A stretch of 64,000 bases of DNA from Bugula neritina (taxonomy: Eukaryota; Bryozoa; Gymnolaemata; Cheilostomatida; Bugulidae). This document shows, in pieces, positions 1 to 64,000 of the stretch. The translations under genes and the position numbers were made by a program. The notes below the pieces were generated by a model that was given only the letters and a program-made list of their open reading frames with translations, was not told the origin of the DNA and made no database searches. The stretch spans positions 28,563,628 to 28,627,627 of the forward strand of contig OZ037767.1 of the NCBI GenBank assembly GCA_964035545.1. Direction: 5' to 3'. The stretch's first letter is position 1. The number at the start of each line of letters is the position of its first letter.

Positions 1-519
1 TATAAGTCTTAATCAATGTCTATAACTGAAAATGACATTCAACCATCAGGAAGACTATGTTTTGGTTAAACTAGACTTTGGCAAGTGATTTGAGTTGTCC
101 TGGTGTTTGTTGGTTGTACCAGTCAGTACATATGTATTATATTATAGCATATGGTTGCATAAATTATTTATTTTGGAGCTAAAATTATCCAAAATAGTAA
201 ACAAAAATAGTTTTTGAAAGCAGCTTAAAACTGTATGCAGCAAGTCTAACCGTGCTGAGATTAAATACTCTTAAATGTTGAAGTTATTAGCCAAATCTAA
301 ATAAAGGGAAACTTGTTTTAAATTGTATACATGTTTCAAGAAAATTGAGCTGAAAGTTGTATTCATGAGCCCTCTAATGTAACTAAATCTAGTTTAATAT
401 ATACATATGTGTCATTAAGGAGTTATCTTGTCATGCTCTCACTCCTGAAGCCCAAAATTTTTAATTTTCTAAAGCTATGCACTCCTTTTCAAGATTGTTT
501 AATTGTCAGTGATATGCAG

Positions 520-693
520 GTATATGGGAAGAAGATGGAAGTGATCGCAAGTCATCTGTGTTGAGAATAAATTCAGTAGACCAGGATGAAGATCCGGGAA
601 TGTATACTTGCAACATTCACTGCGATTCCACCTCCAACCCTGCACTCAGCTATAAGCTGGAGATGTGTGTGCAAGATGCAGCTACTAAACTTA
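520..693 (+). other. Exon of Notch-like gene: Ig domain half
   Basis: Acceptor tgcag at 515-519, donor gtgaga at 694. The exon enters with two bases of a split codon and leaves in phase 1. It encodes the E/F/G strands of an I-set Ig fold, with the diagnostic L-x-I-x-x-V...D-x-G-x-Y-x-C string. The matching first half (first Cys and Trp) is not found in 1-519, so it must be on an exon before the window. Confidence 0.75.
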
Positions 694-3600
694 GTGAGAT
701 CATTTCCTGTTTGTTATGTAATTCATCAGATATTGCCAGAATGTGCCAAGTCAATATTACACTTATGCGTTAGTTTGCCAGCCATTCACAAATTGCACAT
801 ATTTTAGCTAGAATTTGCTGTTGGTTGTCTCTCCACTTATCTGTCTGTCTTTACTCTGTCTGTCTGCGTGTTTTTATCTACCTCGCTTGTCTAATTTTAG
901 ACTGCAAGGAGTAAAGAGAAACTTGGTTAATTTCATTTTGGAATTTAAAAGTCTCAATACTACTGCAAGCAAAAATAAAAGTTGCCATTACTCTATAAAA
1001 TTTTATGAATAACTAACTATTGCCTATCATATACCTCAGTTGTTATAGACTATCAGTAACTATGACTATGACTACCAGCTAGTGTGACTGTACCATTGAC
1101 TGAATATGCCAGTAACTGTGACTATACCAGTGACTGTGACTGTATCATTGACTGTGACTATGACTGAACCAGTGAATATACCAATAACTGTGACTATACC
1201 AATGATTATGTATATCTGTATAATTTTAGTATCATGTTCACTCTCGACCGAAGAGGACAGCTGTGTGCACACATTTGGAGATGGCAAGTGTGACGAGAAG
1301 TGTGACTCAGAGTCGGAGTTGTATGACGGAGATGATTGTGACCCCTACAGTGAAGACACTTGCGAAGCTGACTGCTTGAGTACATACAGCAATGGGAAGT
1401 GCGAGACCAGCTGCTCTGGCGCACAGGTGACTTGACTGTGTTAGCCCCAAATATTAGAACTCCCAGATCAATGAATATAGTATTTTTGCACAAAGTTGCA
1501 GCTTTACCTGCTATTTTTACCTACCTTTGTCTTTCTGTCCAAGTATCTATCATTATAAGTAAATTCTAGTGAGAAGTGTCGATTCACTTTGAGCTAGTGG
1601 GTCTAAAGGACCCTTTCAGGACAAAATATCATGTAGTTTACTGCTATAGAAATCCTTCTTGATGCATAGAAAAGAAATATCATTTCATTGTAGTCAAGAT
1701 TCCTGTAGGATGGTAGTGACTGCAGTTATCAAAAAAATTGAAAAATACTGGGCTCTAGATAAGAAATATTTTCAAAAATGTCATATTCACACAGAGATTT
1801 TCATTAAGTTGCATTGTATTATACTATTATATAATATTGTTTATGAGTAGCTGGTAATGCAAATAATTACACAACTTCAATGCCTTGGTTGAGTCTGCTG
1901 CATTTTATGTGTGCTTATATATAAATATGATTGTATTTAATGACATTTTTAAATGTATGTTTTTTGATATTTGTTTAATCTAGTTAGTCGCTATATATAA
2001 TACAGTATCAACTTTATTAAAACAGTGCGGCTTTGACGGTGGGGATTGTCCACCTTCTGCACAATCTGTGCACCGGGAATCCATTGCAGTAGTAGTACCA
2101 GCCAACTATACTGATGACCAGAGAAGGCTGCTCTCTATGCAACTCTCTATGACTCTGTCCACTTTGGTAAAGCAGCATGGGAGGGCAACTCCATGGACAG
2201 CTACTAATAACCAAGGCATACAGAAAATGTACCTCAGTCCGTCAGTATTTCAAGAGGCAGGCAACCAGCTGTAAGTTTTCCAGTCTCTAGCCTCCACATC
2301 TCAATATTCTTATTAGTACAGTAGCTAAGATTGTGGAATTTATACCTGATTCAAAGATGAAAAGATGGGTATTGCACTGTTGTGTATTCTTCATAGGTTT
2401 CACAGTATTGGACCATTTAGGTGCAGTAAAAGAATGACTTCAGTATGTTCAGCTCTTTAATTGTATTTATAAATTTTGGTGTAAGATGCCAGCTGAACGT
2501 TCCTGAGGGAATTTGATTTTTTGAGATACCTTATTTCTTATCTAGAGCAAAGTCTGTTTTATATTCCTCTGCATCATTGAACTATAACTCCTTTAAGAAA
2601 GTTTTAGTTCATTACTCCAGATTGCCTTTATTTCTGTTGAGCTGTAACTATATTTTGCTTTGGATACTTGTCTAGATTTTTGAGTAAACAAAATGACCAG
2701 TGTGAGAAAATCTGACTGGGAATAATGCAAACACATTGCTCATTGGTGTCAATAAACTATTTGCTGAACAGCCTAGTAAATAAACATGCCTTCAGTTGAC
2801 TGCAGTAATAGTCTTAGTTCCTTTCTCAAAGCTAACTGAGGGGGGTGGACTTAGCTCCCCTAGAAGTTAACAGAGGGAATAGGCTATGAGTATATGCAGG
2901 CCAGGGCTATGTGAACTATTCCCACTTACTCCCAACAATCAGCTGAACATGTGAATATACTTGCCAATGAAAATATTGAATCTTTTATGTTATAGAAGCA
3001 TTTCATTTGCTACTTCTGTGAAAGTTTCCAAGTATTGACTCAACGTGTTGTACCTGGGCTTTGCATTGTAAGACTGTGCAAAAATAAAAGCATTTATAAT
3101 ATGAATTTAGACTCAATTTTTCCAATAACATATTAGTTAATGGTGAGAGATTACTTTTGAACTGATCTAGAATGTTCCACCGGGAATTACACAGGCAGCG
3201 ACATAGCTCCTTTCTCAGGAAATCATCAATTTACTCTTGCTTGCATCATCATTTTGCACTCATTTTCACTAAAAAGAAATCAATACTTTTTTAAAAAAAA
3301 ACAACAATTACAGCTAATAAATAGTTTAGCTATTCTATTCTAATAAAGTTATGTTTAGGGCTTTACCAACCAATAAATGAGTAAAACATTCTTAAGAGGT
3401 TTCTACAATGCTCAGCACAAGCTTCGAGCTTACCATAGCCAACCTGTACCATAGTAGACCTGGTACTATAACCAATCTATCCCATAGCCAGCATGTCCAG
3501 CACGTAGAGTAGGTCGATTATTATGTTTACAATAAAACTAATGTTATTATTTTAGAATATTACTTCATTACACGCTGGTACCTCAGACCTGTGGCAGCTC

Positions 3601-4534
3601 CAAGTGTTTTTTCAGAGCTAGAAACGCTGCCAAATACATTTCCCATCACCTGACCAAAAACAACAAGTTTGAAAATAGCACAGTGGCTGTCATAGGAAGT
3701 AAGTGGTGATTCTTTAACATCATAAAACAAGCATCAGCTGCTAGTAGTTGCAGCAGTAATTAATTATTATAGGCAGTTACCAATAGTTGCTCACTTCTAA
3801 AGGTAATACAAATTTAACCATCCCTTTCATAGAACACAGTACTTCAGAAGTCGTCAATATGCATTTTCTTCTATGAAATAAATCTAAGAGCAACGCGTTT
3901 TGCACATTTCCAAATTATTTTGTTTCGTGACCAGTTCACAATCCAAATCAACGGACGTAAATTGAACACCAGAAATAAGACAAGACTAACACTTCAAACT
4001 TGCTAAGAACAGCAATGATCTATTCACTTAACTAATTGTGTGTCACAATAAGCTGTTGTGGTGCAGAAAAACTGTTTCCCTATTTTTTCAGTTAGCAGCA
4101 GTTTAGATGATTGCCCTCAGTCTAAGCCAAGAGATCTGGATCCTTCGTACACCGGCAGTTCACCAAAACTAGACTTTGCGAGAAAGAAGACAACTCTGGA
4201 AACAGACAAGTCCACTAAACTTGGTGTAGGAGAAATAGCAGGAATTTCCATGTGTGGTCTTGCAATAGTTTTACTTATTATTGGTATAGTTGTGGCCTGC
4301 AGGTACAGAAAGATAGCTCTGACTAGAAGTAAATCCCAGTCTATAAACAAGGAGTCTCAAATAAAGGAGTACATAGAAAGTATACCCACAGACCTATCTT
4401 CTGATGGGAATAGTAGTGCGGGTGGAGCCAAGTCCCCCCAATCTTCCACAGCAAGGTCAATAGTATTGAGGGATTCTACTATGCCTTCAAGTGTTACCAA
4501 CATTGAAAAATACAGCTTCGAAGAAGATGTATAG
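520..4534 (+). CDS. Notch-like single-pass receptor: Ig, 2x LNR, NOD, NODP, TM, short tail (5' end outside window)
   Basis: Five exons join in phase: 520-693, 1230-1426, 2026-2270, 3556-3698, 4092-4534 (stop TGA-free frame ends in TAG at 4532-4534). The model gives about 400 residues. In order it shows the C-terminal half of an I-set Ig domain (VLRINSVDQDEDPGMYTC), two Lin-12/Notch repeats ending in YDGDDC and CGFDGGDC, a NOD-like segment (IAVVVPANYTDDQ), a NODP-like segment (CGSSKCFFRARNAAKYI, which lines up with the CF-x2-A-x3-A pattern of Notch NODP), a transmembrane helix at 4235-4300 and a 77-residue cytoplasmic tail. LNR plus NOD plus NODP is the Notch negative regulatory region, which controls proteolytic activation. 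No RAM, ankyrin or PEST region follows, and no plus-strand coding exon is seen between 4534 and TEAD. The upstream exons (rest of Ig, any EGF repeats) lie before the window. It could be a Notch paralogue or a separate receptor family; exon structure is well supported, function is inferred. Confidence 0.82.
1076..1206 (+). repeat. Imperfect short tandem repeat (actgtgactatacca-type) in intron 1 of the Notch-like gene
   Basis: Degenerate 12/24-bp units built from actgtgact, ccagtg and atacca. The plus frame is open from 1106 through the following LNR exon and would read as a Val-Thr-rich string. The acceptor at 1228-1229 separates the two, so it is called intronic. Confidence 0.6.
1230..2034 (+). 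other. LNR (Lin-12/Notch repeat) pair, split by an intron
   Basis: Exon 1230-1426 and the first codons of exon 2026-2270 encode two LNRs. The intron lies in phase 0 inside the second repeat, just before CGFDGGDC. Repeat 2 has all six cysteines and the calcium-site DGGDC. Repeat 1 ends ELYDGDDC and has only five cysteines: the residue expected to be the fifth Cys is replaced. Notch itself normally has three LNRs. Confidence 0.8.
2035..3698 (+). other. Notch-type heterodimerisation domain (NOD + NODP), two exons
   Basis: The remainder of exon 2026-2270 carries the NOD-like beta-strand and helix (IAVVVPANYTDDQ, then LSMQLSMTLSTLV). Exon 3556-3698 carries the NODP-like part, with its paired cysteines (CGSSKC) and helix. 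The two join through a codon split 2+1. No RxRR-type furin (S1) motif is visible in the loop between them. Confidence 0.7.
2271..3555 (+). other. Intron 3 of the Notch-like gene
   Basis: 1285 bp between donor gtaagt at 2271 and acceptor tttag ending at 3555. No coding exon, RNA gene or clear repeat seen; only short A/T runs and a short polypurine stretch near 2838. Confidence 0.6.
4092..4534 (+). other. Terminal exon of Notch-like gene: juxtamembrane, TM and cytoplasmic tail
   Basis: Acceptor ttttttcag ends at 4091. The extracellular stalk is Ser/Lys rich. The helix 4235-4300 ends GIVVAC before RYRK, which resembles the Gly-Val gamma-secretase (S3) region of Notch followed by a basic stop-transfer. 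The tail is rich in Ser and ends EEDV, which fits a class III PDZ ligand. The exon has no ankyrin repeats. Confidence 0.75.
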
Positions 4535-6362
4535 CATTCAATTTCTCTGCTAGATTATGTCTTGTATTTTTATTTTGCTCTAAGGCATGGCACTTTATAA
4601 GGCACAAGTTGATTAAATTGTCACTCATTTGATGTTCAACAGTACTATGATGTCTATAGCTTTCAACTTGTGGCCATGGCAAATTCTCTACTATATTTTG
4701 CTCAATTAGTCAATTCATTTATGTAGAAGTTGTCTGCTCAGCAAAGAGCATATTTTAAACTGCTACAGGAATTTTAAACAAATGAAATAGTCCTCGGTTT
4801 GTTTGCTTTCGATGTGCATACTAACAAGTATTGTGCTACTATAATATTATATATAGATGTGACTCCTGTATCAATAATGTATTCCAATTTATTTCTAGTC
4901 AAAGTAGCAAATTCCGTTTGCCATGAGTAACTAAAATGATTATTATGTATGGCTTATTTTAAAAATCAAATGTTATAGTCTTGGTTTTACTTGAATTGGC
5001 ATGTATGGTCTATTGCTTCTTTGAAATACTTTGCCATATTAATATATTTTATACTCATGATATGTAGACCTCAACATAAATATATTTTCCAATATTTAAA
5101 TCGGGAAGAAACAGTTGTTATTCTTCAGTACTAATTTCACATATTTTAGAGATAAATTGGAATCTTCAATAACCAGACCGAAACTGTTAGTTTAGCAACT
5201 CGTGTAGTTTAAAATAATGACATAAGTTTCTCTCTGTGTGTTACTGAATTGCTGAGAATTAAATGCAGATTTCAATAGAATTTGATCAAATAGAAAAACC
5301 TTCTTCAAACGATTCATTTAAATGTCTGTGTTTTCCATCAAAATACAAGTTAAATTGCTTGATTCAGGGAAGTGTAGCAAACTTGGACCAGCTTTTACTG
5401 TTTGTATAGGGACTGTAACCTACTCTACATAGCAACAGTCGAAGAGAAGACAACTACAAGAAATATTGCAAACATTTATTGCAACAAAGCAAGCATACTA
5501 ATATAGAAATTTAAATATCAAAAAGATATATCTATAGTAAATGTAGCAGTGATAACATATCAAATCAATAACTAGCCTAAGTAATATTAGCCAGCATAAA
5601 GGCTATGAATTGCATTAGTCACACTGGCTATGAAAGCTGCCAGGTACAATGATATATTTCTATCAACTGCAAATATTATAAGGGCATTAGGAGAGCTTAG
5701 CTTGTGAACCAGCTTGTAGGTGAGCTGAGCTTGTAAGCAAGTTTCATACTAGTAGCTTAAAGACATATTGCGGCTTTTGAAAAAGCAGATAGGACATAAA
5801 ATTGAGAAATTTGCATTGGAAATGTAATTGATGGAAAAGAATTCTTCTCAGTTGAAAATAATCATGAATAGAATAAGCATAGATTGAGTAGGTTTGGAGG
5901 GAGCATTTAAGCACGATATACAATAATATTAAAACTTTAGTTTTAGTAATTAGAATATTAAACACTGACTTGTATTAAAAGTACTTTTATACAGTTACTA
6001 ATTACACATACAGATAAATCAATGCAGAGTATAACTATAGTTGCTATTCTGTTTCAGAATCCACTCCTATTTTTATTTGTCCTTAAGTGAGTTGAATCAA
6101 GTATCTGTTCCTCAACAGTTCAGAGAAAGAGGAACAAACATTCACTGCTAAGGCAGTTACAAACTACCAAATACTTTGAAAATATATTTAAGGCTCAACT
6201 TTAACACTGCCCAGCAGGTAGATCTGACAGCATCTTATTAACTGAGCAGACTGTGGTCAGGCAACAGCTGGCAGGTTTTAGCAGGTTCTAGTTGGTAATT
6301 GCATGTTATTGCATATATAATGATAATTCTGATTATGTACATGTAACGTAGATAAAGGCTCA
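4535..6362. other. Intergenic/3' flanks between the convergent Notch-like and NUS1 genes
   Basis: About 1.8 kb of AT-rich DNA containing the 3' UTRs of two genes that run toward each other. No open frame with protein-like composition, no tandem array and no RNA gene were recognised. Confidence 0.5.
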
Positions 6363-8903
6363 TCATTTCCCAAATCTACCTTCAATCTTGCTGAATACTT
6401 TTAGCGCTGCCTGGAGTTTGCGGGCACCAAAGTCCTTCAATGATGGCGCTGATCTGTAATCAAAAGATAGCTACGTTATGACGTGTCACAATAACCTTAT
6501 AAGTTATATATATGATAAGATATAAAAACCTCCAATGATGCTTCAACAATCACAGTAAACTAAACAGCAAATGTCCAAATCTAAGACAATTAGAATATTG
6601 TTGAAAGCTGCTCACATAATTTCTGTTAGCCTCAGTTGCCAAGGGAGATAACCACAGGTACTTGGCACAGAGCCAAATTTCAGCACCATGTCGGGATCGG
6701 GGCACTGAACTCGTTCTGAGAAAGATATAACAGAACAACTACACATATTATTACCACGAGAGAGTTGCTTTTGAAGACTCCAACAATTGCTATAACTTAT
6801 ATTAACGGTGCATCTAAATAAAACATGTGTGAAATAATTAAACTTGGTAGTAGAATTATATATGCAACTCCTATGCAGACTTTAATAGGTTCACATGGTT
6901 TCAATGTAAGAAAGTATCGCCTTTTGTCTTATTAAAAGTAGGTTAGTGAGAGGAGCTGTCTATCTCTAATTACTTAATAAACATAGCCTCGGTTTTAAGA
7001 ACATGGCTATCACATGAAGTTTGTGGTGGTCTGTAGTAGCTCTCAATAAACCACACTTACACTGTCGGTATGTTCACAGCAACATTTATTTAATTTAAGT
7101 AACATTTTGTAACCATATGAATCCACATACTGTATTTTATAAACTGAAACAATAAAAGTGATGCAAACAAATGGAATAGCTAAATTAAATAACATCAAAC
7201 TTATGCAGAACCATATAATTTTATTTGCTGAAACATAATCACAATAATTGATTGATTCCATACAGCTAGTAACCCAAGGTCAGTAAATAAAACCCTTACA
7301 TACTATAAGTAATAATAAAACCCTACCTCTGAGAACTTTGTCTATATAGTCAGGTGTTACATCGCTAGTTGATAACTGGCCCCGTCTTATCAGATGTCCT
7401 ATGTGTTTGGTTACATCGACTAACATCTTAGTGCCGTCCCCTGGTTCCACAATGTTCACATTCAGCTCTGCTGTCTCTTCGCCTGAATAAGTTTACACTC
7501 ACAGCAAACATGTTATTGCAAAGGTGAATCATGTTTGACTAATTTTTCTTAGAATCGAACAAGTACTTTGAAACATGTAATTTGTTAAAATATATTTTTA
7601 TACCCTTCTTTAAATATTTGCCCAAAATCCCACTACTTAATACAATCTTTATGATTATTCATTAATTTTAGCAATAAATGACTTCAAATCTAACTTATTA
7701 AAAAGTAAATTATTTAATTACTATCAATCAAAAAAAGTAGAATTAAATAAAAATTTTAAAAATTTCAATAGCATGAAAAAACTTGACTTTTACTACATAA
7801 TCTATTTGAATAATGAATAAATAAAATATTTATTAAGTTTCTCTAGCTTACCTAAACTTTTGAACATAAATTGGTTTATTCAATCTTACTTACAAAAATG
7901 TAATCTTAAAATTCATAAATATTATTACTGCAAATATGTTTTAGAATACAAACTAGATGAAAATTAAAATGTACCTTTAGTTGATACTGGACAAAGAATA
8001 TTATGAACAGAAACAGTTGGACAGTTACTGGAACCCAGCTTGTTGCTGATGATATGTCGAATTTTCTTTTCCAAATCTAGAATCTCTAATGGTGTCAAAC
8101 CTGCAAATGTGAGCTTGAATAGTAATAATAATAAAATTTAAAGATTTTTCAAACAATGCAAAAACACAATAGCACATTGGTATAGGTTTGCACTATTATT
8201 ATTTATATGTATTCACAAGAGAATGGGTATAATCAAATTGATTATAAAACCTAGTGTCATACACTAATATGAAGCTATGGTTGATTGATTTTTACCTTAT
8301 AGACTGTTATTACAAGTTAAGTAGCACTAAGTTACTGACTAACAGCAACAATTTCATACTTTTAGATACAAAAGACATGAATTATACAATAACTATTACT
8401 ATAAGTATTAGTATTAGACTTAGAGTTAGTACACTTCTTTAAGTTTTAAAAATTTAGGGTAAATACAAACAATGCAAAAGTAAGCCAGTAAGTTAGCTTG
8501 ATGTAATCTCAACAGTTATATCAACAAAATTAGAATCTTGACACTAGCTTCATCTTTGAGACAAACTCAAAGTGAAAGTGAAAGTCAACTCACGTTTTTT
8601 AGAGTAAACGCTAAAATGTTTTGTACCAATAGAATACACTAAGCTCACAACCAAAGCTAAGCTTGCTAAACAATAAGTATCTTCCAAAGCAAGTAGACCA
8701 AGATGAAAAGGTGTTTTCATTCCAGGAAAGCCAAGCTCATCTGCTACGGGAATAGTGTAATATCCCGTTGGAAGCCACTCCAATCCTTTCGTCACATTTT
8801 GGAACTGGAACTTCGAAGCAAATGAGGACCAATACGATCCAATACTGAGAACGAATGTTATTACAGTGTGGCATATGTGCAATAACCATGAGTGAGAATC
8901 CAT
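6363..8903 (-). CDS. NUS1: NUS1 / Nogo-B receptor, dehydrodolichyl diphosphate synthase subunit
   Basis: Five exons on the minus strand join in phase: 8903-8594, 8100-7975, 7482-7327, 6715-6616, 6453-6363, giving 260 residues (human NUS1 is 293). NUS1 is the non-catalytic partner of DHDDS in the ER-membrane cis-prenyltransferase that makes the dolichol precursor for glycosylation. The start ATG at 8903 precedes a hydrophobic segment near residues 5-25; a second hydrophobic stretch lies around residues 75-95. The C-terminal third is diagnostic: DPDMVLKFG, then [10 protein letters not shown], and the final RFGK, which retains the C-terminal RxG motif needed for complex activity in the family. 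Exon 4 to 5 splits an Ile codon (AT|A). The N-terminal region is shorter and divergent. It is transcribed away from TEAD and towards the Notch-like gene. Confidence 0.93.
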
Positions 8904-10981
8904 AGCAGTCGCGTACAAATATGATATGCAAACTGTAACTGTTAACAAAACAGTAATTTTATGATGAAATGAAATGAAAGTACTTGTACTTCAACTTGTA
9001 GTAGCTGTAGTATAAATTGTCATGTGTGAGTCGCCAAATATTGCCAATTTCGCGTTTCCGCTCAAGGGACCTTGACCTGGTGTTATAAAAGAGCAAACAA
9101 CTCCATAATTTTTCCAAGAGAATGCTTGTTTTGTTCTATAATATAATATTATAAATTTGCACTTGGTTTTACATTGAAAATATGCTTCTAAGGTACATGT
9201 GTTTTTCCCCATATTCAAATAAAAACTTAATTAAACAAATTATTTAAATTACATTTCATAAGAATATATTTAAATGCCCTATAAGAAAAGTAGCTTTGAT
9301 TGGTCTATTTGCTAAACCGTTATGTTTTAACCTAAAAAGTACTCACCAATGACGTAATATTATGTTAGACAAATTATTGTTGAAATGTATAATTATACTG
9401 AGTTGTACGTGTCATATACTATCTATATTTTTCATATTAACATTATAAATAATACAAATAAACTAAAAACAGTTATTAAATAACTACAAACTAGCTATAA
9501 AAATGCAATATCTCATCTGCCAGAATAATCAAATATTTCTTAAATGCTATTTTGTTTTTAGACTATATAGATTACAGTTCATATACAATATTTTTGCTTT
9601 TTTTAAGTAGATTAGAATATAATGTATATATACCCTTAGTATATATCCTTAATAGCTGTTAAACGCTGTGCATGTACATTGCCCAAAAAGGCTGCGTTGA
9701 CTACTCATATTTAACAAAGAAAATCTACAATATTTAAATTTCCAATAATTTCAGCTAAACTTCTAGTCTTATGTCTAATCTATGGAGATGCAAAAAAATC
9801 TTAAGAACCTTTTAAATTAGTTTAGTTATAGGCATAATATAATATAAATATATAATATAAATAAAATCAAGTCTTTTGCAAATTACTAAACCAACTTTGC
9901 TCCCTATCCATTCTTTTGAAAATAAAAACTATTAGTAAAATTATCGCGTTGTAACCAAGACTGCATTTGTACATCAGCATTTGAACCAAGCTTTCAGGCT
10001 ATGCTCTCATTTCAAACAGTACTATAGGGCTTAGAGTAACGCTGTAGTTATCACACGTACTCAGTTGCTTTTGGAAAAAATCAGTTGCATGAAAAATAAA
10101 TTAGCAACGCTGGGGTTAAAAAGAAAAATTTTAAAGACTATTTTAAGGAGCATTGGTGATAAACTATGCAAGGCCAAAAATAATTATTGCTCTATCAACT
10201 AGATTCTACCAATATTTATAAACCTTTGTCCTATAAGCAGTTAGCAGTTTAAATATATTTTCTTAAAGGTTATAGCAAGTTCATGCATCAAAGTGGTTTT
10301 TAAATAATAGAGCAAGCAAAGTAATGAAATGCCTGCAATAGTTAAATAGTAAGAATCGGTTACAAAAAAGGGTTTAAGCTACGCGCACTGCAGACAAGCA
10401 AAGTTTTTTTGAACCAATTTTATGATAGTTATAACTCAACATAATGCATTGCTGCAAATAATAAATTTGATTTAGCACGTAGCTCCTACTATAAAAAAAA
10501 ATTTAAAACAAAAGTCCCATAATGAGATTTGACCTGTTGATATTAGGCAGTTAGTTTTTAAGTAAAAATTAATTATAAGATGAAGCACTTAATATTATAT
10601 AAAGTCAATATAAAACTTTAAGACAGCTAAGCCATGGCTTATTGACTAACTATAGGAATTATACATGATTGATGATTGAAAATATATATCTTAGGGTAAA
10701 GATGCAATTTGTTAGTACTTACTTATTAGTTTACTAACAATATATTTACTGCCCTGATATGTATCAATCTCAGCTTTCGGTCTCAAATTAAATATTTTAT
10801 AAAAGTAATCACAGTTTGTGCTCATCAAACAATTGTTTCTAATATGGTTTGCATATATCTAGAAACTTGATTTCATAGCAGCAAATAGTAATACACCAAA
10901 CATTATTTTGGAATCTATAATTATTTGGGTACCTATAATTATGATCTAGAGCAATTGGAAGTTTTGAGTGTACGCCATTGT

Positions 10982-10983
<2 letters not shown>

Positions 10984-11016
<33 letters not shown>

Positions 11017-11017
11017 T
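10984..11017 (+). repeat. Poly-A followed by (TA)n microsatellite
   Basis: Eleven A residues run directly into an uninterrupted TA dinucleotide tract. Confidence 0.8.
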
Positions 11018-11180
11018 TACTGTTATGAGTTAGCTGTGTATTGTTTTATATATGTTGAATTGCATGAATTTAAGTCTTTAAATTGGTTTTTTCCTTGCAC
11101 CTGCATCAGCACCATGCTAGTTTGTACAAGTTTTACTTAATATTATAGAGTTGTGTTTCCATAAGTATACGGTTACCGAC

Positions 11181-11380
11181 CAATAATTTTAAAGTTTTAT
11201 CCCGCGTCCTGACGTCAAGTTACTGGGAACGCTAGACGGTGCGCAAAAAAATATTGCTAATCTTTTCGAACATATTTGTGATCATTCCAGGCATACTTTG
11301 ACTACAACTTTCTTTATCAGCCATGTGGTTGCACTTTTAGTGTATCTCAGATGTAACTACGGATTTTTGCTGTGGTAAGT
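11181..11380 (+). promoter_or_regulatory. Possible distal promoter and non-coding first exon (TEAD direction)
   Basis: A CCAAT motif (accaataa near 11180) is followed by a perfect CRE palindrome TGACGTCA at 11210-11217, then a strong donor-like GTAAGT at 11375-11380. The TEAD start codon sits just 9 bp after an acceptor (ttag ending 19412), so a non-coding upstream exon must exist. This patch is a candidate. Linking it to TEAD is inference. Confidence 0.25.
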
Positions 11381-11639
11381 TCTGCAACATAAGCATTACT
11401 ATTTAGAACGAACACAATTAATACTGCATATTTTGTAGCATTATCCCTCGCTGACCTTACAATTTCAAACATGGCTGGCATAACTGAAATTCTTGAGGAA
11501 AGCCTTTTTCGCTTCCGCATTGACATGGCGTTTAATCAATATTCCCTGTGGGAATTAGTTGTGGAAATCAAAATCACTCACAAACGCTCTTTTTTACGCC
11601 AGTCTGCAATGATTTTAAAATAAAATTTGTTATAATTAA

Positions 11640-11910
11640 TTTTGTATTACTACTACCACAACTACTAAACCTAGTACTAGTGAGTCGCTAAAACTGAAAG
11701 TAAAAGTAAATATTATAAATATCATCAATATAAATATTAATATAGTTATAATTATAATAATAATATTAATATAATAGTAAATACTGATGCTGATAGTTTA
11801 GTATTGTATTCAATATTCATATTGACATCATAATTGGCAATACTAAATCTAATACTAATAGTAATACTAATTTACTAATACTAATAGTAACAGTCACAAC
11901 ACAGATACTT
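11640..11910 (+). repeat. Degenerate ACTAATAGTAATACT-type low-complexity block
   Basis: Interspersed actaat/agtaat/atataat units. Similar blocks occur near 8390, 50620 and 63040. Confidence 0.55.
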
Positions 11911-12905
11911 TACTACTTGCTCATGTTGATGCTTATTCTGATCCTCATGGTGGTGGTAATCAAAATCGTAATGTTCATTTACCGTTTAGTAACTCTTAAT
12001 CTATAAGTTATTCAATTAAAATTGAAGGTTTAGGTAATAAAAAAACTTTCTTCCATCAAAGTTAAATGGAGTCAGAATTAGAATATAATAAATTGAATTT
12101 AAAATAAAAATGTAAATATTCAAAATTCATAACAACTTCAGATATTGAGTGTGATCTTTATCAATGTTACTTATCCAGTAATTGGTTTTACATTGATTTC
12201 GAAGCAACTGGTTTCTTTTAGTCATTTTTATTCCAAATAAAACTGCAATTTGTACTGCAAATAGGTGTAGTCACATTTTGCTTTCTAAATCTATTACTGT
12301 AACTTACACCCAGTCTTACTAATACTATTAGTATTGGTCTGAGTCTTGTATTTGCAGTTTTTTCCTAAATGCTCCTCTCACTCAAATTTGACTTAATTAC
12401 TATTTGGTATCAGTATGATATGTTGGTGTGAAGATTAAGCTCATGCTGATAGTAGTATTGATAGCACAGCTCAGTAAGGACAGATATTATTATCAGTTTA
12501 GTGATTTTGTGGACATTCAGTTTTGTAATTACTTATAAGCTAGTCTACAGGGTTATACCATTTATCAGTTACCTTAATGTAAAGCTGTAGTTATTATATT
12601 TATCCTATCTGTTACCATTTAAAGGAAGTTTTTAGTTGCATAATATATTTTTAATTCATGATTCATAATTACTGTATTGAGATACTACCACTCAATGTTC
12701 TCTCCTTTAGCCCTCCTTTAGCCACAACATTACTCAGTTACTGTTATGATATTTTTAATTGGTGTGAAAACAGTATTGAAGCTGGTACTATATCTCTCTT
12801 ACTTGAATTTAATAGTTGAACTATATTATGAAAAACAATTGCATTTTTAAATAAATAAAATTTGACATTGCAATTGATCTACTATTTACCATGAGTCTCT
12901 CATTA

Positions 12906-13115
12906 TGTACAATGTCTTTATTGAGGGGGAAAGGAGGGTCACACATATCCTGTACAATGTCTTTATTGAGGGGGAAGGGAGGGTCACACATTCTGTACAA
13001 TGTTTTTATTGAGGGGGAAAGGAGGGTCACACACATCCTGTACAATGTCTTTATTTAGGGGGAAAGGAGGGTCACACACATTATGTACAATGTCTCTATT
13101 GAGGGGGAAAGGAGG
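12906..13115 (+). repeat. Minisatellite, about 45-bp unit, 5 copies
   Basis: Units start with tgtacaatg at 12906, 12951, 12994, 13039 and 13084 (spacings 45, 43, 45, 45). Each carries ttgaggggga and ggagggtcacaca. The long frame on the minus strand here is a by-product of the repeat. Confidence 0.9.
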
Positions 13116-14865
13116 GTTGAATTATGGATGCCAGTCATTAGTAAAAGTGGTATTGCTTTTATGGTTTTAAAGAAAATAAGGAATAAGTTGATTGAAATCT
13201 GGTTTTCACAAGATTTTTTCTCAAATTGAGAAACAGTTGCATTACATACAAACTGGTGATGTTGGCTGCTGAGTCATTTTTACTGCCAGAATAGTTCGCA
13301 TAAAATTTATTAATAAAGGTTTATTGAAATTATTATGTTAGAGAAGTAAATGGTTTGCTAATGATAATAGTTTATTACTTTGTACTTTTTATGTAAATAC
13401 TATGATAGTGGTTTATTATTTTGCATTGTAATATTCTATTATGATGGCAAATTCAGCTAACAGAAAAATAATTTTTGCTGCTTTTAATTTGCAAAATGGA
13501 ATATATTATTTTCAAAACAGGCTATTTTTGAATTGTTTTATTGGTACACGGCTATTATTTATGATTGTAAAAATATTACGTGAAGTCCTAAACGGAAAAA
13601 TGAAAATTCAATGCTATAGAGTTTTTAGAGCTAGAATATGGCGATTGTGCCTCACTTGCTATCTAAAACTAGCTTGATAGTTCCAGATATGAACTTATTT
13701 TGGCTAAGGTCATATTAGAGAGGTGAATGATAAATGAGATATAGAAGTTAGGTGTGGTATTATCCCAATCCCCTACACTTATAGCATGCGTATAATATCC
13801 CTCTAATCTAAGCTGATCGTTTAGCAAGTACCCTGGTTCTTACTATCTCCTGCCAAACTAGTCTACAAATTTTCTTTACTCAAATGCAGGAAAGTTGACC
13901 TATTAGTTTATCGCTGGGAGCTATAAAAAGACGGGAGGCTCCTTTTTGTTATTGTTAGCTGAATCTATACAAAAACAGGTTTCATTATGATATACGAGCT
14001 GTCATTGCAACCACAATCTTTAATCATAAGCTCAGATGTAAAATAGATTTGTCATCGTTGGCAATACTGAAAGCTAAACATGTCAACTTGGATCGGTTTT
14101 ACTAACTGCTATCAACTACCTAGCTGCTATCTCAGATGATAGGATGCTGGTTGGATAAAGTCACGATTGCCAATCCAGTATCCAAAAATAACCACCAAGC
14201 CATAAATTGTTCGCAGATCTAGTGGTATGAGACCATTAGGACTTTAGATCAGGTTATTCTGGCATCTTAGAAGTTGAATGTTGACTTTCAGACAGGCAAT
14301 TGCTCACCGAGCAAAGCTCTGCACCCTACCACGGGGATTTAGGCCTTACCTGTGTGTAGTAACACCAGTGGCTCTATGTGTTATGCAAATTCGATGATAC
14401 AATCTTGGTACACATGTTTTAAACTTCCTGTTAATAACAGCAAATTAACTGCAGCAGCCCCACCAAAGCCGTTAGTAAGCTCAACTAAAACTAGCTGCAA
14501 GAGCTGTATTGTTCACTTCGCAGTAATTGTAATTTCTCTTCAAACTGTGTTTTAGGCGAACTAGAGTTACAGTGTTGCTGATTGGTGCTAAGATTGGCCA
14601 GAACTTAGAGCAAATGGTGCTACAGCGCAGTCTACTGGACACCTGAATGCAATAAAACTAAACTGGTGTATCCTGCTGCCGGGAGAAGAGGGTTGAACTG
14701 CTGACTTACTTCTATATAGAGCCAAGTTATATTCTATTGGAGAGAACTGCCAGTATGTGTGAATTGTAGACCAAATTACTAGTTGATAGCTGATATACCC
14801 AGAATTGCTTACTATCATCTGGGGGAGGGGGTTGTAAGTTTCCAAGCTGAACTCAGTCTATGGTG

Positions 14866-15006
14866 GGGCAGGCTAGGGTAAGATAAGGTAGGTTAGGGTA
14901 AGGTAGCAAGACAGGGTAAGGTAGAGTAGGCTAAGGTAAGGTAGGTTAGAATAAGGTAGGTTAGGGTAGGGTAAGATAAGGTAGGGTAAGCTAGGATAAG
15001 GTAGGG
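14866..15006 (+). repeat. Degenerate GGTAA/GGTAG pentamer array
   Basis: A run of ggtaa, ggtag, agggtaa and gttaggg units over about 140 bp. It contains several ttaggg strings, but the underlying period is mostly five, not the six of a telomere. Confidence 0.7.
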
Positions 15007-18000
15007 AACTGCTACTGGCGATAAGTAGGTTAATTTAATGCAGTTGTTTATTGCGGAATCAGTTGTTTCAGATAAATGCTATTTGAATCACCAGTGTGAT
15101 ATGGTAACTTTATGCAGTGTATAAATTTACCGGACCCTCGGTTGGTGTGTTGGTTTTTGTGTGAATGCAGATTAGAATATTCTAGTGGAATGTGAAAGGC
15201 AGAGGAGCCGAGTGTATTTTGTTGGGGTTATGAAACTTAGGTATACAGTGTTCGCATCAAAACATTTCCAATGCATTGCAAAGTCTGACAAGGCAGCTTA
15301 TTATGACTTGGATAGTAGAGATTAGTGTTGTGGCATTGCGATGTTGAATTACTTGTTTGACTTTGCTGGCTGCTACTAGCTAGCTGCAGTGTGTAACTTG
15401 ACTTTTTGTACCTCACGTATTGTTTCAGCAGTTTTGTTTATGAAAGCACCATAATACCTGGGTGTTTATTCTTCTAGCTCTAGCCTCAGGGTCAGTTTAT
15501 TCTTTTAGCCTCAGGGTCACCAAACAGAGCCTCGTTTTACTTGAAAACTGCAGCTGCTGAAAGTTTGGCTGGAATCGGTTCAGTCAATTGCTGCTAATTC
15601 CTGTTTGAGCCATCAGCTTGTTTACCTGCAGGATACCTGCTACAGGTGTCACAGTCAGCCATACACTTTCTCTCCTGCCTTCTCTTCAGCAGCCTGTCAC
15701 CATCTTGACTTTGGCCTAATTGTCTTTTAATAGTTATGGCCATGTAATAGGCTTGGTATTAGAATGTGTTTGCGGTACACAATGGTGGCTCTACATCATA
15801 TGATGTGCATTGCATGTCAGAGGATGCTGTAAATAATGACTTGTTGATATGATTTCTTGAGCTCTTTACTTCCATCATAAGTAAATATACAGATTGTAAT
15901 TATTATACAAGCTGCAAGGTGATTATTCACTTGAATAGGCATCATAGATGGGTTGCCTTGGTTTTTAAATTAGTGTTTACCTGCCTCCTCAGATGAAGGT
16001 CTGTCTCCATGGTTACCATTTCAAATGTTTGCTATTCCCTGAATCCGATGACACGATGTGCTGTTGATGGCTCTGTTGGAAGATGGATATGCAGTGTTTC
16101 CATGTTGTGTTCAAAACTCACTGGTGACTGACTGTCTAAAGATATGCCGGCAAACCAGTTCTTTTGTTCCCGAAATTTAAGCCCCCATCTTACCAAGTTA
16201 CTAACTGCTATGACCCGGTACAATATGATGTATAGCTTTATTAGAATATTTGTTTACTCTCGTTGCATTTATAACAAAAATTAGCACAGTTTACAGGGAA
16301 GTTTTAAGGAAAAGTATAAATATTTTGACTTTATTAAGTATGAGGTGTGAAAGTGTGTACAGCTAGAGGTGAGAAGTTTGCTAATAGTGTGGGGTAGTTT
16401 ATGGCGTAGGTCTGTGAATTTCTCACAAAGATTTGCTTTTAATTTACTATCCAGTGATGTGCTTCTAAGAATAGAGCAACAGGTAGACTAGCAGTTGTGG
16501 TAGAATGTTATTACTTGCAATATCAAGTAGGTTAGGTGGCTCTTCTTGTTATTGCCAGTTTATACCTTCTGTGTAATATTAGACAAAATATGGTGGTACC
16601 ATGATTTCTCTATGCGGTGGAATAACACGTATATTCTTTGATCACACCTAACCTTAGTAACTACTGCTGTGCTCTGAGCAATATAGCTCCTGTATATCCC
16701 TGCCAGTGCCCATCTAACTCTTTCCATTCCAAGCAACCGCATTGCGTAACCTTTCTTTTGACACCGAATGCAATTGTTTAACAGTTCTAGTGATGCTTGT
16801 TGAACACAAGTCTCAACTCATCTCTTTTGGCCTCCCTAACTGTGTATGTTTGGTGGGAGAGTTTTAGTTCCGTGATGTATTTAGTTCATCTGCTCTATTT
16901 CATATATTATCCTGTATTCAGTTTATTTAGATGTCACTGTCTATCAGTACTGGTTATTAATCGTATCCCACGACCACACGCTGGTTAAATAGTGGTTTAT
17001 CCATCTTTATAATTATGCAGCCGGGTCTTCGAGAAACTGGTGTTTAGTCATCTGTGCCTTGTCTACTCTCCCAGGCTCCAAATCTGAAGTTGTCCGCCTT
17101 TATTCCCACAATCCTTCAGCAAATCATTGGCAGAGTGCAGTGATTTGGGCAGCTCAGTGTTCAATATCATCTAATATTTGTTTATGATGGCACATGTTAT
17201 CTTTTCTTATAAAGAGCTAATATTTTCTCTATAATAGAAGTATCTTAGCTTCTAAATCAGCCTCTCCCGATAGAAATAATGAAAATATTTTGAGTTGAGG
17301 ATAAATTCTGAGTGATAATATTGATGTAGGTTGCTTGTGGCAGGCTATTAAATATTAATATTGGCATTATATTGTAATACGGTATGTTTTCTTCTTTCTA
17401 CTAGGGTATTGCTTATTGATACTGGACTATTATTCCTTCATTACAATTGAAACACGTGGCGACAACTCCCTGCTATTATATGGCTTTTTCTAGAAATTAT
17501 TAATTCCTGAAGTTTAGTCATGCAGTGTTGTGGGTATTAAGTTATAAAATGTGCTTATTCCTTGGATTTTGATTGTGATGGCAAGCATTATTACAGCTTT
17601 AGTTTCACTGGAATTTTAATACTCAGCATTGCTGGGTTAAATTCATTCTATTTACAAGATTTATTCATTCAGCTTCTAGCATGGGTTGCAAGTGGTGTTT
17701 TTAGTTTTGGTAAATTGAAGGTTTTGCAATAAAACCTGGTATTATTTACACTTTCCCATGAATTTACCTAGAATCATTATGTAATCGCCCATTCATTCAA
17801 AGCATGTGCTGTGGAAAACATGTAGTTCCGTGGATTGGTAAAGTTTTCTTAGAAATATATCAAAAAAATTTTAAGATGTTGTTGGAAGTTTACGAAAAAG
17901 ATTATCTGCCACTCTTCCAGGTACTTGTACATAACAGGTGAGGGGATAAAAAGTAGAGGTGGACCGATATTTGTGTCATACATTGTGTTATGGTGGTGGA

Positions 18001-19421
18001 ACTGACTTTGTATTTCTTTCTTTCAGTGATGCACTTTTCTTTCTTTCTTTAGTAATCTAGAATAAGTAGTGAGTCAGCTAACTGTAATTGCCTCACAATT
18101 TCTGAGTTTAATGGTTTAAAATGGGTTTTGTTGACTTTTCATCACGACTGAATCATTGGATTTGGCTAATTTATTCACAGGCTATTCAAATGGCTTTCAT
18201 CACACTGAGTAATTCAACTGAAGATTTTATGTAACCAATTAAATGGCCATTCTTTGTGATGTTGTCACGTTCAGATAGATTCTCCTAAGTTACTGCAGAT
18301 GTGTTGGTACAGATTTTAGTCATCTGTTGTGTACTTCTACAATGCAACATAAATCACCTATGCTAGTTAGTAGTTTTCTAGTGGTGGTTTGTGGTTACGA
18401 CTCCTGTAACCTCCTTTGAAGTCAGAGTTGGGTGACTGACCAGGATGCACTGCAGCTGTAAGCCATACTTGCTTCTACACTTCAACACTACTTGGGTGAA
18501 GGTCAAGATTGCCAGACCCACAAAGTTGGAAAACTTTCATCTCAGCTGTCAGAGGAAATGGCGAAGATCTCTGAGTCTGTAGCTCCAATCTGCCTATTTT
18601 CTTAATTACCGCGTGAAGTTTTCTATCACAATAACTTGATGGAAAGTGATAATTCTAGTGTTTTGTTCTCAACTATGTGTGAGTTTCTGTTGGCAATGGT
18701 GAACGCTGTGTGTGTAAATACCAAGTATTAAAGTTGATATTACCTTATTTATATATCCTCAGTCAGATTGCTCTATTAAAGTATCATGTAAGGTGCACAT
18801 GCTTATATGTACTGATAGACTGACTAAAAATAGTTTTAGTACCACAATAGTAGCCCAGTGAGCAAAAGCAAGGTAATAATTTTAAGTTAGTTATATAGTT
18901 GAAGTTTAAATAATTATAGCAGATATATAAAATTAATATTTTAATAGAGTGCTCAATTTTAGAAATTTTATTTTTCAACCAAGAACACAGTGTATTGCAT
19001 TAAAGGATGGGGATTTTTAATTTGCTATCATGTTGAATTTATTTTTATTATATTTTGATGAAATAAACTGATGAGGCTACCCATAGTCTTACAGAGCTGT
19101 GTTAGACTGGAATACTTCACTTGACTTACTCTCATTTGTGACTCAAAAATTGCATTCAAAGATATGGCAATTTTTATAGCAAATACTAATTACTAGCTTT
19201 TCACTGACTGACTTGTAACAACAATGGTTGTGTTTAGATGCCCATTGTTGCCCTGTTTAGTATACATATTGATTAGGTGAATTCATCATAACTCAAATCA
19301 TTTATTTACATCTCATTGTGTGACACACAAACTACTTCACTCTTGTCACTCGTCTAACATAGTCAAGTTTTTCCATCACTCCAGCAAGTTGTTTTTCTCT
19401 GACCAACTTTAGAGGTACAGA

Positions 19422-22400
19422 ATGTCTGAGGCTGCTCCGTGGGTCAACGGTGTTGGCAACACCGCAGCAGAGTCTATTCCCAGCGTCAGCGGCATGAGTA
19501 ATGGTTCCAAAGAAGACGATGACTTGGAGGATGATGGATCTAATGATGCGGAGGGAGTGTGGTCTCCAGAGATTGAGCAGAGTTTCCACGAAGCCCTGGC
19601 CATCTACCCTCCGTGTGGTAGAAGGAAGATCATCTTGTCGGATGAGGGGAAGATGTATGGTAAGTTTAGAGATACATGACTCCTATGCACACTTGATAGC
19701 AGATGTAGATTTAATCCCTGATAAAACAGATTATCTGAAAAATGCTCCTCACTAACAGCTGTTGGCTGTAGTTTTTGAAGTTTCCAATTTGGTAGACATC
19801 CGGCAACTGTGGTTGTGCAGGAGCTATCACCCTTCAAAAAGTGCTCAAGTATTGCATTTGTTTTGCATAAAAACTGATAGAAATTAACTTTTCTCTTACT
19901 TTATGGTAAAGGAAGATGAGACGTGTCTCGTTTTATTCAAAGTGTATACCTATTATTCTTTACTCAATACCGAAGTTAGCTACTTTTACATGTACCAGCA
20001 ATTCGACTTTAGGCCTACTAATGTTATAGTCATTATTATTAATAAATTGAATAGACTGCATACTGCACCAATGTACACATATATGTATCATTATATCCAT
20101 AATATTATTATATATAAAGATAGCCTCTACAGATGTGTTGTGCATGTATTTGGGTGTATATGCTGGCTGTAAGGGGGGGGGGGGGTATATATATGCATGT
20201 GCATGTCGTGTGCATTGGTATATGCCATGTACTTGGTACACCTCAATATATTGAGTGTCCGTATATTTGCCATATATTGCACTGGGGAAAAATGTCATAT
20301 TCCACATTCTCCAACTGCTTGTAGTGAATAGCATACTCGGGTGTTAAGCCAGTAATGCTTGCAACTTCTGGTATTGTGGTTATTTGCTAATTCATCACAT
20401 TCTAGATTCTTCAAATTTCCTTCTTTAAATTTTAGCCATAATGTTTTGCCGGGTATTGTTGGAGCCTTTCTCTTACTGGCTACTTGTAGTTTTTGTTGAG
20501 TAAATAATTGTATCATAACATACTTTGCATGTCTCAAAGTCAAGCCATTGTTGAGATTCTAAAAAGTCTTCGCAGCTTGAAGGTTATTTAGTTGATTATT
20601 GCTGGCTTGCTAATATTCAAAATAATGGAATGCGTCTTCATTTATTTACATTTTTTCTCCCTGTGGAATTTAAAAGTAATTAGCTTTATGCCTCAAGTTG
20701 ACTGCTTGTTCAATCACTGTCCCACAAAGTTACACCAGCTGAAGAGTTGGCAATGCAGATTTCTGTCCCGAGAATAACTAGCAAAGGAAGATTTGGAGTT
20801 TAGACCAACTCTGTACTTATATTGTATGCTAGACAGGGAATCACAACTCCATATTTAATGTTTCATAAACCATTTCTAATTTAGTTGATAATTTATATAC
20901 TAATTTAACCATGTCTGTATTTTTATTTTTTATTTGTTTTATTTATATATATTTATTTATATTATATTTACTAATACTTGCTGTACTTACTAAGTATCGG
21001 TAAATATGAAAGTGAAGTTGTTTTTGTTGGTGATATAAATTGGATGAGATTCCTCTAAATAAATACCTGCCGTGTTTTACATTTTCAGGACATTTTTTCT
21101 GTCAAACAAACATGCCATATAGTATGAATTATGTTTATTTTTAGATTGTAATCATTTTTGACAAATGAAATCCAATTTATTGATTCTTTTATGATGAGTT
21201 GTCATTGAGATTGGAAACAAATAGTTTGCCTTACATTGTTACCTGTATTGTGTTGAAGGGAAAGCTAATTACACCTTTATATTCAAAATCTTTTTGTTAT
21301 GTAACAGTTTATTGATCATCTATTGTTATATCTCATCTAATGAGCTGATTTCTGGTTTTAATGACCATCGGAATGCAATAAAAGTATTGAACTAGTATCT
21401 GATTTGTATTCAATCTGTCTATTTATGAGCTCCTGGGTCTCCAAGTCCCCTAATTATACATTGATTATCAATAGTCATTAAAGTCAGCCTATCTGCTTGT
21501 TTTTGCATGCTTTGTTACTCTGTTTGTGCTTCACACCCTGGAAAACAATAGCTTTTTATTTTGTTGCAGTTCCCAGTAGCTATTTATTAAGTACTCATAG
21601 AGTTATCTTCTCTCTATTGTTTATACAGATGCATGCACTAAACTTGTGACTGTTGCAGGGCGAAATGAACTGATTGCTAGATACATTAAACTTAGGACAG
21701 GCAAGACCAGATCTCGGAAACAGGTGAGCAGCCATATCCAAGTGCTGGCTCGGAGGAAGACCAAAGATATCCAAGGTCAACTGAAAACTGTGCCTGGTGT
21801 AAGCTTCAACTACTCTTTACTATATCTGAGACCAGCTGGCTTTTGCTGCACTCTCACTTCTTCCGGCTGCTTCTGTTCCTTTACCATTTCTATGTTGTTA
21901 TTGGTTATTTGCTGCTTGAACTGGGAACCATTTAACTGCTAACCAATTGCATGCATGCTCTTCTACTAAATTAATTTGCTTTCAAAACTAACAACGTATT
22001 TTGTAAAACTGAATATTCCACCACAGTTTTGCTAGTTGTGGAATTTTCATATTTTGCTCTTTCCTAATCAAATGCTTCACTTTGATGGACTGAAATTGTC
22101 AAAGCACTGGATTGTGTGGGTAGTTGCCTTTCCTTCAGTGTGTTGCATGTAACCTTCACTAATGCAGTAGAATAGACAAGTGTGTAGCTTGCTTGAGCTA
22201 GGAGTAGGCTATTTCTAGAATATAGTAGTTGTGTTCTCCTCTTTAGCTTCGCTGCTTACTCAGACACTGAACTGATGTGAGTTTTATGTGGATTTCTGCT
22301 TTAAATTTTCTGGATGCTTTTTGTCTTAACTGCTTCCGTTATTTTAACATGATGTCTGCACATTGCTCTCTGTTACTGCACATTGCTATTTGTTGCTGCG

Positions 22401-25400
22401 TGGAGTCCTTGGTTTACACACCCAACCCTTTATTATATGTTTCTAAAAGTTATCTCACCTTGAAATTTTGTTTTGCTAATAGCAGTTGTCTTTTCATGTT
22501 GTTATGCATTGTATTAAAGGCTAAACTACATGGCGGATGCTGTCACTGGTAGAAGAGTATTTAGTGTTGGTTTTGAGCTGTTGAACTTGATTTATAGGGC
22601 AGTTGGTCAGTAGACTTGTTGTTCGTGGCTTTTGCAGTTTCAGTCCACCAAAGAAAAAGCGCTTGCCACTCTCAGTACCATGTCATCTGCTCAGATAGTG
22701 TCAGCTTCTGCTTTACAGAGGCCGGGTGGCATGCACATGCACCCCAATCTACCAGCCCACCATCCTGGAATGAGGGCTCCGTACCCACAGCCAACTCATC
22801 CAGGAGCCTGGAACCCGCCGCCACCACCACACGCGGGGGTGGCTGTATCACAAAACCATGAGTATGTATCCAACATGACCAGTATGATGTAAGTGATGTC
22901 CATCAGTAGTCCTACCTGCAAGTACCTTGTTCACACTCTCGTATCATTTACTTTTTCCTGTTGAAAGGTTTATTTCTGGTGAAGGAACCATCTTAGTTTA
23001 TATCATTGATTAAAATTGTTTACTTCTATTTATTTCTGCTATTCAATGTTCAAACTAACACCTTAGCTACAATATCAAGTAATCACATTGAGTTTAATTC
23101 TTATATCATGAATTGAATGGTTCTTGTAGTTGTCTTCCTTTTGTACTCACACTTGTATATCTATATACATTCACAAGGCTGGGATGTTTTACTTGATAAT
23201 AGTAATAGTTTAGGGCTCAATCTGCATAATGCTTGGTAGATGCAGTATATTGTGCATAGCATGAGAACACAACACTATGTGTCATGTTTAACCTTGCGTA
23301 GCATGAAGCCATATGGTGGATATGGAAGTCCTATGATGGATATTAAGCCCTCAATCAACCCACACATGGTGGTGCCCACCGCCTCACCAATCTCACCAAC
23401 TGGTGGCGGGGAGGCGTGGGAGGGCAGAAGCATTGCTGGACCCAAACTTCGGCTCTGCGACTTCTCGGCCTTTCTGGATCAGCAGCGAGACGCTGACACG
23501 GTGAGACAACTCTTGTGCTTCCTTCGGCTCTCCAGCATCTTTGAGACGAGAGGTTTTATTGATTCTGTGGCAGTTCCAATGATTTTTGCTTTTTCCCCAT
23601 CATTAGAATACTGTTGCATATTTAGAGGAGCTTTTGCCTGGCACCATCACATTTAATGTCTTTTAATAGTGCAACTGCAAATAGATGAATAGTTTGTATA
23701 TTAGGCATGTACTATGCGTGTTGACAGCACGAACACAACATTTCACTGCTTACTGGTTGGTTATTTCAACCCTTTGACACATCATCTAGTTTTTATCAGG
23801 ATTTAAACTAAAATTGATTTTATTAATTTGTAGCTGGAAATAAATAAATGAAAATATTTTATATTTATATAGTGTTATACCGATGTGAGGCTCTTAATTT
23901 TCAGTATTTCCTCTCGTTTTAGTATAACAAGCATATATTTGTGCAACTGGGTGGTACTGTGCCAACTTTTGCTGATCCTCAGCTGGAGGTTGTTGATATC
24001 AGACAAATCTACGATAAATTCCCCGACAAGAAAGGAGGGCTGAAGGACCTGTATGAGCAAGGTCCACCTGGGGCTTTCTTTCTGGTTAAGTTCTGGGCAG
24101 ATCTGAATACAACTGTGCAGGAGGAAAGTGGTGCATTCTATGGAGTCACCAGCCAGTAAGTGCTGCCTCTGCATGAACCTTGGCAGCAGTAAACCTTGCT
24201 CGTTATCTGCTGCTTGCTATAGCTCATCAGTTAACCAACTTATTTACTATTCTGTCTTGAACATTTTTTAATAAAGAGCCTTTGCAGAAGGAGTTTTACT
24301 ACTGTTTCATTTAGCTCTCAAACGTCTTGTTCAGAGTATTTGCAGCCAAAGCTCCATAAACTGTGACTCATATGATACTGAAATGGTTTACGCTGAGGAT
24401 ATTCTTGTATTTCTTATTAAGTTACCACATGTTGAAGGTTTTTATTCATTCTGGTAACACACCCCTTCTCCCCACTGCAGGTACGAAAGTGACAAGCAGA
24501 TGACTATCAGTTGCTCAACGAAAGTGTGCTCATTTGGCAAACAAGTGGTGGAGAAAGTGGAGGTAAGGGGGAGGGGGTCATACAAATAAATATTTCAGGT
24601 GAATAATCAGGCAGGTGGTGCATGGCTGACCCTGTGTTCACCACAGGTATGAGTTATGTCAGCAAATGCCAGAAATTGTTGCTGTCATACTCTGCCTACC
24701 AGCATCGACCAACTGAGCTAGAAGTGTGACCACACTCAGCCTTTCACTCACCAAATCCATCAGATTGCACACCCTACCACTCACATCTATCTCTATTCAC
24801 TCAGCAGTTCTGGCTGCCTTTTATTATTGTCTGCCATTGTTTTGCATTTGGCAGCAGGCACTACTTGACACCAGGCAGCCTGCCCTTTCAACTCTGATGT
24901 TGTTTTGACTTGGCTATTGTTTGGAGGCCATGCTTGCTTTAACAGAATACAGTAATGTCAAAACAATGTCGGGGTTTGGTTCCACTCCTGCACCTGGTTT
25001 CACAACTCTGCTTGAGTTGACTTATTCATATCTATCTGAAATTTTACTGTTGTTTAATCATGTAGTTTGTAAGTACTAGTGTACTGTACTGTACTGCTAC
25101 TGGTTGTAATATATGTATATATGATCATTTGTTAACCTTATTAGACGTTGATGCCACCCTTGCAGTCAATATTGCAGCATAAGCTATTACATAGAGTAGT
25201 AGGGTGTGTGGATATCGTATTCACTCAAATACTGTCTATAATTATCTTTCACTGTCTCCACTTAATGGCTGGCATAAACTATAAAGTATAAAGCATAAAA
25301 TTATAGGTGCCTGGTAACTGCTGAAACCAACGACTACAGCTAAGCTATTGTAAATAGAACAATTTATCATGTTTTTGAAATGGATGAGTTGTCAAGGTGC

Positions 25401-28400
25401 CAACCTGTCCGAGCACAGCATTCACTAGTAACTTTATAACGTAGTATGCAGCTCCCGTTAATGCCAGGTTATAATATTAGGCTTATAACAGCTTTAAAAT
25501 AACTCCATTAGGGACAATGGAAAGTAGTAGTAACTGCAGCAGCGATGGTAGCTGGAGAGAATAGTAGTAGCACTATATAAAAAGAGTAGAAATATTAGTA
25601 ACAGTATTTATGGTAACAGTAGTAGTAGTAGTAAAAGTAGTTGTAGTAATAATAGTTATTGTAGTAATTATAGTAATTATAGTAGTGATAGTAATAATAA
25701 TTATTGTAGTAATACTAGTTACTATAGTAATACTAGAGATAATAGTAGTTGTAGTAATAATAGTAGTGATAGTAATAATAGTTATTGTAGTAATACTAGC
25801 AATAATAGTAGTAATAGTAGTGATATAGTAATAATAGTAATAATAATAGCTCTAGCCACCCAATCTGTTGCTATAAATTGCTCCCAGGGGCCACTACTCT
25901 ACACACCCATCCGTGATATATCTCTATGCTGTATCCCTGTGCTGTATCTATATGCTGTATTTAATATGTTGCCATATCCTGTTACAGACTGAATATGCAA
26001 GATTTGAAAATGGCAGATTCGTATATAGAATTCACCGCTCGCCCATGTGTGACTACATGATTACATTTATTCACAAACTAAAGCAGTTACCAGAAAAATA
26101 CATGATGAATTCAGTGCTAGAAAACTTCACAATACTGCAGGTGAGGCTCTAAACACTAGCTACCTGTGTGTGTGGGGCGCGTGTGAGAAAGGGGGGGGAG
26201 AGTGTGTGTCGGGCCATGACTTCTGTACTATAACATTATATTGGCCTCTGATAGTAGTTGACAACTTCAGGCTCTGGTGCTTGACAGAACCACATATTTT
26301 ATTTGAGAGATCCAATGTTAATTTTGTTGCTAAAAATAAGAAAATAATGTTACTAGTTAACGTTTAGTCATGCCTACATCACTGGTCTCCCTAAAATAGT
26401 CCCTAAAATAGTCCCTAAAAAGTCATAGACATGGTTCAAACGTGACATTAATTGGGTCATACACTGTGAACTACTTGCCAAGTGTCACTTTTAGTGTCTG
26501 TTGCAAAACCAGCTACAATAGTTTTCACCTTTCTAGTCAGGTGGGCTGTCCTATATTGGGGCAAAGATAAACAAAGAAGGCAATTCCGATTTAAATGAAA
26601 AGATGAAAACTGTAGTGCTGTTACAATGTAGTATGGGCAGTGCAAGGTAGTAGCTGTAGCTATGTTGAGACAACTGGGCATACCTTGCCTCCCTAAAAGC
26701 ACTTTAGTATCTACTTTAATCAGCCTGAGTAAGAGCTACTCGTGCCTACACAGACCTGCGAGTTGAAGGAGCACTTGATGGCTGCAGCAAGTCAAAAACA
26801 AAAGCAATTACCAGAAGGATTAGCTGGGATGAAGTCTCTTCATATACATAATGGAAAGTAAAATGCAGCAGATGGGCCAATTGACTATGTGCGTGCTAGT
26901 CACTTGCTTCTCTGAACACTGTGGACCGCATTAGTCTACCTACAATCTGCTGCTGTCCAAACTTTGGCATTTAAGAGCCACTAATGTATAGTAATCCGAT
27001 TAAAGTGTTTCCCTGAAGACCAGGGAATTGAAAAGTAATGATATTTTAACACGTAGCGACAACTGGCACTGATACTATGATTGTGATATGCTCTCTACTC
27101 TGAAGGGTAATCGCTCCTCTAACATGTGTCATCATCAGTTTGTTTTGTGTTTCAAACCAAATGTATTGTAAAGGTTACAATTCAGATAATATTTCAGCTA
27201 CATTATTTACTGCCATGTACAGACATGTGGCTGTTTCAGATGACAAGCTTTTTGTTTCACCCAAGCTTTGCGTGCAGCTACCTAAGCATCAGTACCGCCT
27301 GCTACCAGCTGAAGAAAGTGGAGGTAGCTGTCTAGAATCTAGATGGTAATCTCTTCCCCATGCAGCTTTATATACTTTATATACTGCACGACTTCCTCCC
27401 AGGTGCTCTTAGCTGTCAGGGTACCTTTCAATATGCAACAATCTTTAAATGGCTACTGACTACACAACAGCAATGTGTGGTGCCTTTAATAAAGGCTAGT
27501 TTTCTACGACTATAAAGTAGCATCACAAATATTGCAGCAGTCTAAATGAAGATATCAATAAATCTTTTTATCTTGACTCAAATCTAACAAAAATGGCTGT
27601 CTGGCGGATTAGTGTTGATGAAATGAGACATTTTATAGGCTCTGTTTTTAAGTGATCTGATGGCAGATATTTGTTAACTTCTCTAAATAGTGGCCAGTAA
27701 TTTCACAGACATGGGGTTAACAATTATGGAGGGGGTTCACAGATCTGGGGGGAGGGGGTTCACAGATCTGGGTTCTAAATAAAAAAAGAAGCAGTCTCCT
27801 CTTTTCAGTTAATTGGTTTGGCTGCGTACATTCAGTTGAAGTTGATTACTGCTAGGAATATAATGACGTCTACAAACTACCATCAAATAAATACTCAGAG
27901 TATATTAATGCTTATCGATGCTTCTTTACACGTATCCTATAGATTAAACTCAACTTATTTCATTAATCTATAATTAGCTTATTAGCTGATGTCTTATAGC
28001 CATGCATTGTTTTATTTTTTATAACGAATATATAGAAGTAGCAAGAGTGGCAATTCAAAATGTACACCTAATATTTGATTTAGCTGCAATGTTGGTAATG
28101 CATGCAGTTCTTGGCTTGATGATCATTACATTTGCATGCGACACGACAGAAAATTGCATTAAAAATAAAAACTAATTAATCAGTGTTTAATATTGTTATT
28201 ACTATTCAGTCTACAGAGAGCAATAATGGGTGGTCACTCCTGAGTGGTTAATGACACAATAATTTTCAAGCTGTATACTGTCAAGTCTGCAATAGGGTTT
28301 ACCCTAGCGATGATAATAATATTCAAATTTCCCTCCTAAACTTGCCAGTTACAGCCGGCATTGTTCCCTGTGTAATAATTATAGTATTTTCAAGCCAGTT

Positions 28401-31400
28401 AATCGTAGTAAAGCATTATCATTGTTGCACAGCAACTTTTCTAATTGGCACCTAAATTTCAATTAACATCTGTCACATTAAAATTATAATAGTGTATATT
28501 TTATGATGAATGCCTTTAATTATAGGTTGCAATTATTTATATATCCTCATTGTAAGTCCTAATCTTGACATGATCTAGCTGTGCATAGCTGCGATAATTA
28601 TTGTTGCCTCCAATAATCATTACTCTTACTTTTCTATCACTCAGTCAAAACCAAGCAACTTTCTGGAAGTGCAGTATTGTCTATTAAACTGTAGCATATA
28701 ATCACCTACATCTACCGGCAGGGAATCTATTGTTAGACAATTACAAGTTCTCTCACTTGAGTTGCAGTAGTGTACGGAGAATGGGTCGTACCTTCTGCAG
28801 TAAAGTCTGCACTCGATGATCTGCTGCACTCCTGATAAGAATCTAAGCAACTAGCAGTCTTATGTTTTCTAAACCCCATTATTATACTTTTTACAGCATA
28901 TACAACACACCCTAAAGGTGTTTAGTACATACTCTGTGATAGTGTACAGTGCATACTATTATAAGTCAGGTAATCGTCATCTTCACTAAAATAATTGCTT
29001 GTTTGCTTTTATTACCTTTTTATTCCCCATTAGTCCCCATTCCTCATACCTAATGAAACCACGGTGTCCATACTACTCTCTCAACTAGTGCAGCCTCTTT
29101 TGGTTCCATTCAAAAGTAGCACAGCTTAATGTTTCAAACTTACTGCCAATGAGTTTTTAAAAATATAAGCCTTGGCCCTACAATGCAGGCTAACTGGATT
29201 TGTTCCTAAATTTCATTTTTAAACTTCCCAGCTATTGTTTGATTTCTTTATTCTATTTGTTTTTTCAATCAAAAATAATTGTATCTTCTCCATTCAAGTT
29301 CTCCAAGTGTGTTGAGTTAATTACCAGTGTAAACAACTCAGATTTCCCTAACTCAGTTTATTAGAGTTGACACACTTCTATTGTGCTAATGGCAGGAAAC
29401 TTTTTACAACAGCTGCCATATGTCATCAACTTGTACATCCTAAGGATTTTTGTCTGCGTAAAGCATAGGAGAAGTTGACATGTAGTAGGCATAAAGACTA
29501 AGTTAAGTGGCTGCTGGGATATGCATTCTCAGGAGTGTGACTATTTCTCCCTTTATAATAAGACAGAATGTTCTCCCTCTGTTAGCTTTATTCCACATAT
29601 TTTCAAGTATAAAAAGCATTTAAAATATCTGTAACAGCACGAATATAAAGATTTCTAGCTAAGCTAAATTATTATCTTGGTAGTAAACTTTATTATTCAC
29701 TGGCGGAATAGCTAAGGGGTAACATCTTCACTGAGTTAACCTTTGAAAATGAACTTCCTGTACGTAGAGTGTAGGATCACATGCTGTGTTTCCTTAGGAG
29801 CACAAGTCCCACTTTGTACTGGATTATGGTTCTCAAAATTAATAACTAATCTAATCAATAAGTTTTGAGTGCTCTCTTTTGTTTAGATGTAGATGGAAGC
29901 TTGTTGGAACTGTTGTTCACAACTTCAGTACAATAAATCTAAAAAATATATGCACTAATAAAAATGATTAGTAACACGAAAAAGTGGTAGATGCAGCAGT
30001 GAATGATAGCTAGCTGTGAGACATTCAAAAGCCAGAAGACCACACCGGGACAGGCATGCTATAAAATAGACTTCTCTAAGATTACAAGTGAAAAGCTGTC
30101 TGCTATACTTCAGAGGGCATGTAAATAGATGTACAAGACTTTTATTAGGAGGATAATAACATTTATCAGTCACTTGTCAGCTTTCCCTCCCATCATTCTT
30201 GTATAATATGATAGATAAACTTGAAGCACGTTGTAGGTACACACTACACACAGCTTAAAATGAATTATAGGGCTAACAATATGATTACCTGAAATAATAT
30301 GGTTGTTATCAAATTTCGAAATAATCAAAGGAAAATAAACTTGAAAATATATGAAAACAATGTAGCTGCTGTAAAAGGTTTTAATGAGTTTTGTGAGTAT
30401 TTTTAAAAAAAACCATATAGATTATTGAATTTTCTTTTTTAATTTTTTCTGTGCCATTTTGTTATAATAAAAGTCGGTTTGACAGCCATTTTGATCTTTT
30501 TAGGTTATCTATTGTTTTTGGCATTTCGTTTGCAGGAGATTTTAAACTTTAGACTTTCATCTTTTTTGCGGTCATTGTATTCCTAGTAACCGGTCTCCTT
30601 GCAAGTCACCTCTCTCAGCTGTAGGACACTGAATTTTCCCATAAAAGATATTATTTTACATAATGTGACAGCTTCCTATATCTTCTTATCTCAGTAAACA
30701 TTGCGGTACAAAATACTGTTTACTTTGTCAACTAAATGTAACACCAGCAAATCTCTCCTCGATCTCCTAGGGTTTACATCTCCAATTTCCTCAGTCTTAT
30801 TTATAATAATTTATCCCTCATTTCAAACTAATAAAGATATAATGTTCTACTTGTATACTGAAATGTATTTACCAGAGAGTAGAAGTGCATAGGATAGTAT
30901 TGGGTCTAATTAGTGTTAATATCTGATTAACTAACCAAAATATCTCTTTTGTTTCCTAATTAATAGCTCTTTGAACGCAGATGTTGAAATCCAGACTGAT
31001 TTCAATATAATATTTACTCTCTGCCAAGACCCTGGTTTCTTTGTTTACGTGCAAACTGTGAGTACAGCGTGGGACAGCATTGACCTTTCAACCCTCTGCT
31101 CACAGTTACTTTGATATTGATTCCTGCGTTTGCCTTTAGCTCAGCCGGGCAGGAGCTCAGCAAATCCATCGCTACATTCTTCTGGAATAATTAACATTCA
31201 ACTCTTTCTGTTCAACGAGTAAATAATGTCATTCTGTAATGGTAATAAAACCATACTCATCCTTTAATGTCTGTTATACCACTCCTATGTCTGAAGGATT
31301 AATTCAGTTTTACTTGTAGTAAGAAGTTGTAAATGACTTTCTCTATAGAAACTGAGGAATTCAGGGTCATAATTTACCACAATTATTAAACCACATAGTT

Positions 31401-33436
31401 GTTTAGACTCGGTTGCCATGGAAACTATGTGAAGGATTTAAGCTCTGTGACTTCCAATAATTATAAGTGAGCACCCCAACTGTTCATTTTGAAACGTAGT
31501 GACTGTAAATTAATCATGTAATAGTATCACCAGATACTGTGTCTGTTTATTCCACTGACTTTCATAAATTAGTTTAGCCATAATTTTCTTTCTGCTGAGA
31601 TAGACTCAAAATTTATATTTGCAACTTTCAAAGGTGTCTTTGTGCAACTGTTTGAACTGCCATCTTTTCTGTGCAGCTGCAACACGCAGTTTGAGTATTA
31701 ATAGCCATTAAATATCAGCCAGTGTTGTTAATTGTGGGAAAATGCTGTTTCCACCCATTTGATTAAAATTATAGTTTCCAGTGTGATTTTGACACCACAC
31801 AGACATATAATCTGTAACTGGTAACTGGAAGTGCATACTATAATAACAATATTAGTATAATATCCAATAACTTGGAGAAGACTTCTTCCTGCTAGTTTGC
31901 TAAGTCATGCCCATTGATCCCCCATTCGTTTTCCATTTTTAGCAGTATAGAGGTCATTAGTATATTGTCTTCTTAGACAGAGCTAATCTTTTTTCAAAAG
32001 ATGAAGGGTAAGTTAAGGGAAGGGAAGGGGGAGGAGTCAGAAAGGGTAAGTTAAGGGAAGGGAAGGGGGAGGAGTCAGAAAGGGTAAAGCCCTGGCCACA
32101 CGATCGTGAGAATCACACGAAATCGTCTATTTGACACGAAAAAACATTCGTACGAGAAAATTTGAGGGAATTCAAACGAAATCGTCATCGTTGGGTGTGC
32201 ACAACGATGACGATGGACGAAAAATCATAATCAACGATAAGTACCATTTGATTGGTCAATAGAATTTTAGCAACAGTAATTATTTCATTTCTACTAAGTT
32301 TCTCTATTTGGCAATGTTCTGCTGCTTGTATCTCGTGCAAGACTCATTCACGGACTAATAAAAATGACTTGTTGCCATCAAAGTGGTATATATTAAAGGT
32401 ATATATATATATATATTATGCACGCCAAATAATTACTACAAATTTCAAAAATAGCATAAATTAAGTAGTATTACTATGCCTATTTGCATCCAATTTACCA
32501 GTCTTACATTTATAGCAACTGTAAAGTATTTTGCGTAAAATAGCTATCGCAAGCATTATTCTATTCATATTCACATGGTAATCACAGCGAAGCTTAAACT
32601 TTATAGCTTTGTATTTACAAGCATGAGTGAGTTTTAAATTATTTTTTTTTGTTTTATATGCATAAAAATGTTTTTAAAAACTTTACCAATAAACAAAACT
32701 AAAAAAATGTACACATAAAATACCAAAAAAATAACAAAAATGGCAAAATTTTTCCTTTATAACTTATATAAACTTGCGGTACCAATCTCGGCATAATGAC
32801 TTTTCGTTTAAACGATTATGTGGCTGGTCAATACGAAAAGATAACTCACGAAAATCGTCACACGAGTTTCGTGTCATTCTCACGATCGTGTGGCCAGGGC
32901 TTTAGTCAAGGGAAGGGAAGGGGGAGGAGTCAGAAAGGGTAAGTTAAGGGAAGGAAGGGGGAGGAGTCAGAAAGGGTAAGTTAAGGGAAGGAAGGGGGAG
33001 GAGTCAGAAAGGGTAAGTTAAGGGAAGGGAGATTCAAGGTTTACTAGTTGAGGCAACAGCAGCTGCACTATTTCTCAGTCAATAATACTTAGACCTGGTC
33101 TTATCAGCTCTCTCTCCTATCTCTGGCACTTGTGCAGCCCTTTATCTCAGTATTATTCTAAAATCATGTAACGGCCCACTGTTCTTATCTTTAAGGGGTA
33201 CGGCCCACCGTGACACCTAAATGTTTTGAAAAGCCAGGTACACTATCTAATTCCGCCATGTTTTCGATGCTGCTTGCTTATAATTCAAACTGAAATGTAA
33301 TGATGGGATGGTTTTGTTTCAGGTTGTAACCAACAAAGATACGCAGGAGACGCTCCTATGCATTGCGTTTGTGTTTGAGGTGTCCACATCCGAACACGGA
33401 GCACAACATCACATATATAAACTTTTAAAGGATTGA
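19422..33436 (+). CDS. TEAD: TEAD / Scalloped transcription factor
   Basis: Eight exons join in phase: 19422-19659, 21659-21798, 22638-22888, 23302-23500, 23923-24155, 24481-24562, 25988-26140, 33323-33436, giving 469 residues. TEAD is the DNA-binding partner of YAP/Yorkie at the end of the Hippo pathway. The TEA domain covers about residues 45-118: [15 protein letters not shown], then [15 protein letters not shown], and recognition helix [17 protein letters not shown] Pro/Met/His-rich linker follows (exon 3-4). The YAP-binding domain runs from about residue 255 ([16 protein letters not shown]) to the end ([15 protein letters not shown]). Cys402 in RSPMCDYM corresponds to the conserved autopalmitoylated cysteine of the family. 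The start ATG is 9 bp after an acceptor, so the 5' UTR is spliced. An acidic N-terminus ([15 protein letters not shown]) precedes the TEA domain. The last intron is 7.2 kb, far longer than the others. Confidence 0.96.
19660..21658 (+). other. TEAD intron 1, with a G13 run
   Basis: 2.0 kb intron that splits the TEA domain at the Gly codon of MYG|RNEL. It holds a 13-base G run at 20173-20185 within TATATA and TGCATG-rich flanks. Small open frames on both strands look random. Confidence 0.7.
21799..22637 (+). other. TEAD intron 2, no other feature seen
   Basis: 839 bp from donor gtaagc to acceptor tttgcag. Contains an imperfect two-copy ctgcacattgct repeat near 22360. Nothing else recognised. 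Confidence 0.6.
24563..25987 (+). other. TEAD intron 6
   Basis: 1.4 kb intron from donor gtaagg to acceptor gttacag. Its 3' half carries the AGT/AAT trinucleotide array listed separately; no exon recognised. Confidence 0.6.
25605..25852 (+). repeat. (AGT/AAT)n trinucleotide array in TEAD intron 6
   Basis: Almost uninterrupted agt, aat and tagt units for nearly 250 bp. The open frame of Val/Ile repeats here is a product of the array, not a gene. Confidence 0.9.
32087..32902 (+). mobile_element. Non-autonomous TIR DNA transposon (816 bp), TA target duplication
   Basis: The ends are inverted copies: the first 27 bases (aagccctggccacacgatcg then tgagaat) match the reverse complement of the right end exactly, and 35 of the first 36 bases match. 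A TA flanks each side (32085-32086 and 32903-32904), consistent with a 2-bp target duplication. The inside has no transposase-like frame; the only frame (32252-32464) starts at TTG and looks random. Subterminal acgaaa motifs recur near both ends. The family cannot be assigned from this alone. Confidence 0.88.
32181..32214 (+). repeat. 13-bp perfect hairpin inside the transposon
   Basis: atcgtcatcgttg at 32181-32193 pairs with caacgatgacgat at 32202-32214, with an 8-base loop. It sits about 95 bp inside the left end. Confidence 0.85.
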
Positions 33437-36400
33437 TCTATAATGAACACCTTTTTTTTCTTGTAATATAGTACAAATGTATAATATACAATTATATTTA
33501 CAATATATTCTAGCCTAAGTAATGTTATATATTCATGGTTTATTTTTAAGACTGCAATTATAATCAGGGCAGGTAGAGTAACTACATACAGGTACAAGGC
33601 GATTGCAATAGCTCAAGCAAGATTACCACGATACTATCACGCTACTACTGTTAGTAGTACCATCTATATCCTGTTGCAGCATTCACTCTTTAACTTATCT
33701 GGGTTTACCTGGTTGGGTGTGTTTTTGCTGACACTTTGTGCATTTTGATAATGTCTATTCTGCAATATGCAATGTAATAATGTATTTGAATACTGATCAT
33801 ATGGAAATATATGTGTCTGCCAACAACATACTGTAATATATAATCATGGATTATATTATATTATAGTATATTTTATGTTACATAATGGAAATTAAATTTT
33901 TGATTTTTAATACTAGCCTCCATGTTTGGGTTAGGTGATGTTATATATCAAACAGGCAAGGTTAATATATTTTTGTAAAATTTTATTGTTATCTAGGCTA
34001 ACTACTGCAGCAGTACATATTCTTAGAGCTCGGATAGGATGAGATAGCAATTACCAAGATAGAAATTATTGGCAAGTTGCAGTATGTAGCGCAGATAAAT
34101 TGATAATACACCAGCTTTTTCATGTGTTTCAGTGAATTTTGATGCCAACTATTAGCAATAGTAATGCTTGCATATAACTTGTATTTTTCTGATAAAATAA
34201 TGTCAACTGCTAATACTTGTATGTGTTCTAAGTTTTCTTACAGGCTTGTTTTTCTCTTTATTTAGTTATTTTATTTCATTGTATTACATAATTATACACC
34301 TGCTCAACTTCAAATAAACTGTGAAAATCACGACCCTATCTTTTTTCAGTTTCTTTCATTTGAACTATTTTTGCTTGATTAATAAGCTATATAGCCAGGG
34401 TGTTTCCTTGGTGACCACATTAGCCAAAGATCTATTTCCTGTAATTGTTATCTGTAACTGAAAAATTCAAATATCCCTCCTTTGTCATCCCAAGCATGAT
34501 AACTGCAAAACAGAGATAACCATCTGCCAGTGTAATTACCTGTCAGTTGTAAAGCTTATTGTGATTGGTCGAAAAGTAAAACTAGCAGCTGCCACTAATT
34601 ACACTAGAGGGAATAAATTTATTGCAAAATAGCTTCAGAAAACCATGATTAAACATTTTATATGGAGAAAGCTTAAAATTGTGAAGTTAAACTAAACATG
34701 ATTCACTGTTTATATGCTCTGCTGGAATGTTCCCATGTTTTAGTTCAGAAAATGTGATTTTCTATAATGGAACAAGAAACTTGATGCTGGAAATTAAGTG
34801 ATGATATTTTTGAGTGGACTGACTAATGGAGATCAAACCTTGAAAAGCCGTTGAACTGAGTGATCATAAAATATTAAGTTGTCCCATTATGCATGAGCTC
34901 TTCACAAAGACAAAGGTCACCACATACTGCAACCTCGCCACCACTTGCTAACCAAACAAAGACTGAGGGCCATGTACCTAACATTATGTGAATCTTACAG
35001 TTATTGTAAAAACACCTAGTAAATTCTACTCACCTCAAGACTATCTGATCAATGGCAAAGCATAGTTGGCAGTTCCTATATGTTTAATAACACATGAGGC
35101 CATGGATGCAGTGCAGCAGTTACACCTACTACTTTTGTATGTATTGCATATTCTGTTACTATGAGGCGTTACCTAATTTCTAAATAAGTCTGTTTTACCT
35201 TTAAAAGTATATAATTTAAAACACACAAAAATTGTACCTTTCCAATAGGGAAGTACAAACTCGCACCAATTACTTGCAAAGTTGCAGCATTTAGCACTCG
35301 GTTCAGCAGAATTTTGCAGCATTTAAAGTTGTCTGGCTGTGAAATAATGCAACTGAGTTTCAAACCCAAATATCAAACAAACATTATAAACCCAGGCCAA
35401 GCAACAATTTACATCTCAGCAGCCAATGCCTAATGACCATTCTTTCATTCAAACTTTTCTTTACTCAATGAGAGTTTAGTTAGCAGGAATACAGTTGAAA
35501 GAATCAAACAAATGACTGCAGAACTTCTTCTTGTATTGTGGATGTAATTTAATGGTGGCTAGTCAACTTTTTGGTTCCAGTGCCACATGCAGGACTCTTT
35601 GATGCAATTAATTCCTTTAATATGCAAGTAGTTATATCGATCACATCCAACTGTCTCATAGCTACCCTGGGACTTCGTACAACTTCTGCTGGTAGATTTG
35701 AACACTAAATAATTGAACTACTACTAGGAATAATAAATAGAGGACTAGAGCTACTATATAATGATTATTGCTACTGTTGGCATGGCAGTGGAGATGCCAA
35801 CCTACAGGTGAGACCTGTCAAAACAAATGACAACCTCATGCAAGTGCCAGTTAGCTGCTGAACGACCAAAGCATCTTCTGTAGGCTCCATCAAACTCCAA
35901 TTATCTTGTAACAAGTGAAATAGATATAAATTAGCAAAAATTCTGTCAAAATGAAAGATTACCAGTTTCTCTCCTGTGAATTATGGCACTTAATGTACAG
36001 CATGTCTGGATACCGCAGCTGCATTGTGCCAAAGTAAGCTCCATCAGTTATAAAATAATAAATATGACAGTCAGTAGTCAAGAATGACTTTTGGCTCCAA
36101 CTTATGACAAATGTCCAGAAACGGAAAAAGTAGCAATTATAGAAATGAATGTATTAATAGTAAAAGGCATTAATTTCAAATTCCATCGTAAGGCAATACA
36201 ACTTGGACCAAATGACATTTTTATTGTAAGTTGTAACTGGTTTGATGAGTAGAGTAATTATAATCACAATTATTCAATGGCTACAGGAAATCTCTGGGAT
36301 GATGGATTGTAATAAAATATGGTTTGTCATCCCAAATCTGCATTTTTCAGCATCAAATCCTAATTTGAACAACCCTCTTAAGAGTTGAGCTGCATTCCAA

Positions 36401-38496
36401 TACTACGATATTTTTATCTTTCTATTATGATATAATAACACTAGTAGTGCTACCTTATATATGAACTGCCTATAATATACTTGGTGCTCATTTAACTTGC
36501 AAATATATTCTTCGTATGCATCTGCAAAGTAGTCTTAGTTTCAGTCTCAGTCTGAGAGGTAACGTAGTTAGAATTTAGGGCTAGGTATGACTATTCTTTT
36601 TAATTCTTTTTCAAACAAGATTTAAAATCCATGTTATATACTAATAAACTTTATGCTCGTTATACAAAGTGGAATATATTTGAAGCAGTTTATGGTTTTG
36701 CATTTTTGCCAAAGCAATTATTTCAAATTTTGCAAAACTTGCTTTTTATTTGATGGCTACACCTCTTCATCACCGTAGGCATTAGCGAAGATCACAGGAA
36801 GGTGCTATTGATGTATTATCTTTACGTCTAAGAGAAAAAAGAGCTCGCAGCCTTTCAACTGCAGAATAAAAGCAGATGCGAATGATTTATTATAGCCTGG
36901 CCATGCCCTACCAGGCACATTGTTCAACGGCAAGCATACATATACCTTTCAACACAATATAAGTTGGCTATGAGTTTGAGTAAGTATCTTAGAAAGAGTA
37001 GGTGTACTTGGAGGAAGCTGGCTTCTAGAGTCATAGTGTTACACATTATAGACGTCAACACTGCTGCAACTACCCACGCAGTATAATTAAGTGAACAATG
37101 TGTCTCAAACTGCATTTATCAATGGCAGTTTAATAGTGGTAAATGGTAAGCAAGCAAACGTTTCCAGCTACTGGTGTCGTCCATAGAGTGGTTCAAAATT
37201 TTTAGTCAAAATTTCAATTTTATTAAGTTGAAAATTTCACAGAGTTGTCTTGCATTGTAAAAGTTAAAATGATGGTTTTCTTGAGAATTTCAGATTATTA
37301 GTCAAAGGGAATGATAAATTCTTGTAGATAAAGGCCTTTAATTATTACCTTCTTGATTAGAAATCTTTGAATGAAGATTCATTTAAGTATAAGCTTTAAA
37401 TTTCATAATCCTATTAGCTACTTTTCTCAAATACTGCTTTCACTCAATTAACTTTGGGGGTGCATCCTGCTACTAAATGACAACAAATAGTGGTTAAGTG
37501 AGTCATACTGTTGGAAAGTGATTTTCAGTCTCGGACTGATTTCAGTAAGGGGAGATAGAATCAGTGGAATGAACTAAATGCCAGTAGCCTACTAAATGTA
37601 TAAAAGGACTGGCTGGTCTAAAAGACCTGGCAAGAACTTACAGAAATAAACAAATACATTCAGTAATGGTTCTGCACCAATATTTTATAGTAATTTATAT
37701 AAAGCGCTAAAAGAAATAGATTTGGTTGCAATAATGCTAAGATAGAACACTTGGTATATTATTACAGCAAATTGACCAATGACTTGGAAGAAGATAGGCT
37801 TAGTTCAAAGGCACCAGGTGACAATTCAAGTGAGTTCCATCATAAAACCAACTTTAAATGTTTAAATGGTAAGGGCTGATGAAATCCTTGTCTGGGAAGA
37901 TTTTAAAGAACATATTATAGCTTAAAATTGCAAATTTCTTTACCAAACTCTCATGGCTTAAATTTGCATAACACTGCAGACCTGTAGACTGTATTTTATT
38001 CTATAGCTATTATTATAATAATAGGATAAGTTGTTAGATGCAATATTCCCAGCTTAATTGAAATTGTGCCATTTAAATATTATATAACAAAGAGTAAACA
38101 GTTATGTATCTCATCTTATTCAATTTGTAAAACTGTAACTATAATCCTTCTTTGGTCAATAGAAGCTTAATGTTTTCTTTCTGGGATCTAATACAATATC
38201 ATTATCCAATAAATCCAATAAAATAAACACTACTTAACTACAATAGTTTCTATGGCTCTTATTTACATTGACAACAACAAATAGATGCTACGATTGAGCA
38301 GGCTAATGCAACGGACTACGCGTCATTTATGAGGCCACGCCTAATTAACTATAAACTAACCAATCAAATTAAAAATTATTTTACTGTTATCAGGGCGCTA
38401 TGCTAAGCCTGACTACGCTGTATTTTTCATGTAGCAGGCTGCGGCAAACGTCCAACTTATAATTTACCAGAAAATACGATCAACACCGTCATCATT
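33437..38496. other. Intergenic, TEAD 3' flank to CDKN1
   Basis: 5.1 kb of AT-rich DNA including the TEAD 3' UTR. An AATAAA occurs near 34313 but cannot be tied to TEAD. No coding exon, RNA gene or tandem array recognised on either strand. Confidence 0.5.
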
Positions 38497-40661
38497 ATGC
38501 TGGATGCTAGACCTTCTACGACTAACTGGAGGTATCAAAGAAAAATGGACATCAAGCCTTCTGCTGAACTTAAAAAACGTCTTTTCAACGAGCCTCAATC
38601 TGGTGAAAACCTTCAATCGGATATTAATAACTTACTTGGGGAGATACAGCAGGCCGACCAGCTTCGTTGGAACTTTGATTTTACACGCAATGTTCCCCTA
38701 CCAGGCCGGTACAAATGGCAGCTTGTAAGCTCATCAAAGCATTTAGAAGAAATGAACAATAATGATGGCGGCTCCAAGACTCCCCAAACTCCTTCCAAAT
38801 CTAGATTTTCCAAACCTGAATCCAGTGTAGCAGCAAGCCCTAGCACACAGAGAATTATATCAGGTAAGAGAGCCCTCAATTTCTTTACGTCATACTGTTG
38901 AATGAAATCATTCAATTTTAATTTAATGCGGCCATAAATGCTGCTATTGTTGAAGCAACACCCTAACATACCAATATGGATATGCTGGATACTGATGGTA
39001 GTTAGTTATTTGTGCTGTTGAATTAGTATTACTATTAGGACGTCCAGGCACTTGAGTCTTGGAATTGAGTAAAACGTGTTAAGCTGTAAAAACCTCATCA
39101 AAACAGTGGACTAGCATGCTAATATTGGCTAATTGATGGGCTATATTAAAATAGTCATAATGTTAGTTAGATTGGCCATTGGTATAGCCTACCAATACCA
39201 TCATGGAAGTTTGAGAAGGAAGTCTCCAAAATAATATTGATAACTTTCAGTTTCCTCAATGCATATATTCATTTTCATTTAGTCTCTCAGTGTTGAAAAA
39301 GATATCCATTCGATCTTAAATTGTTTTGGAATTGAAAATAATATTCTACTCCTGTCAGCATTTCAATAAATGTAATGCATTGTCATCCATTTCAAGTTCA
39401 AACAATCTGGAAGTATAATATAGGCAGTAAACTCATTTATAAACTTATGAGTTATTTCACTTAACCTAGTCATACAGGATTTTTTTAAATTGCTATCATC
39501 TCATTAATGTTATCTGCATATATCATGAAAATATTTTTTCAGTATCTACAACTTTTCACAACAGAGTTAGTCCAAAAATCCACCAGCATAATATTCTGCC
39601 GAATATACTGAACTATTATATGCTGAAGTCATTTGATTAGTATTACTATTTAGCCAATATTAAAAATGTTTCCTTCAGTGGAAGTAGTCTGCAACTGTGG
39701 TGTGTTTGGCCTTGAAATTGAAATTGTTGATCAAGTATTGAATAAGTATTAAGTGATTAAAAGCCGCTCAATCTGCTAGCATTTCAGTTAGTCATGGTTG
39801 GTTACGACATATTTATTATCATATACAAATAACCACCTATTTGTTTCTAATGCCGGCTCTAATCTACACATTCAAATAGATTTGAATTTAGCGCAAATCA
39901 GTTTGTTTGTCTTCGACTATAATATTAGCACAGCATTATTTACTCGAGTAAACAACGCCCTATTCAACGTTTCCAAAGATGGCTTGGCACGTTGCCTGGA
40001 TTTGCGCTTGAATAGAACAATAGCCACAGCTTGGATTATCAACGAAATTATAGATTTGAATAATTATCATTCCCTAATCTGCCATTTTCATTGGAGGATG
40101 AAGGGAGCCCTTTTTATAGATATTTCAGACTCACAGGTGGTTTTGGTTATCTGTTTTCTCACCCGGAGTGTTGCAACTGCTGTCTACATAAAACTAGGTG
40201 TGTGTAGTATTTGTAACCAAGTAGTATTTGTAACATATAGTTATACAGAGCACACAACTGGTAAAGTGATTACATAACAAAGTGTGTCATTGACTTGCTC
40301 CTAGCCTGCATTATGTAACCACCATAGATAGGTTTTACTGATGGTTAGTATTGGTCTATCAGTCTGGCAGGAATGATTGTTTACTAGCCACTACCCGCCA
40401 TAATCTGGTTAGTTTTCGAACCCATGACAGAATACCCACTGGCTTTTGTTTGTAGAATTTTTCCCTCTGAAGAAAAGAAGCTCGCCTTCCACACACGGTG
40501 ATGAAATAAAAGTGAAGAGGGCGAGAGTTTCATCACCCCTCCTTCGGAATCACGAAGCTAAGCCAACCGTGTCCAGGGCGTTGTCGGGCACATTCAGGCC
40601 CATAAAGTCGTTGAGTTTCGAGAATGACGGAGCAGACTGTGATATCTACGAATCTATTTAA
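38497..40661 (+). CDS. CDKN1: CIP/KIP cyclin-dependent kinase inhibitor (p21/p27/Dacapo family) with PIP box
   Basis: Two exons, 38497-38863 and 40456-40661, join in phase 1 to give 190 residues (human p27 has 198). Members bind cyclin-CDK complexes in the nucleus and arrest the cell cycle. The CDI domain covers residues 25-77: cyclin-docking KRLF (27-30), a linker helix (SDINNLLGEIQQADQ), then RWNFDF (57-62) and GRYKWQLV, as in p27 WNFDF and YEWQEV. The Phe-Tyr-Tyr segment that plugs the CDK ATP site in p27 is not found after it. TPSK at 98-101 is a full CDK phosphorylation consensus. QRIISEFF (118-125) is a perfect PCNA-interacting PIP box formed across the exon junction, followed by bipartite basic NLS-like KKR (128-130) and KVKRAR (141-146). 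An alternative start is Met17 (38545). Confidence 0.93.
38864..40455 (+). other. CDKN1 intron
   Basis: 1.6 kb intron, donor gtaagag, acceptor tttgtttgtag. It contains a 159-codon plus-strand frame (39798-40277) without an ATG start, protein similarity or codon bias that I can recognise, so it is not called as a gene. A short inverted agcgcaaatc pair is seen near 39889 and 40000. Confidence 0.6.
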
Positions 40662-40761
40662 TGCCTACAGTGAGTATTAAATAACTTGTACTTGAGAGGT
40701 ACATGGTGCATATTCCCTAATATACTCAAAGCATCATAACCCTTAATGCTGCCCTCACCAA

Positions 40762-40857
40762 CAATGAGGACTTTAGCGGCAGCGCTAGAAGACGGCATGC
40801 AGTAATCGCATTTCTGTGGTTGAAGGTTGCCTGCACAATAACCACAAATCATGCTTT
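40762..40857 (-). other. Exon-like antisense frame with a CxxC-x8-CxxC motif
   Basis: On the minus strand an acceptor-like gtgtttag is followed by a frame reading ESMICGYCAGNLQPQKCDYC, then a donor-like gtgagg. Two CxxC pairs eight residues apart look like a zinc ribbon. No partner exons were found, and the frame would continue into antisense of CDKN1 exon 2. It may be a chance frame, a relic or an exon of an unrecognised gene. Confidence 0.15.
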
Positions 40858-40861
40858 CTAC

Positions 40862-43137
40862 TCTAAACACAAACTAATGATCAATAATCATAATAATATT
40901 TGCTGACTAGTTTACTATAGCAGCTGCCAGTGGTTTACTCCAGTCAATAGTAACTAATGTAATCAATAGTTTGTGTAGGCTGCCTGGCTGGGGTTAGTAG
41001 TTAGTAGCCGTGAATTAGGTCAGCGGGCATGCTGACCTCACTTTGATAGACTTTCCATTATATCAGATTGAATTACAACTGACTGTATAATTATTACCAT
41101 AACCTGCGAAGGCTGCATTGCAGCTATCAAAATACACGTAACTGTAGTAACAGCATGCCTAGTGGATACTCTGTCTGCATTTAGATGAATTCATATTTAT
41201 TATATCTTTATTTGCCATCTCTAACGGAACAATTTGAATATAAACCAGTTGGAGGCAGCTGCCTGCTTAATTATACAATCAAGTTTAGCTCGGGTTCCCA
41301 TTGGCTAATGCCACTCTAAGTTGCACATGCTCAGGGGGTGTGTTTATAAATTCAAACAGCCCTCCAATTTGACATAGCATAGTTTCTCGCGTCTGTTTTG
41401 ATTTTTATTGTACTTGATGCTTAGCATATCATAGGGCTCATGTTAGCTTTCAATCCTATAGCAAACAGAAGCTCCTAGATTGTGAGTCTTTTGTTTGAAT
41501 CTAACCGAATGGCTTCAATTATTTGAAATTGAAAGGGCCGCTCTCTTTGTGCACTGTTTGAAATAGATGCAACTTTACAACCCTGTGCTATAACAGAGGC
41601 ATCTAAACTAATACAGCCTCTGAGAATAATTAAAACAACATTTGCATTAGCCGAGCCTTTCAATATAATGGATACCTGTGCATGTAATCAAAGATTAGAT
41701 ATTAGAGCTGACCCAGTTTATAATTGGCCTTTTGTTGCTCTTATCTGCATGCCTTTAGTCATGCATACCCAGAATTTCTAAGCAAAAGCGTAGTGACCTA
41801 GAAAACATTTGGGTTATGCTGGCTGAGCCAACACATGCTGATGTAAGGCTGGTAGTAAGATAATAGGAGCTTATCTGGTATTTACGGGCTGTTATATCGC
41901 ATAGGTAAACTCTACACTCAAGATAAATATATAGATGCAGCATAAGCCAGCGTCATATTGAGTAGATAGTCTATTGAGAGCTATCAGGTGTTCCACATTA
42001 CCAACCAACCAGAAGTGGGTCGGCTGTTTAAAAAATGACAGTTATGTTATTATATCAAACCACAATTTTATTTTTAGCTCGGGTGATTGCCAACTAATAT
42101 TATTGTAACTAATAAATTATTCTTTTCCTTGTAGGCTAAGAGGTGAGAGATGTTACTGGCAATGCTTTACAACTAGTCATGGTGGTTCACGTGCAATCCA
42201 AGTTCTTGCAGAAGTGCCGAGTTTTGATCTTGATTTTCTGTTCAGCTTACTCTGCTGCATTATTTTTAATTTTCATTATTAATATTTAAAATATTAACAT
42301 TTTAATTTTAGCGATATTTTAAAAGCGGATTTTTGCTACTGTACTTCAAATATCAAGAAGTGTGATAACAAAATAGGCATTGTTTTTTATTTGGCTATAT
42401 TGTCAGCAGTGGCTAGATTTAATGGTGTAATTGTTGTCTAATGTTGTTAATCATGTATATTGCCCTTATTTTTATATGCTGATCTCATTTTTGCGTATTC
42501 TGGTTAGTATATCGTTTTTTTATATGCATGTATGTAGTCTCTTATTTATTATAGTGTGTAGATATAATTATTGACAATAATTTAATTACTAAATAAATAT
42601 TATTTAATTTTTACTCCTAAGCTAGCTGCTTTTAGCAAATCTAGCCTGTAAATAATTTAAGCAAGGCTTGCGTTTCTATAGGTTGTTCCATTTTACGGAC
42701 ATCATTATGTTAAACATGACTTCTACATTTTAATGCTTCTAAAGCTATTATGTTCTCTGTATTTAATATTTAAGTGTCAAATGTTCTTGATTTTGTGAAA
42801 TATATTTGAATATGAAAGTAATTACAATACAATTGTTAAGAAAGCACACTTCTACCTTGTTCATGATATTAGTTAGCTAGTACTTATGTCTCAAGCATGA
42901 TATGACACCAGAAAACTTCAAGTTAGCACAGCATAAGAAAGAAAACGTTACACTAAATTTATAGCAACATCTTGTAAATTTATTTATTTTGTCAACTTTT
43001 TTAGTGCAGAAAAAAAAACCACAGCAATTTTACAATATCGAAAGTTTAAAAAACTAACTAGTTTAACAAAAAAGTTAATGGCTTTTGGCATAAAATAATC
43101 AATTGAAGATTTTGGAAGAAATAATCTAATTAGCAGT
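40862..43137. other. Intergenic between convergent CDKN1 and MTCH-like genes
   Basis: About 2.3 kb. No protein-like exon, RNA gene or tandem array recognised. Short frames at 41475-41943 on the minus strand look random. Confidence 0.45.
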
Positions 43138-43143
43138 TTTATT
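43138..43143 (-). terminator. Poly(A) signal of the MTCH-like gene
   Basis: AATAAA on the minus strand, 54 bases after the stop codon at 43197-43199. Confidence 0.6.
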
Positions 43144-43196
43144 GATTCAAAAACCATAAATCAGATGCAGAACTATTATTAGGCTTCTCTGAGCTC

Positions 43197-46100
43197 TTAA
43201 AAAGCCTTCCTGTAGAACATATTCTGGCCCCTGTACTGTTGTCCCTAAAATGACAATTATTTATATCAACAGTGAGAATTACGAATTGGCAAGGTTCCCA
43301 TTTTGAGATAAGCATTTCCTGTATAAAAATGGCAGTAATATATGAGGAATGATACAGCAGCATTCTTCTAGCAACCTATTAGCATGCATAGTGAAGGACC
43401 TGGTGAAAAGTACACAACACAGCAAACAGTACATGGGCTTTTCCAAAATAAATATACATTTAAAAAAAATAGAGCTTGGCTATGAATTAAAATAACACCA
43501 TGCATACTCAGATTTTTATTCAAAATTAGCAACATAGTTCAAGAGGCTGGTTCTTTATCAAGGTTGCCTCAGTGAGCTGTAAGTACTACCAGTCAGTGTA
43601 CTGTGAGTACTACCAGTCAGTGTACTGTGAGTACTACCAGTAGTGTACTGTGAGTACTACCAGTCAGTGTACTGTGAGTACTACCAGTCAGTTTACTGTG
43701 AGTACTACCAGTAGTGTACTGTGAGTATTACCAGTCAGTGCACTGTGAGTACTACCAGTCAGTGCACTAAGCTGATAGATCATGCCATATTGTCTTCCAA
43801 CTCAAGAACATTAGATTTAAGTACCCTCCTCTCAAATTTAGAACATTCTAATCTCTCAATACATCTAGAAAGCTCTTTCAAACAGAACAGACATGGGAAC
43901 AGGTTTTGGAATATCCAGAAGTTTTGCAGACTATCAGGAGACTTTCAACAACTCCAGACTTGCCAACATGAAAGCAACGAGCTAAATAAACATTCCAACA
44001 TTTACAAATATCTCCTTCTTAATGAACATCAAGACACACCGACAGTCTAGAAGACAAGTTCAGAAATCCTGAAGTGTTACACCATCTTAATGAAACTTTA
44101 GAATTCACAGAGTTATCCCTTTTATTAGTTTTACAAATTTATATGGAGCAAGGAAGACAACTCCCAAAACATAAATCTATAATAATTACATAATTTGCTA
44201 TACGGTAATTTATGCAAACCTGTTGAACATTTCGCACAGCCCCAGCCCTGATGAGAAGAATTTTTTAAATGCAGAAAAGCTGAGATATAATATTTGCTAA
44301 TGATTTGTCTGGAGTTAAGCATCTACATTAAAAAATGTAAACTTAACACATTTTCTATTGTATTATTGATGACCTGAAATTTGGCTTTTTTACATCTTCG
44401 GGCACTAGTAGTGTACGAAGATCTCCATTCACACTGCCAAAAGTCTACATATTTTTATAAAACATTACAGGAAAATACAACCTGTCTTGAATAGCCTGCT
44501 ACCTATGCTAGAAATTAATGCCCTACAGCTATCAACTCAAGAGGAAATAACTCCAAATACTGAATGAGCAGATGAACTGAGTAAAACGAACTAACAACCA
44601 ACACAAACAGCAAACACAAACAGTGTAAAGCCATCATAGAATTGGCAGTTACGTACCAAATCACACAATTTGTTATAATGACGACGCCAGCTCACACATA
44701 ATGGAATGTCATTTGGTGGTTCAATTCTACAAGATTTAAGCACAAACATACAGGCATACTTGTATAAGAAGTTGAGTGCTAGAAACATACCATGACAGTT
44801 AATTGGTGATACACACCACGCCAAGTGGGACAAACTGGAATATTTAGCTTCAACCTAAAAATACCAGATAAATATAGAAAACATAAAAACAGCATGTTTA
44901 GTGGAAATACAATTATGTATCTTCGGTAATTCAAGAATACAATACTAAATTTGTGAACCAAATACCATGTTAGTCCCTCGTCAAATTCAATACTTCAAAG
45001 GCTGGTAACAGAGTCGCATAACTACTCAGCAAGCTTGCCTTGTACTGAAGCTTTTAGTGAGAGAATTGATACAGGAATATACAATTTAAGCATTGAGGTC
45101 TAAAATGGGGGAGGGAGGGGGAGTTTAATACAATAAACAAGAGAGAGAAATATTGGAGTCACATACCTGCGGCAAGAAGCAGAAGTGACTACAGACGCCA
45201 GTTGTAGTGGGTACACCAGACTGATCATGTACAGCTGCAACACAACACATTATGCAACTAACTACAGCAGTCAGTAGAGAGTATAATAGTCTAATGCTAA
45301 TGGCAACAGGAAATTGTTGGCCTTTTAACCAAGTAATGTTCTGTTAACCTTGAACATAAAAGTTTTTTTCATTGAAGATAAAAAACTAATAGAATAAAAT
45401 AAAAAACACAAATAGCATAATACCTCTACAAGCAACAGTTTGGTGAGAATTGGTGGCAGGTGAAACTAAAGTAAGAAGAAATGAGAGATTAACCAATCAG
45501 GAGCGGTTTTACAATGAGTCTATGGTGTGGTAGGAGAAAAGATTGGAATATGACTGGAAAGACTAAATGGTTGACAATTTAGGAACTTAGAATATTAAAA
45601 GGTTACATGGGTGGCATATATTTTATGAAAATTAAAAAACTGAAAGTAGAAGAGAAAGAAACACACTATGTATACAGTATGTAAAAATTAAAGACTTTTG
45701 CCGAATAAACAAGGAGTTACTTTCTCCTGAAAGACAACTGCAAGCAGCAACTGGTACTGAAGAGAGAGTAGAAGATACACACCTGCACCAGAGAAGTGTA
45801 GTTAGAGCTGCTCTCCTGAAATATACATTATAAGGTACAGAATTAAAGTAGCTTTAATCATCCACTAACAATATCACATAATCTCAGGGAGACAAACTAG
45901 GCATGTGTTTACATTAGCAACTAACATTCAATATATTTTATAACAAACACCAAGTTATAGAGTCTGAATCACACAACAGCTACTTTATCAGACCATAACT
46001 AAACTGAATGGAGTAACAGGAAAACAGCATGTGAACTAGATTGTTCAGACAGAGCAGTTACGTTAGAATAACTTACAAGTGCTTCTTCATTCAGTCCCAA

Positions 46101-49100
46101 ACTTTCCATCATTCTGTAGAGAAGGTACATGGTGGTTCCTGAGAGAGCAATAGTGCCTGCTTCAGCCACCATCCTTGGCACTAGCCCACTGTAATACAGA
46201 GAGAATGAGAAGGATAGGGGGTACTAACCCACTGTAAAACAGAGAGGATGTGAAGAGTACTAAACCACTGTAATACAGAAAGACACTAGGCATGCTTTCT
46301 ACTACTAAAAATTACGAGAGGCTTTTGTGTAATTCAATTTTATCAGAGAAGCAGAGAAAAAGGGTTTTTATCTATAGTCAACGAAGCAAACTGCATAAAT
46401 TCTATAATTTCAAACTCTGGCAATCCTAAATGATCATTGGCGATACCAGGAAGGGCATTTAATTAAAACATTTCCTGTGCTAACATATCTCCAATGTGAC
46501 ACTATTTTCTAACCCACAAGAAATTCTGACACGAGATTCTTACTAAGATAAACAAAAAGTTTCATAAAGTCAACGCAATAAATTAACCACCAGGGTTCTA
46601 ATCTTTAATAATATATCAAGTGTAAAGTCGTATTGTAACAAATTAGAACTTTGAAACTTAACTAGAGGGAAAAAGCACTGAAAGATGTGGCTCAGTTATA
46701 GCGTTGTCAACTGAATCACTCTGTTTTCTTAATTTATGTAAAAACTCCATTACCCCTCTCTCTCACAATGTGTAGTATTTACTGTATATTATGATACAAG
46801 CTGAACTTTACTTTTACCTGAAGAAACCAGAAAATCCTTCCGTTTGGTAGATTTCTTTAATGGTACTAAATAAACCGGAGTAGACTTGGTCTTCGCTGGC
46901 TATTGAACAAATCATTCTCACCATAACCACTAGAAAAATTTCAAGCCCAGTTAGCATCAACACAAAGACAGGTAAAACTTAACCTAAAATAATCACACCC
47001 TGTAAAATAATTATTGAAATAAAAATGACTTGAAGACACTAATTAAAAAAGATTTTTGCTACACAGAAGAGTTTATCTCTTGCATCACTGAATGTATGGG
47101 GGTTTTGGGTGCGATTTTAACCAAAGATTTTAATGTGTGTGAGTGAGCAAATGTGTGCGTGAGTGCATGTAATAAGATGTTACCTTGCAAGGGTTGGGTG
47201 ACCACAACTCCAACAGTCTTAGCAGCACACTCTACAGTCATCTACAAAGGTACTACTGTACACTAGAGCACGACACAAGAAATAAATGAGTACAAAAAAT
47301 TACACAACATAATAAAACATAAAAGACAGAAAGTCAAAACGTGAGTATAAAAGAGAATTTACTAGACAGGAAGTGACGTGAATAATACACGACTCACGTC
47401 ATATATGGTGCTGGCAAGGCCCTTACTTCTCACGGACTTGTCACCATCACCTGACCGATCTGGAATGGCTGCTTTTATTTTCTACAATTATGAAAAACCT
47501 TTTCAGCTGCAAATAAAATCTTGTACATCATGTCTAGCTATAGCAAAGCAAAACATCTTTACATACATACACTATAAGTAAAATATATACGCAGTAAGTA
47601 CAATATATAATATACACTTAGTAAGTATAATATATACCTAGTAAGTATAATATATAATATAGACTCAGTAATTATAATATAATTATATAATATGCGCTCA
47701 GTAAGTATAATATATACGTAATATACACTCAGTAAGTATAATATATACGTAATATACACTGTATGTACACTCACGGCACAGAGAGCATCTTCTATAGCAG
47801 TGCTTGTTAAAGAACTGACAATCCTAGGAGTAAGTCCAGTGAACAAAACAGTGAAGCCGTCTCTTTTCCTCAAGAAATTTGCTGCAATAAGAACACAACT
47901 ATGGCAAACTTTGCAGAATTGGCTCCTGCAGATTGGGCAAACTATTCTCAAGGTGTTTCCGTTACGATTTCACATACAAATTTTTTAATTACAGCAAATA
48001 ATTTTCAGTAGAAAAATTTCATTCTAACTGAATTAAATTTACTTTCAACTGAAACAACCTTAATACCAATCTGTTGCTCTGTTTTACTCTATTTTTGTTT
48101 AATGCCATAACAAAGACCTGTTAAATTGAGAATTGATTGAAAAATCTTACATATGCTCAAAACAGTTGGTGTTTTATCAAGACGCAAGTGAATGAAAAAC
48201 TCAAACTAACACGCTTATAAAAAATAAGGAGTGCATGGAAATATTAGTTTGCGCGTTGACAGATAAGTATTGAAACAGGTTCATGCCGGACTATTATAGA
48301 GTTAATTAGTTCAACTGCTGGCTTCCACTGACAATGTTTTGATATTTTAATCCATCATTTATTTATACACAATTATAACTCTTTTTAAGATTGTAAAAGT
48401 CCATTCAGCATTTTCATAGGCAGAATGCCTTGCAAGCTAATTACACCAATTAAGTAACAAACAGACCCAAAAAATTGTAACCAGCTAGACCATAAAAACC
48501 TGGCCGTCCATGTTGGGAACCTGGTTACCAGCAGACAGGTGATGTCATGATGCTCATTGATAATATAAAGAGCTTTTAAAAAATATTAAAAAATCACATG
48601 TAAATAATTTTTTAATTGCAATTTTGCCAATTGTTAAACGTGAGTGTACATAGAGCAGTACCTGTTTATAATGCTCACCAGCAAACTACAATTTATATAA
48701 TGATAACAACAAGGAAGTCTTATATAATTCCTAGCGGGCATATGGTGTTTTTTAATAAAACATATTTCTTTTTTTCGATGAAGTCTACCAATTTTCCACA
48801 ATGCAGTCTTTTCAAGTCTATAACACAACTTGAAATAATAATTACAACACAAAAAGTATATATTTGAACCACGCTCAGCCACTAACACCTATTATATCTT
48901 ATGAGCTCTTTTCCTTAAATGATACAAGTTTGAAAGCTTTTTTCAAAAGAAAAAATAAATGATCATGATGACACAGTAAGATTTCCATTGCAAAACTCAC
49001 CATAAGAAAGCAGATTAGGGTAATATCTCCCAGGTGTTCTTGTCCACAAAGATGGCCCAATAGTAGCAGGTTGTGGTTCATATCCTACCTAAACATTTAT

Positions 49101-49919
49101 TAACTAGTTACTTATTGCCATCAAAATTCAATAACAGTCTAAGTGAGAAAAGAAAAGGCCTACTTGCATAATCATTTTTTTAATAAGTTTTAAGCTTATC
49201 GCAAATTGAATATCATAATATTTATTAAATATAACAATATGAATATATCTTATTTTAGTTAAACTCAAAGTGATTGATGCAGGTGTTCATGAAAAATCAG
49301 TATCATGGAGAATTGGGTTAAATTAAATGACTGTTATTGATTGCAGTGCTACTGATTGTTCATGGACATCTATTGTTCATATCATCAGTCTTTAATCGCA
49401 TTGAGTTTGGTTAAAAGCGAAACATTATGAACAATATATGTTTATATATATAACTTATAAGATTAAGTTTACTTGAAAAAAAACTTTTACTATTACTTAG
49501 TTTCATTTAAACTAAATGCCAAAAAGACTGATAGTGATTTTAATGTGAGTGTGACTCATTATCATAGTACTCATAATTATTAATTACCCAGCACAAATGT
49601 TTAGAATTTCAGGCATTTTTAATTTTTACAAATATATCAAAAGGCTACAAGACACAAATTGAAGTAGTACTAGTAGTACTAGTACAACTACATAATCATA
49701 TATTTATAACATTAATATGCAAACAATACAAGTGCATTAAAAGTATTTAATTAAATTTCTCACTTGTGCTAAGGTTCTGACAACTGTCATGGGATAAAAA
49801 GCTGTTACACCAACAATGCCTAAGACGGGTCGCGCACTATTAGGCACCTCTGGGGCTGTACTACTGCTTTTCTTAGCAAAACCACCTTGTTCCATAGGCC
49901 TTGAAGTTGGTGCAGGCAT
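43197..49919 (-). CDS. MTCH2: Mitochondrial carrier homologue (MTCH1/MTCH2 family)
   Basis: Twelve-exon transcript on the minus strand, all junctions in phase: 49919-49764, 49088-49001, 47881-47775, 47481-47398, 47241-47184, 46929-46818, 46188-46077, 45815-45783, 45465-45424, 45234-45167, then one of two alternatives (44854-44791 or 44726-44657), then 43244-43197. This gives 323 or 325 residues. MTCH proteins are outer-mitochondrial-membrane relatives of SLC25 carriers; MTCH2 acts as an insertase for alpha-helical membrane proteins and binds tBID. Diagnostic strings: YPMTVVRTLAQVGYEPQPAT (human QVGYEPLPPT), LFTGLTPRIV (human LFTGLTPRL), GFFSGLVPRMV (human GFFAGLVPRL) and the end YRGQNMFYRKAF. 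Carrier-like Px[ILM] repeats appear three times (YPMTV, TQPLQ, VYPLQ) but without the acidic residue of true transporters. MTCH1 cannot be excluded. Divergent from vigilin. Confidence 0.93.
43577..43770 (+). repeat. 21-24-bp minisatellite in the last MTCH intron, about 8 copies
   Basis: Units of gtgagtactaccagtcagtgtact with some copies shortened by loss of tcag. Lies between exon 11b and the terminal exon. Confidence 0.9.
44657..44726 (-). other. MTCH alternative exon 11b
   Basis: 70 nt, acceptor cttgtag, donor gtacgt. Same entry phase (AG|A, Arg) and exit phase as exon 11a. Encodes IEPPNDIPLCVSWRRHYNKL then CDL. It shares the pattern I-P-x-C-x-x-W-R-x-x-Y-x-x-L with 11a, indicating a tandem exon duplication. 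Confidence 0.75.
44791..44854 (-). other. MTCH alternative exon 11a
   Basis: 64 nt, acceptor tatttttag, donor gtatgt. Enters completing an Arg codon (AG|G) and leaves in phase 0. Encodes LKLNIPVCPTWRGVYHQLTV and a final Met, equivalent to the YTSWIDCWCML region of human MTCH2. Confidence 0.8.
47578..47770 (+). repeat. Tandem array of cagtaagtataatata units in MTCH intron 3
   Basis: Repeated cactcagtaagtataatatata-type units of variable length (about 20-31 bp) fill most of the 293-bp intron between exons 47881-47775 and 47481-47398. Frames on the minus strand over it are artefacts. Confidence 0.85.
47882..49000 (-). other. MTCH intron 2, no other feature seen
   Basis: 1.1 kb AT-rich intron; overlapping short frames on both strands near 48616-48888 are antisense to each other and show no protein similarity. 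Confidence 0.55.
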
Positions 49920-51775
49920 AATGATAACGATACTAAAAATATTAATATAGCAGAATCAATAAACCAAAAAATATGTACCACTACTAATTAATAGTCGCTC
50001 TGTAAATATATCTTTACCACCGGCTTATTCAATCAATAAATTTGCTTAAAAAATACAGAATGCTTTCATTCAACTTCAAGCGACAATCAAATGAAGCACT
50101 CAGCGGAAAGTAACTTTCGCCCAATTTGGACACTTGCTGGATTCATAATTTGGCGATTGGTTTACCTTATCACGCAACTTTTTTTTAAACATGCATGCGC
50201 GTATTAAATGTAAATTTCAAGTGTTTAACAAAATTATCTATGGTAGACTATATTTTTTATCGTAGATAAAACTATTTAATTATTTTGTTTTAATTATATT
50301 TATATTGGAACAAAACTAAACATAAATGCGTTGACGTACTTAGAGAGGTGGGCGTGCTATCAACTTTGCCACGTTGGGCGCAATGCATTTTGGCCACGAA
50401 TAATCAACGTAAACAAATCAGCAGTTTACAGAAAAGGTTCAGGTGAGGTGCAATGGATTTTTTTTTACTCTGACCGTGATATTGCATTTTTATGTTTTGT
50501 TGATTAAATTTGGTGCTGCCGCTACTAGATACTTTACAGAGTATCCCTGTGAAATTTTTCTACATGCTTAAAAAGTTTATCAGTAATACCATCCGAGTGT
50601 ATCACTAATTTTACTTGTACGTTTACTTTTAGTTTTACACTTTCACTTTGACTTAGACTTAGAGTTACTGTTAGTAATACTATTACTATTGGTATTACTA
50701 TTAGTGTCTTGAAAGTTGAAGTTGATCTAGATCAGAAAAAATGAAATGACTAATACTAATAGTATTACCGTTAGTAATACTATTAGTGTTACTGTTACTG
50801 TTAGTATTACTATTACTATTAGTATTACAGTATTAGTAATACTATTAGTATTAGTATTACTATTACTTACATTACTATAAGTATAAGTATTACATATACT
50901 ATCAGTATCACTGTGAATAAAATTTTCACTATTACATTTACTATTAGTATTAGTATTAGTAATACTAATAGTAATTGTAAATAATTGTTCATTATAATAT
51001 TAATATAAGTGTTTCATTAACTAATTAAATCAAATGATTAAGTTTAATTGCTAATTTGAATTGTGTCTAACTTGGTTGAAAGTCAAACTCATTGCTATTG
51101 CACTTAATGTTATTTATGTAATTCAAATTCCATAAACTTTAAGTCTGACACTCATTTAGTGATTCATTTTTAATGATTTGTCAAGAAATAAAGAAAAAGA
51201 TTCAAGTTCAACAACTCTAAAGGATAGTTTAATTGCATATTGATATTGCCGGCTGTTAAAGTATCCCAAATAGATCAGCAAAAAAGCCAAACATTAATTG
51301 GTATTTGTACTTGTGTTGTTATTAATTATCAATTTATATTACCTAATAAGTTGATTGATTGATTGATTGATTGATTTATTACATATCACAAACATGACAA
51401 CACGTTGCAAAATTCAGTGTAAATACTTGCTATAATAAGTAGGAATGAACAAAAATAAGAGAAAAAAAATCAAAACTCTGTTGGATTATTTAAAATAAAA
51501 GCTCATTTAAAGTATTTACAGTACTAATACATATACATACATATACATACATACATATACATATACTAATACATATCATTATCGTAATATGTTATTCAAA
51601 GTTTTAGTTATTTATGAAATCTACTTCACTCGTATCAAGTATGATATGTGAAAAATAATTTTGCCAACTGCAGCAAGTCTGTCTATAATGGTCAGTGCTG
51701 GTGCTGTGATTGACTTGAGTTGTAGCTATGTAGTATGTGCTAAGAGGCCTACTTACTGTTGTTGTCTTTCCCTAG
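49920..51775. other. Shared upstream region of head-to-head MTCH and vigilin genes
   Basis: 1.9 kb between the MTCH start codon and the first recognised vigilin exon. A less AT-rich patch at about 50335-50445 (aggtgggcgtgc, ttgggcgcaatg) ends in a donor-like caggtgagg and is a candidate shared promoter or vigilin first exon. The rest is low-complexity, including an (attg)n run at 51352-51378 and an (atac)n run at 51530-51570. Confidence 0.35.
50620..50995 (+). repeat. Degenerate TTAGTATTACTATTAG block upstream of vigilin
   Basis: Interspersed attagt, attact and agtaat hexamers for about 370 bp, preceded by actttcactttgacttagac. Confidence 0.7.
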
Positions 51776-51840
51776 ATATTGAATCACTGTGGCTTTCAAA
51801 CATATCAACACTCATTAGGACGGATTTCCGGGACAGTTAA
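51776..51840 (+). other. HDLBP: Vigilin 5' UTR exon (probable)
   Basis: 65-bp segment between a good acceptor (gttgtctttccctag) and donor gtaagt at 51841. The next exon starts at 51958 after ttccacag, 31 bp before the start codon. Confidence 0.45.
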
Positions 51841-51988
51841 GTAAGTCTAAATCACTTATTCTGGCATCATAAATTAAAATTGTCTATCTAATGGGTTAGT
51901 AGTAAATACAATAGTGTTAGACTTCTGAACTTTTCATTGCTTCTCTTGGTTCCACAGCTCTGTACGACTTTGGAAACGTTTACCGACC

Positions 51989-53030
51989 ATGAGTTCAGCT
52001 GAAGAATCTAATGGCGTGGCTGGGATTGGCGAGGTCTATGGAGAAGCTTTCCCAGTTCTTCCAACTCGAATGAAACCGCAAAAAACGGTTACGAATGGAA
52101 AGACTGGAAAGGATCCTGAACATATCAAAGCCACTCCTGCTGGATCTCACCCACACATTAGAAGTTCTACCATCACCCAGGTATAGTCTACACTCTACAG
52201 TATGCTAAGAGTCATGTTTGATGAATAATCCTAACGTTATCACTTCTGGAAGCAGAACATTTACATAAGTACGGAGTACCTTGTAAGGTTGCACATAAAT
52301 CATATCAACATAGTCTATTCACCTTGTTGATGGTGTGGCTCTAACCACATGAGTTTGTCCTGGTGTTGGCAGGTCTTTCATGTACCACTCGAAGAGAGGC
52401 GTTACAAGAAGCTGGACCAGGCCTTCAGTTCTGACCGGACAGCCCAAGACCAAGCATGTCAGCAGATCTCCAAGCAACACGATGTTCACATCGAGACCAC
52501 CCTGGCCCGAGACCAGTCCCTCACCGTTGTCCTCACTGGCAAGGCTGATGCCGTAATGAAAGCCAAACGTGACGTCATCAATCGACTTCAAACTCAGGTG
52601 AGTTGTCAGTCTTCTCTATACACGTGCTATCGCAAGGAGTAGTCCAGCAGCTTCAGTCTGTAACTGTGTAATGTTACTGGAATGTAGGCACAGGTCACCA
52701 TCAGCATCCCCAAAGAGCACTACAAGTACATCCTGGGAGCCAAAGGTAAGAAACTGGCCGACTTGGAGCTGGAAACAGCCACCAAAATATTAATACCAAG
52801 GCAAGAGGACTCAAGTGACCAAATCAAGATTACTGGCAACAAGGAGGGGCTGGACCGCGCCATGCATGAGATTCAGCTGATCTCTGATGAGCAGGTAATT
52901 CACCGCTGTACTAGTAGTACTAGTAAAAGTAGTACTAGTAGGAGTAGTAGTTATAGTAGTAGTAGTACTAGTAGGAGTAGTAGGAGTAGTAGTTATAGTA
53001 CTAGTAGTAGTAGTAGTGGTAGTAGTAGTG

Positions 53031-53061
<31 letters not shown>

Positions 53062-56000
53062 TAGTAGTAGTAGTATTAATAGTAGTAATTAATGGTAACC
53101 TCCATTTCACTCTGTGTGTTGAGCTACTGGTACTTCTACCATATGCTGGTAGATAATGATGTTATCAATAAATGACTACAAACCTTTGCCTATAATGTGA
53201 CCTGAAGCTCCATCACCATATGTACAAAGGTTACTTGCCTCAAAGCTGATGGTCTGTTTAGTTGAGATTGAACTATTAGCAATACTAACAAAAACTGTAG
53301 AGCTGGAAAAAGCAGTGCAGTGTTCAGTTTTAATATCTACGCTTGAAAACCTGCCAGTATGAATATCCACCGGGAGTTTGCATAAACCATTAGTTATTAT
53401 ATTTAATTTATGCAGGCTAAACTGGCGTTTGAGAGATTGAATATTCCTAAGATATACCACCCATTCATCACTGGAGCTAACAACACCCAGCTTAAGAAGC
53501 TGCAAGAGTCTACTGGAGCACGCATTAACATCCCCCCACCCAGCGTCATGAAAGATGAGTTGACTGTGGCAGGTGAGAAGGAAGGAGTGAAGAAAGCGGT
53601 GGAAGAGATCAATCGAATTTATAATGAGAAGAAGCAGAGATGTCAAACCGTAAGTTCTTGACATCACGCCAGACAACTATGCATAACGAGACTGTCATGC
53701 CTTGATTGTTGCGCACTGTAGAATGTCACGTTTTTCAAATTCTAGTTATGACATCTCCTTGTATCTTGCATCATAGCTAGTTGGCATATTTGTACTCATT
53801 TATACTGTTTAGTAACATGGACTTAATTCTGTATCCTCAGAGAGCTCTACATCTACCATATTCCTCTACATCTACCATATTTCTCTATGTCTACCATATT
53901 TCTCTATATCTACCATATTTCTCTATGTCTACCATATTTCTCTACATCTACCATATTTCTCTACATCTACCATATTTCTCTATGTCTACCATATTTCTCT
54001 ACATCTACCATATTTCTCTACATCTACCATATTTCTCTACATCTACCATATTTCTCTACATCTACCATATTCCTCTACATCTACCATATTTCTCTATATC
54101 TACCATATTTCTCTAAGTCTACCATATTTCTCTATATCTACCATATTTCTCTATATCTACCATATTTCTCTATATCCACCATATTTCTCTATATCCACCA
54201 TATTTCTCTACGTCTACCATATTTCTCTACATCTACCATATTTCTCTACATCTACCATATTTGCTGTAACTGCAGGTTTCGGTCGAAGTAAGCAAGAAGC
54301 AGCACAAGTACGTCATCGGCCCAAGAGGTCAGGGACTGCAGGAGATCATGGCTCAGTATCAAACCAGCGTTGAAGTTCCACCCCTGGATTCCCCCTCCTC
54401 CACCATCACGCTGAGGGGAGACTCCGCCTCCCTTGGCGCCGCCCTCAGTGCCGTCTACCAGAAGGCTAACAGCATCGTCTCCTTTGAGGTGGCTGCCCCC
54501 TCCTGGCTCCACCGGTTCATTATTGGCAAGCAAGGAGCCAATATAAAGAAGGTATTTGTTGTTTGAGCATATGAATGTACCTGGTGGGAGGTTCTGTTGA
54601 AGTTTAGCATACGTTGATTCTAGTCTGATTTATCTATGTATGTGGCTGCATGTCTGGTGTGGATTATATTAAATGCTGTCATACTTATTTCTTCCTGAAG
54701 CTGAAAGCCAACTTACACAATTGTTACTCCTTGTACATATATGAGAGTATGTCTATATGCACTGTGTATGTGCACTGTCTGTGTGCGCTGTCTATATGCA
54801 CTATCAGCACACAAAGTATGTTCTTCCTACAGCTGATGTCTGAAGTACCCAAGGTTCACATCGAGTTTGCTGATGGAGAGGACAAGATCTGCCTGGAAGG
54901 ACCACCAGAGGAAGTGACTGTGGCGCAGAAGGAGCTGGAGAAGATAGTAGCCGAGTTGAAGCGCACCATGGACTTTGCTGAGGTGAAGGTTGACAAGAAG
55001 GTAAGAGTATTGACTCTGTTGTGACATTCTAATTTCACTTCAAACATTCCACATTAGGAACCACTCTGTATACAATACTGTCAGACTTTCTACAACATTT
55101 GTCTAAACTTTAAGTGTTGTGTGTGTTTGTAGTACCACCGTAATATCATTGGCAAGTCTGGAGCTAACCGACAACGTATGATGACGGAGACTAACACCAA
55201 CATTAGAATACCAAGTGAAGACGACTCCAGTGAAATCATCAGGATAGAAGGCGATCCTGCTGGGGTCAAGGTCGTCAAGGCTGAACTCATGGAAATGGTC
55301 AAGAAAATGGTAAGACTTGCCCTCCAGGCTGGACTTATATTAATAGACCGGCACAAACATGCTCACTATTCAGTAATTAGCAATCATCAGGTTATATATT
55401 GCACGTGACTTTGGTAATTAATCTTGCTTATTCTGGATTATTGTGTGGTGGTGACGGCAATAGACTCTCTGATTTGCAGGATAATGAACGATCACGGGAC
55501 ATACTGATAGAGAACAGGTTTCACCGACAGCTCATTGGACAGAAAGGAGAGTCCATCAAGGAGATAAGAGATAAGTTCAACCAGGTTCAGATCTCTCTGC
55601 CAGACTCTGACAAGAAGAGTGACATTGTGACGCTGAGAGGCCCAAAGCAAGACGTAGAGCAATGCTTCCAGTACTTGACCAAGCTGAACAAGGAACTGGT
55701 AAGTTTCCCCCAACTTCTGAACACTTTCTTATAAACAACCTCTAAACACCTTCTTATAGACAACTTCTGAACACATGTGTGTCTTATTCATGCTAGTGTA
55801 GCACACTGTGTATGCTAGAACTTCAACTGTGCTGTGCATTCAGGAGCTATCTATGTGTGCTGTATGACAGCAACAGAGTGATCTTGTAGTTAATGTCTTC
55901 TGCTACTAAACAGTTTTTTGTAACATTATAAAGCTTTGTATTTACTGATCATGAAGATATATTTGGTCAGAATGTTATGTTTCATTATAGAAGGTGAAAT

Positions 56001-59000
56001 GTTCTCTATATGTGTATGATGTAAGGTTTAGTGATAACTTTTCTATTTATTTTCTTGGTTTTCTGGTGAAACTATTTAGAAAAATTATACAAACACTAAG
56101 TCTGTTGAAATTAGTGTTACTTCGGCTTTTAAATGGTACAAAGTGCAAAAGGTGACAAAACCTTTACTTCTTCTGCTGCCCACAAGACTTTCTGTAACAT
56201 TCATATTATTGCCTTGATTCTTTTGATTTTGAACTTATCTTGCGAAGAAGTTAGAATTTGTATTCTAATGAAAATAGAATCACTGTTGCAGACTAGAGAT
56301 TGAATGTTAATTACAGTTCTTCCTAGCTAAGGTTTTCCTATGACTACTATTTGCAGGTCTTGAATAACCATGTTGGGGAAGTGAAAATATTCAAAGACTT
56401 CCATAAGAATGTGATTGGCAAAGGAGGTGCCACCATCAAGAAGATACGAGATGAGACAGACACGCGTATTGACTTGCCCAATCAGATGTCGGCCTCGGAC
56501 ACCATCAAGATCACCGGCAAGAAGGAGAACGTGGAGAAAGCCATCACCATGATAGAGAAAATACAGAAGGAGCTGGCCAACATAGCGGAGGAGTTTGTTG
56601 ACATTCCCCACAAGCTGCACAACTCTGTGATCGGTGCAAAGGGCAGATTCATCAGAGCTCTTATGGAGGAGTGCGGGGGCGTGCAGATCAGGTTCCCCGC
56701 CGAGAACTCTGCTAGTGATCGGGTGAGTAGGCTAAGTTATTCTTTCTGCAGCTCTAGGGTGAAAGTAGCAACTGTTTGGTGTCACATGTAGTTCATCTAA
56801 CAAGGTAAATAGTGTGTCTTTGCTTTGATATTACCAACCTGTTGATCATTACAAGGAAATGTTTGTACATGCGACACACCAACACATTACAAGAGTTTAA
56901 TATTGTTTGCTGACCCACTAACCCTTGTTGTGCTAATTGCTGTTGTTTGCTGACAGGTGGTAATCCGAGGTCCCAAGGAGGACGTTGAGAATGCCAAGAA
57001 GCAGCTTCTGGAGCTGGTTGAAGACCGTAAGATCAACTCTTACACTGCTGAGCTCAAAGTCAAGCCTGAGTTCCACAAGTTCCTGATTGGCAGGGGAGGA
57101 GTCAACATACGCAAGGTTTGTCCATGTAAACTGACTCTTAGTATTATCTAGATGCTGTGTATCGAAATCCATAACTTGTAGTCCAAGTGTATGTAATCAG
57201 ATACTGAGCTTAGCATTATATACTCTGTGTACTTGATATGAACTGCTGGCTGAGTCTCCATTTACTCTCTTGGTTGTCTCCCGTACCTGCGCAGTGATTA
57301 TCTCCTCCGGTATAGTTGACAACACGCCGTGTTTATGTTGGCAGGTGAGAGATAATTTTGGAGCAAGAGTTATCTTCCCAGCTGTTGGTGATGAGCAGCC
57401 CGACATCATCACTCTGATTGGCAAGAAGGAGAGTGTGGAGAAGGCTAAAGCCCATCTTGAGGAGCAGATAGTGGAACTGGTGAGCACAGCCCTGTATTTC
57501 CTGTTGGCTTGTTGTGTACTTTATGTAGAGTTTATATTCATTCTCGTGGGTTGGCTGATCATACATACACACACTATATAGCATAGAGTCATAGACTATA
57601 ACCTGACCCTCATGCTTGAATATTCTCTAACAGGAGAAGATCGTGGAGGACACTGTGGACGTTCCTACCAAGTGGCACAAGAACTTTGTTGCACGACGTG
57701 GTGAGATGCTGACGCAAATTGCTGCCGATTACGGAGGTGTGAGCATCAGCCTGCCGCGCAACGGGTCCAACAGTGAGACCATCAAACTGAGCGGCGCCAA
57801 GGAGTGTGTGGCCGGAGCCAAGCAGAGGATACTGGAGATTGTCGATGATCTGGTGAGTGTCGACAGCGCTGACGGACTGGCTGACAGAGTAGCTAGAGTG
57901 TGTCATGGTGTCAGTTCACTCAGCAACCTCACTTCCTGTGCAATTGGCTGACCATAAAATCCTCACTTATTCTCATCTATCTCCATCTCCGCTTTGTCCT
58001 GTTCAAGTAGCGGGAAAAGACGATAGACAATATAATGAGGGAATAAAACTTTATTATTACTTGTTGAGATGAAATTTATAGCTTGAGTTCTGTTGTGTTG
58101 CTGTAGGAGGCACAGGTTACTATCGAGTGTGTCATACCCCAGAAACACCACAGGAGTGTAATGGGAGCCAAGGGTATCAATGTTCAGGAGATTACTAAAC
58201 AGTACAATGTCAACATTAAGTTTCCCGAGAGACCACGTCAGAGTCGACCTTCAGAAGACCTTTCACCTCAGGTTAGCTGGCAGCTGCAAGATTTTTCTAC
58301 TGTAAGGATATAATATTTTAAATGATTACAAAACAAGGAAATATTCTGAAACTGCTTTTGTGGAAAGGCTGCTTTCATTTTTAACTGCAACCGATTGCGT
58401 AGCAACTTGAATAGGACTCTGTTGACTGCACCATCGCACCTACTGTGACTGGAGTCTGCTGACAGTGTACATTCACTTGACCAAGATACAACTGTTGGCA
58501 TGTGACTACATGTGTAATAAACATATGGGATAATGAATTATATATACAATATTTTATTATATACAACAGCGATTTATCATGATTGTATTTAACTAATTGA
58601 CAACTTGCTATCTGTCAATTCTGAATGTGGACTCAATGTTATTTAGACTGTGGATACAATGTTAGTTAGACTGTGGATACAATGTTATTTAGACTGAGGA
58701 GCCACCTGCACTCAGCAATGGGGACGGTGACGCCACCACACCCTCACCACAAGATATTATAATGGTGAGCGGTAAGAAGGAAATGGCTGAAGATGCTAGA
58801 GATGCTCTGCAAGCACTCGTTCCTATGACCAAGGAGATGGAGATACCTTTTGAGTTCCACCGATACATCATTGGACAGAAAGGTGGGCGCGTGCTTCTAG
58901 TTAGCGCTGGAGACAGTTCGTCTTAGCAGTTGTTCCACTGCAACCTTTTGATGCTATAACTGTCTAGTGTCCATGCTTTATTGGCTTATATAAATAGAAC

Positions 59001-60551
59001 TAACTGCGCCAAGTCTATTCCTTGAGTGAAAAGCTCAAACTACTTGAATGCCACAAATGTATACTCGCTCGCTGGAGCATACAGATGCTGTGCGTTCCCT
59101 CTACCCCCTCCCCCCTCTCAGTAGAGTTGATGTCTATTTGACTAACTAGCTGTGTGCCCTGACTGCAGGTAAAGATATTCGTCAGATGATGGAGACTTAT
59201 GACGTGAACATATCCATTCCCCCGTCCGACCTGTCTAGCGACATTGTGAAGATCTCTGGTGTGGAGAGTAAAGTAGACAAAGCTATTGTCGGCCTGGAGG
59301 AGAGAGTTAAGGAACTCGAAGGCGAGAAAGCAGACAGGGTGAGGCCATAGCACATTTCTTTGCTAGAGCTAGTAAGCCACTGTGTAACACAGGGTGTGGC
59401 ATGTTAAATGCTTCACAGGTCTTGAGATCTATTGTTGGCAAGAGTAACTCTATCTTTAAATTACCAAAAGCTGGTGTAGACATAAATGTTGGACTTGCTT
59501 TTGATTATGTACAACCTGAAATATCTGAAACTGTTTCCAACTATAATGATTGCCAAGTAAAGACATGTTATGGTGTAACAGGAGCTGAGAAGCTTCACAC
59601 TGGACATCTCAGTTGACCCGAAGTACCACCCCAAGATTATTGGCCGTTCTGGTGCCGTCATCAAGAAACTGCGCACCGACCACCAGGATGTGAACATCCA
59701 GATGCCGAACAGAGACGCAGAGTTTCCAGATAAGATCACCATCTCTGGCTACGAGGCCTCCGCCAATGCTGCCAAAGATGCTATTCTCAAGATAGTGTCT
59801 GACTTGGTAAGTTGAGTGTGAATATTGCTTCTCACCAGATGTAACACACACAAGTGCTGGGTGGAGAAGTGCTTATGCTGGTGTATTGATTATGCCGAGT
59901 GTTTTATAGGAGTCTCTAACCACCCTACAAGTGACTATTGATGCCCGTGTTCACAACCGTATCATCGGTTCACGTGGCGCTGCCGTTCGTAAACTGATGG
60001 AAGAGTTCAAGGTTGATGTCAGGTTCCCAAGGAGCTCTGACAAGGAAAAGGACCTGGTGGAGATAACTGGAGCTGAAGATGATTGCTATGACTGCCAGGA
60101 TGAGCTGCTCAACCTTGCAGAGGAATATGTAAGTGTTTTGTGTAGATTCTTCGTGGCTGTTCTTATTCTGTCGGTACTGGCCATTAGCCCGCTAGCAGTA
60201 CTATAGATACAGTAGCTACTCTGATTGTAAGAAAAAACAGTTTATTATGCTTGAGTTTCTTGGAAGAAGCATTTCTGAGTTGTTGGCGTACAGTTTGGTT
60301 GTATCTTGCTGATGGACTCTCTTTTTGCTTTCTAGATGCAAGACGTCATCGACAGAGAGGAAATGAACCAATTTATGAAACCGTCCCGTCAGCAGGAGCA
60401 GCCCAAGAAAGAAGCGGCCCAGAAAGGCTTCGTTGTGTCTGGTGCACCGTGGGATACCAACAGCACTGAAGACTTCCCTACTATTGGTGGGGGTGCAGCA
60501 CCCGCTGCCAATGGGGGGTCCCGTGTCGGTCCCTGGGGTAGAAGGCATTGA
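51989..60551 (+). CDS. HDLBP: Vigilin, multi-KH RNA-binding protein
   Basis: Eighteen coding exons join in phase: 51989-52180, 52373-52597, 52688-52894, 53416-53649, 54276-54551, 54833-55000, 55133-55309, 55480-55698, 56357-56722, 56957-57115, 57345-57479, 57634-57852, 58107-58271, 58693-58882, 59169-59338, 59582-59806, 59910-60128, 60336-60551. The product is 1253 residues (human 1268). Vigilin binds mRNAs and tRNA through repeated KH domains, near ER-bound ribosomes, and is linked to lipoprotein metabolism. There are 15 KH units. GxxG loops seen: GAKG, GPRG, GKQG, GKSG, GQKG, GKGG, GAKG, GRGG, GAKG, GQKG, GRSG, GSRG. KH1 has none, KH3 has GANN and KH11 has ARRG. The tail (APWDTNSTEDFPTIG ... 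GPWGRRH) matches the conserved vigilin C-terminus. Nearly all introns are phase 0; only 58882/59169 is phase 1. Confidence 0.96.
52905..53092 (+). repeat. (AGT)n trinucleotide array in vigilin intron 3
   Basis: agt/agg units for about 185 bp, starting about 10 bp after the donor of exon 3. Serine- and threonine-rich frames over it are artefacts. Confidence 0.92.
53843..54262 (+). repeat. 19-bp minisatellite, about 22 copies, in vigilin intron 4
   Basis: Unit ctctacatctaccatattt with atgtc and atatc variants. It is pyrimidine-rich on the sense strand and ends about 12 bp before the acceptor of exon 54276-54551. Long open frames here in two phases are repeat artefacts. Confidence 0.95.
55699..56356 (+). 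other. Vigilin intron 8, no other feature seen
   Basis: 658 bp; begins with two copies of tctgaacac/tctaaacaccttcttata-like sequence (55715-55770). No exon recognised. Confidence 0.6.
58627..58697 (+). repeat. Three-copy 23-bp repeat carrying the acceptor of vigilin exon 14
   Basis: tggatacaatgttatttagactg and variants occur three times in tandem. Each has ttag followed by actg; the third copy's ttag is the acceptor used in the model (exon starts 58693). Confidence 0.8.
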
Positions 60552-60632
60552 TCTGCTCCGCTGGATCGTTCCTCCCTCTTTCTACTCTAATGCTGACATA
60601 AAAATATACAAAAAAACTGGAAGTTTTATTCT

Positions 60633-60638
60633 AATAAA
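60633..60638 (+). terminator. HDLBP: Poly(A) signal of vigilin
   Basis: AATAAA 82 bases after the stop codon. Confidence 0.6.
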
Positions 60639-63039
60639 CAGACTTTGTAATTATATTATTTTCAAAGGTGCTTTCAGTTATGTTGTTGCCAATAGTTTGT
60701 GTAATAAGCAGAATTTAACTACATTGGTCATGTAAAACTTCTCTAATTTTAATTAAACTATTTGGGAGGGTCAACAGTGGTCCATTGTTTCAACTATGCA
60801 TTATGCAATATTTTTTCCCATTTTTGTATTTTTGACTAGACTGTACTTGAGTGTACTCTATACCAAATCACTGTCTGATATATAAACAGCTTAACTGATG
60901 ACTTATAAATTTTCCAATAAAAATTGAACCTCATATTTTTATTTAATGTTATTTGGTTATTGGTCTCAGAATTTCTATTTTAAGTCGCCCACTTTGTCAT
61001 TGCTATTACTACTGTATCTGTTTGTTATTGAAATTTTCCAGCTCATGTAGATCATATAATAAATATAATTATAATGTCGATTATAGCAAAAGCTATTGAA
61101 TATGTTATCCAGTGTTCTATTGGTGTGTTACCATGATATACTTTATCACAAAGTTTTGAAATTGGTTTTGACCTGAGAAGTTTTCTTTAGCTACATGTAA
61201 CCGATAGAATAACCATTTTTGAACTTGTATTTTACTGGAAACTTTAACTTGGTATTTTACTAAGTATCGGCAAAAAATTAACATTTTCTAGATTAGTTAA
61301 AGCAGCTAATTTTAGTCATGTAGATTATTGGGAATATTTGATTTTACACTGCAAGAACAAGTGCAGCACCTGTAAATTGCTCAATGAAAAATAATAATGG
61401 TGACGTTTTCAAAGTAAAAGCTCACAGCATGGCTATAGTTGTAATCAACAGCTATATCTACATATTTTTGCTCAGCCCAAATGAAAGTATAACCTTTATT
61501 TCATATACACATTTATAGCTTATAGATCAAAATAATATCTGCTGCAGTACAAAGCCATCATAATTCTAGACAACTTGCAGTACCATCAAATGCTCAGCCA
61601 TAGAAGCTATGGAATAGCAAAAGTTTCATTCACACACATAAATTCCATTTTGTATTGTAAAACAGAAGGCTACGTTCAACATTATTATATAGTTTTTCTA
61701 GAAGATAAGTTTCCCGAGCAACCTTTGCCAAGAAATTCCTGTGAAGAAGTACAATGTTAAAAGTCATGGCTTAGCCCAAGTGACACTGATTCTGTTGCAC
61801 ACTCATGATTTTATTGACAATCATCAGCTAAATATAGCAACAACTCACCAGACCACATTTCTAATGCTACTAACTTTTCAACTAGCTGTATCTCTTGGTA
61901 TAAAGTAATTCTATTATAATTGTTCAGGTTTAAATGTATTATTTATGCATGTAGTTAGTTATTATGGTGATTGCCATGACTCAACCATAATATTGTCTCT
62001 ACCACAGCTCTCAAAGGAGGAGACATAAAATTATGTTTCATTCAATAGCACAAGTCACGAGAAGTTGTCTACCTGTGAATTATCACAATTACACACTAAA
62101 ATCAAAACTCATCATAAACTAGAAATAAACCCATGCATATCAAAATTCAAAAATTTGCTATTTAGCTTTATAATTTAGAAATGTCCTGCTATAATTAATA
62201 GTGATTGCCAAAGTTTGGTAAGAGCTATATACTTGCCATGTTATCTTAGACATCTAAAGTCCATGGCTTGTGTTGCTGGTACTGATTATTTCTGTATCCA
62301 AGGGAGACGATGAACAAGTTTGATGGACTATTATATAGCTTTTTATGTTGTTTGAACTGGGTTGATGCATTTGAGAATATAACACAATATAATTGCAATG
62401 AACTGTGTGAATATACCACCAGCACTATGAGCTACCAATATGCTGCATGCCATCAAAAATAGCACTGTTGAAATGCTTTGAAGTGAGCATCATTATAAAG
62501 GTCAGTTCCATATTCATAAATATTTTCATTTATACTACTTGAACATTAAATTTGCCGAAAACTATAAAATTGTGAAATAATTGCTCTAAATGTTGCTTTA
62601 AGTTTGAAGTTTATTGACTATAATAGGAAACAATGTATGTCATTATTCACCAACCCCCCCCCCCCCCCCCTACCGCATAATAAAAAGAAGGAAAATTTCT
62701 CCAATACAATATAATTCCTTCTCATTACTTTATAAAAGGACACAATTTAAATAGCTGTTGCATTATATACAAGTTTTGTAGTATCAGCTCCAATTTGAGC
62801 TCATACAACACATCTTTATTTTTAAATACCAACCATATTATTTTTGTGACTTTTAGCAAAAATGATTGTTCATGCTATTTATACTCGACAGAAAAAAAAA
62901 ATTGTTTTAAGAGTTATCGCTCCAACTTTAATCTAACTAAATTGCATCAAAAGACAATTGAGCGAGTCCATTATTCTTCATTATTATAATATTTATCATT
63001 TCATTACAGAGGTACTGAGTGAAAGTTGGATTAAGTTTA

Positions 63040-63620
63040 TGAGCTTATACTTATACTTACACTTACAGTAAGTGCAATTTATACTAATACAGTTACTAAT
63101 ACTACTTATAGTTATGCAGGTATTGATAGTAGTAGTAGTTACTAGTCAGTAGTATAATTCTAATCACAATAATATAATAATTATAGTTTAATTTATAATA
63201 ATATTAATATTAATAATATTTTAATAATATCATTATTAATAATTATAAATTAAAATATAAATTAATAATTATAATGATGATGTTATTGTTAATTTCAAAA
63301 TTTAAATTAATAATTATGATGTCAATAGACAATTGCAATGGTAGTACTAGTCGTAGTACTACTAGTAACTAGTTGAAAATAAAATTTAGTTTACAAATGA
63401 TAATAAACAATATTATGTATTACATATTTATATCAAGAATATTTTAACTTATAATAATATAAATAATAATAATCAAATTAAAAATAGTAATAACACTAAC
63501 AGTGAATGAGAGATAAATAATGGTAATACTAGTAATAATTTCAAGTTTTATTTTTATAATACTAATTCATTAATTGAACTTAGTAATACTAATAGTAATA
63601 GTGATAGTGATAGTCCTATG
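63040..63620 (+). repeat. Degenerate ACTAATAGT / AATAATATT low-complexity block
   Basis: Mix of acttatactt, tactaatac, agtagtag, aataatattaat and gatagtgatag units over nearly 600 bp, related in character to the blocks near 11640 and 50620. Confidence 0.6.
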
Positions 63621-64000
63621 TTAATGATGAAATGGAAAATTTGTAAATATGGCAATGCTTATTTACTAGATAAAAATATTGATATACTTTTTGTTAATTT
63701 TAATTATTAAGTTTATTGTATCAAATCTTGTTGCTATTTTAATGTACATGAAGTGCTTTATTACATTTTTATTTATGTATTTTTTATGTATTCATATTGT
63801 CCTTGCTATTGCTATTTAACTATAGCTATCACTGTAAAGTATAATGCACTAAAATCTAGTCTAACTTTAAAGTTTGAGAATAAAAAAATAGTTGGTAAGT
63901 ATCATTAGTAATCATAAGTAATGAATTACACTCAGCATTTCAGTGTGAAGATTGGTTATATTATATTATTATATATCCTAATTGTTATAATTATTTATGT

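What the first reader, a model, noticed from the sequence alone, without database searches (positions are those of the whole stretch)
520..4534. Notch-type regulatory region (LNR-NOD-NODP) on an Ig-domain receptor without RAM or ankyrin repeats
Five phase-consistent exons encode Ig, two LNRs, NOD, NODP, one TM and a 77-residue tail that stops before any signalling domain. In known animal Notch proteins this regulatory region follows EGF repeats and precedes RAM/ankyrin. Here the mechanosensitive proteolytic switch seems attached to an Ig ectodomain and a different, short tail. It could be a decoy, an adhesion receptor with Notch-like shedding, or a new signalling receptor.
Basis: partly seen in the sequence, partly recalled or inferred. 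Interest (0 to 1): 0.88.

Follow-up and report, generated by a model that had tools for sequence, protein, structure and literature searches.

The report
Ig receptor with Notch-like cleavage switch
A moss-animal (bryozoan) gene appears to join one immunoglobulin domain to part of the force-sensitive cleavage switch best known from Notch, with a short tail that lacks the Notch signalling parts; if expression and cleavage are confirmed, the switch has been reused in a different kind of receptor.

Summary
The window holds five of seven GT-AG, phase-consistent exons of a 486-residue type I membrane protein; two exons fetched from the same contig supply the ATG, signal peptide and first half of the Ig domain. 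Order: signal peptide, one Ig, two LNRs, a Notch heterodimerisation-like (HD) domain, ~50-residue stalk, TM, and a 77-residue tail without Trp (no RAM motif) or ankyrin. No EGF repeats. The LNRs are certain (Pfam 5e-10). The seven best solved-structure matches are Notch regulatory regions (best 5.9e-10), mostly through the LNRs. The HD assignment is moderate: NODP-like half detectable below Pfam's cut-off, NOD half not. The genome has a canonical Notch and presenilin, ADAM10, CSL and DSL matches. Mitochondrial code and gene order point to a bryozoan close to Bugula, not a sponge. The switch is incomplete: two LNRs, one missing cysteine, no furin-type site, and a lone cysteine ten residues past the S2-like Ala-Val. 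Best reading: an Ig adhesion receptor with Notch-like regulated shedding. Cleavage, expression and conservation are untested.

The parts
520..693 (+). exon 3 of 7: second half of the Ig domain (Ig to about 668), phase 1-1; exons 1-2 lie upstream of the window at C3 28560090-28560165 and 28561818-28562000
   Evidence: splice borders and phases; Ig_3 0.0083 / I-set 0.0087 below cut-off; DPGMYTC read in the sequence
1230..1426 (+). exon 4: linker, LNR-1 (about 1235-1339) and most of LNR-2 (from about 1361)
   Evidence: Pfam LNR; phases 1-0; Cys spacing
2026..2270 (+). exon 5: end of LNR-2 (to about 2049) and NOD-position half of the HD (about 2077-2270)
   Evidence: position between the LNRs and the NODP-like exon; tblastn of residues 200-266 to the own Notch LNR-C/NOD exon, 24% identity, E 0.069; no Pfam NOD match; its ORF is not in the top 20
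3556..3698 (+). exon 6: NODP-like half of the HD with Cys304/Cys309 and S2-like Ala336-Val337 (3686-3691)
   Evidence: Pfam NODP below cut-off; best of the 1975 ORFs other than the three own-Notch HD exons; Notch3 alignment
4092..4534 (+). exon 7: stalk with Cys347 (4112-4114), TM (about 4235-4300), 77-aa cytoplasmic tail (4301-4531), stop

Best explanation
A type I membrane receptor of a Bugula-like bryozoan, apparently single-copy: signal peptide, one Ig domain (ligand or homophilic binding), two LNRs folded over an HD/SEA-like domain, stalk, TM, short Ser/Thr-rich tail. Shown by sequence: gene model, LNRs, order, lack of EGF, RAM and ankyrin. Moderately supported: the domain between LNRs and TM is a Notch-type HD. 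Inferred: pull on the Ig domain lifts the LNRs off the HD, an ADAM cuts at or near Ala336-Val337 and releases the Ig ectodomain; the stub is turned over or cut by gamma-secretase, probably after further trimming because the stalk is long. The output is regulated adhesion or a soluble Ig fragment, not CSL-dependent transcription.
For: Gene model with 6 of 6 consistent splice junctions. LNR E 5.1e-10. Solved-structure search: 10 sequences at E<=10, the first 7 of them Notch regulatory regions at E<=1.7e-05; the best (Notch3, 5.9e-10) aligns residues 155-320, through both LNRs into the HD. HD profile from the own Notch plus Notch1 and Notch3: real segment 11.1 bits, best of 2000 shuffles 7.4. Ranking of 1978 ORFs: the exon-6 ORF comes first after the three own-Notch exons that helped build the profile (7.4 bits, next 4.9). 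tblastn aligns residues 200-266 with the own Notch LNR-C/NOD exon (E 0.069). A Cys pair and an Ala-Val sit at the Notch positions (by eye). LNR-1 has the Cys spacing of the own LNR-B apart from the missing fifth Cys. Enzymes: two presenilin loci, one ADAM10-type Cys-rich match. Several SEA-like domains with a structured N-terminal neighbour could replace the Notch switch in a cell assay (PMC6586460, passages). Single copy: this is the only LNR place of the 4 found that lies outside Notch and a GNPTAB-like gene.
Against: The NOD profile does not match; the HD alone has no hit in the solved structures at E<=10. Pairwise scores against the own Notch and Notch1 HD are not above shuffles (287 and 113 of 1000 reach the local score; 738 and 980 of 1000 the end-free global one; Notch3 17 and 10 of 1000). 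Within the whole protein the HD profile scores 8.2 bits. The exon-5 ORF is not in the top 20. There is no third LNR; in Notch1 the LNR-AB linker plugs the S2 site (PMC3145759, passages). LNR-1 lacks one Cys. The only basic motif found by the scan is in the stalk (residue 370), none in the HD. The stalk after the Ala-Val is 50 residues against 20 in the own Notch (ends set by eye), and gamma-secretase affinity falls with ectodomain length (PMC7248309, passages). Single-copy is weakly based: the LNR scan gives lower bounds and missed the own Notch LNR-C, and the whole-protein search did not complete. No expression or relatives could be tested.
Confidence: 0.55

Rival explanations
1. An adhesion receptor in which the LNR-HD piece is a degenerate spacer. 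It came from a Notch-type module but no longer hides a protease site, so it is either not shed or shed constitutively.
For: No third LNR, LNR-1 lacks Cys5, only one Leu with acidic residues in the C1-C2 segment of LNR-1, NOD half unrecognised by Pfam, no S1-type site in the HD. In Notch1 removing LNR-A, its linker and LNR-B facilitates ligand-independent activation (PMC3145759, passages).
Against: LNR-2 keeps all six Cys, the HD Cys pair and an Ala-Val are kept, and the frame is intact over seven exons.
Confidence: 0.25
2. An independent assembly: LNRs plus an unrelated SEA-like or other juxtamembrane domain, not derived from the Notch HD.
For: Weak HD similarity; by eye no intron of the region is at the same position as in the own Notch; LNRs occur in other proteins such as the GNPTAB-like gene on C5 (named by eye).
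Against: Order LNR-LNR-HD-TM as in Notch; NODP is the only Pfam family found in the two HD pieces scanned; exon 6 ranks first among the 1975 ORFs other than the own-Notch HD exons.
Confidence: 0.13
3. A gene-model error: the Ig exons and the LNR-TM exons belong to different transcripts, or an unseen 3' exon adds a signalling domain.
For: No RNA evidence; introns are up to 2.1 kb and were joined by eye and phase.
Against: 6 of 6 junctions GT-AG and in phase, signal peptide, Ig split over two 1-1 exons, in-frame stop in the last exon; no ankyrin family in 81 window ORFs.
Confidence: 0.07

Closest known systems
Notch receptors (negative regulatory region: LNR-A/B/C + HD), including the same genome's own Notch on C8
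   Same: LNRs directly before an HD-like domain before a single TM; HD Cys pair and an Ala-Val at the S2 position; LNR-1 spacing as in the own LNR-B apart from one missing Cys
   Different: Ig instead of EGF repeats; two LNRs, not three; NOD not recognised; no S1-type site in the HD; 50-aa stalk with a lone Cys; no RAM or ankyrin
SEA-like proteolytic-switch receptors with another neighbouring domain (dystroglycan, protocadherin-15, CDHR2; Trop2 more weakly; PMC6586460, passages)
   Same: juxtamembrane SEA-like candidate domain preceded by a structured domain in an adhesion-type receptor
   Different: here the neighbour is LNRs, as in Notch, with Ig further out
Partial Notch-like proteins: five choanoflagellates with a subset of Notch domains (PMC6040629, passages); planarian DjNotch3-6, which lack the classical set (PMC10970066, passages)
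   Same: some Notch domains without the full set
   Different: their exact architectures were not seen; no Ig mentioned in the passages
Other LNR proteins: GNPTAB (a like gene on C5 here), pappalysins
   Same: LNR module
   Different: enzymes (recalled); no Ig-LNR-HD-TM order
Shed single-pass Ig adhesion receptors such as CAR (PMC3756012, search listing only)
   Same: Ig ectodomain, short tail, shedding expected here
   Different: no LNR-HD region in them (recalled)

Membership tests
Notch receptor (diagnostic LNR/EGF/ANK, Table 2 of PMC2770060) | EGF repeats in the ectodomain | tested here: not met
   signal-peptide exon, then Ig; no EGF family among the 4 Pfam families matching the full protein at E<=10
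Notch receptor | three LNRs | tested here: not met
   two; the own Notch gives three with the same library
Notch receptor | NOD and NODP | tested here: inconclusive
   NOD no match; NODP 10.5-15.1 bits, cut-off 25; custom HD profile not reached by any of 2000 shuffles
Notch receptor | RAM and ankyrin repeats | tested here: not met
   77-aa tail without Trp ends in a stop; no ankyrin in 81 window ORFs, control positive in 3 of 3 own-Notch ORFs
Notch-type regulatory region (LNR + HD) | LNRs adjoining an HD/SEA-like domain next to the TM | tested here: inconclusive
   LNRs met; HD by weak similarity and position; fold not predicted because a spliced protein falls outside the stated rule of structure prediction
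Notch-type regulatory region (LNR + HD) | force- or ligand-dependent ADAM cleavage | not testable with these tools
   needs cell assays
Immunoglobulin superfamily | Ig fold with Cys pair, core Trp and DxGxYxC | tested here: inconclusive
   three Pfam models (Ig_3, I-set, Ig_4) match, all below cut-off; C50, W69, C117 and DPGMYTC are present
gamma-secretase substrate | TM cut after ectodomain shedding | not testable with these tools
   presenilin loci exist

The most novel reading that the evidence does not exclude
A Notch switch rebuilt with a covalent latch. One LNR and the hydrophobic plug are gone. LNR-1 has lost Cys5, leaving its Cys1 (Cys147) without the usual partner, and the stalk has gained one lone Cys (Cys347) ten residues past the S2-like Ala-Val; in the own Notch the stretch between S2 and the TM has none. 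If Cys147 and Cys347 pair, a disulfide next to the S2 site replaces the LNR-A clamp, and release of the Ig ectodomain needs both pull and reduction: an Ig adhesion receptor with a redox-gated Notch-type switch.
Probability: 0.12. Interest if true: 0.85.

Novelty: new variant of a known kind. Interest (0 to 1): 0.58.

Why it matters
The Notch regulatory region is usually treated as a part of Notch (recalled), although SEA-like relatives of its HD occur elsewhere (PMC6586460, passages). A natural receptor carrying LNRs plus HD on an Ig ectodomain would show that the switch can move as a unit, would be a natural counterpart to synthetic Notch-type receptors, and would let one ask what the minimal working switch is: two LNRs, no plug, long stalk.

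Tried and rejected
Considered and rejected: sponge origin (mitochondrial code AGA=Ser, ATA=Met; gene order as in the Bugula neritina table); continuation into RAM/ankyrin exons; upstream EGF exons; further LNR paralogues (the LNR profile over the whole genome gives 4 places at E<=0.001: two in Notch, one GNPTAB-like, this gene; lower bounds, and the own Notch LNR-C was missed). NCBIfam gave nothing at E<=1. Rfam and tRNA scans of the window gave nothing. ARAGORN found no tRNA in the mitochondrial contig either (it uses a bacterial setting), so the tRNA part of the Bugula map is unchecked.

Led nowhere: the paralogue search with the whole protein in the own genome did not complete (12 calls); the homologue database is switched off, so conservation in other species is untested. 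Ten literature searches were answered: six on this question, three on mechanism, one on bryozoan mitochondria (82); one more was rejected for its wording. The six listed 3 of 3, 10 of 10, 1 of 1, 4 of 4, 15 of 27 and 12 of 117 papers, seen as titles and starts of abstracts; none of these named an Ig plus LNR-HD protein. The library holds open-licence PMC papers only. Papers were read as passages found by terms, none in full. Against novelty: PMC7649014 (passages) reports NOD/NODP motifs in Notch-like proteins of other kingdoms, bacteria included; I did not check that claim.
Full report
What is there. The window lies at C3 28563628-28627627 of a 215.8 Mb genome. Its first 4.5 kb hold five exons on the + strand, at 520-693, 1230-1426, 2026-2270, 3556-3698 and 4092-4534. 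Ten kb of upstream DNA (L005) supplied two more: L005 6391-6466, with the ATG, an in-frame TAA three codons upstream of it and a signal peptide (by eye); and L005 8119-8301, with the first half of the Ig domain. All six junctions are GT-AG and the phases fit (1, 1, 1, 0, 2, 1). The product has 486 residues. Exons are richer in GC than introns (7 exons 0.37-0.51, 5 of 6 introns measured 0.30-0.35). Exons 2 and 3, which encode the Ig domain, are both of class 1-1, the classic shuffling class (recalled).

Domains. Pfam matches the whole protein at E<=10 with LNR (two stretches, 5.1e-10, 40.1 bits, cut-off 21.2) and, below cut-off, I-set (0.11), NODP (0.68) and a defensin-like model overlapping LNR-2 (2.2). 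The Ig part alone gives Ig_3 0.0083, I-set 0.0087 and Ig_4 0.053, all below cut-off. Against solved structures 10 sequences match at E<=10. Seven are Notch regulatory regions at 5.9e-10 to 1.7e-05; the other three, at 0.067 to 4.1, are the protein FI02838p (7dxi), a single Notch1 LNR and GNPTAB. The Notch3 alignment runs over residues 155-320, through both LNRs, the NOD position and the NODP Cys pair, but the score is carried by the LNRs: the HD alone matches nothing at E<=10.

Is the HD real? I built a profile from the HD of this animal's own Notch (exons joined) and those of Notch1 and Notch3 (letters). The window's HD scores 11.1 bits; 2000 shuffles reach at most 7.4. Pairwise, only Notch3 stands out (17 of 1000 shuffles reach the local score, 10 of 1000 the end-free global one); the own Notch (287, 738) and Notch1 (113, 980) do not. 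Over 1978 six-frame ORFs of at least 30 aa from the window and L005-L010, the profile ranks the exon-6 ORF fourth, after three own-Notch exons that match by construction: 7.4 bits, E 0.53, next ORF 4.9 bits; the exon-5 ORF is not in the top 20 shown. In a tblastn of the protein against the same DNA, residues 200-266 align with the own Notch exon that carries LNR-C and the start of NOD (24% identity, E 0.069). So the NODP-like half is supported by several weak and consistent signals plus position, the NOD half by position and one marginal alignment. Earlier work reports that Pfam NOD/NODP were not found in sponge or choanoflagellate Notch (PMC2770060 and PMC6040629, passages), so a missed match is not decisive. 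But this animal's own Notch is matched well (NOD 78.0, NODP 45.8 bits), so the window's HD is truly diverged.

Anatomy of the switch. LNR-1 Cys spacing is 9, 9, 4, 12; the own Notch LNR-B is 9, 9, 4, 5, 7, so Cys5 is missing. LNR-2 is complete (4, 9, 4, 5, 7, the spacing of the own LNR-A rather than of LNR-C, which is 8, 9, 4, 5, 7). By similarity the two LNRs cannot be assigned cleanly: LNR-1 aligns with both LNR-A (52%) and LNR-B (40%), LNR-2 with LNR-B and LNR-C. The C1-C2 segment, which in Notch LNR-B holds the LNR-AB linker, is SLSTEEDS in LNR-1 here and TAIAKGIP in the own LNR-B. After the S2-like Ala336-Val337 come 50 residues to the TM (20 in the own Notch; S2 and TM ends set by eye) with one Cys, 347. 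In Notch1 the LNR-AB linker fills a void beside the strand holding S2, and loss of LNR-A, linker and LNR-B facilitates ligand-independent activation (PMC3145759, passages). LNR disulfides are 1-5, 2-4, 3-6 (recalled), so Cys147 lacks its partner. Pairing of Cys147 with Cys347 is my inference and depends on how the six Cys of the Ig part (36, 50, 59, 117, 121, 136) pair. N-glycosylation motifs include Asn332, four residues before Ala336.

Tail. 77 residues, Ser/Thr-rich, no Trp, ending EEDV, which resembles a class III PDZ ligand (recalled, untested). No Pfam family at E<=0.01 in the last-exon ORF.

Genome context. The own Notch on C8 has EGF, three LNRs, NOD, NODP and ankyrin by Pfam, and a TM and a WFPE RAM-like motif by eye. 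Presenilin matches lie at two loci (C3 and C7), an ADAM10 Cys-rich match at one, CSL BTD at one, DSL at three places. By eye none of the introns inside the LNR-HD region falls at the same place as in the own Notch, so a recent copy is unlikely.

Host. Contig C295 (15,248 bp) carries nad3-nad2-cox2-cob-nad4L-nad4-nad5-nad1-cox3-(rRNA-sized stretch)-nad6-cox1-atp6 on one strand (gene names are mine from the translations; atp8 not looked for; no tRNA found by ARAGORN). This is the order tabulated for the protein genes of Bugula neritina (15,433 bp), which its authors call quite different from those of other metazoans (PMC2678162, passages). COX1 uses AGA at Ser and ATA at Met positions (the conserved positions are recalled). 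Two primers printed there match with 2 and 0 mismatches. A COX1 copy with nearly the same score lies in nuclear contig C6 (433.3 against 435.4 bits). The animal is therefore most likely a bryozoan near Bugula; the species is not determined.

How it most likely works. Ig binds a partner; pull unloads the LNRs; ADAM cuts in the HD; the ectodomain leaves. Only the parts list is shown; every step of action is inferred. Without RAM or ankyrin, Notch-type transcription is not expected of this product as modelled. With one LNR fewer the switch may be leaky, and constitutive shedding is a live alternative.

Novelty. It fails three defining features of Notch (EGF, three LNRs, RAM/ankyrin), so it is not a Notch receptor. 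It may well work like the Notch switch. I found no report of this arrangement in the searches named under Tried and rejected. Precedents for partial Notch-like proteins exist (choanoflagellates, PMC6040629; planarian DjNotch3-6, PMC10970066; passages only), and one paper claims NOD/NODP motifs far more widely (PMC7649014, passages).

Noticed in passing
window 21601-23653 (+): TEAD-type transcription factor: TEA and YAP-binding families each match 2 of 81 ORFs; placed here by eye from the translations.
   Followed up: partly
window 38413-38898 (+): CDK inhibitor (p27/Kip-type CDI domain, 1 of 81 ORFs; place by eye).
   Followed up: no
window about 52300-60000 (+): Vigilin-like gene with many KH domains (KH_1 in 10 of 81 ORFs; place by eye).
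   Followed up: no
G000 C17:12213-13505, C196:13159-17283, C65:40884-42662: Further COX1 matches on other contigs: one without TGA (bacterial-like), two with TGA; perhaps symbionts, contaminants or split mitochondrial genes.
   Followed up: no
G000 C6:11174072-11175412: Nuclear copy of a mitochondrial COX1, 9 TGA, nearly the same score as the C295 gene.
   Followed up: no
L007-L008 (G000 C8 7282000-7301999): Own Notch keeps strong NOD/NODP matches and an RVRR stretch near the S1 position.
   Followed up: partly
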